A DNA stretch of 64,000 nucleotides from Acidobacteriota bacterium (GTDB lineage: Bacteria; Acidobacteriota; G020349885), in contig CP070701.1 of NCBI GenBank assembly GCA_020349885.1, positions 1,972,339-2,036,338 of the forward strand, read 5' to 3'. A program made the translations under genes and the position numbers. The notes beneath the pieces were generated by a model, which searched no databases, had not been told where the DNA came from, and saw only the letters and a list, made by a program, of their open reading frames with translations. This document shows, piece after piece, positions 1-64,000 of the stretch (the first letter of the stretch is position 1; the number at the start of each line of letters is the position of its first letter).

Positions 1-1
1 T

Positions 2-1141
2 AGTGACATCGACGGGGACGGCGACGCGGACCTGGTGCTGGCGGTGGAGTGGGGCCCCGTCAAGGTTTTCCTTAACGAGGGGGGAAGCTACCAAGACGCG
101 ACGGAGGAGTTGGGCCTTTCTTCTTACACTGGCTGGTGGAACGGGGTGACTACGGGGGATTTCGACAACGACGGGAGGATGGACATCGTGGCGACGAACT
201 GGGGGCGGAACACGAAGTACGAGCACCACTATGACGAGGAGCACCCGCTGAGGATCTACTACGAGGACTTCGACCGAAACGGCTCCCTGGACGTGGTGGA
301 GGCGCATTACGACGAGGCGATGGCTGAGGAGGTGCCGGAGCGCGGGTACTCGTGCACGAAGCGGTGCATGAGCTTCGTGGAGGAGGAGCTGGGGTCGTAC
401 CAGGCGTTCGGGGGGGCGAGCATTGAAGAAATCTACAAGGAGCGGCTGGAGGGTGCGGAGGTGGTGGAAGCGACGGTGCTGGACACGATGGTGTTTATGA
501 ACCGGGGAGGCGGGTTTGAAGCGAAGGCGCTGCCGCTGGAGGCGCAGTTCGCGCCGGGGTTCGGGGTGAGCGTGGCGGACATGGACGGCGACGGGGCGGA
601 GGACGTGTTCATGAGCCAGAATTTCTTCGCGTCGCAGATAGAGACGCCGAGGATGGACGGTGGGCGGGGGCTGTGGCTGAGGGGTAACGGGAAAGGGGAG
701 CTGACGGCGGTGACCGGGCAGGAGAGCGGAGTGAAGGTGTACGGCGAGCAGAGGGGGTGCGCGGTGGGTGATTTCGACCGGGACGGGAGGGTGGATCTGG
801 TGGTGACGCAGAACGGGGCGGAGACGAAACTCTACAGGAACGTCAAGGCGAAGCCCGGGCTGAGAGTCCGATTGAAAGGCGTGAAAGAGAACCCTACTGG
901 GGTGGGAGCGGTCATACGTCTGGAGTACGAGGGAGGAGAGAAGGGGCCGGCGCGCGAGATCCATGCAGGCAGCGGGTACTGGTCGCAGGACGGGGCGGTG
1001 CAGGTGCTGGGCAAAACGAAGGAGCCGAGTGGGATATGGGTGCGATGGCCGGGCGGAAAAGAAGTGACGGCAAAGATTCCGGCCGGCGCCGAGGAGATTT
1101 CCGTGGACGCGGAGGAAGGCCGCCTCGAGGTGCTGCGCTGA
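2..1141 (+). CDS. FG-GAP/VCBS repeat protein with C-terminal ASPIC/UnbV domain (5' end outside the window)
   Basis: The frame is open to the left window edge, so the N-terminus and any signal peptide are missing. The visible part holds repeated calcium-loop motifs of the D-x-D-x-D-G-x-x-D type typical of FG-GAP/VCBS integrin-like propellers: DIDGDGDAD at the edge, then DFDNDGRMD, DFDRNGSLD, DMDGDGAED and DFDRDGRVD. The last ~90 residues match the ASPIC/UnbV domain (GVGAVIRLEYEGG, HAGSGYWSQ, GIWVRWPGGK). Such proteins are usually secreted or surface exposed; the specific role is unknown. Codons here end mainly in G, unlike the C-ending downstream gene. A GTG at 35 could be read as a start but lies inside the first repeat. 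Confidence 0.85.
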   Translation, partial: SDIDGDGDADLVLAVEWGPVKVFLNEGGSYQDATEELGLSSYTGWWNGVTTGDFDNDGRMDIVATNWGRNTKYEHHYDEEHPLRIYYEDFDRNGSLDVVEAHYDEAMAEEVPERGYSCTKRCMSFVEEELGSYQAFGGASIEEIYKERLEGAEVVEATVLDTMVFMNRGGGFEAKALPLEAQFAPGFGVSVADMDGDGAEDVFMSQNFFASQIETPRMDGGRGLWLRGNGKGELTAVTGQESGVKVYGEQRGCAVGDFDRDGRVDLVVTQNGAETKLYRNVKAKPGLRVRLKGVKENPTGVGAVIRLEYEGGEKGPAREIHAGSGYWSQDGAVQVLGKTKEPSGIWVRWPGGKEVTAKIPAGAEEISVDAEEGRLEVLR

Positions 1142-1222
1142 CGCTGCGCCGCCGCGCCCTTTTCGCTCTCTCGTCGAAAACTTCTTGCTCGAACCGGCCG
1201 TGAATTTCTTCTACCATACGCT

Positions 1223-2572
1223 ATGAGGAACGGCAGCAGCTCCCGCACGGCGGTGGCGTCGTGGGCGCTCTACGACTTCGCCGAAACCGTCTTCTCGATG
1301 AACGTCGTGAGCCGTTACTTTCCGCTCTGGCTTGCCGCGGACATGGGGGCGCCCGACTGGCTCTTTCCCGTGGTCATGTCGTTCTCGATGGTCTGCGTGG
1401 CAACGACCTCACCGGGGCTCGGAAAAATCTCCGACGCGGCGGGCCGTCGCAAGCCTTTCCTCGTTTCGGTGAGCCTGGCGTGCACCATGCTGACGGCCTC
1501 GCTCGCGTGGTCGCGCTCCCTGCCGTGGGCGGTCGCGATCTTCGTCGGCGCCTACTTTTTCTACAACACGGCGCTCGTCTTTTACAACGCACTGCTCGAC
1601 ACGGTATCCCGTGGCTTTTCACGCGCCCACGTCTCGGGCCTCGGCACCGCCCTCGGCTACGCCGGCGCCATGGCGGGCCTCGTGCTCACGTGGCCCTACG
1701 TGAGCGCCTCGGTGTACGCGGGCATGCCCGCCCCGGTGCGCGCCCTCGTCGACGCCACGAGCGTCGAGGCATTTACTCCGGGCGCCGACGTGCTGCGCGC
1801 GAACGTCTTTCTCCCCACGGCCGCGCTGTACCTGCTATTCGCCCTGCCCTGCCTCGTTCTCGTCCGCGACCGCTTTCCTTCACCCTCGCAGAGTCCATCG
1901 GACATGCCGGGCGCGCGGACGGGGAGTATCGCATGGAAGCAGGTCGTCCGGGCGCCGCTCGAGCTGCGCGCCGTGCTGCGCGAGCTGCGGGCGCGCCCGG
2001 CGGTGGCGCGCTTCATGCTCGCCAGCTTCTTCCTCCTCGACGCCATGCACACCGTCATCGCCTTCATGGCCGTCTACGCCGCGAACGCCGTGGGCATGGG
2101 CAGCGACAGGATAACCCTCTTACTCTTCATCGCCCCGGCGTTCGCGTTTCTCGGCTCCCTGGGGTACGGCGCGCTCGCGCACCGGACGTCGGCGCGGGCA
2201 GGGATGCACGTCTGCTTCGCCAACTGGACGCTCGGCATCGCCCTGGCGCTCGCGGCGCTCTCGGAGGGCGCGTTCTGGGTGGCCGGCTTCCTCGTGGGCA
2301 TGGGCCTGGGAGGCGTCTGGACGGTGGCGCGCGTGAGGCTCCTCGAGCTCGTGCCGCCCGAGGAGGCCGGAAAATTCTTCGGCCTCTTCGCCCTCACTGG
2401 CAAGTGCTCGGCCATCGCCGGCTTCGCGCTCTGGGCCCTCACGGTGTGGCTCCTCGATCCCTTCGCGTGGAAATACCGCGCCGTCCTCGCCGTGCTACTC
2501 GCGCTCCTGCTCGCGGGCTGGTGGATTCTCCGCAGCGGCGAGCGGCTCCGGAAGGTGGACGCCTCAGCGTAG
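1223..2572 (+). CDS. MFS transporter of the UMF1/Atg22-like group
   Basis: This 449-residue protein has about 12 hydrophobic segments. Its N-terminus SWALYDFAETVFSMNVVSRYFPLW is the signature opening of the UMF1 (Atg22-like) branch of the major facilitator superfamily; the loop after the second segment carries GKISDAAGRRKPFL, the family's G-x-x-x-D-x-x-G-R-R/K motif. It is an inner-membrane permease; the substrate cannot be told (yeast Atg22 exports amino acids, bacterial members are mostly uncharacterised). It lies 81 bp after the FG-GAP gene and converges with ligA 16 bp downstream. No clear Shine-Dalgarno precedes the ATG. Confidence 0.85.
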   Translation: MRNGSSSRTAVASWALYDFAETVFSMNVVSRYFPLWLAADMGAPDWLFPVVMSFSMVCVATTSPGLGKISDAAGRRKPFLVSVSLACTMLTASLAWSRSLPWAVAIFVGAYFFYNTALVFYNALLDTVSRGFSRAHVSGLGTALGYAGAMAGLVLTWPYVSASVYAGMPAPVRALVDATSVEAFTPGADVLRANVFLPTAALYLLFALPCLVLVRDRFPSPSQSPSDMPGARTGSIAWKQVVRAPLELRAVLRELRARPAVARFMLASFFLLDAMHTVIAFMAVYAANAVGMGSDRITLLLFIAPAFAFLGSLGYGALAHRTSARAGMHVCFANWTLGIALALAALSEGAFWVAGFLVGMGLGGVWTVARVRLLELVPPEEAGKFFGLFALTGKCSAIAGFALWALTVWLLDPFAWKYRAVLAVLLALLLAGWWILRSGERLRKVDASA

Positions 2573-2588
2573 CGAGATCGGCTATCTG

Positions 2589-5086
<2,498 letters not shown>

Positions 5087-5174
5087 GGCTCGATGCTTTT
5101 CGCCCAAGCGCCGCCCGGCGCCGCCGCCTGATAAAGGAGTGCCCCTGCGCGTTCGGTCCAGTGCCGCATCTTTA

Positions 5175-5180
5175 ATTATA
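5175..5180 (-). promoter_or_regulatory. Candidate -10 box for the TPR protein-ligA unit
   Basis: The minus strand reads TATAAT here, 89 bp upstream of the start at 5086. No good -35 hexamer lies at 17-18 bp, so the call rests on the -10 and on its placement between divergent genes. Confidence 0.4.
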
Positions 5181-5228
5181 CGCATGCGGGAAGAGTTTTT
5201 CACGCCGTCCCGCCGCCTGCCCTCAAGG

Positions 5229-5237
5229 TGGTATAAT
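5229..5237 (+). promoter_or_regulatory. Extended -10 promoter for rfbD
   Basis: TGGTATAAT is a perfect extended -10 (TGnTATAAT). Transcription would start near 5244, about 17 nt before the rfbD ATG. No -35 is evident, as expected for an extended -10. Confidence 0.6.
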
Positions 5238-5260
5238 TCCGTTTTAAGGGTTTCACTCCC

Positions 5261-6109
5261 ATGCATATATTCATCACCGGAGCCGGAGGACAGTTGGGGC
5301 GGGCGCTGAGCGACGCCTTCCTCGGCGGGCACGCCGTGATGGCGTACCCGCGCGCGGCGCTCGACGTGACCGACCGGCAGGCGGTGCGCGCGGCCGTGCG
5401 CGCCGCGAAGCCCGACGCCGCCATCCACTGCGCCGCATGGACGGACGTGGACGGATGTGAGCGCGACCCCCGGCGCGCCCGGCTCGTGAACGCCGAGGGC
5501 GCGCGCCACGTGGCCGAGGCGCTTCCCCGAAGCGCTGCCCTCGTTTACGTAAGCACCGACTTCGTGTTCAGCGGACGCAAGAAAACGCCGTACGTCGAGA
5601 ACGACAAGCCGGCCCCCCCGAACGTCTACGGGAAAACCAAGCGCGAGGGAGAGCTCCACGCGCTCCGGCATCCGCGCGCGTACGTCGTCCGCACCTCCTG
5701 GCTTTACGGACTGCACGGCCGACACTTCGTGGGGGCCGTTTTGGCGAAGGCCGAGGCGGGCGAAGCGCTCCGCGTCGTCCGCGACCAAGTGGGCGCGCCC
5801 ACGTTCACGTTCGACCTGGCGCAGCAGATCAAGGCGCTTCTGGAAAGGGAGATTTCTCCGGGCGTCTACCACGCGACCAACGGCGGCGCATGCAGCCGTT
5901 ACGAGTTTGCAAAGGCAATTTTAGGCGAATACAATAGCATGAAGAACGTGCGCGTGGCGGGAATACGAAGCGCCCAGATGCGGAGGCCCGCGAAGCGGCC
6001 CCTCAATTCCCGCCTCTCGAACGAGAAGCTGCGGCGGACGGGCGTGCCGCTTCTTCGGCACTGGCGCGCGGCGCTTCGGCACTATTGCCGCTTGACGGCA
6101 TTGCGATAA
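5261..6109 (+). CDS. rfbD: dTDP-4-dehydrorhamnose reductase RfbD (RmlD)
   Basis: This is a short-chain dehydrogenase-type reductase making dTDP-L-rhamnose, the last step of that pathway. The 282-residue protein has the Rossmann motif GAGGQLG at 7-13, the STD motif near 98-100, and the YxxxK pair as Y123 and K127. HCAAWTDVDGCE and DQVGAPTFTFDLA are characteristic of RmlD. It starts a two-gene unit with the UDP-sugar dehydrogenase 31 bp downstream, suggesting envelope polysaccharide or O-antigen precursor supply. rfbA, B and C are not in the window. Confidence 0.9.
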   Translation: MHIFITGAGGQLGRALSDAFLGGHAVMAYPRAALDVTDRQAVRAAVRAAKPDAAIHCAAWTDVDGCERDPRRARLVNAEGARHVAEALPRSAALVYVSTDFVFSGRKKTPYVENDKPAPPNVYGKTKREGELHALRHPRAYVVRTSWLYGLHGRHFVGAVLAKAEAGEALRVVRDQVGAPTFTFDLAQQIKALLEREISPGVYHATNGGACSRYEFAKAILGEYNSMKNVRVAGIRSAQMRRPAKRPLNSRLSNEKLRRTGVPLLRHWRAALRHYCRLTALR

Positions 6110-6139
6110 GGACGAAAACAGGGGAGAAAGACAAGACAC

Positions 6140-7468
6140 ATGGCTTCGACGAAGGAAACGCTCATTGAGAAATTCCGCTCCCGCGACGCGGCCGTGGCCA
6201 TCGTGGGCCTTGGCTACGTGGGGCTGCCGCTTGCGGTCGAGCTTGCGCGGGTCGGCTTCCGCGTCACGGGCATCGAGACCGACGAAGGGAAAACGGCGGC
6301 CCTTAATGAAGGACGCTCCTACGTCGAGGACGTGCCCTCGGAAGCGCTCGCGCCCCTGCTCAAAGCGAAAACGTTCTGCGCCGTGACGGGCTTCGACGTC
6401 GTCCGGAGTCAGGACGCGGTGCTGCTGTGCGTTCCGACGCCCTTGAACAAGGGGCGCGACCCGGACATGTCGTTCATCGTGACGGCGTCGCGGGCCATCG
6501 CCGAGCACTTCGGGCCGGGGAAGCTCGTAGTGCTCGAAAGCACGACGTACCCTGGAACGACGGAGGAAATTCTGCTTCCGGCCTTTCAGCCCGTCGCGGG
6601 GCGCGAAGGCGAAGATTTTTTCCTCGCGCATTCGCCCGAGCGCATCGACCCCGCCAACAAGCGCTTCACCGTCTCCAACACGCCGAAGGTCGTGGGCGGC
6701 ATAAGCCCCGCCTCGACCGAAGTGGCCGCGGCGCTGTACGGGCAAATCGTCGAGCGCGTGGTGCCGGTGTCCACGCCCGCAGCCGCCGAGATGGTCAAGC
6801 TGCTCGAGAACACCTTCCGGAGCGTCAACATCGCGCTCGTCAACGAGGTGGCCCTCATCTGCGACCGCCTGGGCCTCAACGTGTGGGAAATCATCGAGGC
6901 GGCCGCGACGAAGCCCTTCGGCTTCATGCCGTTTTATCCCGGCCCGGGCCTCGGCGGCCACTGCATCCCCGTCGACCCCCATTACCTGTCGTGGAAGCTG
7001 CGCACGCTGAACTTCAACGCCCGCTTCATCGAGCTGGCTTCGGAAATCAACTCCCACATGCCGCACTACGTCGTGGACAAGGTGGTCGCGGCGCTGAACG
7101 AGCGGGGCAAGAGCGTCAAGGGTTCACGCATCCTTCTGCTCGGCCTCTCCTACAAGCGCGACGTGGGGGATTTGCGCGAGTCGCCCGCGCTCGACGTTCT
7201 GGAGCACCTCGTGCGCATGGGCGCCGACGTCCGCTACAGCGACCCCTATATCCCGGCGCTCAACTACAACGGCATCGTCCTCGATTCGACGGCCTTCACC
7301 GAGGAGGGGCTGGCCTCCGTGGACTGCGTCGTCATCACGACCGACCACTCGGCGTTCGATTACGAGGCCGTGGCGCGCTCGGCGCACAGCATCGTGGACG
7401 CGCGCAACGCGCTGGCCCCGCTCCTTTTGAAAGACGCCTCTCTTCGGAAAAAAGTCAAGCGGCTGTAG
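6140..7468 (+). CDS. UDP-sugar 6-dehydrogenase (WbpA/TviB-like nucleotide-sugar dehydrogenase)
   Basis: It oxidises a UDP-hexosamine to the uronic acid with two NAD+. The 442-residue protein shows the NAD-binding GLGYVG at 23-28, the helix NTFRSVNIALVNEVA, and the catalytic loop GGHCIPVDPHYL with C275; the C-terminal domain carries GLSYKRDVGDLRESPAL. GHCIPVDP with SWK afterwards fits the UDP-GlcNAc/ManNAc dehydrogenase branch rather than UDP-glucose dehydrogenase, but substrate choice is inferred. It is downstream of rfbD in the same orientation. GGGGAG about 13 nt upstream of the ATG may serve as ribosome site. Confidence 0.88.
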   Translation: MASTKETLIEKFRSRDAAVAIVGLGYVGLPLAVELARVGFRVTGIETDEGKTAALNEGRSYVEDVPSEALAPLLKAKTFCAVTGFDVVRSQDAVLLCVPTPLNKGRDPDMSFIVTASRAIAEHFGPGKLVVLESTTYPGTTEEILLPAFQPVAGREGEDFFLAHSPERIDPANKRFTVSNTPKVVGGISPASTEVAAALYGQIVERVVPVSTPAAAEMVKLLENTFRSVNIALVNEVALICDRLGLNVWEIIEAAATKPFGFMPFYPGPGLGGHCIPVDPHYLSWKLRTLNFNARFIELASEINSHMPHYVVDKVVAALNERGKSVKGSRILLLGLSYKRDVGDLRESPALDVLEHLVRMGADVRYSDPYIPALNYNGIVLDSTAFTEEGLASVDCVVITTDHSAFDYEAVARSAHSIVDARNALAPLLLKDASLRKKVKRL

Positions 7469-7530
7469 CCGCCGGCCGGAACGCCGCAGGTTGTCCGCCG
7501 GAGGTTTTTCAATTTGGACTAGAAACGAAC

Positions 7531-7587
7531 CCAGACTAATGTCTGGGCAAGCTTTACCCCGCCCAGAAGGCGGGGCCGGGAACCCGG
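7531..7587. other. Cluster of three small stem-loops upstream of secA
   Basis: Three perfect inverted repeats follow each other: CCAGAC-TAAT-GTCTGG (7531-7546), CCCCGCC-CAGAA-GGCGGGG (7557-7575) and CCGGG-AA-CCCGG (7576-7587). None is followed by a run of T, so they are not standard intrinsic terminators. They fill most of the 166 bp between the dehydrogenase and secA and could stabilise or attenuate a readthrough transcript. Confidence 0.4.
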
Positions 7588-7596
7588 GAACGTCGT

Positions 7597-7626
7597 TTGC
7601 GGCGCGGGAAAAGCGCATGTTACAGT
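7597..7626 (+). promoter_or_regulatory. Candidate sigma-70 promoter of secA
   Basis: TTGCGG, 18 bp, TACAGT. The predicted start point is within a few bases of the secA ATG at 7635, which would make the mRNA leaderless; the AAGG two bases before the ATG is too close for a normal Shine-Dalgarno. Confidence 0.35.
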
Positions 7627-7634
7627 AAAAGGTT

Positions 7635-10349
7635 ATGCTCACGACCATTCTGCGCAAGACCATCGGCACGCGGAACGACCGAATCCTCAAAAAGATGTGG
7701 CGCGTCGTCGAGGAGGTCAACGCGCTCAAGTTCGAAATGCTCCAGCTTTCGGACGAGGCGCTCAGCCGCAAGACCGAGGAGTTCCGCGACCGCCTGAAGC
7801 GGGAAGAAACGCTCGACGATTTGCTCGTCGAGGCGTTTGCCTGCGTGCGCGAAGCGGGGCGCCGCACCATTTCCATGCGGCACTTCGACGTTCAGCTCAT
7901 CGGGGGAGTGGTGCTTCATCAGGGGAAAATCGCCGAGATGGCCACGGGTGAGGGAAAAACCCTCGTCGCCACGCTCGCCGCGTACTTGAACGCGCTAGAA
8001 GGAGGCAGCGTTCACATCGTCACCGTGAACGATTATCTGGCCCGGCGCGACACCGAGTGGATGGGACCCATCTACCGCGCGCTCGGGCTTACCGTGGGCT
8101 GCATTCAGCACGACATGGACAACCCGGAGCGCAAGGCGGCCTACGCCTGCGACGTCACGTACGGCACGAACAACGAGTTCGGCTTCGACTACCTCAGAGA
8201 CAACATGAAGTACGCCGTCACGGACATGGTGCAGCGCGGGCACCATTTCGCCATCGTGGACGAGGTGGACAGCATCCTCATCGACGAGGCGCGCACGCCG
8301 CTCATCATTTCCGGGCCTTCCGAGGAATCGACCGAACTCTACTACCGCGTGAACGACGTCGCAAGGCGCCTCAAAAGACAAACCCATTACGAGGTGAAGG
8401 AGGAAGACCACGTCGCGATGCTCACCGAGGAGGGCGTCCGGGAGGCGGAAAAACTCCTGGGCACGAGCAACCTCTACGACCCCGCCAACATGGACGTGCT
8501 TCACCACCTGAACCAGTCGGTGCGCGCCTACGGCCTCTACAAGCGCGACGTGGACTACGTCGTCAAGGAAGGCAAGGTCGTCATCGTGGACGAGTTTACG
8601 GGGCGCATGATGCCGGGGCGCCGCTGGAGCGACGGCCTCCACCAGGCGGTCGAGGCGAGGGAGGGCGTGAACATCGAAAGCGAGAACCAGACCATCGCCA
8701 CGATTACCTTCCAGAACTATTTCCGCATGTACGAAAAGCTCTCGGGCATGACCGGCACGGCCGCGACGGAGGCCGAGGAGTTCGAAAAAATTTATAACCT
8801 CGAAGTCGTCACCATCCCCACGAACAAGTTCCTGCGGCGCACGCACAACCCGGACGTCGTCTACCGCACCAAAAAGGAGAAATTCAAAGCGGTTGCGGAG
8901 GAGATCGAGGAACTTCACAAGAAGGGCCAGCCGGTGCTCGTGGGCACGGTCTCGATCGAAACGTCCGAGCACCTGAGCGGAAGGCTCAAGCACCGCGGGA
9001 TCCCTCACCGGGTGCTCAACGCCAAGTACCACGAAAAGGAGGCGACCATCGTGGCGCAGGCCGGCGGCAAGGCGGCGGTCACCATCGCGACCAACATGGC
9101 GGGGCGCGGCACGGACATTCTCCTCGGAGGCAATCCCGAGTTTCTGGCCAAGGCGGAGGCCGACCCGGATAAGGAGTCCGAAAAATACCAGGCGGCGCTC
9201 GAGAAGCACCGCGCCGTGTTCGAGCGCGAGCATCAAGAGGTCGTTGACGTGGGCGGCTTGCACGTGCTAGGCACGGAGCGGCACGAGAGCCGCCGGGTGG
9301 ACAACCAGCTCCGCGGCCGCGCCGGGCGGCAGGGTGACCCCGGCTCCACGCACTTCTACCTTTCGCTCGAAGACGATTTGATGAGAATTTTCGGCAGCGA
9401 CCGTGTCTCCAGCATCTTGCAGAAACTGGGGATGCAGGAGGGCGAGCCCATCGAGCACAAGATGGTCACGAACGCCATCGAGCGCGCGCAGAAGAAGGTC
9501 GAGGCGAGAAATTTCGACATGCGAAAGCACCTCCTCGAATACGACGACGTAATGAACGCCCAACGCCAAGCCGTTTATGCGATGCGGCTCGGCGCCCTCA
9601 AGGGCGACGACCAGAGCGAGTTCGTGCTCGATCTGGCGCGCGGCATGTTAGACGGCATCCTCGACGTCCACCTCCCGCTGGAGGTGGACCCGAGCGATTG
9701 GGACGCCGACGGGTTCGAGAGGGCGCTCCGGCAGCAGTTCGGGCTGCGCATCTCGGGCCGCCGCTGGGTGGACGAGGAAAAGCTCTCGCGCCCCGAAATC
9801 GAGGAACGCGGCTGGAAGCTGCTCGAGGAGGCATACCACGAGAAGCTCGAGCGCTTGGGCGACGCTTTCCGCGACCACGAGAAGCTCATTATCCTGCACT
9901 TCGTGGACATGGCGTGGAAGGACCATCTTCTCGCCATGGACCACCTCAAGGAGGGCATCGGCCTTCGGGGTTACGGCCAGCGCGACCCGCTCATCGAGTA
10001 CAAGAAGGAGGCCTTCAATCTCTTTCAGGACATGCAGGAGAACGTGCGCGAAAAGATCGTGCGCTACATCTTCCTACTCGAGCCGTCCGGGGGCGAGCGG
10101 CGGGCGGCCCCGTCGCCCACGCGGCGCCCCGTGTACAAGGAATCGGAATACGTCTACACCGCCTCGGGCGGGGGCGACACCGCCTCGTCCTCGGCCTACG
10201 GCGAGGCGGCCTCGCCCCAGGACGCGAAACCGAAGCCCTACCGCTCCAAGTCCCCCAAGGTGGGCCGCAACGAGCCTTGTCCCTGCGGAAGCGGGAAAAA
10301 ATTCAAGAAATGCTGCGCCGCGAAAGCCGCGGCGGAAGCGGGGGTGTAG
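7635..10349 (+). CDS. secA: Preprotein translocase ATPase SecA
   Basis: SecA drives export through SecYEG. The 904-residue length is typical. Walker A is ATGEGKT at 103-109; Walker B lies in [21 protein letters not shown] near 205-222; motifs NMAGRGTDI and [13 protein letters not shown] mark nucleotide-binding domain 2. The C-terminus carries the zinc-binding SEC-C motif [13 protein letters not shown] (about 882-894), used for SecB or ribosome contact. A low-complexity linker precedes it. This export route would serve the many signal-peptide cytochromes nearby. The gene ends seven bases from the convergent nucleotidyltransferase gene. Confidence 0.97.
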
Positions 10350-10356
10350 GCTAAAC

Positions 10357-10809
10357 CTAAGACCCTGCCTTTTTTTTCTTCCTGAGCTGAAGGAGGGCCG
10401 CTAAATCCTGAATGTCTTTCTTGCGGCCTGCGGCCCGCTTCATCCGGATGAGATCGTTGAGGGAAGCAAAAAACGCAGGCGTTCTCCCGATTTTTCCTTT
10501 TACTCGATTCTTCCAAGCCGTCCCGAAGGAAACGCCCTTGACGAAAGGATGAAAGTCGCTTTCCACAAGATACTGGCGAAGCAGCACCTTTCGGGCCAGA
10601 AGGTCTTTTGCAGAAAGGTCCGCCGTATCGTACCCGAACGCCCGCAACGCCTTTAGGGTGCGGGCGGCGTTTCGGGGCGTGGGTTCGATGAAAAAATCGA
10701 TATCGAGCGTGGCGCGCGCGTAGCCGTGGACGGGAAAGGCGTGCGCCCCGATGACCACGTACCGCACCCTATGGGCGTTTAACGATTTCAGAAGGCCTTC
10801 GATGTCCAA
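10357..10809 (-). CDS. AbiEii/MNT-like nucleotidyltransferase
   Basis: This 150-residue protein has the small nucleotidyltransferase core: YVVIGAHAFPVHGYARATLDIDFFI, where the G-x-H-A stretch followed by D-I-D gives the metal-binding acidic pair. Then come LLARKVLLRQYLVESDFHPFVKG and a basic Lys-rich tail. Similar proteins are annotated as nucleotidyl transferase AbiEii toxins or orphan transferases; substrate and biological role are unknown. The start overlaps the upstream 68-residue gene by about 40 bp in another frame, which shows tight coupling. The pair is placed between secA and endonuclease V. Confidence 0.75.
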   Translation of the reverse strand: MDIEGLLKSLNAHRVRYVVIGAHAFPVHGYARATLDIDFFIEPTPRNAARTLKALRAFGYDTADLSAKDLLARKVLLRQYLVESDFHPFVKGVSFGTAWKNRVKGKIGRTPAFFASLNDLIRMKRAAGRKKDIQDLAALLQLRKKKKAGS

Positions 10810-10975
10810 GACGGATGAGGGTCTCGAGCATGCGCCGCGAGGCGTCGTGCATCATGCGAAACCGCTCCTCTACGGTAAGCGACGCAAGGTACGCGAGCTC
10901 AAATTCAAGTTCGCGCTTTTCGTCGTCATGGTCGAGCTTTAGCAGGAAAGGACGTCTCGATTTGGAGCGCGGCAT
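10769..10975 (-). CDS. Small protein partnered with the nucleotidyltransferase
   Basis: A 68-residue, charged, mostly helical protein. Its LTVEERFRMMHDASRRMLETL and a C-terminal G-H-R-x-P-x-E-I-V-K-R resemble short proteins often encoded directly upstream of nucleotidyltransferases of this type (family knowledge, not verified here). It overlaps that gene by about 40 bp. A GAAGG three bases before the ATG is a close Shine-Dalgarno, while a promoter at 10984-11012 would begin transcription almost at the ATG. The pairing recalls two-gene toxin-antitoxin modules, but this protein has no recognised DNA-binding or HEPN motif. Confidence 0.65.
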   Translation of the reverse strand: MPRSKSRRPFLLKLDHDDEKRELEFELAYLASLTVEERFRMMHDASRRMLETLIRLGHRRPSEIVKRP

Positions 10976-10983
10976 GACCCTTC

Positions 10984-11012
10984 AGGATACCAGATTGGCT
11001 GGCGCGCCTCAA
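10984..11012 (-). promoter_or_regulatory. Candidate sigma-70 promoter of the nucleotidyltransferase pair
   Basis: On the minus strand TTGAGG, 17 bp, TATCCT, with TGG just before the -10 giving an extended -10. The start point would fall at about 10977, next to the ATG at 10975. Confidence 0.45.
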
Positions 11013-11710
11013 ACGGATTGCAGCTTCCGCGCCTCGTTCGAGAGCGCGTGCGCGCGGCGCGTGGGCTCGGGGAGGCGGTAGCGCCGGGCGAGCCGAAGCA
11101 CCCAGGCGCAGGCCTCATCGAGCGTCACCCTGTGCCCCACCGAGACCACTACGGGCGCGACGCCCTCGCGCGTGCGAAGCATTTTTCCGATTTCCTCTCC
11201 CTCGTGGCAAAGCGACGAGCACCCGCCGCGCTCCTTCGGGGGTGATTCGTATTGCCCGCAGAGGACGCTTTTCGCGCAGCCGACGGTCGGTGCGTCGAGA
11301 AGAAGCCCGAGGTGCGAGGCGATGCCGAATCGGCGCGGATGCGCCGCGCCCTGTCCGTCGCAGAGAATCAGACCCGGCGCGCGGCGCAGTTTCTTAAAAG
11401 CCGCCGCGAGCACAGGGATCTCGCGGAAGCCGAGGAGGCCGGGAACGTAGGGGAACGAAAGCGGCCCCTCGGCAGTGACTTCTTCGACCGGCGCAAGGCC
11501 CTCCTCCGTAACCTCGAACACGGCGACGGCCGCGTAGCCGGTGCCGCTGTCCTTGCCCGTGCGGGGATGGTTGAACGAGATGTCGCAGCCCGCGACCAGG
11601 CGCACCTTCCCTTCAAGAGGGAAAGCCCGGACGCGCGCCGCGAGCTCTTTCTGGATTTTGACGGCCTCTTGGGGAGAGACGTTCCACGGGTGGAGGGGGA
11701 AGAGTTTCAT
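11009..11710 (-). CDS. nfi: Endonuclease V (deoxyinosine 3' endonuclease)
   Basis: The enzyme cleaves the second phosphodiester 3' to deoxyinosine. Catalytic acids are visible in VAGCDISF, in the glutamate of VTAEGPLSFPYVPGLLGFRE, and in LILCDGQGAAHPRRFG; the PYVP wedge that separates DNA strands is present, as is THRxGIASHLG-like LGLLLDAPTVGCAKS. I chose the ATG at 11710, giving MKLFPLHPWNVSP, because the longer frame to 11770 begins inside the predicted -10 box and adds a low-complexity stretch. Product length is then 233 residues, normal for the family. It is divergent from the radical SAM gene. Confidence 0.9.
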   Translation of the reverse strand: MKLFPLHPWNVSPQEAVKIQKELAARVRAFPLEGKVRLVAGCDISFNHPRTGKDSGTGYAAVAVFEVTEEGLAPVEEVTAEGPLSFPYVPGLLGFREIPVLAAAFKKLRRAPGLILCDGQGAAHPRRFGIASHLGLLLDAPTVGCAKSVLCGQYESPPKERGGCSSLCHEGEEIGKMLRTREGVAPVVVSVGHRVTLDEACAWVLRLARRYRLPEPTRRAHALSNEARKLQSV

Positions 11711-11768
11711 TCGAAAGCAGCAGTCTAGACAGTGTTTTTTTTCGCCTTGCCCGCGCCCGACAGACATC

Positions 11769-11777
11769 ATAATACCA
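11769..11777 (-). promoter_or_regulatory. Extended -10 promoter of the endonuclease V gene
   Basis: The minus strand reads TGGTATTAT (TGn plus a -10). Start near 11762 leaves a leader of about 50 nt to the ATG at 11710. Confidence 0.45.
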
Positions 11778-11801
11778 CGGCGTCGTCCGGCGCATCGAAT
11801 C

Positions 11802-11830
11802 TTGACAGGCCCGCTCTCGTTGCATAAAAT
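11802..11830 (+). promoter_or_regulatory. Sigma-70 promoter of the radical SAM-lipoprotein unit
   Basis: TTGACA, exactly 17 bp, TAAAAT. Transcription would begin near 11837, about 50 nt before the ATG at 11888. Confidence 0.7.
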
Positions 11831-11887
11831 AAGGTGTGAAAGGATAAATTTTTATCCCCAATCCCTAGCCTACGCTCCCGAAACACG

Positions 11888-13354
11888 ATGAAAAAGATTC
11901 TTTTTATCACCCCACCCTACCACTGCGGCGTCGTGGAAGTGGCCGGGCGGTGGCTTCCGCCGCAGTTTCTTTTTCTGGGCGCAAGCGCACGCCGGGCGGG
12001 CGTCGAGCCCGTGCTGTACGACGCCATGGGATTCTGGGCGGACCACGACGACATCGTCGCCGAAATGGAGAACGTCAATCCGGACTACGTGGCGACCTCC
12101 GCCATCACGGCCACAATACCCGACGCCCTGCGGGTGCTTCAAAACGCCAAGCAGCTGAAACCCGACGTCGTCACGCTCCTCGGGGGCGTTCACCCGACGT
12201 TCATGGACCGCGAGATTCTCGCGGAGCACGGCGACTCGGTGGACTACGTGATCCGGGGCGAGGGCGAGGAAACGCTGCGCGAGCTTCTCGAATGCCTCGA
12301 AGCCGGAGGCGACGCGAAAGGGGTCCAGGGAATCTCGTTCCGTGAGAACGGGCACGTCGCGCGGACGCTCCCCCGGCCGCTGTTCGAGGACCTCAACACC
12401 CTGGACCGCGCCTGGGACCTGATCGACTGGACGAAAGACTACACCTACTACATTTTCCCCGGCTCCCGCCTCGCCGCCATCAACACCTCCCGCGGCTGCA
12501 ACAGCGAGTGCACGTTCTGCTCCCAGCAGAAATTCTGGGCGCGCTCGTGGCGCGCCCGCTCGCCGGAGGACGTGCTGGAGGAGGTGGAATTCCTGCACAC
12601 GCGCTTCGGCGTGAACGTCATCCTTCTCGGAGACGAGTACCCCACCAACGACCGGGCCCGCTGGGAGAAACTTCTCGACATGCTCATCGAGCGGCGCTTT
12701 CCCATCCGCTTCCTCATGGAGACCCGCGTCGAGGACATCGTGCGCGACGCGGACATCATGCACAAGTATCGGGAGGCGGGCATCGTGCACGTCTACATCG
12801 GCGTCGAGGCCACGAACCAGGAAACCCTCGACTACATCCACAAGGACCTGAAGGTGGAGACGTCGAAGAAGGCCATCGACGTCCTCCACCGCCACGGCAT
12901 CGTCACCGAGACGTCCTTCATACTGGGCTTCCCGGACGAGACGCCCGAGAGCATCCGCTGCACGCTCGAGCTCTCGAAGTGGTACAACCCCGACTTCGCC
13001 CACTTCCTCGCCATCACGCCCTGGCCCTACGCCGACCTCTACCCGCAGGTCCGGGACCACATCGCCGTGACCGACTACTCGAAGTACAACCTCATCGACC
13101 CCATCATCAAGCCCAAGTGGATGACGCTCGAGGACATCGACCGCGCCATGGTGAGCTGCTACCGCGAGTTCTACCACGGCAAAATGAAGGAGGTTCTCAC
13201 CATGGGCGACGCGTTCAAGAAGGACTACATACTCACCTCGATGAAGCTCATCATGCGAAGCTCGTTCATCGTGGAGAAGATGGGCAACCTGATGGAGATT
13301 CCCAAGCAGATGGCGGCCACCATGAGGCAGATGGCCGGGGCGACGGGAGCATGA
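11888..13354 (+). CDS. B12-binding-domain radical SAM protein (BchE/HpnR-like group)
   Basis: The first ~140 residues are a Rossmann-like cobalamin-binding domain (KILFITPPYHCG, LLGGVHPTF, IRGEGEETLRELL). The radical SAM core follows with the 4Fe-4S cysteines C204, C208 and C211 in SRGCNSECTFC, then NVILLGDEYP and YIGVEATNQETLDYIHK. This layout is shared by anaerobic magnesium-protoporphyrin cyclase BchE, hopanoid methylase HpnR and many uncharacterised members; the exact reaction (methyl transfer or oxidative ring chemistry) cannot be read from sequence. No other tetrapyrrole gene is nearby. It overlaps the following lipoprotein gene by ATGA. Confidence 0.85.
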   Translation: MKKILFITPPYHCGVVEVAGRWLPPQFLFLGASARRAGVEPVLYDAMGFWADHDDIVAEMENVNPDYVATSAITATIPDALRVLQNAKQLKPDVVTLLGGVHPTFMDREILAEHGDSVDYVIRGEGEETLRELLECLEAGGDAKGVQGISFRENGHVARTLPRPLFEDLNTLDRAWDLIDWTKDYTYYIFPGSRLAAINTSRGCNSECTFCSQQKFWARSWRARSPEDVLEEVEFLHTRFGVNVILLGDEYPTNDRARWEKLLDMLIERRFPIRFLMETRVEDIVRDADIMHKYREAGIVHVYIGVEATNQETLDYIHKDLKVETSKKAIDVLHRHGIVTETSFILGFPDETPESIRCTLELSKWYNPDFAHFLAITPWPYADLYPQVRDHIAVTDYSKYNLIDPIIKPKWMTLEDIDRAMVSCYREFYHGKMKEVLTMGDAFKKDYILTSMKLIMRSSFIVEKMGNLMEIPKQMAATMRQMAGATGA

Positions 13355-13752
13355 GGCGCTGGGCGGCGCTGGCGCTGCTGCTTGTTGCGGCGTGTGCCTC
13401 TCAGGAGGAGGCCCAGCTTGAGCAGGCTGTGCGGGAACACCTTACGAATAAGAAACATCTGAATTTGACCAACATACGCCTGCGGCTGGAAAACGTGGAA
13501 ATACGGGACGAGGAAGCCTTTGCCACGGTGCTTTATTTCATCGAAGACCAGACCTCGCCCATCATGCAGTACCGCTACACGTTTGTGCGAGACGATGAGG
13601 TGTGGTACGTCCTGGAGTCCGAGTCCCTTATTCCGTCAAACGGCTTCGCCCACCCCTCCCCGTCAGAGCCGTCGCCGCCCCCGGGCGGAGACGAGGCCCC
13701 GCCCGAGACGACCGAGGAAGAAGCGCCAGAGCTTCCTCCCGGCCACCCATAG
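13351..13752 (+). CDS. Small lipoprotein coupled to the radical SAM gene
   Basis: A 133-residue protein with a short signal and lipobox LVAAC; C15 would be lipidated. The middle (YFIEDQTSPIMQYRYTFVRDDEVWYVLE) looks like a small beta-rich domain, and the tail is proline- and glutamate-rich with low complexity. The start ATG overlaps the stop of the radical SAM gene as ATGA. Nothing identifies a function. Confidence 0.7.
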   Translation: MRRWAALALLLVAACASQEEAQLEQAVREHLTNKKHLNLTNIRLRLENVEIRDEEAFATVLYFIEDQTSPIMQYRYTFVRDDEVWYVLESESLIPSNGFAHPSPSEPSPPPGGDEAPPETTEEEAPELPPGHP

Positions 13753-13766
13753 CCGAGGAGCCGCCC

Positions 13767-14108
13767 ATGGCGGGGCTCCTCGTGATGCTCAACAATTTCC
13801 TCCACGACCTGGCCGTCGCCGTGTTCTTCTGCTCGTGGATGGGGCTCCTCGTTCTCGCGCGTGAGGCGCAGGAGCAGAGCGCGGTCCGGCGGCTCGACCG
13901 AGCGTTCCGAAAAACCGCCGGGTGGAGTTTTTTCTTTATTCTCGCGCTCGGCGTCGTCCGGACCGTCTACTACCGGGAGTACGAATGGTACAGCGCCGTC
14001 GAGCACGGCCAGGTGGCGGCGCTCGTCGTAAAGCACGCCCTCTTCGTCGTCATCATAGTCGCGGGCTGGACGTACCTCTGGAAAACCCGAAAAAACCGCG
14101 CGGGCTAA
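13767..14108 (+). CDS. Three-helix membrane protein with intramembrane histidines
   Basis: The protein has 113 residues. Three hydrophobic helices are seen at about 5-28, 48-66 and 80-104. Histidines sit in helix 1 (LNNFLHDLAVA) and at the start of helix 3 (AVEHGQVAALVVKHAL), the sort of placement used for b-haem in CopD-like or DUF2269-like proteins; haem binding is an inference. GAGGAG lies six bases before the ATG. It follows the lipoprotein gene by 14 bp, and its stop overlaps the stop of the convergent 8-haem cytochrome gene by 3 bp. Confidence 0.65.
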   Translation: MAGLLVMLNNFLHDLAVAVFFCSWMGLLVLAREAQEQSAVRRLDRAFRKTAGWSFFFILALGVVRTVYYREYEWYSAVEHGQVAALVVKHALFVVIIVAGWTYLWKTRKNRAG

Positions 14109-15055
14109 CGGTTCTCCCTCCTGTGCTCCGGCGCGCCGCTCCGGGTTTTCACGGGTAGCGGCTGGACGGGAAGGAGGGGCGCGGCCGAATGCGGAACGCC
14201 GTGGCATACGAGCGTGCATCCGCTCGCCGGCGAGTATTCCACGATGCCGTCCATGGGGAAAACCATCCCCCGGTCGAAGCGGATGAGGTCGGGCGCCGCG
14301 CTCGCGTGCGGGTCGTGGCACGTGTGGCACGAAACGCCACGCTTGACCACGTGGAGCACGTGGCGTCCCGGCCCGGCGTCGTTCAACACGGAACGCCGCT
14401 CATGGCACCTGTAACACAGGGCGTAGGCCTCGGCCGATTCGGCGGCGCCGTCCTGGGTCGCGTAAGCGTCGCGGAGAATTCCCGCGTAGCGCGAGCCGTG
14501 GAGCCCGCGAGGGCCGCTCGCGTCGTCGTTTCCGTGGCAGTCCGTGCACCGGACGGTCGAGCCCGCGGCTACGCTTATGTGCGGCGACACCGGCAAGCCT
14601 CCCTCCGCAGCGGATAGTTCCTGATGGCAGCCGAGGCAAAGCTCGCTCGCCCCGAAGGGCCGGGAACGCTCCTCTTCACGTGAGACGAAACGCGCGTCCT
14701 CGGGCTTTGGATGAACGGCGTGACAGGTGAGGCAATCCTTGGCGGGCCACGTCTTGGTCATAGGATGCGCGAAAGGCTTCAGGAATTCCGCCTGGATGTT
14801 TGGAAGTTCTTGTGCCGCGGCACCCAGCCGCTTTGCTTCCTTCGCCTCTCGTTGACTCTCCACGCCGCCGTGGCACTGGAGGCAGAATTTTTCCCCGCTC
14901 TCGTTAAGAAGGACTCCGCTGCTCCTGTGGTTCTGGTGGCAGGACGCGCACCCTTTAGGAAACAGGTGCCGATCCTTGTGCGCACTCTGTTGTGCCACGA
15001 GCACGCCGAACAAGCATGCCGCAAATAATATCGCCGACCACCTCAAGCTTCTCAT
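14105..15055 (-). CDS. Octahaem cytochrome c of the barrel-cytochrome operon
   Basis: The 316-residue protein begins with an export signal (MRSLRWSAILFAACLFGVLVAQ). It contains seven CxxCH motifs (CASCH, CLQCH, CLTCH, CLGCH, CTDCH, CYRCH, CHTCH) and one CX3CH variant, CTLVCH, near the C-terminus; extra His residues between them can serve as distal ligands. The ATG at 15055 overlaps the barrel gene's stop (ATGA), so it is made together with that barrel. The pairing of a porin with a periplasmic multihaem cytochrome resembles porin-cytochrome conduits such as Mtr or Pcc; the specific family is not identified. The frame upstream of 15055 lies inside the barrel gene and is not used. Confidence 0.9.
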   Translation of the reverse strand: MRSLRWSAILFAACLFGVLVAQQSAHKDRHLFPKGCASCHQNHRSSGVLLNESGEKFCLQCHGGVESQREAKEAKRLGAAAQELPNIQAEFLKPFAHPMTKTWPAKDCLTCHAVHPKPEDARFVSREEERSRPFGASELCLGCHQELSAAEGGLPVSPHISVAAGSTVRCTDCHGNDDASGPRGLHGSRYAGILRDAYATQDGAAESAEAYALCYRCHERRSVLNDAGPGRHVLHVVKRGVSCHTCHDPHASAAPDLIRFDRGMVFPMDGIVEYSPASGCTLVCHGVPHSAAPLLPVQPLPVKTRSGAPEHRRENR

Positions 15056-16845
15056 AGAAATTTCCGAAACCTCCGGCTCAGCATCACATAATACACCGAG
15101 CTCTCCGCCTGCGCAGTGTCCCGTTCGAGTTCGCGGTGTCGGGCGGCAATGCTGACGGTAAACTTCCCCACCGAATAATCTATCGATGCCTCGTAGTAGC
15201 GCTGCGTCCCCAGATCGACGACGCCGATGGTAGTTTCCGTTTGCGTGTAGAAGCAGCTGAAGCGAAAATATTTCCAAAAACTGCGGCTGGCATTGGCGTG
15301 CAGAAACGTGTTTTCGGCCTCCTGTCCGCTGACATCCCGCGTTTCAATCACGCCGTAGCTCGCGGTGGTGCTCCACGTGTGGTTGCGCCAGAAAGTGTTG
15401 ATGCTCGTATTCGTAGATTCGGCAAACGTGCCGTCCTCGAGGAGGCGCTCGGAAGAAACGTAATCCACGTAACCTCGCATCTCGCCCAGCTTGCGGCGTA
15501 ATGTTCGGGCTTCAAAGCGTGCTCTCCACACGTCTTCCGAGAAACCCAAGGATTGTTGTGCTCCCAGGACGACGCCGACCGTTGTTGCCACGTCGAACTC
15601 GGAAGAACTGTAGCTGGACGACAGGGAAACGTTGCTCAAACCCGTGCCCCGCGTGATGCTTCCTCCTGCAGACCATGTGAGCGTGTCGAACTGTGCTTGC
15701 TCCGTAGGTCCCGGGGGCAAAAGGGGCGTCCACTCCATTTCCGAATCGTTCTGGCCGCCTCCGCCATTGAGCGTGAAACTCCACATCTTTGACGGGCGAG
15801 TCCAAGACGTGTTCAGGAACACGGACCTGGCCTCCAGCTCACTCTCGACGGACGTCGAAGTCAGGGTGCTCTCGCTGGTGTTTGCCGAGGCGTACAGTGT
15901 CCACCGCTTGTTGGGTGCAAACTGGACATTGAGGCGGTAGGAATTCGCTTCAGTCTCGCTCCCCTTCGCCTCCCCCTCCGAGCGGAACGCCCCGGCTGTG
16001 GTGTTCCATTTCTCGCTCCAATTCCCGATCCACTGCCCATCGTAGGTCGAAAATTCCGCTTCGGCGCGCGCGAACCCCTCCTGCTCGCTCGCCGTCTCGT
16101 TTCTCGATGCGTTGAGGTAAAGCCGTTGCTTCTCGCCGAGCCTGTTGTCGTTGCGGAGGCGCCACGTCGTGTTTTCCTGAAGGTTGCGGCTCAGCTCGTT
16201 GAAGGTTTCCTTGCTATCGTAGTCAATCTCGACCTGGGAAGACTTAATGGCGCTGATCATCATCCCCGTCAGATGCTTGTCGTCGTACAGGTAGTTCACG
16301 CCTCCGGTGCCCTCGCGCTCCTTCCTGTCGTAAGCGACCCGCAGGTGCTTCAGGATGGAAAAGCCCGTCTGGGCGCTCCCGCCGTACGTCGTGTAGTGGA
16401 GCTGCTGGGAAAGATACTGCTGATCCTCATATTCCGTTTCACTGTCGCGTTCGGAATAGAAAAGCGAAAAAGGAATGCGGCGCTCGGGAAAGAAGTTCAC
16501 CGAAATGCCGTAGGCCGTGGCGTCCGAGGCGGCTACCCCGTCGCCTCCGCTGTCCACGTCCTGCTGGAGAAAGTCGGTAAAGAGCCTGTACGTAATGAAC
16601 CGCTGGTCCAGGATAAAGGAGCGGAAGTATAAATTCATAGCCTGGCGCAGGTCGGTCACTTCGCTGTCTCTTTCCATGGTGGAGGTGGTCTCGGCCTTTA
16701 GCGCCTGCAGCATCATGCTTCCCCCGAATGCGGTCCAGCCGTTTCCGTTGCCGTTTCCGTTGGGATACTGGGCGAGGACGGGCAGAGCAACGCACCAGAG
16801 CGCCAGAAGGGTGGAGGGAAAACGGAAGCTCCGCCGGGCTCTCAT
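15052..16845 (-). CDS. Outer-membrane beta-barrel, probable porin of an electron conduit
   Basis: The 597-residue protein has a signal ending near LPVLAQ, then a short Asn-Gly repeat, then a long series of alternating polar/aromatic strands with serine- and threonine-rich turns (SVNFFPERRIPFSLFYSERDSE, SFWKYFRFSCFYTQTE), ending SVYYVMLSRRFRKFL. Such pattern and length fit a large barrel of about 24-28 strands, comparable in size to MtrB/OmbB porins. No cysteine pair of MtrB type is visible near the N-terminus. It is coupled by ATGA both to the HTH gene upstream and to the octahaem cytochrome downstream. Confidence 0.8.
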   Translation of the reverse strand: MRARRSFRFPSTLLALWCVALPVLAQYPNGNGNGNGWTAFGGSMMLQALKAETTSTMERDSEVTDLRQAMNLYFRSFILDQRFITYRLFTDFLQQDVDSGGDGVAASDATAYGISVNFFPERRIPFSLFYSERDSETEYEDQQYLSQQLHYTTYGGSAQTGFSILKHLRVAYDRKEREGTGGVNYLYDDKHLTGMMISAIKSSQVEIDYDSKETFNELSRNLQENTTWRLRNDNRLGEKQRLYLNASRNETASEQEGFARAEAEFSTYDGQWIGNWSEKWNTTAGAFRSEGEAKGSETEANSYRLNVQFAPNKRWTLYASANTSESTLTSTSVESELEARSVFLNTSWTRPSKMWSFTLNGGGGQNDSEMEWTPLLPPGPTEQAQFDTLTWSAGGSITRGTGLSNVSLSSSYSSSEFDVATTVGVVLGAQQSLGFSEDVWRARFEARTLRRKLGEMRGYVDYVSSERLLEDGTFAESTNTSINTFWRNHTWSTTASYGVIETRDVSGQEAENTFLHANASRSFWKYFRFSCFYTQTETTIGVVDLGTQRYYEASIDYSVGKFTVSIAARHRELERDTAQAESSVYYVMLSRRFRKFL

Positions 16846-17300
16846 GGCGGTCCTCCGAGGCCGTTTTGCGAGCGGCGGCTCCGGGAGATGCCGAATTCGG
16901 AGAGCACCCTTTCCACGCTCCGCGAGCTTACCGAATGGCCGTCTTTCTCAAGCGCGTCGGCGATGTCCGAAGAATTCTTTTCGGGACTCTGGAAGCGCAT
17001 CGCCACAATCTGCTTGACGACGTCGTCCGTGAGGCGGAATTTGTGCTTGGGGCCGCGCTTGTGCGCAAGCAGCCCGCTCAGGCCCCCGTTTGCCAGGAGC
17101 CGGCGCTTCCGGTAGTAGGTGGCGGGGGAGCGGTAGCCGTAGCGGCGGCAGAGCTCCTTTATGGGCGTTTCTCCCGTCTCGCCCTCGAGGAGCATCAGGA
17201 AGTCGCGGAGCCAGGCGTCGCGGAGAGAGAGCCGCAGCCGGCCCTTCGGGCCCTTGACGCTGGCGCCTCGCGAATTATCTACGGAGAGGGTGAGGCGCAC
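16842..17300 (-). CDS. Helix-turn-helix protein heading the barrel-cytochrome operon
   Basis: A 152-residue basic protein. Residues ~35-70 (DFLMLLEGETGETPIKELCRRYGYRSPATYYRKRRLL) form a homeodomain-like HTH, and residues ~90-140 (RLTDDVVKQIVAMRFQSPEKNSSDIADALEKDG) form a second HTH as in IS630/IS481-type transposases. No DDE catalytic domain follows, so it is either a regulator or a domesticated transposase DNA-binding part. GTG start at 17300 with GGGAGGA upstream. Its stop overlaps the barrel start (ATGA), unusual for a stray transposase fragment and favouring a regulatory role. Confidence 0.75.
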   Translation of the reverse strand: MRLTLSVDNSRGASVKGPKGRLRLSLRDAWLRDFLMLLEGETGETPIKELCRRYGYRSPATYYRKRRLLANGGLSGLLAHKRGPKHKFRLTDDVVKQIVAMRFQSPEKNSSDIADALEKDGHSVSSRSVERVLSEFGISRSRRSQNGLGGPP

Positions 17301-17377
17301 AGTTATCCTCCCACGCTAGGGCGCCGCATTACCGTCCGGGCGCCCCGCCGTCCAAAAAATCTTGGCGATATGAAGGC

Positions 17378-17413
17378 AAAAAAGTAGGGGCACAGCGTGT
17401 GCCGTGCCCCTAC
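17378..17413 (-). terminator. Intrinsic terminator of the tetrahaem cytochrome gene
   Basis: On the minus strand a perfect 10-bp stem, GTAGGGGCAC with GTGCCCCTAC (17384-17393 and 17404-17413) and a 10-base loop, is followed by six T. It ends the transcript of the gene at 17426-18175 before the HTH gene. Confidence 0.85.
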
Positions 17414-17425
17414 AGGAAAATCAAT

Positions 17426-18175
17426 TTACTTGTTGTGGCAAACTCCGCACAGAGCGCTATCGGCCATAGTGTTCCGCAGGAACGGCAGCGTGTCGCCGGC
17501 TCCATACAGATGCGGGTTGTGGCACGAAGCGCATTCCACTTCGTACGTCGCACCGAAAAGGTATCCCGTCGGCACCGTCGTGCGGTCTTTGAGACCGTCG
17601 TCGACTGCCGGGAGAACCATTTCCATGCCGACCGGGTGGTCGTACGTCAGGTCTTTGCCCAGCAAGGCGGTGCCTTTGATGAGGACCTCGTAGTCGCCTG
17701 ATGGCCCGACGTTACCGGCCCCCGACGTAAAGAGAATGTCTTTTCCACCCAGCGGAAAGACGGCCGGGAACACCACGAGCTCATCGAGTCCGAGGCTCCC
17801 GTCGTGGCACGACATGCACGCCAAGGTCTGTCCGCCCAAGGTCGCGTCGAGGTTGCTCGCGTTGATGGTGTTCTGGGGATTGCCGTAGGGAACGAACGGA
17901 CCTGCGGGATCTTTGCGGTTCCACAGAGCGATCGTCTTACCTGCCGCACCCAAGAGCGTGCCGTCAGCGTGCGGGAAGTGACAGAAGTCGCACCTTCGCG
18001 TGGTGTCCGACTTGGTGTCGTGCGTCGCCGACGTAGCGAAGTTATGCATATTGGCGGCGTTCGTGAGGATGTCGCCCGTTGCGGCGAATGCCGGCGCCGG
18101 GGTCAACATCAAACCCGCCAACAGTGCTCCCGCCGCCACACCAAGTGCTGCGGTGAGCAATAGTTTCATCTTCAT
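17426..18175 (-). CDS. Periplasmic tetrahaem cytochrome c
   Basis: The 249-residue protein has a clear signal peptide ending APAFA. Four CxxCH motifs are seen: CDFCH, CMSCH, CASCH and CGVCH at the very C-terminus. HNFATSATHDT and CASCHNPHLYG are typical of doubled-CxxCH or cytochrome c3-like small periplasmic carriers that shuttle electrons between inner- and outer-membrane complexes. AAGGAGAA lies a good distance before the ATG. It is monocistronic between its own consensus promoter and a strong terminator, suggesting high, separate expression. Confidence 0.9.
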   Translation of the reverse strand: MKMKLLLTAALGVAAGALLAGLMLTPAPAFAATGDILTNAANMHNFATSATHDTKSDTTRRCDFCHFPHADGTLLGAAGKTIALWNRKDPAGPFVPYGNPQNTINASNLDATLGGQTLACMSCHDGSLGLDELVVFPAVFPLGGKDILFTSGAGNVGPSGDYEVLIKGTALLGKDLTYDHPVGMEMVLPAVDDGLKDRTTVPTGYLFGATYEVECASCHNPHLYGAGDTLPFLRNTMADSALCGVCHNK

Positions 18176-18267
18176 TTACGTTCTCCTTGTCTTTTACTGT
18201 GTCTGACACATTGATTTCTCATGAGACAACGCTTTGTAGAAAAGCATATTCATACCCTTCTGTCCTA

Positions 18268-18297
18268 ATTCTACCCTTAAGAATTCGCCGCTGTCAA
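18268..18297 (-). promoter_or_regulatory. Sigma-70 promoter of the tetrahaem cytochrome gene
   Basis: Minus strand: TTGACA, 18 bp, TAGAAT. Start near 18261, leaving a leader of about 85 nt with a good ribosome site. Confidence 0.7.
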
Positions 18298-18514
18298 GGG
18301 AATTTTTTGAAAAAATTCTCATATTTAAGCCTTTCTGTCTTATTTTTCCTCCTCCTACCAAGGGACCCGGCCCCTGTGTCTTGCTATTGATATGGGGTAA
18401 TTGCGCACCACCCGGACGCCCCTTCGGGGCTTTAACGGTCCCCGTGTAAACACCCCCCCGCCCTTACGGGAGGGGCCATGGATACTCGCGCCTTCATCGG
18501 AAATTTCGGCAAGG

Positions 18515-18543
18515 TTGCAGACACCCTCCGACCTCCGTATACT
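18515..18543 (+). promoter_or_regulatory. Sigma-70 promoter of the MFS-spermidine synthase fusion
   Basis: TTGCAG, 17 bp, TATACT. Start near 18550, about 60 nt before the ATG at 18612. Confidence 0.6.
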
Positions 18544-18611
18544 GAAACTCCTCTTATGCGCAACCAACGGATTTCCTCCCGCGCCCCGGGGCTAAGGACG
18601 GCGTTTCTTTC

Positions 18612-21600
18612 ATGAACAGGTGGCTGCTTGGACTGTGCTTCTTCGCCTCCGGAGCGACAAGCCTCGCTCTCGAAGTCGCCTGGGCCAAGGAACTCTCCTA
18701 CATCCTCGGCAACACCCTCTACGCCGTCTCCACCGTCGTAGCCGCCTTCATGGCCGGCCTCGGCCTCGGCAGCGGCCTCGCCGGCCGCTACGCACAGCTC
18801 GTCCGCACCCCCGTGATGGCCTACGCCGCGATGGAGTGGGTCATCGCCCTCTGCGGAATGGTCTCCATTCCGCTATTCCGCTCCACCGAGCCGCTGTTTC
18901 GGGTGCTCTACAACACCCTTGAGCCCGGGCACGGAACGTTCCTGCTGGCGCGCTTCGCGGTGGTGTTCGTGGTGATGATGGTGCCGGTGACGCTGATGGG
19001 GATGACGCTTCCGGTGGTGGTGGGGGCGTACGGGAGGAGGAAGAAGAAGTACGACTTTGAGGCGGGGATGCTGTACGGGGTGAACACGCTGGGGGCGGTG
19101 ACGGGGACGCTGGCGGCGGGGTTTGTGCTGGTGCCGTGGCTCGGGTTGTTGAAGACGTGCATTGCGGTGGGGGTGACGGACGGTGTGGTGGGCGTGGTGG
19201 CGTGGTTTATACACCGGCGGGTGGGAGTCATCACGGACGTGCGGACACAGGAAGCCGCTGAAGCAACGGGAATCGAGCGGGGGAAAGAGCCTGAAGAAAA
19301 ACCAGGGGGAAAAGCGGGGCGAAGAGGGTGGACGGGATTGCAGGGATTGATCGGGGGGGTGTTTCTGGTGTCGGGAGCGGTGGCGATGGTGTACGAGGTG
19401 GGGTGGTTCCGGCTGCTGGCACTGGTGCTTGGGCCGAGCGTGCACGCGTTTTCGGTGATGCTGGCGATGTTCCTGGTGGGAGTGGGTCTGGGAAGCGTGG
19501 CGGCGGCGAAGTGGGCGCAGACAACGAAGAGGCCGTTGATGGTGATGGCGGGAATGGAAGCGGCGATCGGGCTGACGGCGTTGGCGACGATGGCGTTCTA
19601 CAACGAGTTGCCGGAGTGGTATTTTGCTTTGTTCCAGACGGTTGCGAGCGGAAGGGGGGCGGAGTGGAGCATCGCGGCGCAGGGAGTCATCGCGGGAATG
19701 GTGGTCTTGTTGCCGACTTTGGGGATGGGTGCTATGTTTCCGGTGGCGGTGAGGGCGTTCCGGGAGGCGGCGAGAGAAGGAATGAGGCCGGAGGGCAACG
19801 TGGGAGGATTGTACGTGTTGAACACGATTGGGGGGATCGTAGGAAGTCTGGCTGCGGGGTTTTGGCTGGTGCCGGGGATAGGAATGTGGAGGACGGTGCT
19901 GATAGCGAGCGGAATGAGCGTGGGGTTGGGGATCATCCTGTGCATGGCCGTGCGGGAAGTGAGGATAGTTCCAAAGGCAGCGTTCGCCCTTACCGCCGCC
20001 GTCGGCGTGGTTGCGGGCATGGCGATTCTTCCCGGTTGGAACGCACTTCTTCTCAATCAAGGTTTATACCGTGAAATGAGCAGTGTGGAAAAATTCAACA
20101 AAAGGGTCAGGCTCAAGGGACAGTCGATGCTTTTCTACCGCGAGGGCGTCAACACGACCGTGGCGATTCTAAGATCCCCGGGCAACGTCACTCTGAGGGT
20201 ATCCGGTAAGGCGGATGCCAGCTCATTCACCCCGGATCTTTACACTCAACTTTTCAGCGGGCAGCTTCCGGTGCTGTTTGCCCGCAATCCCCGCCGTGTG
20301 GCCGTCATCGGCTTCGGAAGCGGCATGACTGCCGGAACCATGCTCCGCCATCCCTCCATCGAATCGCTCGACATCCTGGAGATCGAGGAAGGCGTCATGG
20401 AAGGCTCGACCCTGTATTTCAAGTTCCTCAACGGCGATCCCGTCGCCGACCCCCGCTCACGCCTGGTGCTCGAAGACGGGCGCACCCAGATGACTTACAC
20501 GGACAAAGTGTACGACATCATTACGTCGGAGCCTTCCAATCCGTGGATTGCAGGAGTCTCCAATCTCTTTACGGCCGATTTTTACAAGCTGGTAAGCGCG
20601 CGGTTGGCGCCAGACGGCATCTTCTGCCAATGGCTTCAGCTTTACGAGGTCTCCGAGGAAACGTTCAAGGTCGTGCTGGCGACCCTGCATGAAGTATTCC
20701 CGCACGTAGCCATCTTCATGTCAAGGTTGGGCGATTCGGTGATCCTCGCTTCGCGCGAGCCGATCACGATCCAGTGGGAAACTCTCGAGGAGCGCTTCAA
20801 CCAGGAAGATGTCCGCAAAGCGTTTTACGACTTCAAGATTCGGAATCCCCTCGAACTTCTCTTCTTCTTTCTCGCCGGTACGGACGAGGTGGAAAAATAC
20901 ATCGCCGATACGGTGGAGCGCAACACGGACGACAACGTATGGCTGGAGCACCGGATGCCTTACGACTTCTTCAAGGTGGGGCGTCAGAGCATTGGAGTGG
21001 ACCTCCTTGAGCGATTCGCAAAAAGCAAGGCCGCCGGTCTCAAGAAGACGGTACCCGGCATACCCATGGAGGAAGCAGTGGAAGCAATAATCAATCACAT
21101 GTACCTGTCCGGACTCGAGATAAAGAACAAGACCAGTGTCTATGACTACTGGAGGGAACGGCGCGAGCCGATTGTCTCGGGATTCCTTGATGCTTTTGAA
21201 GAAAAAGGCGACGAGGCGATGGTTGAAAACATACGTGCGTGGAAAGAGGAAGGCGAAAAGCACAATGAGGTTCTCTTGCAGGCAACAATCGAAGTTGTAC
21301 GGGCGCTCAAGAATCCCGAAATGCAGAAAGAGCCGGCGCAGCTCAAAACATTCTTGAAAGAAGCCTTGGACAAGGCGCCCGACCTGCCGTATGCCTTGGT
21401 TGCTTCAGGAGCGCTTGCTTTCCGGGAACAAGATTACACGCAGGCGGAAGGACATTTTCGCAAAACACTGGAATATCCCTGGAGCCGCCTGTCCTATTAC
21501 AGCGCGGCAACCGGGCTGGCCGAGACGCTTGAAAACCAGGAGCGTTTGGATGAGGCCCTGACCTATGCGCGAATCGCGAAGAAAAAGAATCCGTACTACC

Positions 21601-21761
21601 CGAATGCCTTCGAAATCGAAGCCCGCCTGCTCCACCGTCGGGGCGAAACGGAAGCGGCCTTGAAGCTTCTGAAAGAGGGACTCTTCTACAATCCGGGCGA
21701 AACCACGTTGCTGAAGGCGCGGAGGGATTTCAGATCCGGCTATCTTCCTCCCGGCAAGTAG
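18612..21761 (+). CDS. Fused MFS-type membrane protein/spermidine synthase-like domain with TPR tail
   Basis: The protein has 1049 residues. Two blocks of membrane helices (about 1-215 and 235-475) are joined by a charged linker rich in E, G and K. Residues ~550-700 are a polyamine aminopropyltransferase fold: VAVIGFGSGMTAGTML is the AdoMet-type motif, followed by LDILEIEEGV, LVLEDGRTQM and YDIITSEPSNPW. The tail (about 925-1040) has TPR-like repeats. Fused proteins of this type are widespread and of unproven activity; S/T-D-P substrate residues of true spermidine synthases are only partly kept. Third-codon usage changes inside the gene: G-ending between about 18,940 and 19,960, C-ending on both sides. 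Confidence 0.85.
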   Translation: MNRWLLGLCFFASGATSLALEVAWAKELSYILGNTLYAVSTVVAAFMAGLGLGSGLAGRYAQLVRTPVMAYAAMEWVIALCGMVSIPLFRSTEPLFRVLYNTLEPGHGTFLLARFAVVFVVMMVPVTLMGMTLPVVVGAYGRRKKKYDFEAGMLYGVNTLGAVTGTLAAGFVLVPWLGLLKTCIAVGVTDGVVGVVAWFIHRRVGVITDVRTQEAAEATGIERGKEPEEKPGGKAGRRGWTGLQGLIGGVFLVSGAVAMVYEVGWFRLLALVLGPSVHAFSVMLAMFLVGVGLGSVAAAKWAQTTKRPLMVMAGMEAAIGLTALATMAFYNELPEWYFALFQTVASGRGAEWSIAAQGVIAGMVVLLPTLGMGAMFPVAVRAFREAAREGMRPEGNVGGLYVLNTIGGIVGSLAAGFWLVPGIGMWRTVLIASGMSVGLGIILCMAVREVRIVPKAAFALTAAVGVVAGMAILPGWNALLLNQGLYREMSSVEKFNKRVRLKGQSMLFYREGVNTTVAILRSPGNVTLRVSGKADASSFTPDLYTQLFSGQLPVLFARNPRRVAVIGFGSGMTAGTMLRHPSIESLDILEIEEGVMEGSTLYFKFLNGDPVADPRSRLVLEDGRTQMTYTDKVYDIITSEPSNPWIAGVSNLFTADFYKLVSARLAPDGIFCQWLQLYEVSEETFKVVLATLHEVFPHVAIFMSRLGDSVILASREPITIQWETLEERFNQEDVRKAFYDFKIRNPLELLFFFLAGTDEVEKYIADTVERNTDDNVWLEHRMPYDFFKVGRQSIGVDLLERFAKSKAAGLKKTVPGIPMEEAVEAIINHMYLSGLEIKNKTSVYDYWRERREPIVSGFLDAFEEKGDEAMVENIRAWKEEGEKHNEVLLQATIEVVRALKNPEMQKEPAQLKTFLKEALDKAPDLPYALVASGALAFREQDYTQAEGHFRKTLEYPWSRLSYYSAATGLAETLENQERLDEALTYARIAKKKNPYYPNAFEIEARLLHRRGETEAALKLLKEGLFYNPGETTLLKARRDFRSGYLPPGK

Positions 21762-21785
21762 CGTTCGCAAACACGCAGCACCCCG

Positions 21786-22901
21786 CTACGGCGCCTTCGC
21801 CTCGGACGCGCCCGGCGTTTCTTCAGGTGTGCCCAGGAACTCGAAAACGCTTATGCGGCAATTGACGGAGTCGGCGACGTAGATGCGGTCATTGTCGTCA
21901 ATGAAAATGCCCGAAGGGAGATTAAGATGCCCGTCTTCCCAGCCGTGCTCGCCAAACACGAGAAGAATCTCGCCTTCACGGTTGAAGATCTGGACGTTGC
22001 CGAACGCCGAGTCCGCGACGTAGATGTGTCCCTCGCTGTCCACCGCCACACCCTTGGGCTTCGCAAGGTTTCCCGGACTCGTGCCGAGGGAGCCGACCTT
22101 GAAGAGAAACTCCCCGTCGGCGTCGAATCCCTGGACGCGGAAATTAAAGAAATCGGTGACGTAGACGAGCCCCTCCTCGTCCACCCAGATGTGTCCCGGT
22201 TTGTAGAACTGGCCGTCCTCTGACCCCAAGGAGCCGAAAGAGAAAAGCAGCTTGCCTTCCTCCTTGGAGAAGACGTGCACGGCGTTCGCCTTGCTGTCGC
22301 TCACGTAAACACGGCCGAGGCTCTCGTTCACCCCCACATCCACGGGATGTACGAACGTTTCGGCGTCCCCATACGTCCTGATAGGCGATTGCCACGGGTC
22401 GAAAGCTACCACGACTTTCGACTTCGCATCGACGGCGTAGAAATTGCCCGCATCGTCCACATCAAGGCCCGTCACGTACCGGAGCAAGTACGGAGCTTTT
22501 CCCGTGAACTGGGAATAGTTCTTATTTACAATGTCGAACACGCCGATGTAGGCATAGGCGGACGCGTAGATGCGCTGCCGTTTGGAATCCACGGCCACGT
22601 CGAACGGGCGATAGATGTACCGGTCATCTTGCTTTTCGCCGACAAGCTTTTTCCATAAACGGCCCTTCCTTGATTCCGGAAAATTGAAATCACCCCAATA
22701 GGAGCCGAAGAAGCGAATCACGGGCTCGGCGGGGGGAGGCGGCCACACAATCTTCGTAGACTCGCTCCAATCCACGGCCTTTGCTTTCTTTTTTTTCCCC
22801 TTCTTCTCCTTTTCCGCGGCCACTGTAAACACAACCAGCAGCGCGCACACCAAAACGAGCCCGAGCTTAACCGCGTTTCTCATGGTTTCTTTGCAGCGCA
22901 T
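21786..22901 (-). CDS. NHL-repeat beta-propeller protein, exported
   Basis: The protein has 371 residues, or 365 if the ATG at 22883 is used; both give an N-terminal hydrophobic signal (AVKLGLVLVCALLVVFTVA) followed by a lysine-rich stretch. About six NHL blades follow (PFDVAVDSKRQRIYAS, PVDVGVNESLGRVYVSD, PKGVAVDSEGHIYVADSAFGNVQIF, PSGIFIDDNDRIYVADSVNCRISVF). NHL propellers are protein or ligand scaffolds without catalytic residues visible here. It begins one base after the 38-haem cytochrome stop, so the two are cotranslated, and it is the last gene of the surface electron-transfer operon. Confidence 0.88.
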   Translation of the reverse strand: MRCKETMRNAVKLGLVLVCALLVVFTVAAEKEKKGKKKKAKAVDWSESTKIVWPPPPAEPVIRFFGSYWGDFNFPESRKGRLWKKLVGEKQDDRYIYRPFDVAVDSKRQRIYASAYAYIGVFDIVNKNYSQFTGKAPYLLRYVTGLDVDDAGNFYAVDAKSKVVVAFDPWQSPIRTYGDAETFVHPVDVGVNESLGRVYVSDSKANAVHVFSKEEGKLLFSFGSLGSEDGQFYKPGHIWVDEEGLVYVTDFFNFRVQGFDADGEFLFKVGSLGTSPGNLAKPKGVAVDSEGHIYVADSAFGNVQIFNREGEILLVFGEHGWEDGHLNLPSGIFIDDNDRIYVADSVNCRISVFEFLGTPEETPGASEAKAP

Positions 22902-22902
22902 C

Positions 22903-25900
22903 TTACTTCATGTGACATGTCCCGCAGAGCGCCATCTCGTTGTCCACTTTATTCCGAAAGAGCCGTCGTTCCATACCGCTGTGGGGATTGTGGCAGGAAA
23001 CGCAGGATAGGTCAATGGGTTTCCATTCCTTAGCGCCCACGTCGAGCTTGAACGATCCCTTCACGGGATGTCCGTAACGAGGGTGGTCAAAATCACCGCG
23101 AAGGGGGACTTTCCTGAACGCCGCCCGCTCCGCCTCGTCAATTCCATGGTCCGACAGAAAGCCCTCCTGCGGCGCGGTCTCGGTGTGGCAGGCGCGGCAG
23201 ATGGTGTTGACTTCGGCGCGCAGGAGCTTCTCCGCGCTCGTCGCGTGCGGCTCGTGGCAGAGGGCGCAGCCCCAGCGCTCCACGGCGGCGTGCACGGTGG
23301 GGCCGTTCGAGAGGACGTCGTCGTGGCACGAGAGGCAGAGGTCGGGCATCGGTTCGAGGAGAAGCTGCTCCGAGGACGAGGTGTGCGGCTCGTGGCAGCC
23401 CGCGCAGCCAGCCGCCTCAACGGCCCCGTGAACCATCGGCATGTTCGCAACTTGCTCCTCCTTATCGCCGTGGCAGGCGAAGCACATGTCGTTCCCCTCC
23501 ATCTGGTACGTCACGCGCCCCTCCCGCGGCTCGTCGTGGCAGCCCTCGCACATGCGCTCGGCGAAGGGCGGGTGCGCGAGGGGGCGCACCAGCTTCGACT
23601 CGGAGGAGCCGTGCGGGTCGTGGCAGCGCGTGCAGCGGGCGTCCCCGACGGGGTGTCCCGCGTGCGCTTCCTTCAAGTCGCCCGGGTCGTGGCACATCGT
23701 ACACAGGGAAGGCAGCGAATCGGCCAGGAGATTCTCGTTGTCCGTCGCGTGGGGCGAGGCGTGGCAGCTGTCGCAGCCTCCCATATCGAGCACGCCGTGC
23801 GGGAATTTTTGTTTCGTTAATTTCTTGATATCCTCGTGGCAGCGGAAACAGAGAGCCTCGCCGCTTGCGGGCAGCAGCTTCGGGTGCGGCGCGAGGTGCG
23901 GGTCGTGGCAGGCGGTGCAGCCTTCCTCCGGGATGGCGGAATGAAGGAGCGCCGCGGGCTTGCCCTCCGTTACCTCGGCGTGGCACGCGAGGCAGAGCGG
24001 GTTGCCCTCCTCCATAAGCGTCAATTCTCCGCCCTCGCCCTGCTCGTGGCACGAGTCGCACATGCGCCCCTCGAACGGGGCATGATTGTTGGAAGCCTTG
24101 AATAGGAATTCCGCGTCGCTCCCGTGCGGCGCGTGGCAGGCGGTGCACGCCGCGCCGCTTATGTCGAAGCCGCCGTGCCTGGCGCGAAGGTCGTCGTCTT
24201 TGACGTCGTGGCACTCCCCGCACATCCGCGGGAGCGGCCGGCGCAGGAGGTGCGCCTCGCGCCCGGCGTGCGGCGTGTGACAGAAGGCGCAGTCCTCCGC
24301 GGCGGCGTGCGGAAATTTTTTCCCGGTTTGCGCCTCCACGTCGTCGTGGCACGCGACGCACATGGCCGCGCCGCTTTCAACGAACGCCGTGCGCCCGCGC
24401 CCGTCGCGCCCCGCATGGCAGGCCTCGCACATCCGCTCCCCGAACGGAGAGTGGACGGCCTCCCCCGCCAGAAGCTTCTCGTTCGCGCTCCCGTGCGGGG
24501 CGTGGCATCCGGTGCACACGGCCGCCGAAAGACCGGCGTTGGCATGGCGCTCCGCGAACTCCGCGTCCTTGATATCGTGGCACGCCCCGCAAAGCTCTCC
24601 CTGCTCGCCCCGGAGGAGGCGGCCGCTCCCGCTCAAGTGCGGGTCGTGGCAGGCGGTGCAGCCCTCGCCGAGGGCGGCATGGACTACGGGAAGCTTCGTT
24701 TCCGGCTCGATCTCCTCGTGGCACCGGAAGCAGAGGCGGTCGCCCTCGAACAGGAGGCTGACCTTGCCCCTCTTGCCCGAGCCGTAGTGGCAGCTCTTGC
24801 ACTTGCCCTCCCCGAAAGGGGCGTGGAGGCGCGAGCCGGAGAGAAGTCCCTGCTCGCGGCTTCCATGGGGGTTGTGGCACAGGGAGCACTTCCGGGGAAC
24901 CAGGCCGCCGTGCTTGTCTTGAAACGCCTTATCGCCCGAGTCGTGGCAGTCCGTGCAGAGGCCCGGCATGGCCTGCTTGAAGAGTTTTTCCTCGCGGCTC
25001 GCGTGGGGGTTGTGGCAGAGCGTGCAGTCCTCCGAGGCGGGCATGTGCTCCACGCCGGCGCGCAGGGCGCCTTCTATGTCGTCGTGGCACGCCGTGCAGA
25101 GCGCGGGCATGGGAGCGCGGTCCTCGGCGTGGCAGCTCTCGCACATCCTTTCCGCGAACGGCGGGTGCGCCGAGCCCGCAAGGAGCATGCCCGGCGCGTC
25201 GCTTCCGTGCGGGTCGTGGCAGGCGGTGCAGACCTCCCGCGAGATGTCCATGCCGGCGTGCCTGGTCTTGAGTGCCGCGTCCACGTCGTGACATGCAACG
25301 CAGAGCGAGGGGACGGAATCCGTCAGGAGCTTTCCATGGGTGCTCGCGTGCGGGTCGTGGCACGTGGAGCAGCCCCCCATCTCGACGGCGGCGTGGGGAT
25401 GGGAGGAGCGGAGCGCCCCGGCGACGCCCTCGTGGCACGAAAGGCACATCGCCTGGGCGTCCTCCTGGTCGAGGAGATTCCCGTAGGGCGAGTTGTGCGG
25501 GCGGTGGCAGGAGAGGCACTCCCGCTCCTGAAGGAGCGCCTTGTGCGGCGTCTCCTCCTCGATCCGTTTGGCCACGTCCTCGTGGCAGTCGAGGCAGAGC
25601 TCCCTCCCCCGCTCCTTGAGCGAGACGATGGCCCTGTTGTCCATCGTGGGCTGCACCTCGTGGCAGGCCAGGCAGTCCGAGAGCTCGAGCGCCCCATGCA
25701 GCCCCTTGGGGAGCTTGACAGTCTTGTGGCAGCGCAGGCACGTGGCCTCCTCCGTGTTCTTGAGCCGGGGATGGCGCTTCGCGGCCTGGGAATGGAGGAG
25801 GACACCGCCCGCGCCCGAGACGAGGAGCAAGAGGCCCGAAACGAGGGCCGGGAAGCAAAGAGGCGAGCGGCGCGCCGTCGTTGTCGCTCTACGTGTTATT

Positions 25901-25905
25901 TTCAC
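22903..25905 (-). CDS. 38-haem c-type cytochrome
   Basis: A protein of 1000 residues with a signal or anchor segment (residues ~15-38) and 38 CxxCH motifs, one per ~26 residues. From about residue 235 they recur as a five-haem unit: PFAERMCxxCH, LCxxCH, (E)DC/GCxxCHxPH, LCxxCHD, CxxCHxPHGS. About five units are seen, one with two extra haems. The final motif is CGTCHMK at the C-terminus. Haem-rich repetitive proteins of this sort are cell-surface or outer-membrane electron carriers. The start is GTG with no Shine-Dalgarno; a promoter lies directly at it. The next gene (NHL protein) follows after one base. Confidence 0.95.
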   Translation of the reverse strand: MKITRRATTTARRSPLCFPALVSGLLLLVSGAGGVLLHSQAAKRHPRLKNTEEATCLRCHKTVKLPKGLHGALELSDCLACHEVQPTMDNRAIVSLKERGRELCLDCHEDVAKRIEEETPHKALLQERECLSCHRPHNSPYGNLLDQEDAQAMCLSCHEGVAGALRSSHPHAAVEMGGCSTCHDPHASTHGKLLTDSVPSLCVACHDVDAALKTRHAGMDISREVCTACHDPHGSDAPGMLLAGSAHPPFAERMCESCHAEDRAPMPALCTACHDDIEGALRAGVEHMPASEDCTLCHNPHASREEKLFKQAMPGLCTDCHDSGDKAFQDKHGGLVPRKCSLCHNPHGSREQGLLSGSRLHAPFGEGKCKSCHYGSGKRGKVSLLFEGDRLCFRCHEEIEPETKLPVVHAALGEGCTACHDPHLSGSGRLLRGEQGELCGACHDIKDAEFAERHANAGLSAAVCTGCHAPHGSANEKLLAGEAVHSPFGERMCEACHAGRDGRGRTAFVESGAAMCVACHDDVEAQTGKKFPHAAAEDCAFCHTPHAGREAHLLRRPLPRMCGECHDVKDDDLRARHGGFDISGAACTACHAPHGSDAEFLFKASNNHAPFEGRMCDSCHEQGEGGELTLMEEGNPLCLACHAEVTEGKPAALLHSAIPEEGCTACHDPHLAPHPKLLPASGEALCFRCHEDIKKLTKQKFPHGVLDMGGCDSCHASPHATDNENLLADSLPSLCTMCHDPGDLKEAHAGHPVGDARCTRCHDPHGSSESKLVRPLAHPPFAERMCEGCHDEPREGRVTYQMEGNDMCFACHGDKEEQVANMPMVHGAVEAAGCAGCHEPHTSSSEQLLLEPMPDLCLSCHDDVLSNGPTVHAAVERWGCALCHEPHATSAEKLLRAEVNTICRACHTETAPQEGFLSDHGIDEAERAAFRKVPLRGDFDHPRYGHPVKGSFKLDVGAKEWKPIDLSCVSCHNPHSGMERRLFRNKVDNEMALCGTCHMK

Positions 25906-25910
25906 ACGAG

Positions 25911-25919
25911 ATTATAGCA
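25911..25919 (-). promoter_or_regulatory. Extended -10 promoter at the 38-haem cytochrome start
   Basis: Minus strand TGCTATAAT, a perfect TGn plus consensus -10. The expected start point (about 25904) coincides with the GTG start codon at 25905, so an internal leaderless transcript is predicted in addition to operon readthrough. Confidence 0.5.
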
Positions 25920-26017
25920 GAAAACAGCCGAAAAACCGCACTTTTTCCGCCAACCTCGCTCCGCCGAAGGCTACGCGAAGGCGAGTGGACAGACTCCTCC
26001 TATATAATAACGCCGCG

Positions 26018-29000
26018 CTATTGGCCCGGATAGTCGTAGTAGTAGGTTGGTGCCGCGAACCTTCCAGTCTCGTGAGCGGTGCACGTGGTTAAACTGTCGG
26101 CGCTGCCTGGTGTGTAGCAGCCTATCTCTTCGGGTGAGTCGTCGCCCAGGTCGTGTCCTGTCCACGAGGAGCCGTTGGTAAAGCGCACGCCCATGGCGTT
26201 GCTGCCCTTCGAGCCTACGCCGCGGGTGCTTCCATGGATCTCGCCGGCGCCCAGGCCGCCGTGGCAGTTCAGGCAGCCGATGGGATATAACGTTCCGCTA
26301 CTACTACTACCAGTTGGACCAGCCGTGCCCATGCAAGACGAGGACGTTTCCCCTCCCTGGTGCTCCAAACGGCTAAGCGCATTATGGGTCCCGCCACCCT
26401 TGTTCGCCCCCCAGCCGTACACGTCGCCGCGGTGGCAGTTGATGCAGAAGTTTTCCATCGTGTAAAGCTCGTCGTCCGCGTCGCTCGTACTGGGAACGCC
26501 GCCTGTGTAATCGTTCATGTTCGGGTACCTCACCAAGGTACCGCCTTTACCGTTAGTATCATCCAAGGTAACCGTTACATAGATGTCCACACCTTTTAGG
26601 AGCCAGCGGTAGGCCGAGCCGTGCGGGCCGCGCGGCCCCGCCGGGTCGGAATACTCGTGGCAGTCGCTGCAGGTCACAAGGCTGTCCTGACCCCAGCCGT
26701 CCACGAACGTGTTGGAAAGGCCCGTTCCCGTCCCGTCGCCGGGTTCCCACTTGTCGCCAGACTTGGCCGTCCCCAAATCCCAATTCGCATTCGCGGTATC
26801 GGGCGGTTGATTCAGGCCCACGGCGAACAGCGGGTGGAAGGCATAGTTGTCCACGTCGAAGTCCTTGCCCACGTCGGTCTGTGCCTTCGGTGACCCCTCG
26901 GGATAGCTCGAGATCGTGTTCGGCGGCGTGGCGTCCCAGCCCCATTCGGAGTGGCACAGCAGGCAAATCTGGTACTGCTCCGTGGGCGAGTCCGTGTAGC
27001 CCGTGTACGTGACGCTCCGGAACGTGGAGTCGGAGGCGACTGTGGCGGGGTCCAAGGCGACGCCGCGGGCACCGAGATTGCATAATCCAATCCCGCCCGC
27101 CCCGGGCGTGTGGTTCCCAGCCTGGGCCACGTGCGGGTTGTGGCAGTCCCCGCACTCGACGTGGCGGCTTCCGTCCGGGTTCCATCCCTTCGACTCGCCC
27201 TCTCCATAGGGCAGGTGCACGCCGGAGGTCAGGTCGACGGGGTGCGTGTACGTCGAGCCGAAGGCGGCGCGGATGCCCTGCGAGCCGGTGCTCATCGCCG
27301 TAACGTCGTAGTAGTCCAAGCCGTCGCCCAAGTCGTCGTGGCAGTTGTAGCACATGCCCTCCTCGTAGGGATCCGTGGCTGCTCCGTCGCCGTAGTTGGA
27401 TACGAGGCGCCTCAGGTCGGAGTCGTGAAGTCCGAATTTGTAGGTCGATCCCCCCTGTGCGTCCATGCTGCTCTTATTTGGAGACTTGGTGTCGATGTGG
27501 CAGCGGGAGCAGTTCGCGTTGAACGTCGAGCTGTCCGTGAACGTCGAGGTGGGCGTCGCGTAGTCGTGCGCCGACGCGTCGTAGCTAGCAATGTTTATGG
27601 CGGGCGTCTTCGTCGTGCCGTCGCTCTTCTGCTTCGCGGTGTTCTTCGTCTGCTCGTACTGGTGGCACGAGGTGCAGATGCCGCCCTCCAGGGCCGGGAG
27701 CGAGTTGTCAAAGTCGGTGTTTATATAGCCCTTTGTCTTATCCCACACCTCGCCTTTAATGGGCTGCACCGTCACGTTCGTGCGCAGGTTGTAGGAACGG
27801 CCCGGGCTTTCGGGGTTTTTGGCCGGGTCCGGGCTAAAGATTTCGTGGTCCACGTGGCACATGAGGCACCGGCGATCCGTGTCCTCTTCGTCTCCCGGGG
27901 CGAACTGCGCCTGTGCGGGATACGGCGTGGACATGCTGAAGTTCTGCAGGTAGTGGTGGTACTTCGCGGTGTTGTCGCCCAGCGCACCCGTGAGGTCGCT
28001 GTGGCAGCTGTCGCAGTCCGCGCCGCCGTCGCCGCCCGAGGCCTTGAATCCCTCTCCGTGCGGGTGGCACGAGGTGCAGTCCTGGGCGTTCTTGTGGCCA
28101 GGGTTCGGGTGGCCCGCGTCGTTTCGATGGTACTTCGTCTTGGTGTGGCACACCTCGCAAAGATTCGTCTGCACCGTGTCGGTGTCGTCCGCGAGGACGC
28201 CGGACGTGTTGTCGCCCTTTGTGCCGGTGAGCGCCTTGAAGAGGACGTCGCGATAACCGCTGTTGGGCGTCTTAATCGTCTCGCGGACAAGGTAAATGTT
28301 CCTGGTGCTGTGCGGCGTGTGGCACGTGCGGCAGTTCACGGCCCAGGCGCCGTAGCCCGTGTCGATAAACTCGCTCGAGTGCGTCGAGAGCGCGTGGCAG
28401 TCCATGCAGAGCTGCGCGTCGTTCGCACGCCTGAGGAGCATGCCGTCGCCCATGGGCAGCCCGCCGGAGTTCCTTACGGTCACGGTCGCGACGCGAACGG
28501 GTGAAGGGTTACCCGAAGTGTCGTAGCCGCGGTAGAAGATGGGCTGCGCCACCTCGACGTCCGCTCCCACGGTTGCGGTCGTGTCCCAGACGTATTCGTA
28601 GATTCCCTTGGTGGCGTCGTTTGGGTAGTTCGCGTTGAGCATCGCGTTAGACCACGCCGCACCGTCGAACGAGACTTGCACGATTGGATCGACCGCGGCC
28701 AGGTTGTCCGCGTCGAAGGCCGAAATCTTGATCGTGACGGTGCCCCCGACGGCGCTCCCGTCGACCGGCGAAAGAATCAGCACCGTGGGGGATGACACGA
28801 GGGCCGCTAGGTCCTGCGGAAACGCCGTATCGGCGTTCTTGCCGGCGTCCACCGAGTCGTTCCACTCGTTGTCGCTCGATTTCCCGAAGACGGCGTAGTA
28901 GTAAGTAGTGCCGTTCACGAGCGGCGAATCAACGGTGCTCACTTTTGCGCCGGGCGTCGGTGACGAATCCAGATAGGCCTGCGTGCCGTCCGTGTTGTCC

Positions 29001-31873
29001 ACGGGGAAGCCCGTCGTCTTGCGCCGCACCACGACCTCGGCGAGCGCGGGGTCGGGAGGATTGGTCCAGGTGAGCGTGCTCTGAGTGCTCTCGCCGTCCG
29101 AGGCGTCGAAATCCGTTACCTGGTCGGGGACCATTCCGCCGGACGTGATAATCTCCGAGTCGGTGGAATTGAACGGGACGAAAGTGTTGCTCACAGCGCC
29201 GGTCGTGGTGAAGTACGTCTCATCCGCGATGCGGATGCCGACCTTGTGTCCGACCACGGCGGCGGGGTCGATATCGTACACGATGAAGAAGTCCTGCGAC
29301 GCCGTCGTGATGACCTGGGCCGGCGCGAGCGTTATGGCCACCGTCCCGCCCGAGAACGTCCCCTGTCCGATGAGCACGTCGGTCCCGTCGAACGAACCGG
29401 GTGTGCCTCCCGTGTCATCGTAAATCTGAACGCCGTTCGCGGCCACGTCGGTGTCGAACGCCACGCCGGTGGTGTAGAGGTCCACCCGAATGGCCGTCCA
29501 CGACACGCTGCAGTAATTCGTCACCAGCGCCATCCGCTCCATCGCCACGCCGGTCTGCCCCTGCGTGACGCTCGGCGGAGCGAGGTTCGCCGGCGTCACT
29601 ATCATCAGGGACGCAAGGATCAGCGAATCCAGGGAGTTGAAGGGCATGTTGGCGCTGCTCACGGTCTGGTCCATCGTGAAGTACGTCTCGTCCACGATCT
29701 GGATACCCACGTTGTTGTCCACGGTAGACGCGCAAGCAATGTCGAAAACGACGTAGAAGTAGGAAGTCGTCGCCGTGACGTTTTGCGCCGCCCCGAAAGT
29801 GATCGTCACCGTCCCGCCCGAGAACGTGCCCGAGCCGATTTCGGTATCCCCATCCCCGATGTCGAACGAGCCCACCGTGGTGGCTCCCGCGTCGTCGTAA
29901 ACCTTCACCGCAGCGATGTCGCCGTCGGCGGCCGTCGTCGTCGTGTAAAGGTCCACCTTAACCTTCGTCCACGAGGCTGTTCCGAAGTCCGTTGCCACGG
30001 CGAGCCGCTCCATCGCCACGCCCGGCTGGCCCTGCGTGACCGCTCCCGGCGCAAGATTGGTCGGCGTCACCGTGACGGTCGGGGCGGAGCACGCACACGT
30101 GTTCACCGGGGCCGACTTGGTCGAGCAGCCCTTGCTATCCGTCACCGTCACGTCATACGGACCCGTTCCGCACGGCTTAGTGACAATCGTCGACGTCTCG
30201 GAGTCCGGACTCCACGAGTACGTATACGGAGGCGTCCCGCCCGACGCGTTCGCATCGAGCGTCGAGTCCGGATCCCCGCACGTCTCCACAATCGTCGTAG
30301 ACGGGTTCGGGTTCACCACCACCGTGATGGTGTTCGTGGTTTCCACGCAGCCCGGCTCCCCCGTGTCCGTCACCTCGCAGTCATAGCCCCCGCTCGTCGT
30401 CGCCGTGATCGCCGTCGTCGTCTCGCCGTTCGGCGCCCACAGGTACGTGAACGGCCCCGTCCCTCCCGTCGCTGATGCCGTCAGCACAACGCTCCCGCCC
30501 TCGCAGAACGTCGTCGGCCCTCCCGCACTCGCCGTAGCTCCCGTCATCCCGCACACCACGCACGCGCACGTGCTCACCGGGTCCGACGTGGTCGAGCAGC
30601 CCTTGCTATCCGTCACCGTCACGTCATACGGACCCGTTTCGCACGGCTTCGTGATAACCGTCGACGTCTCGGAGTCCGGACTCCACGAGTACGTGTACGG
30701 AGGCGTCCCGCCCGACGCGTTCGCGTCGAGCGTCGAGTCCGGATTCCCGCAGGTCTCTATAATCGTCGTCGCCGGCTTCGCGTTCACCGTCACCGTCTCG
30801 CCCGCGGACGTGTCCACGCAACCGTTGTCATCCGTTATCTCCACCGTGTACGTCGCGGCCGTCGTCACCGTGATCGCCGTCGTCGTCTCGCCGCCCGGCG
30901 CCCACAGGTACGTATACGGAGCCGTCCCCGCTCCCGTATCGCTCGCCGTCAACGTCACGCTCCCGCCCTCGCAGAACGTCGTCGGCCCGCTCGGCGTTAT
31001 CGTCGCCGTCGGGTTCGGGTTCACCGTCACCGTGACGGTGTTCGTGGTTTCCACGCAGCCCGGTTCCCCAGTGTCCGTCACCTCGCAGTCATAGCCCCCA
31101 CTCGTCGTCGCCGTAATCGCCGTCGTCGTCTCGCCGTTCGGCGCCCACAGGTACGTGAACGGGCCGGTCCCGCCCACGGGAGCGGCGACGATGTCTACGC
31201 TCCCGCCGTCGCAGAACGTCGTCGGCCCAAGCGCTGTCGCCGTAGCTCCCGTCATCGAGCAAACAAGCACCGTGTAATCGACGCGCAGGATGGGACGGTT
31301 CGCCGATGTGGCGTTCTCCCTCGTGGCGTAAAGCCAGAAGCCCACGTTTGCGTTTTCCGCGGCGAGCCTGACCAGCAGTCCGTAGTTCGTGGCGGGGGTG
31401 TCGAGCCAACCCTGGACCACCGAGGCGGTAACCGTCCATATCTTCCAGCCCGTGGACGTGCCCGGCGCCAGCGAGCCTCTGACCGTACCGGAATTGGCGG
31501 GCTGACCTTGCCAGGTAACGGTCGTCTCGACCCACGCCTCTGTGATGTCGTAGAGTTCCTGGACCGCCGCCGCGTCCGTGCCCGCCGCTTCCGCGTAGAG
31601 CTCGAGCTGCGCCGAATTGATGGTCGCGCCCGCCGGAATGGACGAAAGATCAAATTGCACGAGACTCCGCGTCTGCGTGTTGTTCCCCGCCCTCCCCACG
31701 GACATCGTGGGATCCGTGCCGTAGTTCACCTTTGTGTTTGCACGGTCAACGTAGGAGTCCTGCTGCGAGGGCTGGATGACGGCCACGTCGGCCAGGGCGG
31801 GCGCGAAGGCGAGCGCCGCCGCCAGGAACGCAAACAACAGTGAGAATCTCTTACACGTCACGTATCGCATCAT
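26018..31873 (-). CDS. Giant surface cytochrome: DNRLRE and PKD-like domains fused to a 14-haem region
   Basis: The protein has 1951 residues. A signal (FSLLFAFLAAALAFAPALA) is followed by a DNRLRE-type domain (DSYVDRANTKVNYGTDPTM to ILRVDY, ~25-190), then PKD-like repeats sharing TTFC(E/D)GGSV and TYLWAPNGETTTAIT up to ~560, two related ~150-residue beta domains (each starting L-A-P-x-x-V-T-Q-G-Q-x-G-V-A-M-E-R), an FN3-like region, and finally 14 CxxCH motifs between about 1130 and 1900. DNRLRE and PKD modules are typical of extracellular adhesins and polysaccharide-binding proteins. ATGATG start overlaps the upstream stop. Start may also be 31870. Confidence 0.93.
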   Translation of the reverse strand: MMRYVTCKRFSLLFAFLAAALAFAPALADVAVIQPSQQDSYVDRANTKVNYGTDPTMSVGRAGNNTQTRSLVQFDLSSIPAGATINSAQLELYAEAAGTDAAAVQELYDITEAWVETTVTWQGQPANSGTVRGSLAPGTSTGWKIWTVTASVVQGWLDTPATNYGLLVRLAAENANVGFWLYATRENATSANRPILRVDYTVLVCSMTGATATALGPTTFCDGGSVDIVAAPVGGTGPFTYLWAPNGETTTAITATTSGGYDCEVTDTGEPGCVETTNTVTVTVNPNPTATITPSGPTTFCEGGSVTLTASDTGAGTAPYTYLWAPGGETTTAITVTTAATYTVEITDDNGCVDTSAGETVTVNAKPATTIIETCGNPDSTLDANASGGTPPYTYSWSPDSETSTVITKPCETGPYDVTVTDSKGCSTTSDPVSTCACVVCGMTGATASAGGPTTFCEGGSVVLTASATGGTGPFTYLWAPNGETTTAITATTSGGYDCEVTDTGEPGCVETTNTITVVVNPNPSTTIVETCGDPDSTLDANASGGTPPYTYSWSPDSETSTIVTKPCGTGPYDVTVTDSKGCSTKSAPVNTCACSAPTVTVTPTNLAPGAVTQGQPGVAMERLAVATDFGTASWTKVKVDLYTTTTAADGDIAAVKVYDDAGATTVGSFDIGDGDTEIGSGTFSGGTVTITFGAAQNVTATTSYFYVVFDIACASTVDNNVGIQIVDETYFTMDQTVSSANMPFNSLDSLILASLMIVTPANLAPPSVTQGQTGVAMERMALVTNYCSVSWTAIRVDLYTTGVAFDTDVAANGVQIYDDTGGTPGSFDGTDVLIGQGTFSGGTVAITLAPAQVITTASQDFFIVYDIDPAAVVGHKVGIRIADETYFTTTGAVSNTFVPFNSTDSEIITSGGMVPDQVTDFDASDGESTQSTLTWTNPPDPALAEVVVRRKTTGFPVDNTDGTQAYLDSSPTPGAKVSTVDSPLVNGTTYYYAVFGKSSDNEWNDSVDAGKNADTAFPQDLAALVSSPTVLILSPVDGSAVGGTVTIKISAFDADNLAAVDPIVQVSFDGAAWSNAMLNANYPNDATKGIYEYVWDTTATVGADVEVAQPIFYRGYDTSGNPSPVRVATVTVRNSGGLPMGDGMLLRRANDAQLCMDCHALSTHSSEFIDTGYGAWAVNCRTCHTPHSTRNIYLVRETIKTPNSGYRDVLFKALTGTKGDNTSGVLADDTDTVQTNLCEVCHTKTKYHRNDAGHPNPGHKNAQDCTSCHPHGEGFKASGGDGGADCDSCHSDLTGALGDNTAKYHHYLQNFSMSTPYPAQAQFAPGDEEDTDRRCLMCHVDHEIFSPDPAKNPESPGRSYNLRTNVTVQPIKGEVWDKTKGYINTDFDNSLPALEGGICTSCHQYEQTKNTAKQKSDGTTKTPAINIASYDASAHDYATPTSTFTDSSTFNANCSRCHIDTKSPNKSSMDAQGGSTYKFGLHDSDLRRLVSNYGDGAATDPYEEGMCYNCHDDLGDGLDYYDVTAMSTGSQGIRAAFGSTYTHPVDLTSGVHLPYGEGESKGWNPDGSRHVECGDCHNPHVAQAGNHTPGAGGIGLCNLGARGVALDPATVASDSTFRSVTYTGYTDSPTEQYQICLLCHSEWGWDATPPNTISSYPEGSPKAQTDVGKDFDVDNYAFHPLFAVGLNQPPDTANANWDLGTAKSGDKWEPGDGTGTGLSNTFVDGWGQDSLVTCSDCHEYSDPAGPRGPHGSAYRWLLKGVDIYVTVTLDDTNGKGGTLVRYPNMNDYTGGVPSTSDADDELYTMENFCINCHRGDVYGWGANKGGGTHNALSRLEHQGGETSSSCMGTAGPTGSSSSGTLYPIGCLNCHGGLGAGEIHGSTRGVGSKGSNAMGVRFTNGSSWTGHDLGDDSPEEIGCYTPGSADSLTTCTAHETGRFAAPTYYYDYPGQ
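30091..30299. repeat. Repeat A, copy 1 (within the giant cytochrome gene)
   Basis: This 209-bp segment is nearly identical to 30562-30770. It encodes the T-C-G-x-P-D-S-T-L-D to C-A-C PKD-like unit. Confidence 0.85.
30331..30453. repeat. Repeat B, copy 1 (within the giant cytochrome gene)
   Basis: This 123-bp segment is nearly identical to 31039-31161 and encodes the Y-L-W-A-P-N-G-E-T-T-T to G-C-V-E-T-T-N stretch. Confidence 0.85.
30562..30770. repeat. Repeat A, copy 2 (within the giant cytochrome gene)
   Basis: Second copy of the 209-bp unit, 471 bp from copy 1, with scattered mostly synonymous differences. Confidence 0.85.
31039..31161. repeat. Repeat B, copy 2 (within the giant cytochrome gene)
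   Basis: Second copy of the 123-bp unit, 708 bp from copy 1. Confidence 0.85.
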
Positions 31874-32931
31874 TTGTCCACCGTGGCGGAGTTCGAGTCC
31901 GTATAGTGCACGTCGTGGCAGGTGAGGCACCGCACGATGCCGCCGTCGAGTGCGAGGTCGTTCGTCGCGTTAGTGTCGTCGGAGGCGCCCTGGGCTTTTC
32001 CATCCACATCAAGGGGCGTACCACGATCGTAGCCGGCCAAGTTGGCATTCAGCCCCTCGCCGACGGGGTGGCTGAAGTTGCTTCCCGTGTAGGGACCGTC
32101 CACATCGGCGTACCCCATGCCGCGCTCCGCGTGGCAGTCGAGGCAGAACACGTTAACACCGTCGTCAAGAGGCGCGCGCAGGAACGGGTAACCGATGTAG
32201 AATTCGTAGCGGTCTTCGGCGGTAAAGTCTCCGCCAGACGTGTCGAATGTCACCTGTACATTCGCGCCGTCGTTCAGTTCCTGATAAGTCGGTGTCTCGC
32301 TTGTCAGGCGCGCGGGCGCACTGGCGGGGTATTCATCCCAGGCGGCGCCGGTCCAGCCCCACCACGTGCGCTCGTTGTCGTTCGAGAATACGTATGTCGC
32401 CTCCGTGCCCGCCTTGCCACCAGCGATGATTCTGATGAGATAGATCTTCGGGTTCGCGGCGGGATCCACCTGGAAGACGACCCCGCCCGCGGGTCCCGCA
32501 ATCTCATCCAAGCTTAGGCGCTGAGGACCCCAGTTGTTCGTCTCGTGCTGGTCGTGGCAGGTCGAGCACGTAATCAGCGTACCGTCCATGCGCAGCTGCA
32601 TCTCGGTGTTGCCCGGGGGCTTCGCGCCGTAAGCGGTATTCGTCGCCTCCGCGCCCCACCGGTGCGTCGTGCCCACCACACCGGGAACGGTGACGTTGGA
32701 CGTTTCGAGCATGGGGAAATCGGAAAGCGCGTTGTGGCACTGCTGGCAGACGAGGGCGTTCGTCGTGGCGTTTGTGAGAGGGCCTCCCAACGTGGCGTGC
32801 GCAACATGGCACGAGGCGCACTCCACCTCGAAGGACAAATCGTGCGGAGCGTCCGTTGCGAAAAGCAAGCCCATCAGGCCCAGCAGCCCGACGAATCCCG
32901 CGAATGCGCCCAACCGTTTCATCGCCGTCAT
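31870..32931 (-). CDS. Pentahaem c-type cytochrome of the surface operon
   Basis: A 353-residue protein with a signal (LGAFAGFVGLLGLMGLLFA) and five CxxCH motifs: CASCH, CQQCH, CSTCH, CLDCH and CLTCH. Between the third and fourth haems is a ~130-residue haem-free insert (FQVDPAANPKIYLIRIIAGG, YEFYIGYPFLRAP) that looks beta-rich. The last motif is followed by DVHYTDSNSATVDK. The ATG at 32931 overlaps the stop of the NHL/FN3 gene as ATGA, and its own stop overlaps the ATGATG start of the giant cytochrome, so all three are translationally linked. The frame upstream of 32931 is not coding. Confidence 0.9.
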   Translation of the reverse strand: MTAMKRLGAFAGFVGLLGLMGLLFATDAPHDLSFEVECASCHVAHATLGGPLTNATTNALVCQQCHNALSDFPMLETSNVTVPGVVGTTHRWGAEATNTAYGAKPPGNTEMQLRMDGTLITCSTCHDQHETNNWGPQRLSLDEIAGPAGGVVFQVDPAANPKIYLIRIIAGGKAGTEATYVFSNDNERTWWGWTGAAWDEYPASAPARLTSETPTYQELNDGANVQVTFDTSGGDFTAEDRYEFYIGYPFLRAPLDDGVNVFCLDCHAERGMGYADVDGPYTGSNFSHPVGEGLNANLAGYDRGTPLDVDGKAQGASDDTNATNDLALDGGIVRCLTCHDVHYTDSNSATVDK

Positions 32932-35900
32932 TGCCCCGTCACCCGAATGAATAGGTTGTCCGGCGGCGACAACGCACCGCCCGTAATGATTTCCGAATTC
33001 CCCGAAACCAAGACGGACCAGCCGCCCGGGAACTGGGGCGTCGTATCCCACTCCAAGAGGTAGCTCGTGACCGCCTTGGGCGGCGAGCCGGCGTTCTTCG
33101 AAGCGGTGATCTCCGTCCACTCCACGAGCAGGTCGTCGCCCACCTTCGTCACGTATACGTCGTAGACGCCGGCCATCGGGCTCTGCCAGGTGGGCGTGGC
33201 CGAAACCTGGACGCCCGCGCTTTCTATGTCGCCCGCGATGACGGTGCGGACCTCGTACAGATAGGTCTCGCCGTTCGTGAGCCCGGTGTCCACGTACGTC
33301 GTCTTGTCGATGGGCACGTCGAAAAGCCTCGCGAATTGCCCGAGGACGGAATCCCAGCGATAGACGCGGTAGCCGAGCAGGGCGTCCTCGCTAACGTAAT
33401 CCCAGCTCAAGAACACGACGGAGTTGTCGGCCAGGGCCTGCACCTGCGAGGGCGCATGGGGCACGACGTAGACCCCCCGCACGCCCCAAACCTCGTTGCC
33501 GAGAGGATTGAGGTCGTTGTTGAACAGAACGCTGTTGACGCCCTCTTGCAGCGCGCTCAGGGGGATGCTCACCGTCCGGGTCGCCGACCACGTCGCCGAG
33601 GCATGCTCGGCCACGAAGCCCAGCGAAACGTCGTTGATGAAGAGCTCCACCTCGTCCTGGGAAACCTCGGTTATCTCGTACGCGAGAACCACGTCGTCGG
33701 AACGCTTCTGGAAGGTGTATCCCATGGAATCGCTGTGCGGATAGGGGTCGGAAGGAATGTTTCCGTATTCTCCCATGGCGGGAAGCGCCTCGGCCGTATC
33801 GCTCGGAACCAGGGGGAATCCCGCGGAAAACGGCCCCATGGTTCCGATGTCGTTAATGGCCGCCACCAACACGGTGTGCAGCACGCCGTCTTCAAGCCCG
33901 CCGACGCGCAAGAAGGGCTCCACAACCACTCGGACCGTCACCTGGCCCGTCCCCGAATTCACGACGTTCACCAAGTAGCTCTCCACGGTCTCCGCCGGCG
34001 GATTGGGCGCCCACCACAGGAGAAGCTGGCCGCCCAGACAGGTGTCCGCTCCCGTGACCCCCGCGGGGGCGGAGGGTATCCGCTGCGGGACGGCGGAAAC
34101 CTCGGCGCTGTAAGGACTCCGGTTGGCCGCCGTGTCCTCCGCCTGCACGGCGAAGTAGTGCGTGATGCCCTCGGGGAGACCCGAGAACGTGTAAGAGGTT
34201 GCAAGGCCCGCGGCGACTTCCGCGCCGTAGCTGCCGGACGCCGTCCCGTAAGCCACGAAATATCCCGCCAAGTCCGGATCGGCGTTGGCGGCCCAGGAAA
34301 CCGTCACGTTGCCCGCGTTGTCCGCCAGCGCGCTCACGCCCAGCGGCGTCGCGGGCGGCAGGTCGTTCACCGACGTTCCCTGCGCCTCGTTCGAATCGGC
34401 CGCGTGCGCCATGGAGAACGCGCGAATCTTGTAGGTATAAAGGAGGCCGTCCGTGGTGGAGTCCGCGTACTGGGTCGTGCCGGCGGCGACCGTCGCGCGC
34501 TCCGAGAAGAATCCGTCGCCGGGGTTCTGGCGGAGCACTTCGTAGCCCAGAACCGTGCCGCGGCCGGCGCCGTCGTCCGGCGAGAGGGCCCACTGGACGT
34601 TAATTTGCCCGCCGTTGTCGCCGGGGACGTCCTGGGCCGTGACGCCGCTTGCGGGCCCGGGCGCCACAGCCCGGCCGCCGATTTGAAACACCTCCACGCT
34701 GCCCTTGTTGGCGCAGGCGACGAAGAGGCGATGGAAGGCATCGCCCTCGCAGTCAAGCGGCAGTTGGAGCTTTCCGTCTTCCGTTCCGAATTCGGAGATC
34801 GAGGCCTGAAGCGTGCCGCTTGAATCGAGCACCTGGACGCGGCCCTGAAACACATCGGTCACGAAGAGGTTGCCGTCGCCGTCCATCCACATGCCGCCGA
34901 AGGCGTCCACGTCGATGTCGCTTCCTCTCCAATTGGCCACCCAGGTGCCGCCGCTCTGGAAGACGGCGACGCGGTCGTTCCCGAAATCCGACACGTAGAG
35001 CTGCGAGGCGTCCGGGGAGAGGGCGACCGCCACCGGAAACGCCAGCTCTCCGTCCCCCCGCCCGCTCTGTCCTATGCTCCGGAGGTACGCGCCGCCGGCG
35101 TCGTAGACGCGCACGACATCGCGCGCCTTATCCACCACGTAAAAGTCACCACCGACCCCGACGGCGACGTCCGCAGGGGTGGCGAATTCTCCATCACCCG
35201 CACCGAGGTCGAAAAGCCACGTCCCGCCCGCGTCGTAAACCGATACTTTTCCCGAGCCGGCATCGCCCACCGCCCATCCACCGCCCGGCAGCGCGGCGAC
35301 GCCGAGCGGTTTCTCCACACCGCTCAGATAGCCTTCAAGGTCTCCCGTCGCGCTGAACCACTTCACGCTTCGTGTTGGAGGGTCCGAGACGGCGAATTCA
35401 CCGCTCGCGGCCACCGCGATGCGCGTGGGCGAGACGGCGACCGACCCGAACGATGCCACCGCTTCCCAGTAAACGGAATCCACCGTGACCGTGGCCGAAT
35501 CGGAAGCCCAGCCGGCGTTCGTCACGGTGCAGGTGATGACGGCCTGCTGGTTCCCAAGTGCGGGGGCCGTATAGGTCGCCGTGGGATCGGAGGGCGAAGA
35601 GCTCGTCACACTGCCCGCCGTGGTGCTCCAGTCATACGTCAACGGGCTTCCCTTGGGGTCGGTGGCAACGCAATCAATGAGAGCGGTCCCGCCGCTGTCC
35701 ACGACGCCCGGCGTCGCGGTGAGCGACGTGATGACGGGCGGCTCCGCGGTCGTGACGGAAACGACGAGGCTTTGCGAGGCATACTCGCGGCCGCCGCACA
35801 TCATTCCGCCGCTGTCCGCAATTTGGACGGTCAGCGTGTACTGGCCTTCCGCGAGGGGCGCCGTCCAATCCGCCGAGGCCGTGTAGGGACTCTTGCTCAC

Positions 35901-36170
35901 CCCGTTTTGCACGTTGGAATAGCTCCCGCCGTCAGCGGTCCAGCTCGTGAGGTCGGCGCGGATGTACAGCCCGCAGCCGGAGGTGCACTCGGAGGGGCAG
36001 TCCGGGTCGTGGGCTTGAAGGATAAGGGAAATCATCTCCCCCGGCGCCACCACGGTGGCCGTTGCGTCGAACGAATCAATCACGGGGACCTGGGTGGCCC
36101 ACGCGCCGGCAGCGGCTAGGCAGAAAAGAGCAACGCCGCTAATTCTTGCCTTCAATCCAACGCTCCGCAT
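32928..36170 (-). CDS. Exported Ig-like/NHL propeller/fibronectin type III protein, first gene of the surface operon
   Basis: The protein has 1080 residues from the ATG at 36170, chosen because GGGAGG lies ten bases upstream and a signal peptide (ISGVALFCLAAAGAWA) follows directly. Residues ~30-230 are two Ig/PKD-like beta domains, ~235-530 NHL-like blades (ADVAVGVGGDFYVVDKARDVVRVYD, PVAVALSPDASQLYVSDFGNDRVAVFQ), and ~550-1080 fibronectin type III modules (YEVLRQ, YKIRAFS, SYLLEWDTTP). It contains no haem motif. It probably acts outside the outer membrane, organising or anchoring the cytochromes encoded downstream (inference from domains and context). Confidence 0.9.
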   Translation of the reverse strand: MRSVGLKARISGVALFCLAAAGAWATQVPVIDSFDATATVVAPGEMISLILQAHDPDCPSECTSGCGLYIRADLTSWTADGGSYSNVQNGVSKSPYTASADWTAPLAEGQYTLTVQIADSGGMMCGGREYASQSLVVSVTTAEPPVITSLTATPGVVDSGGTALIDCVATDPKGSPLTYDWSTTAGSVTSSSPSDPTATYTAPALGNQQAVITCTVTNAGWASDSATVTVDSVYWEAVASFGSVAVSPTRIAVAASGEFAVSDPPTRSVKWFSATGDLEGYLSGVEKPLGVAALPGGGWAVGDAGSGKVSVYDAGGTWLFDLGAGDGEFATPADVAVGVGGDFYVVDKARDVVRVYDAGGAYLRSIGQSGRGDGELAFPVAVALSPDASQLYVSDFGNDRVAVFQSGGTWVANWRGSDIDVDAFGGMWMDGDGNLFVTDVFQGRVQVLDSSGTLQASISEFGTEDGKLQLPLDCEGDAFHRLFVACANKGSVEVFQIGGRAVAPGPASGVTAQDVPGDNGGQINVQWALSPDDGAGRGTVLGYEVLRQNPGDGFFSERATVAAGTTQYADSTTDGLLYTYKIRAFSMAHAADSNEAQGTSVNDLPPATPLGVSALADNAGNVTVSWAANADPDLAGYFVAYGTASGSYGAEVAAGLATSYTFSGLPEGITHYFAVQAEDTAANRSPYSAEVSAVPQRIPSAPAGVTGADTCLGGQLLLWWAPNPPAETVESYLVNVVNSGTGQVTVRVVVEPFLRVGGLEDGVLHTVLVAAINDIGTMGPFSAGFPLVPSDTAEALPAMGEYGNIPSDPYPHSDSMGYTFQKRSDDVVLAYEITEVSQDEVELFINDVSLGFVAEHASATWSATRTVSIPLSALQEGVNSVLFNNDLNPLGNEVWGVRGVYVVPHAPSQVQALADNSVVFLSWDYVSEDALLGYRVYRWDSVLGQFARLFDVPIDKTTYVDTGLTNGETYLYEVRTVIAGDIESAGVQVSATPTWQSPMAGVYDVYVTKVGDDLLVEWTEITASKNAGSPPKAVTSYLLEWDTTPQFPGGWSVLVSGNSEIITGGALSPPDNLFIRVTGQ

Positions 36171-36220
36171 TCTCAACCTCCCGCAGTTTCCTCCGAGCCT
36201 TGCTTTCAAGATTCCACCTC

Positions 36221-36260
36221 GCCCCTTTTGTTCGTTAAGCAAAAAAAAGACAAACGGGGC
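36221..36260 (-). promoter_or_regulatory. Stem-loop in the leader of the surface electron-transfer operon
   Basis: The leader RNA can pair GCCCC (36260-36256) with GGGGC (36225-36221) and TTTGT with ACAAA inside it, around a T-rich loop. It lies between the predicted start point (~36266) and the ribosome site. Confidence 0.4.
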
Positions 36261-36272
36261 TTCTTCTCTATT

Positions 36273-36301
36273 ATTATACGCATTCCCGGTTGCTTTGTCA
36301 A
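36273..36301 (-). promoter_or_regulatory. Perfect-consensus sigma-70 promoter of the surface electron-transfer operon
   Basis: Minus strand TTGACA, exactly 17 bp, TATAAT. Start near 36266 gives a 95-nt leader to the ATG at 36170. Confidence 0.85.
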
Positions 36302-36648
36302 GTTAAATTAAGAAAAAAAAGAAAAAGAAACTGAAACGGAAAAAGCTGAAATGGACGGTTTTCCAGGCACGCGCGGCAACTTCATGAGCGACCTCCTTAT
36401 CATTGCCCTTGCGGGCATCGTGCCCTACTGGCTCACGTTCGTTGCGTGAGATTCTCTTGAAGCGGACGGCTGCTCCACGGCGGCGAGCCCGGCAGCCCGT
36501 ATAGAGGGAAATCGCCAACACTTGAAGAACCCGAATCGCGTCGTCCAAATCCGACGGAATTCCCGTTTGCTCATCGAGAAAGGCGATGGTAGGATGACAT
36601 TTTCGCAGACCACTTTATCAGGGTACGGCTGAAAGAAACCAAGCCACT

Positions 36649-38751
36649 ATGCATAAACTCCTCAAGGTGCTCCTGGGCATCATCCTGGTTTTCATCCTCT
36701 TAGGAGGAGGGTATTTCCTATACCGTCGAAGCGCCCGTCCTTCCCCTCCCCGCATGATCCTGCTCGGGTTTGACGGTCTCGACAATCTGTTGCTCGACCG
36801 TTTGATTGCCGAGGGGAAGCTCCCCAATTTTCAAACGCTCCGCGAGGAGGGTGCATGGGGAGACCTGCGAACGATTCAGCCCATGCTTTCACCCATCGTG
36901 TGGACGAGCGTCACCACGGGGCGCCACCCCGAGACTCATTGGATTTTCCATTTCTTCGAGGAGGACGAGAAGGGGAAAATGCGTCCCGCCTCGTCGCTCG
37001 GGCGGCGCGCGCCGGCCTTCTGGAACATTGCCCCGCACTACGGCGTCCGGTGCGGCGCCGTAGGCTGGTACTCCTCATGGCCGGCCGAACTGGTTGAAAA
37101 CAGTTTTCTCATTACGAACCAGATCAGCACGTACCCCGTCGACAATCCGCCCGAGGAGCCCATGGGCCTCACGTACCCGCCGGAGCTGGAGCTGGAGCTG
37201 ATGGAGCGCTTCGCCCCGCCCAAACAATCCGACGAGGCGTTGTCGGTTTTTCTGAATCCGCCCTTCGACGACCTTTCCGAGGAAAGCCGGGCCGCCGTGC
37301 GGCATTTCTATACGCATCTTGCCGTGGTGAACTTTCAACGCGCCGCCACGCCCTACCTGGTGGAAAGGTTTCGTCCGGAGCTCCTCGGCGTGTACTTCAA
37401 ATTTCCCGACGCCCTCTCCCACCTCTTCGCGGACTATTCGCCGCCGCCGCTTCCCGGCCTCCCCGAGGAGGACATCCGGGCGTTCGGCGAAGCCGTGGAT
37501 CGGTGCTACGTCTTTCTCGACGGCATCGTCGGGGAGTTTATGGCGATGATGGGGGAGCACACGACGCTGGTCATCTGCTCTGACCACGGCTTTCGCGGCG
37601 GCGACCGCAGGCCTCTCGTCTCGGCCAAGGCCAAGGAGAATCCCGTCGCGTGGCACCGCCTCGACGGAGTGGTCATGCTCTACGGAGGCGGCGTCAAACG
37701 AGGGCACCGCATCTCAGAGGCCTCCATCTACGACATCGCGCCCACGGCGCTCTATCTGTCAGGCATCCCTCTTTCCAAAGAGCTCAAAGGCGGCGTGATT
37801 TGGGAGGCCCTGGACGTTTCCGATCGGGAAAACGCCCCAACCGTGGCTGACTATGCGGACGTTCCCAGGGAGAAGGTCACCACGGAGGTGCAAACGGACA
37901 TCGACGCCATGCGCGAGGAGCTCCAGGCTCTCGGATACATCGGCGGCGGGGAAGGAGACGAGGGCGGTGATCCGAGGGGCAAGGAACGCACCCTATGGAG
38001 GATTAATCGCGGGACGATCCTGTTTCATGACGAGGAATGGGACAAGGCCCTGGCCGTTTTCCGGGGGGTGCTGAAGCTGGATCCCTCCTCGGCAACGGCC
38101 CACCAGTTCATGGGAATGATAGAACGCAAGCAGGGCGATCTCGCCGCGGCCAAGGAGTATCTCGCGGAGGCGCTTGAACTGAAGCCGGACAACGTGACGG
38201 CCTGCCTGGAGATCGCAGAAATCCATGAGACGCAAAAAGAGGATGCGGAAGCTCTCGCCGTGCTCCAAAGTGGCGTCGACGCCGTTCCGCACACCTCCAA
38301 ATTGCGCTACCGTCTCGCCATGGCCCATGCGCGTTTGGGACGACTCGACGAGGCCGTGCAAGAGCTCGAGGCGGGTGTTTCCTACGCCGAGGACGATGAG
38401 GAAGCGTCCTCGTTCTACAACATGCTGGGCGTCTTCCACGGCGGGCGCGGGCGCCACGGGAAGGCCGAGGCGGCTTTGTTGGAGGCCCTTCGCCTCTACC
38501 CCGGCTACTACAAGTACCATGCGAACCTGGGCATCCTCTACCGGAGGATGGAGGATTTCGAGAAGGCGCTCGAGCAATTCCGGGAAGCCGAACAAGCGTC
38601 CCCGGACAACGTCGCGGTGCTGAACGAGCTGGGAAGGACGGCCCTCGAGGCCGGAAAAATATCCGAGGCCGCGGCGTATTTCGAGCGCTCCCTGGCCAAG
38701 GCGCCGCAGCAGCCGGAGATTCGAGCGCTCCTTTCCCAAACCGCGCCGTAG
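36649..38751 (+). CDS. Membrane-anchored type I phosphodiesterase/alkaline phosphatase-fold protein with TPR tail
   Basis: The protein has 700 residues: an N-terminal membrane helix (LLKVLLGIILVFILLGGGYFLY), then the alkaline-phosphatase superfamily fold with metal residues in MILLGFDGLD, the nucleophile threonine or serine region LSPIVWTSVTTGRHPETHWI, and late ligands in VICSDHGFRGG and HRLDGVVMLYG. This matches the type I phosphodiesterase/nucleotide pyrophosphatase family (substrate unknown). From ~445 to 695 there are about seven TPR-like repeats (AKEYLAEALELKPDN, ALEQFREAEQASPDN). The first domain and the TPRs would lie in the periplasm. Confidence 0.85.
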   Translation: MHKLLKVLLGIILVFILLGGGYFLYRRSARPSPPRMILLGFDGLDNLLLDRLIAEGKLPNFQTLREEGAWGDLRTIQPMLSPIVWTSVTTGRHPETHWIFHFFEEDEKGKMRPASSLGRRAPAFWNIAPHYGVRCGAVGWYSSWPAELVENSFLITNQISTYPVDNPPEEPMGLTYPPELELELMERFAPPKQSDEALSVFLNPPFDDLSEESRAAVRHFYTHLAVVNFQRAATPYLVERFRPELLGVYFKFPDALSHLFADYSPPPLPGLPEEDIRAFGEAVDRCYVFLDGIVGEFMAMMGEHTTLVICSDHGFRGGDRRPLVSAKAKENPVAWHRLDGVVMLYGGGVKRGHRISEASIYDIAPTALYLSGIPLSKELKGGVIWEALDVSDRENAPTVADYADVPREKVTTEVQTDIDAMREELQALGYIGGGEGDEGGDPRGKERTLWRINRGTILFHDEEWDKALAVFRGVLKLDPSSATAHQFMGMIERKQGDLAAAKEYLAEALELKPDNVTACLEIAEIHETQKEDAEALAVLQSGVDAVPHTSKLRYRLAMAHARLGRLDEAVQELEAGVSYAEDDEEASSFYNMLGVFHGGRGRHGKAEAALLEALRLYPGYYKYHANLGILYRRMEDFEKALEQFREAEQASPDNVAVLNELGRTALEAGKISEAAAYFERSLAKAPQQPEIRALLSQTAP

Positions 38752-38756
38752 CTCAG

Positions 38757-38789
38757 AAAAAAACGGAGGCGGGATCGAGCCCGCCTCCG
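38757..38789 (-). terminator. Intrinsic terminator of the outer-membrane protein gene
   Basis: A perfect 10-bp stem CGGAGGCGGG/CCCGCCTCCG with a 6-base loop, followed on the minus strand by seven T. It may also slow transcription coming from the plus-strand gene just upstream. Confidence 0.85.
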
Positions 38790-38844
38790 CGATAAATTTT
38801 CGGGAACCGGCGACGGCCTTTTCCCGCGGCCGTCCGCCGGATGG

Positions 38845-39888
38845 TTATCCGCCCCAGCGCCACCCGAGGCCGAGGTAGAAACCTTCGAGCGAAACGTCGC
38901 GGTCCCTGTCCTCCGCGTTCGCGGCCGCGTTGACGATTGGGGAGTTCGGCAGGTTGTCCCACCGGGAGAGGCGGTATCCCCCGCGAAGCTCAAGACCGAA
39001 GTTGAACGTGTAGGAGATCCCAAGCGCCAAATTCATCTTCGTCACCGTCTCGTCGGTCTCACGGGATACGGTGAAAATTTCCATCGGACTACCGAAAATT
39101 CCTTGCGGATCGTGGGTTTCCGTTCGCTTGGCTTCCGCGCTCCCCGACAGGTAAGCGAACGAGGCGCTCCCGTGAAACCTCAACCCCTCGACGGGTCCAA
39201 GGCGCTGGGAGCCCGTCAGCCCGATCATCGGGCCGTTCGCGCCGATGTCGCTTTCGCCCGTGGCCGTGTACATGTAGTCCGGGGGGTAGAAAAGCCAACC
39301 CCAGTTTTGTCGCTCGGTCTGGTCGTAATCAATGACGCTCCATCCGAGCAGCGCCCGCCACTGGGAATCGTCGTTGTCACGGTTTAAAACGCGGATGTAG
39401 TAGACGCTCCATTCCGTCAGCTCGGCCTCGAAGTTCGCCCTCACGTCAGTAGCGACGAGGGGAAACCCCAGCAAGAAATCCGTCCAGAAGGTCGGCTCGA
39501 GAGTCGATGGGTAAAGAGGGGCGTCATCCCGGGCTACCTCATCCTCTTCCTTTGCTCCGGCGTAGCTTACGCCAAAGCCGTGCTTTCCCTTGCGGATGTA
39601 GTTAAACTCAATCACGGGTGCAACGTCGTCCTCGTCATCAAGCCCCAAAAAGAGGGGAGAATCGGAGTTGCCGATTCCCATATAGTAGGGCATGTACGGG
39701 TACATGTTGTAGGGTGCGGGATAAACATAACCAGCAACTCCCGCGAGGCGGTCGCTCAAGCCGTTGAAGTCGGTGAACCAGGCGTCGCCCGAGACTTCGA
39801 AGTAGTTCTCGGGCGCCTCGTCGGCAAAAAGCGCCGGCGCCGCAAGCACCATCGCCAGGGCCAGGGTTGTCACAAAGGTTTTTCGCAT
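38845..39888 (-). CDS. Outer-membrane beta-barrel protein
   Basis: The protein has 347 residues from the ATG at 39888; AAGGAG six bases upstream favours this over the ATG at 39894, which touches the Shine-Dalgarno. Signal ends near APALFA. The mature protein alternates aromatic and polar residues (FEVSGDAWFTDF, WSVYYIRVLNRD, LRGGYRLSRW) and ends FYLGLGWRWGG, a terminal strand typical of barrels. A tyrosine- and proline-rich loop YPAPYNMYPYMPYYMG may be surface exposed. The overall layout recalls Lpg1974/MOMP-like proteins, without certainty. It is transcribed alone, with its own promoter and terminator. Confidence 0.75.
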   Translation of the reverse strand: MRKTFVTTLALAMVLAAPALFADEAPENYFEVSGDAWFTDFNGLSDRLAGVAGYVYPAPYNMYPYMPYYMGIGNSDSPLFLGLDDEDDVAPVIEFNYIRKGKHGFGVSYAGAKEEDEVARDDAPLYPSTLEPTFWTDFLLGFPLVATDVRANFEAELTEWSVYYIRVLNRDNDDSQWRALLGWSVIDYDQTERQNWGWLFYPPDYMYTATGESDIGANGPMIGLTGSQRLGPVEGLRFHGSASFAYLSGSAEAKRTETHDPQGIFGSPMEIFTVSRETDETVTKMNLALGISYTFNFGLELRGGYRLSRWDNLPNSPIVNAAANAEDRDRDVSLEGFYLGLGWRWGG

Positions 39889-39934
39889 TTGCATCTCCTT
39901 TCGTGGTTGGTTTGTTTACTGTCCGTGCATTAAG

Positions 39935-39963
39935 AAGCTATCACACGGAAGCGTTTGGGTCAA
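39935..39963 (-). promoter_or_regulatory. Candidate sigma-70 promoter of the outer-membrane protein gene
   Basis: Minus strand TTGACC, 17 bp, TAGCTT, about 45 bp upstream of the start codon. Confidence 0.5.
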
Positions 39964-40037
39964 ACGGAATGAAAAAGCCGGCCCGGGCGAGGCCACCGTC
40001 GTCTCGCCGGGGGATGAGAGCCGCGCTCGAGGCGGAA

Positions 40038-40982
40038 CTACGGCCGCCGGACGATGTCGCCCTTCTGGTATCCGGAGCCCGTCGTCGCGGACGCGATCGA
40101 GGATTTCTCCTTCACCTCGGTCACCGTGATCGTGCCCACCTTCATGGTTTCCACGTCGATGACCTCTCCGGTATCGGGATCACGTATCTCCTGGCCGACG
40201 CGCAGCACCTCGAGCTTCTCCCCGACCTCGAGCCCGCTTCCCTGGCCCAGGTTGAGGTAGATCTTGCTGTCGGAAACGACGGCCGCGACCTTGCCCTCAA
40301 GCGGTGGCACCCAGGTGCCGGTGGAGGGCTCGATGTCCTCGGCGTCGGCGACGATCTCGGCGGCGAGGTTGTCGATGGATTTCGCGAGCACCTTCGACGC
40401 GATTCCCGAATCGTAGTTCTTGCCGAAGCCGGACCCGGCGAACATCCCCCTGCCGAACTTCTGTTTGCCTTCCGCCTCGTAGGCGTTGATGATCTCCGCC
40501 GTGGTCGTATCGATGAGGCGGGCGGTGAGGGAGGCCTTGCTGCTCACCATCTTTCCGCCGATTCCCCCTCCCCACTTCCATTTGCCCACCTGGGGAACGG
40601 CCCCGCCCCAGTCCGATATGCCGAATTCCGTGACTGAGCCCGTGATGATGAGCTGCACGCCGAGAAGCTTTCCGAACTTCACGGCGGTCGCCGGGTCGAT
40701 GTCGCCCGACATCGACAGGTTCTGCTCCTTCATCACGAGATTCAGCTTCTCGCGCTCGATGACGGAGAATTTCCCGCTCTTGACCAGCTCGGTCACGAGG
40801 TTGTCCGCCGCCGCGGTTTGAAGCTGCGTGTACGACCAGCCGTAGGGCCAGGACCCGTGGAGGGCCGACGTGTCGAAGTCCATCACGGCGACGCGGACCT
40901 TGGCCTTCTCCGTGTCCGTTTCCGAAAACCCGACCGCGGCCGCAAGCAGAAGAATTACGATGCAAGCTGAAACACGCTTCAT
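40038..40982 (-). CDS. CsgG/HfaB-like exported protein
   Basis: The protein has 314 residues from the ATG at 40982, which has GAGG eight bases upstream. A signal (VSACIVILLLAAAVGFSE) lacks a lipobox cysteine, unlike true CsgG. The body resembles the CsgG family: VRVAVMDFDTS, ADNLVTELVKSGKFSVIEREKLNLVMKEQNLSMSGDIDPATAVKFGKLLGVQLIITGSVTEFG, then SLTARLIDTTTAEIINAYEAEG. The last ~90 residues are an extra domain (KIYLNLGQGSGLEVGEKLEVLRVG) like the FlgT-C fold. CsgG proteins form outer-membrane secretion pores; without the lipidated cysteine a periplasmic role is equally possible. Confidence 0.8.
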   Translation of the reverse strand: MKRVSACIVILLLAAAVGFSETDTEKAKVRVAVMDFDTSALHGSWPYGWSYTQLQTAAADNLVTELVKSGKFSVIEREKLNLVMKEQNLSMSGDIDPATAVKFGKLLGVQLIITGSVTEFGISDWGGAVPQVGKWKWGGGIGGKMVSSKASLTARLIDTTTAEIINAYEAEGKQKFGRGMFAGSGFGKNYDSGIASKVLAKSIDNLAAEIVADAEDIEPSTGTWVPPLEGKVAAVVSDSKIYLNLGQGSGLEVGEKLEVLRVGQEIRDPDTGEVIDVETMKVGTITVTEVKEKSSIASATTGSGYQKGDIVRRP

Positions 40983-41089
40983 GTCATTGTCCTCTTCCAT
41001 TGAATGTTGTTAACCGAGATTTCCCGTATGGCCTTCTCTTCAACCTCCCGAACCCGCTTGTTCGAGCGATATTGCCACGGGAGCGTTTC

Positions 41090-41119
41090 ATCGTAGCTCT
41101 TCTCAGGCAGCCCCGTCAA
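41090..41119 (-). promoter_or_regulatory. Candidate sigma-70 promoter of the CsgG-like gene
   Basis: Minus strand TTGACG, 18 bp, TACGAT, giving a leader of about 100 nt. Confidence 0.45.
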
Positions 41120-41247
41120 GCTTCCGTTTTTTCGTTCGTCGCGTTTCGCTCTGCGTCCACCGCGACCGGAAGCCGGGGGCCAGGGGTTGGGGGTCAGTTC
41201 CCAGTAGCCGGATTCTTGTAATATCGCAATAAGAGGCAGTATAGGCT

Positions 41248-42765
41248 TTATTTATATTTCATGAGTATGATGTTCACCATTTTCTCCGTTGCCCTTACCG
41301 CGGATATCGTCTGGTCGGAATCCACTCCAATGGTGCTGAAATATCTGTCATCGTGTTTCCATTCTATTACAGTCTCTACCAAAGCGCTCGTCTTTCCTCC
41401 CTGAGGGATTCTCGGCTGATAGTCCGTCAGCTCCGGAAGCTGAACGTTTTTTTGGGCCATCACCGATCTCAATGCATTCATGATAGCATCATAGCCGCCT
41501 GCTCCCGTGCCTGTTGCTTCCAATTCCTCGCCATTGAGCAATATTTTGACATACCCTATTCTTGCCCCGGTCATACTAATATCAGATTTCGCGTTCAAGA
41601 ATCTGAAAGGCATCTGCTTTGGCTGCTCAAATATGTCCTTGGCAATAAAATACAGGTCTTCCGGCATTACTGTCTTGCCGACTCCCCCTAATTCCCTCAC
41701 TCTGTTTGTAACTTTCTTCAAGGCTTCATCATCAAGTTCAAGGCCTATCTGCTCCAGATTCATCCGAATAGAGGATTCTCCAGACTGTTTTCCCAGAGGA
41801 TATGCTGTTGTAGTTGACTTCCCGAACCTTTCGGCACTCAATTTATTCATGTATAGGCGCGCTTTTCTGTCCCCGTCCGCATGAACCCCCGACGTCTGCC
41901 TATGCACATTCTCCCCTACAATCGGAGCCGTCGGCTGCATCCGAATTCCCGAAGCTGTTTCAACCATTCTTTTGAGTTCATAAAAACCTTCTTCTTCTAC
42001 TTTGAGGTCCAGATTCAGATAATCTTTAGCTCCCGCAACCACTGCATACAGTGAGCAGTTGCCCGCTCTTTCTCCTAATGTGTTTGCCGTGACGTGAATG
42101 CCATGCACTCCTGCTTTCAACGCTGATAAAGCATTGGCTGAGCCCAAATCGTAGTCATTGTGGGCGTGAAAATCAAAATGCGTTTCCGGAAACCTCGCAA
42201 GCATTTCTTTTACATATTTTTCAGTTGTCCAGGGGCTTAGAATTCCCAGAGTATCAGGGAGCATCACTCTTCTTACCTTCATTGCTTCCAGGCCTTTAAC
42301 CATCCGGAAAACATGATCTTCCGAGTGCATCATTCCATTCGACCAGTCTTCCAAATAGACATTGACCTGCATCCCCTTGCCCGCCGCATATTCCACGGTT
42401 TGGCCTATATCGCTTAAGTGCTCATCGAGGGTTTTCCCGAGCTGTTTGGAGCAATGATTCTCGGAACCTTTCGCCAAGAGGTTGATGACTTTCCCGCCGC
42501 TCTTGTTAATCCAGTCGACGCTTTCCGTCTTGTCCACGAAACCCAAGACTTCGATGGAGTCCAATCTATCGTTCTCTTTCGCCCAGGCGCATATCTTTCC
42601 AAGCGCTTCCTCGTCCTCTTTCACGGCCCTTGCGCTTGCAACCTCAATTCTGCCAATTCCCATCTCGATTAATTTCTTCGCGATATTGAGTTTTTCACTG
42701 GGTGAGAAAGAAACGTTATCCATCTGCTCCCCGTCTCTCAAGGTTGTATCCATAACTTCAGGCAT
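41248..42765 (-). CDS. 2-isopropylmalate synthase/citramalate synthase family protein
   Basis: The protein has 505 residues from the ATG at 42765, best spaced to GGAGG; ATGs at 42771 and 42780 are alternatives. DTTLRDGEQ opens the HMGL-like TIM barrel, with metal ligands in HFDFHAHNDYDLG and the GIHVTANTLGERAGNCSL segment. A C-terminal LeuA dimer/regulatory domain is present (ARIGYVKILLNGEELEATGTGAGGYDAIMNAL). Acetyl-CoA condensation with 2-ketoisovalerate (LeuA) or pyruvate (CimA) is expected; which one is not decidable here. No other leu or ilv gene is adjacent. The gene is visibly AT-richer than all its neighbours, suggesting acquisition. Confidence 0.88.
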   Translation of the reverse strand: MPEVMDTTLRDGEQMDNVSFSPSEKLNIAKKLIEMGIGRIEVASARAVKEDEEALGKICAWAKENDRLDSIEVLGFVDKTESVDWINKSGGKVINLLAKGSENHCSKQLGKTLDEHLSDIGQTVEYAAGKGMQVNVYLEDWSNGMMHSEDHVFRMVKGLEAMKVRRVMLPDTLGILSPWTTEKYVKEMLARFPETHFDFHAHNDYDLGSANALSALKAGVHGIHVTANTLGERAGNCSLYAVVAGAKDYLNLDLKVEEEGFYELKRMVETASGIRMQPTAPIVGENVHRQTSGVHADGDRKARLYMNKLSAERFGKSTTTAYPLGKQSGESSIRMNLEQIGLELDDEALKKVTNRVRELGGVGKTVMPEDLYFIAKDIFEQPKQMPFRFLNAKSDISMTGARIGYVKILLNGEELEATGTGAGGYDAIMNALRSVMAQKNVQLPELTDYQPRIPQGGKTSALVETVIEWKHDDRYFSTIGVDSDQTISAVRATEKMVNIILMKYK

Positions 42766-42952
42766 TTTCATCGCCTCCATACACTCGGTTAGCAGTTGAA
42801 AGTTTATAAAGCCTTCGTTTATGTAACTATCACTAAGTCAATATAATTGATTTGGGCGCGCGCCTCTCTTATTTATTATCCTACCACAAATTCCCTAATT
42901 GAACGGAACTGAGAGCTTGCCGGAGCGGCCGCGAGAGCCGACGGGCGCGCCC

Positions 42953-44545
42953 TTACCGAAGCCCGGCCAACTCCTGGAGCAGACGCCAGTTGGCGAGGCG
43001 CTCCTCCTGCGCCTTGAGGAGCGTTTCGGAGGGCTCCCCCTTCGCGTTGAAGTGCTTGGCAAAGCGCCCTTCGGTGCGGGCAAAAGAGATGAAGTCAGCG
43101 GGCTCCTTGGTCTTGGGGTTGACGTACCAGTCGTCCTTCAGGGCGGGGTTGCCCTTGAGGTCGAGGCGGTCGCTCAGGCGCTCTCCCTGGCGCGGGTCGT
43201 GTATCAAAAGGGGGAACGCGTGAGTGTTCACGGCGAGGCGCGCCTGCGCGACGGACGCGTCGTCGCCGATGCCGTGCTCGGGCGGGCAGGGCGTGTAGAC
43301 GTTGACCACGGAGGGGCCCGTGTATTCGTTCGCGGCCATCACGGCGCGGTAAAAGTGGTTGACATGCGCCGGCGTCGTCTGCGCCACGAACACGTCTGGA
43401 TGGTGCATGAGGGACAGGAGGCCGATTTCCTTGCGGCGCTCGGTCTTGCCCGGCTGCGCCTTCCCGAAATAGGACATCTTCGCCTCCTGGCTCATGAACG
43501 ACGCGGTGGAGGTCTGCCCCCCGGTGTTCGAGTAGACCTGTGTGTCGAGGACCAGCACGTTGATGTCCATCCCGCTCATGAGCATCCGGGAAAGGGCCTG
43601 AAAGCCGATGTCGAGCAAGGCGCCGTCGCCGCCGATCGCCCAGAGGCGCTTCTTCTCCCGGCCCGTCTGGTTCCATCGCCCGCGCACGCCCATCGCGACC
43701 GTGGCGATGTTCTCGAACAGCGAGTTCGTCCACGGGACCATGAAGGGGTTGTAGGGATAAGTGGAGCCGTACACTGTGTTGCAGCCCGTGGCGGCGACGA
43801 TCCCCGCGCTGTCGGGGCCGTAAACGTATCCCGTCGCCGCGAGCATCATGCGGATCGCCGTGGCCTCACCGCAACCCATGCACGAACCCCCTCCTCCGGT
43901 GTAGAGGAGCGAGCGGCCGGCGAGCATCATGTCGGCCAGGACCTTTTCGTGGATGTACTCGACCGGGGTGTCGGGAAGCGAGCCGAAAAACTCGAAGGCC
44001 TTCGCCCGCTCGTCCATCATGGGCTTCGTCTTCGCGACCATCTTGAGCGCGGCCTTGTCGCCGCAGACGGTCACGCACTCCGCGCAGCCCTTGCACTTCG
44101 TGGGGTCGACGAAGAGGCCAAACTGGCCCGGTTCCTTCCCCTTCTTCTTGGGCATGCCGTGGTACTTCACCGTCTCGGCGAACTGGTTTCTCAAAAAGTC
44201 CCGATGCTCCCCCTCCGAGACTTTCGAGAGCTCGGGCTCAAGCCTGGACTCCGGAACCACCTTGGCCAGGATGGCGGTGTCGGGACATTCCGTGACGCAA
44301 TCCATGCAGCCGGTGCATTTCTCACGTATGAATTCCGGTATCTCGGGAGCAATGTGGGAAAAATCCCGGAGCGTCGCGGTCCCCGCGGGAATGAGGCCCC
44401 GCGCGGCGTACTCGTCGGCGGGCAGCGCGGCGCTTGCGGTTCCGTCGGCGTAGGCCGCAAGCACCTGCTCCATGAACGCGTCGACGTCAACCAGCCCGCT
44501 CGGTTTTCCCGCCGCCGTGTTCTTCTCTTCCTCGTTCGCTTTCAT
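42953..44545 (-). CDS. Pyruvate:ferredoxin oxidoreductase, ferredoxin and TPP (delta/beta) part
   Basis: The 530-residue protein has two 4Fe-4S clusters of ferredoxin type (CTGCMDCVTECP and CKGCAECVTVCGDKA), then the TPP-binding beta domain: GGGGSCMGCGEATAIR, ATGCNTVYGSTYPYNP, and the GDGALLDIGFQ magnesium-TPP motif, ending in the QVYSNTGGQ signature. Domain order ferredoxin-beta with the alpha/gamma part in the preceding gene shows a split form of the usual single-chain enzyme. It oxidises pyruvate to acetyl-CoA and CO2, reducing ferredoxin, or works in reverse. GGAAAGAGAAG precedes the ATG. Confidence 0.93.
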   Translation of the reverse strand: MKANEEEKNTAAGKPSGLVDVDAFMEQVLAAYADGTASAALPADEYAARGLIPAGTATLRDFSHIAPEIPEFIREKCTGCMDCVTECPDTAILAKVVPESRLEPELSKVSEGEHRDFLRNQFAETVKYHGMPKKKGKEPGQFGLFVDPTKCKGCAECVTVCGDKAALKMVAKTKPMMDERAKAFEFFGSLPDTPVEYIHEKVLADMMLAGRSLLYTGGGGSCMGCGEATAIRMMLAATGYVYGPDSAGIVAATGCNTVYGSTYPYNPFMVPWTNSLFENIATVAMGVRGRWNQTGREKKRLWAIGGDGALLDIGFQALSRMLMSGMDINVLVLDTQVYSNTGGQTSTASFMSQEAKMSYFGKAQPGKTERRKEIGLLSLMHHPDVFVAQTTPAHVNHFYRAVMAANEYTGPSVVNVYTPCPPEHGIGDDASVAQARLAVNTHAFPLLIHDPRQGERLSDRLDLKGNPALKDDWYVNPKTKEPADFISFARTEGRFAKHFNAKGEPSETLLKAQEERLANWRLLQELAGLR

Positions 44546-44563
44546 GCTTCTCTTTCCTCCCTT

Positions 44564-46549
44564 CTATACGCGCGCTGCCTGCCTGGCGGTCTCCCCGCCC
44601 CCGCACGGCACCTCGAGCGCTTCTTTGAAGCCGCGCTCCACGGCGCGCAGGTTGGCCTGCACGGTGGCCTCACCGCGCCGGCCGAAATACTTTCGCAGGG
44701 CGCGCTCGACGGCTTCGAGAAGCGCTTCCTGGCTGAGCCCCTTTCGCTCCCGAAACGGCGACGCGTACAGGAACACGCCGAGGAGGGCGATGCCCTGCAT
44801 CCGCACCTGCAAGTCGGGGGTGGGTGCCTCCTCCTTCGCGATGCGCGTGGCGTCGAGGGCGATGAGGCGGATCGACCGCTCCCGCAGCGTGCGCTGCATG
44901 TGCTCCGGCAGGCTGTCCCACACCGCGCCCGGCTCCGTATGCTGCGACGGCACGAAGAGGGTTCCCCCCTCCGCCAGGCCATGAAGGGTATCTCTTACCC
45001 CGATGGCGTTCGTGTCGAGCACCGCGACGAACTCGACGTGCTCAAGCTCGCAGTGCAGGCCGATGTGCTCCTCCGCCGCGGTGAGAAAGAACGTGGTAGG
45101 AAGCCCCTTCTTCTCGGAGCCGTACTTCGGGTAGGCCTGCACGTGCAGGCCGAAAACGTCCGCAAGAAGCGTGGCGATCACCTTGTTCGTGGTGACGGAG
45201 CCGTAGCCGCCCACGGAGTGGCCACGCATGGAGAACGCCCCCTTCGAGCGAACGTCGGGATCCTCCGCCCGGGGAAGCGCCTCAGGATGGCCGACCCCCA
45301 GCACGAAGAACCGCCGCCCGCCGGTGTCACCCGTCATGCGCTCGACGGTAGCGACAAAGTCGCCGGGCCGCACGTCGCGGCTCCCCAGTCCCGCGACGCC
45401 CGAAAAAATGGCCGGAACGGTTCCGACGGCCTCGTAACCCTCCGCGCCGGTGAGCGCGTCCGCGAACGCCGCCTTTATCTCGGCCGTCAGAGGATTGCTC
45501 TGCGCCGGCGGGTTGTCCATCCGCTCGACCACGGCGAACGCCTTGAGATGCTTGAGGGCGTGGACGATCTCCGGCCCGGGGAACGGGCGAAACGCGGTCA
45601 CGTGCAGGCACCCGACGGGAACGCCGCGGGCGCTGCGAAGCCAATCGACGGTCGCCTTGGCAGTCTCGAGCATCGTGCCCATGCCCACGATCGCAACCTC
45701 GGCGTCCTCGAGCCGGTACGGCTCGACCAGTCCGTAGCCGCGCCCCGTCAAGCGCTCGAACTCCGCCATGGCGTCCCGGACGCATTTCGTGAGATGGTCG
45801 TAGTAGAAGCGCTGCGCCACCTTGCCCTTCATGTAGGCGTCCTGATTCTGGACGGAGCCGGACATGAGGGGGTTCGACGGATCGAAAAGATCGGGGATGC
45901 GCCCGGACGAAGGGCCGACGAACTCTTTCATCATCTCGGGCTCGGGCAGGAACACGCTCTCAACGGTGTGCGTGGTCAGGAAGCCGTCCTGAATGTTCAG
46001 GAACGGGGTCTGCGATTCCTCCGCCGCGCGCCGCGCGATAAGGGCCAGGTCGGCCGTCTCCTGGGCGTTGCGCCCAAAAAGCATGCCCCAGCCGCAGTCA
46101 GCCACGCCGCAGACGTCGTCGTGGCCGGCATGGATATTCAGCGCCTGCGACGTGAGGGCGCGCGCCCCGATGTGGAAAACCGCGGGCAGCCGCTTGCCCG
46201 CGATGGTGTAGAGAACCTCCTTCATCAGAATGAGGCCCTGCCCGGACGTGAAGTTCGTGACGCGCCCGCCTGCGAGGGCGAAACCCTCGCACGCGGAGGC
46301 GGAAGAGTGCTCCGATTCGAGCTCGCAAAAGAACAGCTCCTCTCCCCACAGGTTCCGCTTTCCGTTCGCTACTGCGCGCTGGTAGCCCTCACCCATGGGC
46401 GTGGAGGGAGTGATCGGATAGGCGCAGCCGCCCTGCGTGATGTGCGTCTCCACCCAGACGACGGCTTCGGAGCCGTCCACGGGTGTGAGCACACCGGGAT
46501 ACGGGGCTGGGCTCTGAGGAGGATTCTGTTTAACCACTGAACGAAACAC
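44564..46549 (-). CDS. Pyruvate:ferredoxin oxidoreductase, alpha/gamma part
   Basis: The 661-residue protein starts with the alpha domain (DGSEAVVWVETHITQGGCAYPITPSTPMGEGYQRAV), containing FTSGQGLILMKEVLYTIAGKRLPAVFHIGAR; then the transketolase C-like middle (VAIVGMGTMLETAKATVDWL) and the gamma domain (GHSVGGYGSVTTNKVIATLL, LHCELEHVEFVAVLD). It is the partner of the gene 18 bp downstream. The start is GTG at 46549, with no Shine-Dalgarno; a promoter lies only ~10 bp upstream of it, so the mRNA would be nearly leaderless. Conservation begins about residue 22. Confidence 0.93.
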   Translation of the reverse strand: MFRSVVKQNPPQSPAPYPGVLTPVDGSEAVVWVETHITQGGCAYPITPSTPMGEGYQRAVANGKRNLWGEELFFCELESEHSSASACEGFALAGGRVTNFTSGQGLILMKEVLYTIAGKRLPAVFHIGARALTSQALNIHAGHDDVCGVADCGWGMLFGRNAQETADLALIARRAAEESQTPFLNIQDGFLTTHTVESVFLPEPEMMKEFVGPSSGRIPDLFDPSNPLMSGSVQNQDAYMKGKVAQRFYYDHLTKCVRDAMAEFERLTGRGYGLVEPYRLEDAEVAIVGMGTMLETAKATVDWLRSARGVPVGCLHVTAFRPFPGPEIVHALKHLKAFAVVERMDNPPAQSNPLTAEIKAAFADALTGAEGYEAVGTVPAIFSGVAGLGSRDVRPGDFVATVERMTGDTGGRRFFVLGVGHPEALPRAEDPDVRSKGAFSMRGHSVGGYGSVTTNKVIATLLADVFGLHVQAYPKYGSEKKGLPTTFFLTAAEEHIGLHCELEHVEFVAVLDTNAIGVRDTLHGLAEGGTLFVPSQHTEPGAVWDSLPEHMQRTLRERSIRLIALDATRIAKEEAPTPDLQVRMQGIALLGVFLYASPFRERKGLSQEALLEAVERALRKYFGRRGEATVQANLRAVERGFKEALEVPCGGGETARQAARV

Positions 46550-46564
46550 CTGTTATTTTCTTTT

Positions 46565-46594
46565 ACTATACGCTTCCCACCTTGCCTTCGTCAA
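46565..46594 (-). promoter_or_regulatory. Sigma-70 promoter of the pyruvate:ferredoxin oxidoreductase genes
   Basis: Minus strand TTGACG, 18 bp, TATAGT. The predicted start point is near 46558, nine bases from the GTG start codon. Confidence 0.6.
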
Positions 46595-46617
46595 GGCGAG
46601 TCTCGTCCTCTTTCTTC

Positions 46618-47901
46618 TTACCGCTCGTCTTCCGCGCCTCGCGGCTCCTCGTAGGGGTTGGGAATCTGCCTGAGCTTCAGAATGAGGAACATGACCCACA
46701 ACACCGCCACAAAGGCGACTACGAACCATGCCCCCTTGCGAACGGCCAGCTCCCTCTTCTTCCCCTCAATGGTGTGATGGACTTCATCGGCGATCGCCGT
46801 GGCCTCGGAAGTGATTTTCTTGAGGGCGTCGAGATCCAGCGCATGGGACACGGGGCCTGCCTCGATGAGGCGGGAATCGGCTTCGCGCAGGCGTTCGCGG
46901 AAAGGATCGAGGTAAATCAGCCGGGCAGGGGCGTCCTCCAAGCTGGCCTTCGCCTCCTCCAGCGACGACGCCGTGTGGTCGAGTTCCTGGTAGAAAGCGG
47001 CGGCCATCTCGGCACCGCGGTCATCGGCGTGGCATGAGGCGCAGCCGTCTTCCGCCGTAAAAAGCTCCCGGCTCGGAAAGAGGATGCGGTGGTTCCCGTG
47101 GCAGTCCACACAACGCGGAGACCCATAGAAATGGCGCGCCCTCTCATGGGGGCTCTTGGCGTAACTTTCGGCGGTGTTGCCGTGGCAGTTGCCGCAAACC
47201 TGGCTCACATCCTCCACGCCGGGCGGCGTGGCGCCGTGGATGCCGTGGCAGGTCGCGCAATCGGGGACGAGCGGATTGTCGTCCCGGTAAAGGAGCATGC
47301 CGTGATGGGACTCTTTGTATTCGGCAAGCGCATCGGTCGGAAGGTTGTACTTCGACATCATCGCTTCGTCAGCATGGCATTTCGCGCACGTTTCAGGAAC
47401 GTTCCCGTGATGGACGAGAGACTTCGGATGGGACGGGGAGAGTATCCGGTGGCTTCCATGGCAATCTATGCATGTCGCCGCATCGGTGCTCCTGCGCTTC
47501 AGCACGGCCTTCCCGTGATGGCTCGTCCGGTAAAAGGTCAGTTGGTCGGTGCGAATTCCGTAAGGCCGCATCCTTTCGGGGTCCGCGTGGCACGTTCCGC
47601 AAATCATCACAATCTCCGCTCCCACGGGCCGCCCCACGAAACCCTTCGCCTCGCTCATCGCCTCCTCCACGTCCCACGACGAGGGATTGCCCCCGTGGCA
47701 CTGCTCGCACGCCACGCCTGCGGACGCGTGAGAGCTCTCCCGCCATCCATGCACGGGAACCACGTATTCGTCTCCGAGCTCCGTGTGGCAGCCGACGCAG
47801 GAGTTGTCGTCCCAGTTTGCACCGTAGGAAGAGGAAAAGAGCACGCCCAGGAAAGCAAGGGGCAGCAGGAAACGGTAAGGGGAACGCGTGGCTCGTCCCA
47901 T
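46618..47901 (-). CDS. Nine-haem cytochrome c with C-terminal membrane anchor, in the Rieske/b operon
   Basis: The protein has 427 residues from the ATG at 47901, preceded by AGGAGAAAGA. Signal FLLPLAFLGVLFSSSYG, then nine CxxCH motifs (CVGCH, CEQCH, CGTCH, CIDCH, CAKCH, CATCH, CGNCH, CVDCH, CASCH) up to about residue 300, a helical linker with coiled-coil character, and a membrane helix GAWFVVAFVAVLWVMFLILKL near the C-terminus. It replaces cytochrome c1/f in the adjacent Rieske-cytochrome b complex and would pass electrons into the periplasm. It follows the subunit IV gene by 8 bp. Confidence 0.93.
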   Translation of the reverse strand: MGRATRSPYRFLLPLAFLGVLFSSSYGANWDDNSCVGCHTELGDEYVVPVHGWRESSHASAGVACEQCHGGNPSSWDVEEAMSEAKGFVGRPVGAEIVMICGTCHADPERMRPYGIRTDQLTFYRTSHHGKAVLKRRSTDAATCIDCHGSHRILSPSHPKSLVHHGNVPETCAKCHADEAMMSKYNLPTDALAEYKESHHGMLLYRDDNPLVPDCATCHGIHGATPPGVEDVSQVCGNCHGNTAESYAKSPHERARHFYGSPRCVDCHGNHRILFPSRELFTAEDGCASCHADDRGAEMAAAFYQELDHTASSLEEAKASLEDAPARLIYLDPFRERLREADSRLIEAGPVSHALDLDALKKITSEATAIADEVHHTIEGKKRELAVRKGAWFVVAFVAVLWVMFLILKLRQIPNPYEEPRGAEDER

Positions 47902-47909
47902 TCTTTCTC

Positions 47910-48344
47910 CTACGAGAAGTGCCCCCAAACCGTGAAGACAGCCCACACAACCAATCCCGCCGCGGCAAGGACGAGAGCCATGGGCCTCCTGTAGGGATTG
48001 AGGTCTGGGTTGCGGTCCAGGAAGGGAAACAAGAAGAAAATGGCGAACACGATCCCCTGCCCGAAAACACCGATGACCTTGGGAGCCCATGGACCGAGAA
48101 ATGCCGTCACTTCCGCCGCTTTCAAGAACTGGTAGGACGCAAGAAAATACCACTCCGGTTTGATGTGCTCAGGCGTGGTGTAGGGATCGGCCTTCTCGCC
48201 GATTTCACCGGGCGCGAACGTCGCAAGCGTCAGCAGCGCCGCAAAAACCACAACGGCCACACAGGTTTCCTGCAGCACGTGGTGCGGCCAGAAGGGATGG
48301 TAGCGGGGGCGTCGGCCCTTCGCGTTCTTGGCTTGCTCGTTCAT
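47910..48344 (-). CDS. Cytochrome b subunit IV-like protein (PetD type)
   Basis: A 144-residue protein with three membrane helices. The quinol-oxidation PEWY motif is present in HIKPEWYFLASYQFLK, and FFLFPFLDRNPDLNP matches the following helix of cytochrome b C-terminal domains. It completes the split cytochrome b encoded with the preceding gene, with which it overlaps by ATGA. Confidence 0.93.
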   Translation of the reverse strand: MNEQAKNAKGRRPRYHPFWPHHVLQETCVAVVVFAALLTLATFAPGEIGEKADPYTTPEHIKPEWYFLASYQFLKAAEVTAFLGPWAPKVIGVFGQGIVFAIFFLFPFLDRNPDLNPYRRPMALVLAAAGLVVWAVFTVWGHFS

Positions 48345-49186
48345 GAGGCGTTTTCCTCGCGGGGGTTACGTTCATGCCGTGCGTCGCGGGCATCTTCACT
48401 ATAGGGTTCGGCGAAGCCCTGGCGCCGCATCATGAAAAAATGCCCGACCAAAAGAAGAATAATGGCCGCAGGCCAGACGAACACGTGGAAGGCGTAGAAG
48501 CGCGTGAGCGTCACGGCCGAGATCTGCTTGCCGCCCCGCAAAAGAAGCAGCAGATGCTCGCCTATCACCGGCACCACGGCCGCCGTTTCCGTGCCCACGG
48601 TCGTGGCCCAGTAGGAAACCTGGTTCCACGGCAAGAGGTAGCCCGTAAACTCAGCGGCCAGCGTCAGCATGAGAAGGCAGACGCCCACCATCCAGTTATA
48701 TTCGCGTGGATACTTGTACGCCCCGTGCCAGAAGACGCGCATCATGTGCAGCATCACGAACACAATCATGAAGTTCGCGGCCCAGAAATGGATGCTGCGC
48801 ACCAGCCACCCGAACGGCACCGTCGTGGTGATGTGAACCACGCTTTCGTAGGCGTGGTCGGGCGTGGGCTGGTAATACATGGCGAGGAGATATCCCGTCG
48901 CGATCTGGATAAGAAACATCATGAACGCGGCCGTCCCAAATCCGGTCCTGTAGTTGATGTGCGCCGGCACTGGGTGGGCGAGAAAGCTATGCATGATGGA
49001 GCGAAGGCCCAGGCGTTCCCCGATGGGGCCGATGAGAATTTTGTAGAAGGGCAGGAGCCTCACCATGTCGTCGAACGGATACCGCTTCTCGATTTCTTCA
49101 AACGACGGCAAGGGACTCTTCTTCCCGGAGGAAGTTTCGCGCTCGGACGTCTCGGGCTTTCCGGAATTTCCCATAGGCCGCTTCAT
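48341..49186 (-). CDS. Cytochrome b N-terminal subunit (PetB/cytochrome b6 type)
   Basis: A 281-residue protein with four membrane helices and paired histidines for two b haems: SIHFWAANFMIVFVMLHMMRVFWHGAY and, later, IGEHLL and FYAFHVFVWP. GYLLPWNQVSYWATTVGTE is the conserved quinone-site segment. The ~60-residue cytoplasmic N-terminus is longer and more polar than in PetB. It overlaps the Rieske gene upstream and subunit IV downstream by ATGA each, so the three are strictly coupled. Function: quinol oxidation by a menaquinol-cytochrome c reductase-like complex. Confidence 0.95.
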   Translation of the reverse strand: MKRPMGNSGKPETSERETSSGKKSPLPSFEEIEKRYPFDDMVRLLPFYKILIGPIGERLGLRSIMHSFLAHPVPAHINYRTGFGTAAFMMFLIQIATGYLLAMYYQPTPDHAYESVVHITTTVPFGWLVRSIHFWAANFMIVFVMLHMMRVFWHGAYKYPREYNWMVGVCLLMLTLAAEFTGYLLPWNQVSYWATTVGTETAAVVPVIGEHLLLLLRGGKQISAVTLTRFYAFHVFVWPAAIILLLVGHFFMMRRQGFAEPYSEDARDARHERNPREENAS

Positions 49187-49668
49187 GCCTCAACGAAGAC
49201 GTGGTCGCCCGAAATGCGCGCCTTGTAAACCCGCAAAGGCGACGGCGCAGGGCCGCCTGTCACGGCGCCGTGCAGATCAAACTTGGCGACGTGGCACGGA
49301 CATACCAGTTGGTGCGCCTCCTTTTTCCATGTGACGAGACAGCCCAAATGGGTGCACGCCGCGCTCAGGGCGCGCACCTCCGATTCGCTCACGCGCACCA
49401 CAATCACGGTGTCGCCCATGAAGCCCACCTTCTTGGAAGCTCCCACCGGAAGCTCCCCGAGCGGCAGCGTAAGACGCCCTGAGCCCGTCATCTGTATCGT
49501 CTCGGAGGGCCAAAAATACGAAAAGAGAGGGTACATGGTCCCCGCGATTGCGAGGAAGAAGCCGCTGTTAATGATGTAGTCGATAAACGTGCGGCGCCCG
49601 TAAACCTTATCAAGGTTTACACCCTTATCTTTTCGGGTAGGGGCCGAGAGGCCCGTCTTGTCTTGCAT
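49183..49668 (-). CDS. Rieske 2Fe-2S protein
   Basis: A 161-residue protein. One membrane helix (IINSGFFLAIAGTMYPLFSYFW) follows RRTFIDY; the cluster ligands are in CTHLGCLV and CPCHVAKFDLHG, with a disulfide between the second cysteine of each pair, and the GPAPSPLRVYKARI tail is conserved. First gene of the four-gene quinol-oxidising operon. Its Shine-Dalgarno is weak. Confidence 0.95.
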   Translation of the reverse strand: MQDKTGLSAPTRKDKGVNLDKVYGRRTFIDYIINSGFFLAIAGTMYPLFSYFWPSETIQMTGSGRLTLPLGELPVGASKKVGFMGDTVIVVRVSESEVRALSAACTHLGCLVTWKKEAHQLVCPCHVAKFDLHGAVTGGPAPSPLRVYKARISGDHVFVEA

Positions 49669-49849
49669 CTTTCTATCTTACCGGAGGCTCGGGGATGCGT
49701 GGTGGACGTGGAAAATCGTGCGGCGCAGCAGGCAGCCGATGGGGCAACAGCACCTCCGCTTCATCCAACGGTTTCCATAAAGGGAGGATTTTACCAAAGA
49801 CATAGATGAAAATAAAGGGCAAAATAAACAAGGACTGCCGTATTTCATG
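49669..49849. other. Intergenic region between the two respiratory units
   Basis: These 181 bp contain a possible sigma-54 promoter (below) for the Rieske operon and an AT-rich stretch. I find no terminator for the upstream 12-haem gene and no coding frame. Confidence 0.4.
49744..49758 (-). promoter_or_regulatory. Possible sigma-54 promoter of the Rieske/b operon
   Basis: The minus strand reads CGGAGGTGCTGTTGC: GG and GC separated by exactly ten bases with TTGC at -12, though the -24 block differs from TGGCAC. Start would be near 49732, about 64 nt before the Rieske gene. Confidence 0.35.
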
Positions 49850-51238
49850 TTATTGAAGCAGCTTTGCTACGGTATCACAGTCCTCTTCGCTCCGCTCAAG
49901 GAGCGCCATGGCATACTCCACGTTGTGGACGCCATGCCCGTAGAGGACGAGGGAGTAGTTGTGATGGGCGGCCTCGTAGGCCTGGGTGGCCTCCTCCCAG
50001 GTTTTTTGAGGAATGTTCCTCCCCCGCGCCCGCGAGTAGATTTTATCCGTCAACCGGATCTTTTTCCCCAGTAACTCGAGCATCTCGTCCACGCTCGCAA
50101 CCCAATCCGCCATCAGACCCTTGGCGTCGCTGTCGTGGCAGCCGACGCACGCCGCCTCCGTCGTGGCGAGGGTTTGACCCGCGAAGCTCGCCCTCTTGTC
50201 CGGCCGCGTATGGGAAAAGTGGCAGCCGGTGCAGTCAACACTCATAAAGAACATGTGGCTGGGCATATCGGGAACCCCGATGCCGCCCCTTCCGGCGTAA
50301 AGAAGCTGCGGGGCGGAATGCATCTGCGAGTGACACGAGCTGCAGGAAGCGTCGAAAGCGCGCTGGGTCGCCCTGCGCTCGTGGAGGATGTCGGCGTGGC
50401 AGTGGCCGCACGACAGGTTGTGCTCCGTCACGTGCCTCCGGTGGAGGACGATTTCCTGGCTGTAGAACTCCAACCGGTCCGGCTCGGCGTGGCAATTGAG
50501 GCACTTGCTCTTCTCCACGCGCCCGTCCCCCACCGCCATCGTGCCGTGGCACTTCTGGCACCGGATGCCGCGGCCGGCATAGGCCGCATGCTCGAACTTG
50601 AACCCGTCGAGCTCCACCGTCTCCGGAGTTTGCGTGTGGCAAAGGGTGCACCGGGAAATGTCCTTTTCCGCTTCGTGTTCCAGATTCTTGAAGTGACACA
50701 AAAAACAGGTCTCCTTGGTCGCCGACATGTGGTCCCCGATTGCCATCTGCGAATGGCACGAGGTGCAGCGGAGCCTCTTCTGGCGCCGCATCTCGGCGAG
50801 GTGAGGCGTGTGGTCGAAAACGACGTGCTCGTGGTATTCCACCTCGCCCGAAAGAAGCCGCGTGTCGTGGCATCCCGCGCGCAAACAAGAAGCGTCTTCA
50901 ATCTCCGCGTAAGGCTTCGTGCCGTAGGTGCGGGTGACGTATTTCGCAAGCTGGGAGAGCGCCTGGTATTTGACCCACACGGTGCCGCGAATGTCGGGGG
51001 GATAATGGCAGTCCACGCAGGGCACTTCGTTGTGGGAGGACGTCGACCATGAAACGTAATAAGGTTCCATGATGTGGCACGAGTTGCAGAACGCAGGCCG
51101 CGTGCTGTATTCCGCCAATCCCAGAACCGCCAGGATGAGGGCGACGAACGCGAAAATCACCGCGTGGAAAGCTTTGGCTCCCCACGTCAAATCCTCCGGC
51201 CCCAGGATTATTCGTCTGACGATTCGGCGAAATTTCAT
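49850..51238 (-). CDS. NapC/NirT-like membrane-anchored 12-haem cytochrome c
   Basis: The 462-residue protein has one N-terminal membrane helix (AFHAVIFAFVALILAVLGLAEY) followed at once by FCNSCHIMEPYYVSWSTSSHNEVPCVDCHYPP, the NapC/NirT quinol dehydrogenase hallmark. It carries 11 CxxCH motifs and one CX4CH (CLRAGCH), ending with CVGCH; the last ~90 residues have no haem and are helical. NapC-type proteins accept electrons from menaquinol. Last gene of the unit that starts at 56660, 84 bp after the 19-haem gene. Confidence 0.92.
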   Translation of the reverse strand: MKFRRIVRRIILGPEDLTWGAKAFHAVIFAFVALILAVLGLAEYSTRPAFCNSCHIMEPYYVSWSTSSHNEVPCVDCHYPPDIRGTVWVKYQALSQLAKYVTRTYGTKPYAEIEDASCLRAGCHDTRLLSGEVEYHEHVVFDHTPHLAEMRRQKRLRCTSCHSQMAIGDHMSATKETCFLCHFKNLEHEAEKDISRCTLCHTQTPETVELDGFKFEHAAYAGRGIRCQKCHGTMAVGDGRVEKSKCLNCHAEPDRLEFYSQEIVLHRRHVTEHNLSCGHCHADILHERRATQRAFDASCSSCHSQMHSAPQLLYAGRGGIGVPDMPSHMFFMSVDCTGCHFSHTRPDKRASFAGQTLATTEAACVGCHDSDAKGLMADWVASVDEMLELLGKKIRLTDKIYSRARGRNIPQKTWEEATQAYEAAHHNYSLVLYGHGVHNVEYAMALLERSEEDCDTVAKLLQ

Positions 51239-51321
51239 TGTGCTTCTCTCTGTAAAACAATATAGCAGTTTTGCCTTTTATAATCTACAGAAAGCGCGCT
51301 GCCCCGGGAGGCGGCGGCGCA

Positions 51322-54099
51322 CTACCGATACACAGCTACCATGGCGTAGACAATCCAGACGACCATGATAAAGCCCACGGCAAGGGCCGCCCAGGCAAAC
51401 CCTCGAATGGTCCGCACCACGACGGAGGGCAGGGGCTCCACCAGGTATTTCTCCAGCTCCCCGCTCTCGACCAGCGCCCGGTGCTCGTCAGGCCGTTCGT
51501 CCTCGAATTCCTCGAGAGGCATCCGCCCCGTGAAAACCGTGATGTCCATGGGGAATTTTTCGGGGCGAAGGTGGGTATTAAAAAAGTGGACGGTGAAAAT
51601 GAAGCCGGTGGCGAGCAACGCCTCGTCGCTGTGGATGATGGTGGCAACGTTGATGAGCCACCCCGGAAGCAGAAGCGTGAAAAGCTCCGGCATCCAAAGT
51701 ATGAGGCCCGTCGAGCCGATGATGGCGATGCCCCAGAACACGGCGAAGTAGTCGAATTTTTCCCAGTAGGTCCACCGTCCGTAGCTGGGACGCTCGCCCC
51801 GCCCGACAAACCACTTGAGGGAGCCCCAGGCTTCCCGGACGTCTCGCAACGTGGGAATCATGGTGTCGGGGCCGAAAAGCAGGGCGCGCCACGAGCCGTA
51901 ATACTTCCGTTTGTTCTTTACCAGGTCCGCCAAGTGCACGAAGAAAACGCCGAACATCACAACCGCGGCCAAGCGGTGGATGTAGCCCGCGGACTCGAAA
52001 CCTCCCAAAACATTGGACAGCAACAAGGCCCAGTTCGTGTATGAGAATTTGAGCGTCATGCCGGTAAGCGCCAAGCTCAGGAAGCTCGCAACCATAAGGA
52101 CGTGCAGGATGCTGTTGAGCCGCGTGAAGCGGCGAAACTGTCTTTCTTCCTGAATCTTCGCGTGCTTGCGCTTGCGGCGCATCTCGATGGCGCGCGGAAA
52201 CCAAAGCAGCGTATGAAACCATCCCACGGTAAACACGCCGACGAGAAGGCCCGTCATGCCCCAGAACGTGAAAAAGAGCCAGGGATACTTGTCGGGGTCG
52301 TGGTGCGTCGCATGCGTGAGATAGCCGGCGAAGCGCCGCGTCGCCCCGGGGTGGCATTTCTGGCATGTGGCGACGACGTTCTGACGGCTAAGGAGCGAGC
52401 GGGGATTTTCAATGGGCAGGATGTCGTGGGAGCCGTGGCAGTCGTAGCACTTGGCGGTTTTTACATACCCCAGCTGGGAGACTTTCCCGTGGTACGTTTC
52501 GAAATATGTTTCGGCAATTTCGAGATGACAGTTCCCGCAGGTCTTCATGATCTCGAGCTTGAAGCCGGCAATATCGATTCGACGAATAGTGTGGGCGGTG
52601 TGGCAGGTGTCGCACACCGGGAGCTCCTTTTCCGTCCGCGACACCTTGGGTGAATGAATGCTGGCGACGAATTGTTCGTAGATGCCGTTGTGGCACCGAG
52701 CGCAGGTCTTGGCGATGTTTTGACGGGCAATGGAGGAGCGCGGATCGGTATGGGGCAGCTCGTGGTGCGCCGTGTGGCACGAGGTGCATGTCGCCGTTAC
52801 CACGAGGCCGCTCTGCAGGAGCCCCTTCCCATGGATGCTCTCCGTGTAGTGTTTGATAATCTCGTGCTGCTCCCCGGCGTAGCGAACGGCGGCTTTCTCA
52901 CCCTCGCGGTGGCACAGAGCGCAGAGGGCGGGAATGTTGGTCGGGAAAATGGGCGATTCCGGATCATACTTTCCCAGCGCGCCGTGCTCGCTGTGGCAGT
53001 CGGCGCACAGGGGAGCGTTCGGGTCGTCCTTCGCGGCAAGCGACCCATGCACGCTCTCCGTGTACTCCTGCACCACCTCGGCGTGGCAAACGGAGCAGTC
53101 CACCTTCGGAATCACGGTCTCGCAGGCGCGAACCCTATCTGGGCTGCACCCCGTATGGCACTGGGCGCAGGTGACCTTGGAATGCATGGAGCCGGCAAGC
53201 TCGCGCTTGTCCGCATAGAGCTTCACGGTTTCGCCGTCGCGCGTGGCCGTCAGGGTTTCGTCGTCGTGGCAGCTAAGGCAGTCGCGGTCGGCCATGCCCT
53301 GGTCGTAGAACACCTTGCGCGCCTTGTGGGGCTCGTGGCAGTCCACGCAGGCCGGCACGCGATGGGGCTCCTTTTCCCACAGCTCTCCCTCAACGATTTT
53401 CCGATGCACGTCCTCGATAAGCTCATGGCAGCGGGCGCAGGTCTTGGCGATGTTTTGACGGGCAATGGACGACCGGGGATCGGTGTGAGGAAGGATATCG
53501 TGCGCCGTATGGCACGAAGTGCACACCGCGGTAACGGAAAGGCCGCGATGGAACAGGCCCTCGCCGTGAATGCTCTGGGAGTAGTGCTCGAGAATCTTTT
53601 CCTGCGGTATGTCATGCGTGATGGTAACGGGGGAGCCCTCGCGGTGGCAGCGCCCGCAGAGAAAGGGAACCTTCATGGTCACCACGGCCGATTCGGGATC
53701 GGAAGTCGGAAGAATTTCGTGGCTGCCATGGCAGTCCTGGCAGAGGGGGGCAAGGGGGTCGCCCCGGGCGGCGGCCCGCCCGTGCAGGCTGACGTCGTAC
53801 TTCTCCTGCAGTTCCTCGTGGCATGGGCTGCAGTCCGCGCGCTCGAGGGAAACTTCGTGGGGGAATTCGGCGCCGTCGAGGTCCGCGTGGCAGAAGATGC
53901 AGTCGAGGCCGCCGTGAACGGATGCGGAAAATTTCTCTTCGTCCACGAAAAGCCGCACCACCTGTCCCCGCCGCTGGACGCTCAAATCGGGGTCGGAGTG
54001 GCACATTAAGCAGGTGTCATTATCTTGTGCGTGCGCGGGAGATGAGAGAAGGGCTCCTCCCGTTACCAAAATTACAACGCACAGATAAAAGCTTCTCAT
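51322..54099 (-). CDS. 19-haem c/b-type cytochrome fusion protein
   Basis: The protein has 925 residues. A signal peptide (ending AHA) precedes 19 CxxCH motifs within the first ~570 residues, followed by a membrane domain with about five helices and histidines typical of b-type, formate dehydrogenase gamma/b561-like subunits (LNSILHVLMVASFLSLALTGM, YIHRLAAVVMFGVFFVHLADLV, IIHSDEALLATGFIFTVHFFNTHL). This architecture resembles Geobacter CbcL, an inner-membrane quinone oxidoreductase. Haems 4-7 and 12-15 are an internal duplication: both end PHTDPRSSIARQNIAKTCARCH. GAGGAAAGAGG precedes the ATG. Confidence 0.93.
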   Translation of the reverse strand: MRSFYLCVVILVTGGALLSSPAHAQDNDTCLMCHSDPDLSVQRRGQVVRLFVDEEKFSASVHGGLDCIFCHADLDGAEFPHEVSLERADCSPCHEELQEKYDVSLHGRAAARGDPLAPLCQDCHGSHEILPTSDPESAVVTMKVPFLCGRCHREGSPVTITHDIPQEKILEHYSQSIHGEGLFHRGLSVTAVCTSCHTAHDILPHTDPRSSIARQNIAKTCARCHELIEDVHRKIVEGELWEKEPHRVPACVDCHEPHKARKVFYDQGMADRDCLSCHDDETLTATRDGETVKLYADKRELAGSMHSKVTCAQCHTGCSPDRVRACETVIPKVDCSVCHAEVVQEYTESVHGSLAAKDDPNAPLCADCHSEHGALGKYDPESPIFPTNIPALCALCHREGEKAAVRYAGEQHEIIKHYTESIHGKGLLQSGLVVTATCTSCHTAHHELPHTDPRSSIARQNIAKTCARCHNGIYEQFVASIHSPKVSRTEKELPVCDTCHTAHTIRRIDIAGFKLEIMKTCGNCHLEIAETYFETYHGKVSQLGYVKTAKCYDCHGSHDILPIENPRSLLSRQNVVATCQKCHPGATRRFAGYLTHATHHDPDKYPWLFFTFWGMTGLLVGVFTVGWFHTLLWFPRAIEMRRKRKHAKIQEERQFRRFTRLNSILHVLMVASFLSLALTGMTLKFSYTNWALLLSNVLGGFESAGYIHRLAAVVMFGVFFVHLADLVKNKRKYYGSWRALLFGPDTMIPTLRDVREAWGSLKWFVGRGERPSYGRWTYWEKFDYFAVFWGIAIIGSTGLILWMPELFTLLLPGWLINVATIIHSDEALLATGFIFTVHFFNTHLRPEKFPMDITVFTGRMPLEEFEDERPDEHRALVESGELEKYLVEPLPSVVVRTIRGFAWAALAVGFIMVVWIVYAMVAVYR

Positions 54100-54145
54100 C
54101 CTCTTTCCTCGTTCCTTGTTTGTTACGCAGAACCGCTGCGTATTC

Positions 54146-56140
54146 CTATTCGGAAGGTCCTCGGTCGCCCCGCGCGCCGGTTCCTTCGGGCGGAGGGGCG
54201 CTTTCCCCCCGAATCTTCTCCCACTCGCGGGCGTGCTCTTCCTCCATCTGCTCGTGCGTGGCCTTGCCGGTGAGCCACACCATGGACATTGGAGCGACGT
54301 GGGGATTCACCATCACGCCGTAAAGATGCCAAAGGATGATAGCAAACGTGGCCAAAATCGCCTCGTAGTAGTGCACCGTGTGAGCAACATCGATTACCCA
54401 TTTAGGCCCGAAATGCAGCGTCTGGTTATCAAACCACAGCATAAGGCCCGTGAGAATCATAACCACGGAGCCCCAGAGGAGGGCAAAGTATTCCACTTTT
54501 TCCTGGTAAGCAAAGCGTCCGTACGCAGGTTCTTCGTGCGACCAGTGCATCTGATAGCGCAAGTTCCCCAAAGCATCGCGCACATCCTGCAGGCGCGGCC
54601 ACATCTCGCGCCATTGCCCGCGCCCGCGTCTTGCAAAAAGCAAATATCCTATATGGTAGAGGCAAACGGCAATGAAGACCACCGCGGCGACACGGTGGGA
54701 GATACTGCGCAGCCAGACGTTGACTTCCTGTGCCACAAAGGGAATGCCCCAGTCGAGGCGAAGGGCGAAGCCGCTCACCACGAGCACGATGAACGATGCC
54801 ATTAAGAGCCAGTGCTGGAAGCGCTCGTTCAGGGTAAAGCGCAAGTGGAGATACTCCTCTGGAATTTTTCCGTACATGCGGCGCATCTTCCCCGTAAAGT
54901 CGATGAGGTTGTGCGCGGCCATAAACGCGAGCGTCCCGGCGATGAGCCAAATATAAATTATGCGCACCCAATACACCACCAGGGCGCCGAATGTCTCGGT
55001 CTCGTCGCCGTGAATTGTTCCCAAAGGGAAAGTTTCCCCCGCCCCTGGATGGCAGGCGCCGCAGGTCTCAGCAAGGTGCGAAGAATGAACCATGGACTCG
55101 GGGTCGGTGGAAGGCTTGATGTTGTGCGCCCCGTGGCAGGAATCGCACTTTGCCACAGTGGTGTCGCCGTAGCGATCGGCGAGGCCGTGGAAGCTGTCGA
55201 AGTAGGTGCTTACCTTCCGGCCCGGAAGTCCATAGCGCCGCACAAGGCGCTCCGCCCCATGGCATGCGGCGCAGGTTTGAGAGACCGCCTCGATGGAAAC
55301 GGGCGAGAGGGGGTCTTCGTGGCGGCGGATGCCGTGCTCGCTGTGGCAGTCCGTGCAGGTCGGGGCGTCGCGGATGCCCGCCGCGAGTGCCTGCCCGTGG
55401 ATGCTTTCCGCGTATTCCTGTTCGACGTCCCCGTGGCACAGGCCGCACGTCGAAGGAACATTTTGGGGGTGGACGGGCGACCGGGGATCCCCCGCGGCGA
55501 GAACGCTGTGGCTTTCGTGACAGGTGGCGCATGAAGGCGCCATGTCAAGGCTCTCCTCAAGAAGGAGCCGTCCATGCACCGAGAGGGCGTACTCCTCAAA
55601 GGGGCGGATGCGTGCGATGCCGCCTCGTCTCAGAAACTCTTCGGAAGCGTGGCAGCGTGCGCACGTCCTCGGCAGGTGGATGGGATGAACGCGCGATTCG
55701 GCATCATCCGTCGGAAGAATGTCATGCGTCCCGTGGCAGTCGGTGCACGTGGCCACGAGGATATCGCCCGAGCGCCGCAGAGCCGCATGGACGGAAAGTT
55801 CGTATTCCTCCTGCGCCGTGTCGTGGCAGGCGGCGCACGCCTGGGGCTCGCCGGGCGGGGTCGGCGCTACCTCATGCGGGAAGTCGGTTATCCCCTCGTG
55901 GCAATCCGTGCACGAGAAGCCGCCGTGCACGGAGGCCGCGTAGGCCTCCGCGTCAACGTAGGCGTCCCCCGCGTCGGAGTCGCCATGGCAAGAAAGGCAC
56001 GCGTCCTCGGCGCAAAGGAAAGGGGAGGCTAAAAGCGCTACGAGGGCCGCAAAGAAAACGATGACTACACGGCGCGCACACCCGGCAGGTTGCGTACAGT
56101 CGTTACTTCTTCTCTCCGCCTTAAAGTCTCCATGATTCAA
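54146..56140 (-). CDS. 11-haem c/b-type cytochrome fusion protein
   Basis: The protein has 664 residues. Start is TTG at 56140 with AGAGG six bases upstream. A signal (VVIVFFAALVALLASPFLCAEDA) precedes 11 CxxCH motifs up to residue ~375 and a five-helix b-type domain with the same arrangement as the 19-haem paralogue 47 bp downstream (FQHWLLMASFIVLVVSGF, ISHRVAAVVFIAVCLYHIGYL, VHYYEAILATFAIILWHLYG). C-terminus is a charged cytoplasmic tail. The two paralogues probably exchange electrons with the quinone pool and different periplasmic partners. Confidence 0.93.
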   Translation of the reverse strand: MNHGDFKAERRSNDCTQPAGCARRVVIVFFAALVALLASPFLCAEDACLSCHGDSDAGDAYVDAEAYAASVHGGFSCTDCHEGITDFPHEVAPTPPGEPQACAACHDTAQEEYELSVHAALRRSGDILVATCTDCHGTHDILPTDDAESRVHPIHLPRTCARCHASEEFLRRGGIARIRPFEEYALSVHGRLLLEESLDMAPSCATCHESHSVLAAGDPRSPVHPQNVPSTCGLCHGDVEQEYAESIHGQALAAGIRDAPTCTDCHSEHGIRRHEDPLSPVSIEAVSQTCAACHGAERLVRRYGLPGRKVSTYFDSFHGLADRYGDTTVAKCDSCHGAHNIKPSTDPESMVHSSHLAETCGACHPGAGETFPLGTIHGDETETFGALVVYWVRIIYIWLIAGTLAFMAAHNLIDFTGKMRRMYGKIPEEYLHLRFTLNERFQHWLLMASFIVLVVSGFALRLDWGIPFVAQEVNVWLRSISHRVAAVVFIAVCLYHIGYLLFARRGRGQWREMWPRLQDVRDALGNLRYQMHWSHEEPAYGRFAYQEKVEYFALLWGSVVMILTGLMLWFDNQTLHFGPKWVIDVAHTVHYYEAILATFAIILWHLYGVMVNPHVAPMSMVWLTGKATHEQMEEEHAREWEKIRGESAPPPEGTGARGDRGPSE

Positions 56141-56198
56141 GGCACACCTCTATTTCGCAAGCTGATACCTTGCTGCGGGAATCCGAAGCGTGATGATT

Positions 56199-56660
56199 CT
56201 ATTCCGTCTTGTGTTCGTGAACCTTCCCTACTTTTGCCGCGAAATCAAATTCCTTGTAGGTCGGGCTTTTCGGATTGTGGCACGTCTTGCACAACGCCTC
56301 GTCGGGCATCTTGAGGCCCGCCGCCTTGGCCTTCTCCGGGTCCTTCATCACCGACATGCTCTTATACTCGCTTCCCGGGCCGTGGCAGGACTCGCACTGG
56401 ACGCCGTCAAAGCCTTCCGCCATGCGATGGCACGAAAGACAATCTTCTTTTTCTTTCTCCTCGGGCTTGAGCGATTCCATGGCCTTGGCATGGTCGGTCT
56501 CGAGCCACGAGTTGTACTGCACCTTGTGGCACATCTTGCCGCACTTTTCGGCGCCTATGTTTGTCGGGGCAGCCCCCTCTTCTCCCTCGGCGAACACCCC
56601 CACAAGCAGGAAGCACGCCGCCAGGGAAACCACTGCGAGCGTTGCAAAGTTCCTATACAT
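56199..56660 (-). CDS. Small tetrahaem cytochrome (cytochrome c554 type)
   Basis: A 153-residue protein with signal FATLAVVSLAACFLLVGVFA. Haem motifs are a CX3CH variant (CGKMCH) followed by CLSCH, CESCH and CKTCH; the series AEKCGKMCHKVQYNSWLETDHAKA, CLSCHRMAEGFDGVQCESCHGPG is characteristic of the cytochrome c554 family, whose first haem often uses a spaced motif. Likely a soluble periplasmic electron carrier. GGAGG lies nine bases before the ATG. First gene of the four-gene unit running to 49850. Confidence 0.93.
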   Translation of the reverse strand: MYRNFATLAVVSLAACFLLVGVFAEGEEGAAPTNIGAEKCGKMCHKVQYNSWLETDHAKAMESLKPEEKEKEDCLSCHRMAEGFDGVQCESCHGPGSEYKSMSVMKDPEKAKAAGLKMPDEALCKTCHNPKSPTYKEFDFAAKVGKVHEHKTE

Positions 56661-56724
56661 ACGTAACCTCCGTTTCTTGGTTTTTCGGTCTGAAAAAAAG
56701 CGCTTGTTCCTTTTTCTTCATCGC

Positions 56725-56753
56725 AGTATACACCATTTCTCTGTTCATTTCAA
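56725..56753 (-). promoter_or_regulatory. Sigma-70 promoter of the cytochrome/b fusion operon
   Basis: Minus strand TTGAAA, 17 bp, TATACT. Start near 56718 gives a leader of about 58 nt with a good ribosome site. Confidence 0.7.
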
Positions 56754-57010
56754 TATAAAAAGTTATCTATGCATTAAAAACTTTTTCCTTGCTCCTTGAC
56801 GGAAATCCTGTTGACACGCGGTCCGAGTATCCCCGGTTCAAGCCCGACCTCGCCGCAGCCACGCCGGCCTTTACCCGCCATCCGCGCAAGAATCTCGAGG
56901 CGGGACTCCGCCGGTGGTACGAGAAACGGGACGACAACCGGGCAACCCCTCTCATTAGCTCCTCACGAAATCAGGCTCGTTGAAAAGGCCGTAAAAAATC
57001 CTAAAAAACC

Positions 57011-57040
57011 TTGACAATCGACAAAAAGGTATTATTATAC
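57011..57040 (+). promoter_or_regulatory. Sigma-70 promoter of the Rrf2 gene
   Basis: TTGACA, then an AT-rich -10 read either as ATTATA at 17 bp or TTATAC at 18 bp. Start near 57047. Confidence 0.65.
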
Positions 57041-57076
57041 ATTTTGGGGGTACGTATAAGTGTTTCCTTCTACGCA

Positions 57077-57101
57077 GTGTAAGTGTATGAAGTGTAAGTG
57101 C
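57077..57101 (+). promoter_or_regulatory. Direct-repeat operator candidate in the Rrf2 leader
   Basis: AGTGTAAGTG occurs twice with 15-bp spacing just downstream of the Rrf2 promoter; a third TAAGTG lies at about 57056. Repeats placed so could bind the Rrf2 protein itself. Confidence 0.4.
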
Positions 57102-57161
57102 GTTGTCGAGGGCCCGAATGACCCCTCCCTGCAGGAGAAGGAAGCGGTGCGAGGATAAACC

Positions 57162-57650
57162 ATGCTCTACTCAAAAACGTGCGAATACGCCATCCGGGCG
57201 CTGACCTGCTTGGCTTCAAAGCCGCAGGGAGACTACATGACCATCAAGGATATTGCCCAGGAAGAAGGGCTGCCGCCCTACTTTCTCTCAAAAATCCTGC
57301 AAATCTTGGCGCGTCACAAAATCCTCGACTCGGCCAAGGGCCCGACGGGCGGTTTCGCGCTGGCGCGTCCCAAGAAAGAGATATTCTTGAGTGAGATCGT
57401 GTTTTCCATAGAGGGCGAGGACGTGTACGAGCGCTGCGCCGTGGGTTTTTTGGAATGCAACGACGAGACTCCGTGCCCGATGCACGAGATATGGACTTGC
57501 GTGAGGGATCAAATTCTGGAGTATTTGAAAATCACCTCTCTCGCACAGCTCGCGGAGGCCGTGCACTACAAGCGCGAGAAACTTGCGGAGAAACAAGGCA
57601 AAGAACCGGCCGAAGGGCCGCGCAAGATAGCGCAAGCCCCACGGCCATAG
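57162..57650 (+). CDS. Rrf2-family regulator with probable Fe-S cluster
   Basis: A 162-residue winged-helix protein beginning MLYSKTCEYAIRALTCLA with the family motif IKDIAQEEGLPPYFLSKILQILARHKILDSAKGPTGGFALARP. Three cysteines in RCAVGFLECNDETPCPMHEIW (spacing C-x6-C-x5-C) fit a cluster-binding loop like IscR or NsrR, so it may sense iron-sulphur status, oxygen or nitric oxide. The C-terminal tail is Lys- and Pro-rich. It is divergent from the cytochrome/b operon, a likely target. A sigma-70 promoter and repeats lie upstream. Confidence 0.9.
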   Translation: MLYSKTCEYAIRALTCLASKPQGDYMTIKDIAQEEGLPPYFLSKILQILARHKILDSAKGPTGGFALARPKKEIFLSEIVFSIEGEDVYERCAVGFLECNDETPCPMHEIWTCVRDQILEYLKITSLAQLAEAVHYKREKLAEKQGKEPAEGPRKIAQAPRP

Positions 57651-57709
57651 ACTCGATGCGATAGCACAAGATTGATTTTTCTATCCGGCTTCTCTCCTCC
57701 CTTGTTCAG

Positions 57710-57746
57710 GCGGGCGGTTTCCTTTCGGAGCCGCCCGCTTGGTTTT
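57710..57746 (+). terminator. Intrinsic terminator after the Rrf2 gene
   Basis: An 8-bp GC stem GCGGGCGG/CCGCCCGC with a 13-base loop followed by TTGGTTTT. It separates Rrf2 from pyrR. Confidence 0.6.
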
Positions 57747-57794
57747 GCTCCGAGCCAGGCCCACAAAACTGGGGCTTTTCGGCCGCACGAACGG

Positions 57795-57823
57795 TTGACA
57801 ACCCCCCGGCCCTGCGGTATGCT
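57795..57823 (+). promoter_or_regulatory. Sigma-70 promoter of pyrRB
   Basis: TTGACA, 17 bp, TATGCT. The start point is predicted about nine bases before the pyrR ATG. Confidence 0.65.
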
Positions 57824-57838
57824 CCTAGAGCGCACCTC

Positions 57839-58399
57839 ATGACAAAAGCCAAGCGCGAGTTGATGGACGCCAAAGCGATGGACGAGGCGCTCCATGGAAT
57901 CGCTGGCGCATTTCTAAAGCGGCACCAAGAATCGCTTCCCCTCTGCGCCCTTTTGGGCATTCGCACGCGCGGCGTCTTCCTGGCAGAGCGCCTTCAGGCC
58001 AAAATCCAGGAAACCTCGGGCCGACGTCTCCCCCTGGGCATTCTGGACATCACGCTCTACCGCGACGATCTCACCATGATCGGGCCGAACCCTATCGTCA
58101 AGAGCACCGAAATTCAATTTTCCCTCGACGACAAGTTCATACTGCTCGTGGACGACGTGCTTTTTACTGGGCGCACCATCCGCGCCGCCCTCGACGAGCT
58201 TGTGGACTTCGGACGCCCCAAGCGGATCGAGCTCGCAGTGCTCATCGACCGCGGACACCGGGAGCTTCCCATCGCCGCGGACTACGCGGGCCTCAGGCTC
58301 GAAACCGCGCCCGGAGACAACGTTCACGTGATGTGCCGCGAGCTTGAGGGCGAGGACCGCGTTGTGCTCGAAGCGACGGCACAGGAGAAGAAGCGTTGA
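57839..58399 (+). CDS. pyrR: PyrR bifunctional pyrimidine regulator/uracil phosphoribosyltransferase
   Basis: The 186-residue protein carries the PRPP-binding loop [21 protein letters not shown], the [13 protein letters not shown] segment and DITLYRDDL. PyrR proteins bind pyr leader RNA or act as uracil phosphoribosyltransferase. Here the predicted mRNA has almost no leader, so attenuation of its own transcript looks unlikely. The stop overlaps the pyrB TTG start (TTGA). No Shine-Dalgarno is visible before the ATG. Confidence 0.93.
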
Positions 58400-59355
58400 A
58401 CGGCGCGGCGGAACGGGAAAAAACTTTTCGCCACCGACACCTGCTCGGCACCAAGGGACTTTCGCCCGAAGACATCTCGCTTCTGCTCGACACCGCCGAA
58501 GCGCTCAAGGAGGTGTCCACGCGCCCCATCAAGAAGGTGCCGGCGCTCCGCGGGAAGCTCGTGGTGAACCTTTTCTTCGAGCCCTCGACGCGCACGCGCT
58601 CCAGTTTCGAGATCGCCCAAAAGCGCCTCATGGCGGACTCGCTGAGCTTTACGGCGTCCAGCTCGAGCACCTCCAAGGGCGAAACGCTTCTTGACACGGC
58701 GCGCAACCTCGAGGCCATGGCGCCCGACCTCATCGTCGTCCGCCACGCGGCGGCCGGCGTGCCCCACATGCTCGCGCAGCGCTTGAAGTCGTCCATCGTG
58801 AACGCGGGCGACGGCGCGCACGAGCATCCCACGCAGGCGCTCCTCGACGCCCTCACCATCCGCGAGCGCAAGGGTACGTTGGAGGGCCTTCGCGTCGCCA
58901 TCGTGGGCGACATCGCCCACTCGCGCGTCGTCCGCTCGAACGTGCACCTGCTGCGCGCGATGGGCGCCCGCGTAACGCTCTGCGGCCCGCCCACGCTCAT
59001 GCCCGTAGCCGTCGAGGTGCTCGGGACGAACGTCACCCACCGCATCGAGGAGGCCCTCGACGGGGCGGACGTCGTCATGATGCTCCGCATACAGATGGAG
59101 CGCCAGAATCGGAAAACCTTCCCGACGGCAAGGGAGTATTTCAACCTCTTCGGGCTCACGGAGGAGCGGCTGCGCCTCGCCCGGAAGGACGTCATCATCC
59201 TGCACCCGGGGCCCCTAAACCGGGGCGTCGAGATCGCGCCCGAGGTGGCCGACGGCCCCTACTCGGTCATCCTTGAGCAGGTCGCAAACGGCGTCGCCGT
59301 CCGCATGGCGGTGCTGTACCTGCTGGTGGGTGGAAGTGGAAAGGAGGAAGGCTAA
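58396..59355 (+). CDS. pyrB: Aspartate carbamoyltransferase catalytic subunit PyrB
   Basis: The enzyme condenses carbamoyl phosphate and aspartate, the committed step of pyrimidine synthesis. The 319-residue protein has the carbamoyl-phosphate motif [13 protein letters not shown], the [18 protein letters not shown] segment, and RIQMERQ followed by the late [11 protein letters not shown]. Start is TTG overlapping the pyrR stop; GGAGAAGAAG precedes it. No pyrI or pyrC follows. Confidence 0.95.
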
Positions 59356-59490
59356 GAAAACCTCCTCCCGCTTCCTTCATTCTTCACTTCCTCTCCAACG
59401 ACTACCCAGCCCGGCAGGCTCTCTTGGCAAAAGAGGGCGGCCGCGCATTCGTACGTTTCCGGCTCGACAAGACAGCTTTTTAAAGGTATC

Positions 59491-61215
59491 ATGATCTCAA
59501 TCTCTCTCAAGTTCAAAGAAACACATACCGGAAAACGCACCATGGGCATTCGGCACTACTTTCCCCACCTGCTGGGGACACGCCTGTTTTTTTTCCTTAC
59601 CCTCGCATTGACGGTGGGATTGGCGGGAGGTGCCTGGTTCGTGACGCACTTTCTGAAAAACGTCCTCACCGAATCCGTTCACACCAGCGGCGAGCAACTC
59701 GGGGAAACCATCCGGCGCTCCGCGCGCCGAAGCATGCTCCGGAACCGCAGGGACGAGCTCAAAGATCTCATCCATGAGTTGAAAGGCGAAAAGGGAATTC
59801 ACGCCGTTCATGTCTACAACAAGGACGGCGTCATCGTGGTTTCCACGGATTCCTCTCAAGAAGGCACACGCGCCGACCTCAGAGGACCCGCTTGCCGGGC
59901 CTGCCATCACGACGGAGCGGCTCCCCGGGAAGAGATTCGGCGTGAGGACATGTTTCGCGTGTTCGAGCTGGAGCCCGGGAACCGCCTGCTGGGTGTGATT
60001 ATTCCCATCTTGAACGAGCCGGAGTGCTCCGATGCCGCCTGCCATGCTCATCCGCCGACGCAAAAGGTCCTGGGTGTCAAGGACGTGCAAATTTCACTTG
60101 CCAGAACGGACGCGTATATTGCCCGCATACAAAAATTGACGGCGGGATATTTCGCCGTTCTGGTCCTCGCCGTTTCCGTGGCAGCGGGACTTTTCGTATG
60201 GCGCATCGTGCACCGGCCGATAAAGGCTCTCCGGCGCGGCACGCAGGCCGTTGCCCAGGGCAATCTGAATTACCGCATTCCTGTCTCGCCGCCCGGCGAG
60301 CTGGGGCAGTTGGCGGAGTCGTTCAACCGCATGACGGAAGAATTGACGGAGGCGCGCGACAAGCTTGCCGACTGGTCTCAGGCCCTCGAAATCCGCGTCA
60401 AACAAAAGACCGAAGAGCTTCAGAAAGCACACTCCCATTTCCTGTACATGGAAAAGATGGCCTCTCTTGGAAAGCTTGCGGGGATCGTGGCCCACGAAAT
60501 TAACAATCCGCTGTCAAGCATCCGCACTTACAGCAAGATAATCCTCAGGCAGCTAGATGGAAAGGTGGGTGAGGGCCAACCGAGCGCCAAGGACGATGCG
60601 TACGACGAGATACGCCGTCACGCCCGCGTAATTTCCGACGAGGCCGCACGCTGCGGCGAACTCGTAAAGAATTTGTTTGTCCTGGCTCGTCCCCTGTCTC
60701 CGAAGCTTGCAGTGTGCCGCTTGCATGACGTGGTACGCGACTCCCTCCAGGTGCTCACCACGAAAATGGCGGCGCAAAACGTCACAGTGAAGTGCCAACT
60801 CTTTAAGGGCGATGACCAACTGGTATGTGATGAGCAGCACCTCAAGCAGGCGCTCATGGCCCTCGTCGTCAACGCCGCTGAAGCCATGCCGGAAGGTGGC
60901 ACGCTGTCTATTGTGACTTCAGAGCTAGGGCGTGACTATTTGCAGATTCGCATCCGGGACACGGGGAGCGGCATCCCGGCAGACATAACGAAAACGATTT
61001 TCGAACCGTTCTTCTCGACCAAATTGAAGCCGGAACAAAACATCGGTGTTGGTCTGACAATTGTTGAACGCGTCGCGGAAGAGCATGGTGGCATGGTTAA
61101 GCTCGAAGAAACAACATCTCAGGGAAGCACCTTCGTATTGACGTTTCCACGCCGGCCGTTCTCGCTTTTGCCCGACCGCTCTCCAGGAAATCATGACTTC
61201 GTCAAGGAGATATAG
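59491..61215 (+). CDS. Sensor histidine kinase with haem-type motifs in its periplasmic sensor domain
   Basis: The protein has 574 residues (557 if ATG 59542 is used). Two membrane helices flank a periplasmic domain of ~165 residues (about 50-215). That domain carries a canonical CRACH (C135, C138, H139) and a CX4CH variant (C179, C184, H185) before HPPTQKVLGVKDVQISL. HAMP follows (~240-290), then a coiled coil, HisKA with H335 in VAHEINNPLSS, and an HATPase domain with DTGSGIP and GVGLTIVERVAEEHGG. A c-type haem or redox sensor is likely. The response regulator starts two bases after its stop. Confidence 0.92.
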   Translation: MISISLKFKETHTGKRTMGIRHYFPHLLGTRLFFFLTLALTVGLAGGAWFVTHFLKNVLTESVHTSGEQLGETIRRSARRSMLRNRRDELKDLIHELKGEKGIHAVHVYNKDGVIVVSTDSSQEGTRADLRGPACRACHHDGAAPREEIRREDMFRVFELEPGNRLLGVIIPILNEPECSDAACHAHPPTQKVLGVKDVQISLARTDAYIARIQKLTAGYFAVLVLAVSVAAGLFVWRIVHRPIKALRRGTQAVAQGNLNYRIPVSPPGELGQLAESFNRMTEELTEARDKLADWSQALEIRVKQKTEELQKAHSHFLYMEKMASLGKLAGIVAHEINNPLSSIRTYSKIILRQLDGKVGEGQPSAKDDAYDEIRRHARVISDEAARCGELVKNLFVLARPLSPKLAVCRLHDVVRDSLQVLTTKMAAQNVTVKCQLFKGDDQLVCDEQHLKQALMALVVNAAEAMPEGGTLSIVTSELGRDYLQIRIRDTGSGIPADITKTIFEPFFSTKLKPEQNIGVGLTIVERVAEEHGGMVKLEETTSQGSTFVLTFPRRPFSLLPDRSPGNHDFVKEI

Positions 61216-61217
61216 CG

Positions 61218-62564
61218 ATGGAAAACAAAGATTTTCGACTCCTCATCGTGGATGACGAACACTCGGTGCGGGATTCCCTCAGTCACTGGTTCGGGCTCGA
61301 AGGGTACCTCGTGGACAGCGCCGAGGACGCCAAGAGCGCTCTCCGGAAGCTCCAGGAGCGCGGCTACGATCTCGTGCTCCTCGATATCAAGATGCCCGGC
61401 ATGGACGGCATGGAGCTGCAGAAGCGCATTAAAGCGATCGATCCAAACCTCTCCATCATCATGATTACGGCCTACGCAACGGTTGAGACCGCCGTTCAGG
61501 CCCTCAAAGAGGGAGCGTTCGACTACATCACGAAGCCTTTCGATCCGGACGAATTCAGCCACACCGTACGAAACGCGCTGCGCGGGCGCCAGCTGGCCCG
61601 CGAGAACGTCAAGCTGCGGGAACACGTCGAGGCCCTCTCGCCGCCGTCGGTGATGGTCGGCGAAAGCCCTCCCTTTCGCGAGATGCTCACCCTTATCGAG
61701 CGCGTCGCCCCCACGGACACCAGCGTGCTCATCCAGGGGGAGAGCGGCACCGGCAAGGAGCTCGTGGTACGCGCCATTCACGCGGCGAGCCCACGCCGCT
61801 ACTTCCCGCTGGTGCCGGTGTCCTGCGGGTCGCTTCCCGAGAGCCTTCTCGAAAGCGAGCTTTTCGGTCACGAGAAGGGGGCCTTCACGGGCGCCCAGTA
61901 CCGCCGGAAGGGGAAAATCGAACTCGCCGAGGGCGGCACGCTCCTTCTCGACGAAATCGGCGACATTAGCTCGAAAACGCAGATAGACCTCTTGCGCGTA
62001 CTTGAGGACAAGCAAATTCAGCGCATCGGAAGCGAGCGCGCCATACCCGTGAACTTTCGGCTGCTCTGTGCCACCAACCGCAACCTTGCCGACGACGTGA
62101 AAGCCGAGCGCTTCCGCCAGGACCTGTTCTACCGCATCCACGTGTTCGAGATTAATGTCCCTCCGCTTCGTGATCGCCTCTCGGACATTCCCCTCCTGGT
62201 GGACCACTTCATTCAAAAGCACGCGAGCCGCATGAAACGGCCGCCGGTGAAAATCTCGCCCGCCGCTCTTGAGCTCCTTATGCAGCACAATTGGCCGGGA
62301 AACGTACGCGAGCTTGAAAACACGATCGAGCATGCGCTCGTGCTTACGACCGGAGACACCATACAGCCGGGGCCTATTTCGTGGAATCTTTCCGAGGCCC
62401 CAAACGGCGGTGCATCGGGACATTCCCTCGACAACGTCGAGAAACAGCACATCGGCAAAGTGCTGAAAGACATGAGAGGAAACGTCTCTCGCGCCGCGCG
62501 CGTCCTCGGCATTGACCGTACAACGCTTTACAAGAAGATCCAGAAATACGGCCTGGAAAAGTGA
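61218..62564 (+). CDS. NtrC-family sigma-54-dependent response regulator
   Basis: A 448-residue protein: receiver domain with phospho-acceptor D56 (VLLDIKMPG), AAA+ domain with Walker A GESGTGKE and the sigma-54 contact motif GAFTGA (about 220-225), and a C-terminal Fis-type HTH (VSRAARVLGIDRTTLYKKIQKYG). AAGGAG lies before the ATG. It forms a two-component pair with the haem-type kinase upstream and overlaps the archaemetzincin gene by GTGA. It predicts that sigma-54 promoters are controlled by redox state; one lies at 63343. Confidence 0.96.
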   Translation: MENKDFRLLIVDDEHSVRDSLSHWFGLEGYLVDSAEDAKSALRKLQERGYDLVLLDIKMPGMDGMELQKRIKAIDPNLSIIMITAYATVETAVQALKEGAFDYITKPFDPDEFSHTVRNALRGRQLARENVKLREHVEALSPPSVMVGESPPFREMLTLIERVAPTDTSVLIQGESGTGKELVVRAIHAASPRRYFPLVPVSCGSLPESLLESELFGHEKGAFTGAQYRRKGKIELAEGGTLLLDEIGDISSKTQIDLLRVLEDKQIQRIGSERAIPVNFRLLCATNRNLADDVKAERFRQDLFYRIHVFEINVPPLRDRLSDIPLLVDHFIQKHASRMKRPPVKISPAALELLMQHNWPGNVRELENTIEHALVLTTGDTIQPGPISWNLSEAPNGGASGHSLDNVEKQHIGKVLKDMRGNVSRAARVLGIDRTTLYKKIQKYGLEK

Positions 62565-63142
62565 CGAGGCCAAGGATCGTGCTCGTCGAAGTCTCGCCGG
62601 AGCCCATCCCGGTGTCGTTGGACGAATTGGGTGAGGACATTACGGCCGTCATGAACGGCTGGGAATGGACGACCGACCGCCTGGCGTTCGACGCCTACCA
62701 CACGTTCGACGTAAAGCGCGGAAACTACGACTCGCTCCAGTTCCTGCACTGGCTGGAGGAACAAATGTCGGGAAGAACAACTCCCGGCGGCGCAAGCACG
62801 AAAACCATTGGGCTTACGACGTTGGATCTGGGACTCTCAGTTCTCACGTTCGTCTTCGGGCAGGCGTTCCTCGGTGGAAAAACGGCACTCGTGTCGACCC
62901 ATCGTCTAAAGCCGGAATTATACGGCTTGCCCGCGGACGACGCCCTCTTCTACTCACGCGTCCTAAAGGAGTGCGTCCACGAGCTCGGCCATGCCATGGG
63001 CCTGCCTCATTGCCAGGAATCGTCCTGCATCCTTCGAGGTTCAACATATGTCGAGGAACTCGACATCCTTCCGACTGCATTCTGCTCACGATGCCAGGAG
63101 CGCATAGACGAGATAAATCTTTCTGCCGCAGGGCCTGAATAG
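62561..63142 (+). CDS. Archaemetzincin-like zinc metalloprotease
   Basis: A 193-residue protein. The zinc motif is CVHELGHAMGLPHC with a second, C-terminal zinc site of cysteines (C-x4-C in HCQESSC and the late CSRC). The family consensus is HExxHxxGx3Cx4CxMx17CxxC; here the Met turn residue is Leu (CIL) and the following spacing is one shorter. GTG start overlaps the regulator's stop, so it belongs to the same operon. Function in bacteria is not established. Confidence 0.88.
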   Translation: MTRPRIVLVEVSPEPIPVSLDELGEDITAVMNGWEWTTDRLAFDAYHTFDVKRGNYDSLQFLHWLEEQMSGRTTPGGASTKTIGLTTLDLGLSVLTFVFGQAFLGGKTALVSTHRLKPELYGLPADDALFYSRVLKECVHELGHAMGLPHCQESSCILRGSTYVEELDILPTAFCSRCQERIDEINLSAAGPE

Positions 63143-63442
63143 CGGACTGTCGAAAAATACCACTACTGTTGGTTTTTCCCGCAACGCTCGTACAGAGGGG
63201 GATTCTGAATCTGCTTGAGTAGGTGTTGAGAACTACAACAATTCGTCACGCTGCTCTCTCCCGCCTAGTTTTCACGATTCCCTTTAAAATACCTTTTATT
63301 TTCCGATAGTTACAGGCACACCGTGTGCGGGTTGGCGCACATTGGCATAGCATTTGCAGTCTTAAGGGCGAGGTAACGAAACAATGTTGTACGAAAAAGT
63401 TTCAGAGAGCAAAACAAAACCCTTTACGAGGAGGTAATCACC
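63143..63442. other. Regulatory region upstream of the micro-ORF array
   Basis: About 300 bp without a gene. It holds an AT-rich imperfect inverted repeat at 63153-63178 (AAAAATACCA and TTGGTTTTT), a perfect palindrome GCACAC-C-GTGTGC at 63316-63328, and the sigma-54 promoter. The first repeat could be a terminator or an enhancer site about 200 bp upstream of the promoter. Confidence 0.5.
63343..63358 (+). promoter_or_regulatory. Sigma-54 promoter of the micro-ORF array
   Basis: TGGCAT-AGCAT-TTGCA matches the -24/-12 consensus (TGGCAC-N5-TTGCW) with one mismatch and exact GG-N10-GC spacing. Transcription would start near 63369, about 74 nt before the first micro-ORF. Confidence 0.8.
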
Positions 63443-63550
63443 ATGGCCGTAGCATTAGTTGTCTTCACGTTCGCCGTTGCCGTTTTGGCAAGCAACCACA
63501 AAAGGATCGCGCACAAACCCGACCTGGACGAGGTGCAGAAATGGTCGTAA
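63443..63550 (+). CDS. Micro-ORF 1: 35-residue membrane peptide
   Basis: It reads MAVALVVFTFAVAVLASN, one hydrophobic helix, then a basic and acidic tail ending EVQKWS. GAGGAGGT lies well placed before the ATG. Its last ten bases hold the start of micro-ORF 2. It was identified by reading the repeat, being shorter than usual gene calls. Confidence 0.75.
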   Translation: MAVALVVFTFAVAVLASNHKRIAHKPDLDEVQKWS

Positions 63551-63648
63551 CACTCGTCGTTCTCACGTTTGCCGTCGCGATCCTGGCCGGTAGCTTAAAA
63601 AAAATCGCGCATAACGCCAATCTAAAGGAGGTGCAGAAATGGTCGTAG
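63541..63648 (+). CDS. Micro-ORF 2: 35-residue membrane peptide
   Basis: It reads MVVTLVVLTFAVAILAGS, then KKIAHNANLKEVQKWS, closely similar to micro-ORF 1. It sits in another frame because the repeat period is 98 bp. Its start codon is inside the C-terminal codons of micro-ORF 1, whose Glu-Val-Gln codons form the GAGGTG ribosome site. Confidence 0.75.
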   Translation: MVVTLVVLTFAVAILAGSLKKIAHNANLKEVQKWS

Positions 63649-64000
63649 CACTCGTCGTTCTGACGTTCGTCGCGTTCATCCTGTGGGATCATTACTACCG
63701 CCGCTCGGCGGTGCACGCAGCTTCCGAAGAGCGCGTCGTCGGGAGCGATCCGAATATGCCGTTTGGCGTAAGCGACGTGCACGTGCCGGATGGAGTGTTT
63801 CTGGGAAGGGGGCACATCTGGGCCCGCCTGGAACAAAACGGAGACATCTCTTTGGGCGTGGATGATTTCACCGCGAAACTGGTCGCGGGCGTGAAGAAAA
63901 TCGAGACGCTCGCAAAGAACGTGCGCCTCTGTCGCGGCAAGCCCATCTTCTCGCTGCATGTGGGCGAAAGCAAGAAATTGGATTTCTTTGCGCCCTTCGA
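63639..64000 (+). CDS. Micro-ORF 3: same membrane helix fused to a GcvH-like domain (runs off the window)
   Basis: The 5' 50 bp copy the repeat (MVVALVVLTFVAFILW), then the frame continues open to the window end as SEERVVGSDPNMPFGVSDVHVPDGVFLGRGHIWARLEQNGDISLGVDDFTAKLVAGVKKIETL. The part after GHIWARLEQ matches the glycine-cleavage H-protein fold (GDISLGVDDFTAKLV, then RGKPIFSLHVGES). At the lipoyl-lysine position the residue seems to be Ser, with two Lys just after, so lipoylation is uncertain. Translation starts from an AAGGAGGTGCAGAA site. The stop is outside the window. Confidence 0.75.
   Translation, partial: MVVALVVLTFVAFILWDHYYRRSAVHAASEERVVGSDPNMPFGVSDVHVPDGVFLGRGHIWARLEQNGDISLGVDDFTAKLVAGVKKIETLAKNVRLCRGKPIFSLHVGESKKLDFFAPF

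Follow-up and report, generated by a model that had tools for sequence, protein, structure and literature searches.

The five minus-strand genes E, D, C, B and A, located in a 64,000-nucleotide stretch of an Acidobacteriota genome (contig CP070701.1; hereafter the window, to which the positions below refer), probably constitute the larger half of an OmcE-type electron-export cluster with an extracellular propeller-cytochrome accessory complex. We assign this reading a probability of roughly 0.77, based on gene and domain content, homology to OmcE with a full ligand set, a barrel prediction, synteny, and fusions among E, D and C. The functional unit reaches past the E–A coordinates to a second block on the same strand (14105–18175; Table 1). 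Judged by its sequences, the core of the unit is an OmcE/Uet-type cluster, which is a known kind, and E-D-C is the less familiar part. Synteny with OmcE nanowire clusters supports the proposal of an extracellular electron-transfer apparatus made in an earlier note on this DNA; the operon as delimited there did not include the nanowire subunit or the barrel, 3–8 kb away.

Table 1. Positions in the window of the cluster genes, the promoter and the neighboring quinol-type gene set.
Feature	Position	Strand	Evidence
Sigma-70 consensus promoter TTGACA-N17-TATAAT	36301-36273	-	exact; upstream of E
E, exported NHL beta-propeller with PKD/Ig-like and FN3 domains	32928..36170	-	Pfam NHL 5.1e-9, fn3 2.4e-18
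D, 5-haem cytochrome, 353 aa	31870..32931	-	5 CXXCH
C, 14-haem cytochrome	26018..31873	-	14 CXXCH; DNRLRE/CBM96 and SprB-type repeats N-terminal to haem region
B, 38-haem cytochrome with repeating haem units	22903..25905	-	38 CXXCH
A, exported NHL propeller	21786..22901	-	NHL 1.1e-25; one base downstream of B
OmcE homologue, tetrahaem nanowire-type cytochrome	17426..18175	-	phmmer 9yuq 1.7e-18, 7tfs 1.4e-14, near full length
Outer-membrane beta-barrel, 597 aa	15052..16845	-	AF2: 28 predicted strands, pLDDT 71.6, pTM 0.61
7-haem cytochrome	14105..15055	-	7 CXXCH; orthologue in G028
Multihaem/quinol set	46618..56660	-	Pfam: 9-haem, cytochrome b, Rieske, NapC-type 11-haem, 19-haem and 11-haem with cytochrome-b561-like C-termini, 3-haem

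In-frame CXXCH counts (E 0, D 5, C 14, B 38, A 0) and Pfam matches agree with the five minus-strand genes, the haem numbers and the NHL/FN3 and NHL proteins reported earlier. The gene junctions are likewise as described, with an ATGA overlap between E and D (D start at 32931), an ATGATG overlap between D and C (C start at 31873) and a single base between B and A. The promoter that had been called perfect is indeed exact, occurring once in the window and in none of 100 dinucleotide shuffles. E comprises 1080 aa counted from the ATG at 36170, although translation may begin at this codon or at a TTG at 36209; for B, the assigned start, a GTG, is uncertain. Since 112 nt separate C from B, the B-A pair may have its own promoter, giving two transcripts. 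In a crude hydropathy test, all five proteins displayed a hydrophobic, signal-like N-terminus, and none carried a lipobox. Riboswitch control of the cluster was dropped after an Rfam search returned no match. Folding of a hairpin in the E 5′ UTR was no better than in shuffled sequences (z = 0.01).

B contains its 38 in-frame CXXCH motifs within 1000 residues and reaches a paired-CXXCH score of 522 bits, which together exclude chance. Outside the haem motifs, the protein matches itself best when shifted by 171 and 123 residues, corresponding to 7- and 5-haem units, and its relatives carry 9–42 haems. One of these relatives, with 42 haems (L162:13095), lies in an Acidobacteriota OmcE locus. The earlier placement of the haem proteins outside the cell may not hold for B, for which we infer a role as a wire within the periplasm to be likelier than an external position. 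NHL proteins of the A type adjoin B and/or OmcE in Acidobacteriota, Zixibacteria and Geobacter. All 31 matches to the paired-CXXCH family PF09699 in the 2.4 Mb genome fall between positions 14282 and 55360 of the window.

The second block encodes the OmcE homologue, whose structural matches are 7tfs, the subunit of the tetrahaem OmcE nanowire, and 9yuq, a 16-chain entry titled just "putative multiheme cytochrome c". In an alignment of 42 relatives with 7tfs, four CXXCH motifs and four further histidines were invariant in 43 of 43 sequences, exactly what four bis-histidine haems need; the window protein retains 8/8 of the expected haem-ligand histidines and has a signal-like N-terminus by the crude hydropathy test. 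Phylogenetic reconstruction grouped it with 7tfs, apart from the 7-haem-associated OmcE2 proteins and the OmcE domains of 11-haem proteins (43-row split, support 96/92). This suggests a placement beside OmcE of G. sulfurreducens with moderate support, because the window protein sits on a long branch. Its AF2 monomer model (pLDDT 49) was unsuited to a fold search.

Foldseek matched the predicted barrel to generic outer-membrane barrels (TM 0.3–0.4), and profile searches yielded no MtrB/PioB family match and only a weak one to Porin_4 (25.4 bits against a cut-off of 27). Another barrel, Legionella_OMP-like, is encoded upstream of the cluster at 38845–41000, beside a CsgG-type lipoprotein gene. 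In relatives, the 7-haem protein often occurs as a fusion with a second OmcE domain, giving 11 haems (L157–L159, L165, L168–L174). In L157:8627, L158:8526, L173:7463 and others, the OmcE-like domain comes first, followed by the 7-haem domain. Such fusions, and the position of the barrel next to multihaem cytochromes, would also suit a non-filamentous porin-cytochrome conduit, in which the OmcE homologue would act at the cell surface as a monomer or in short chains, the barrel holding the 7-haem protein in the manner of MtrB-MtrA. We consider this arrangement unlikely, since every haem ligand of OmcE is conserved without exception in the 43 sequences, the solved filament subunit included, and the barrel does not match the MtrB_PioB model.

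The two cytochrome blocks are separated by a fused MFS/spermidine-synthase-like gene on the opposite strand (18612–21761). GSU2502, located beside omcT/oscC in Geobacter, is also annotated as a spermidine synthase (PMC10599522). We rejected this gene as a cluster component, as the sampled clusters held no close match to it and one weak match of 27 bits (L163).

The host order has no other member in the compared genome set. In the Acidobacteriota genome G028, all eight window families are present in a single-strand operon with the order B (21 haems)-A-OmcE1-barrel-NHL2-OmcE2-7-haem-E-D-C-ResB-CcsA. Five Zixibacteria loci keep this order, and their barrel position is occupied by an ORF of 711–797 aa whose last residue is L or F; two of the five contigs stop before C. 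Most of 20 Acidobacteriota loci retain B-A-OmcE1-(barrel)-NHL2-OmcE2-7-haem, OmcE2 and the 7-haem protein being fused in about half of them (10–11 haems); the window is without NHL2 and OmcE2. Barrels at the same position in L155 and L156 scored 181 and 139 bits against a window/G028 profile in whose construction neither was used, and those of Bacteroidota, Calditrichota and Binatota scored 67–89 bits against a 17-sequence profile. OmcE relatives were found in 54 of 396 sampled Acidobacteriota genomes, and the gene set recurs in Acidobacteriota, Zixibacteria, Bacteroidota, Calditrichota, Binatota and Geobacter. Isolates that carry OmcE together with these modules include Aestuariivivens sediminicola, Geobacter argillaceus and Geomobilimonas luticola. 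Haem-rich and NHL sequences inflate profile scores, and our conclusions lean on gene order and full-length matches over E-values.

We further analyzed the E-D-C module. A search of genome contigs recovered 83 relatives of D, which shares 41–45% identity with its orthologues in G028 and G099. The D profile found no relative in the PDB, and the idea that D is related to OmcS was dropped on this result. Among 70 D-domain loci, themselves found by D and including partial D matches in Geobacter and Bacteroidota, an E-type propeller lies immediately upstream in 43 and is fused in 4 (together 47/70), while a C-type region is fused or adjoining in 32. E-D fusions occur in L045, L046 and L050, D-C fusions were also seen, and L056 combines E (12–569), D (1354–1680) and C (1683–2615) in one open frame. 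Such single-frame fusions are good evidence that the parts are physically associated, and they fit the earlier suggestion that propellers dock haem proteins, in three cases joining a propeller to the 5-haem domain and in L056 also to the 14-haem region.

The domains at the N-terminal side of C are of the substrate-binding type. The DNRLRE assignment made earlier holds (DNRLRE/CBM96 at 1e-31 and 3.7e-24, with 110.2 bits against a curated cut-off of 34 and 85.8 against 26), whereas the repeats described as PKD score as SprB (1e-12). Conservation with G028 and G099 begins only at about residue 1061 and covers the haem part and its immediate N-terminal flank; the N-terminal domains differ among species. 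This combination of variable binding-type domains and a conserved haem region suggests that E-D-C is a docking or terminal module joining the wire to its target, be it a mineral, a matrix or a partner cell.

Adhesin-type domains and variable C N-termini could also belong to an independent complex, a surface adhesin or part of the matrix, that happens to neighbor the electron-transfer cluster and whose NHL, DNRLRE and FN3 domains would bind polysaccharide. OmcE lies within 10 kb in just 15 of the 70 D loci, and E-D-like loci without a nearby OmcE are common in Geobacter, which this alternative would accommodate. We nevertheless find it improbable, because D and C are multihaem proteins, G028 and Zixibacteria have E-D-C and OmcE in one operon, and OmcE has E- and D/C-like neighbors in Geobacter L201, L205 and L206. 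More tentatively, at odds below even, E-D-C may accompany OmcE nanowires across phyla as an accessory complex, serving to anchor the wire, to cap it or to couple it to its target. On this reading, the 11-haem (UetJ-like) protein of relatives would be the base of the filament, its joined OmcE-like and 7-haem domains possibly initiating the wire at the barrel in the outer membrane. Neither the E-D-C module nor this domain reading of the 11-haem protein was found in the open-access literature searched; the main OmcE and extracellular-nanowire structure papers lie outside it, and either may have been described before.

The earlier note matched the design to no named system, but the window cluster resembles both the Geobacter omcE neighborhood (10-haem, 8-haem, NHL, OmcE) and a gammaproteobacterial Uet-like cluster. 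In G. sulfurreducens, gsu0615-gsu0617 lie upstream of omcE (PMC1829397, PMC13194489), and in this cluster (GSU0615-GSU0618) OmcE has an NHL propeller gene and multihaem genes of the B type as neighbors, as in the window. Four Geobacteraceae genomes show the order 8-haem-NHL-OmcE followed by an ORF of 741–797 aa, with a 10-haem gene ahead in three. This large ORF ends in aromatic residues and directly follows OmcE, as at the barrel position of the window cluster; homology between it and the window barrel was not detectable. Geobacter differs in keeping E-D/C-like genes at a locus separate from 10-haem-8-haem-NHL-OmcE, and in multihaem partners of 8–10 haems versus 38 in window B.

The Uet cluster was compared by its published gene set (PMC10734462) rather than by Tenderia sequences. 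The window cluster shares with it the tetrahaem OmcE type, an outer-membrane barrel and NHL proteins. An Ectothiorhodospiraceae locus (L207) encodes an 11-haem protein consisting of an OmcE domain and a C-like haem region, an NHL protein, four trihaem proteins, a 4-haem relative of OmcE and a barrel-like ORF of 595 aa, and this gammaproteobacterial locus thereby holds most of the listed Uet genes. Uet has the undecahaem UetJ, the PPIase UetB and trihaem genes; in the window, the 7-haem protein is encoded separately (fusions with 11 haems being found in relatives), and there is no PPIase in the cluster and no trihaem gene in the block. Rotamase (PPIase) genes matched only at 735 and 859 kb of the genome.

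An MtrB/PioB-family barrel, as in Mtr/PCC systems, is absent from the window cluster. The osc (OmcS companion) operon encodes a nanowire cytochrome with channel-like and large multihaem proteins (PMC13194489), and its OmcS binds six haems and shows no similarity in sequence to OmcE (PMC12977616). The osc operon differs from the window cluster, which is of the 4-haem OmcE type with no PPIase nearby, in this hexahaem OmcS and in its prolyl isomerase OscH. By description, both join a nanowire-type cytochrome to a propeller, a channel-like component and large multihaem proteins, the osc propeller being OscD. A SEEP-SRB operon encodes 16-haem and 26-haem cytochromes, a PPIase and a six-bladed propeller, and no known porin-complex homologue was found there (PMC5539420); by description it likewise unites large multihaem cytochromes and a propeller in a single operon, differing in its PPIase. 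The window cluster falls outside the Mtr/PCC, osc and strict Uet definitions.

For the favored OmcE-type export reading, we infer filament formation, protein locations, the route and direction of the electrons and their substrate. Electrons from the quinone pool would enter the periplasm, probably through the multihaem/cytochrome-b complexes at 46618–56660, a probable inner-membrane quinol-cytochrome gate. They would cross the periplasm on the 38-haem protein B, with propeller A as its partner, leave through the 28-strand barrel in the outer membrane, to which the 7-haem protein would be coupled, and continue into a filament that the OmcE homologue would build outside the cell. Propeller E, 5-haem D and 14-haem C would form a single physical complex outside the cell. 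Direction is not readable from sequence, and inward electron uptake, by oxidation of Fe(II), metal or a partner cell, would reverse this route instead of serving respiration to an external acceptor. Inward uptake was proposed for Uet in cathode-oxidizing bacteria (PMC10734462), with which the window has part of its gene set in common. We regard uptake as rather doubtful here, since the multihaem quinol-type complexes of the genome resemble export gates and no haem-copper oxidase (COX1) scored above cut-off in the genome, though a cytochrome bd oxidase is present. DsrA was likewise not found above cut-off in the genome, which does encode ResB for cytochrome c maturation. At L042:6078-14561, five tandem paralogues of ~540–550 aa with RRxFLK twin-arginine-like motifs lie near a c3-type 4-haem/FeS/NrfD set; the two tested belong to the flavin amine-oxidase family.

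Several features weigh against the export reading: the missing NHL2 and OmcE2, the split blocks, the lack of a PPIase, the generic barrel matches without an MtrB/PioB hit, the low-confidence AF2 model of the OmcE homologue and its long branch in the tree. If the export reading holds, it extends OmcE-type export to a deep lineage of Acidobacteriota. For the anchoring of cytochrome wires at the envelope and at their targets, a step that is still largely unexplained, the gene set and fusions recurring across phyla provide specific, testable wire partners.
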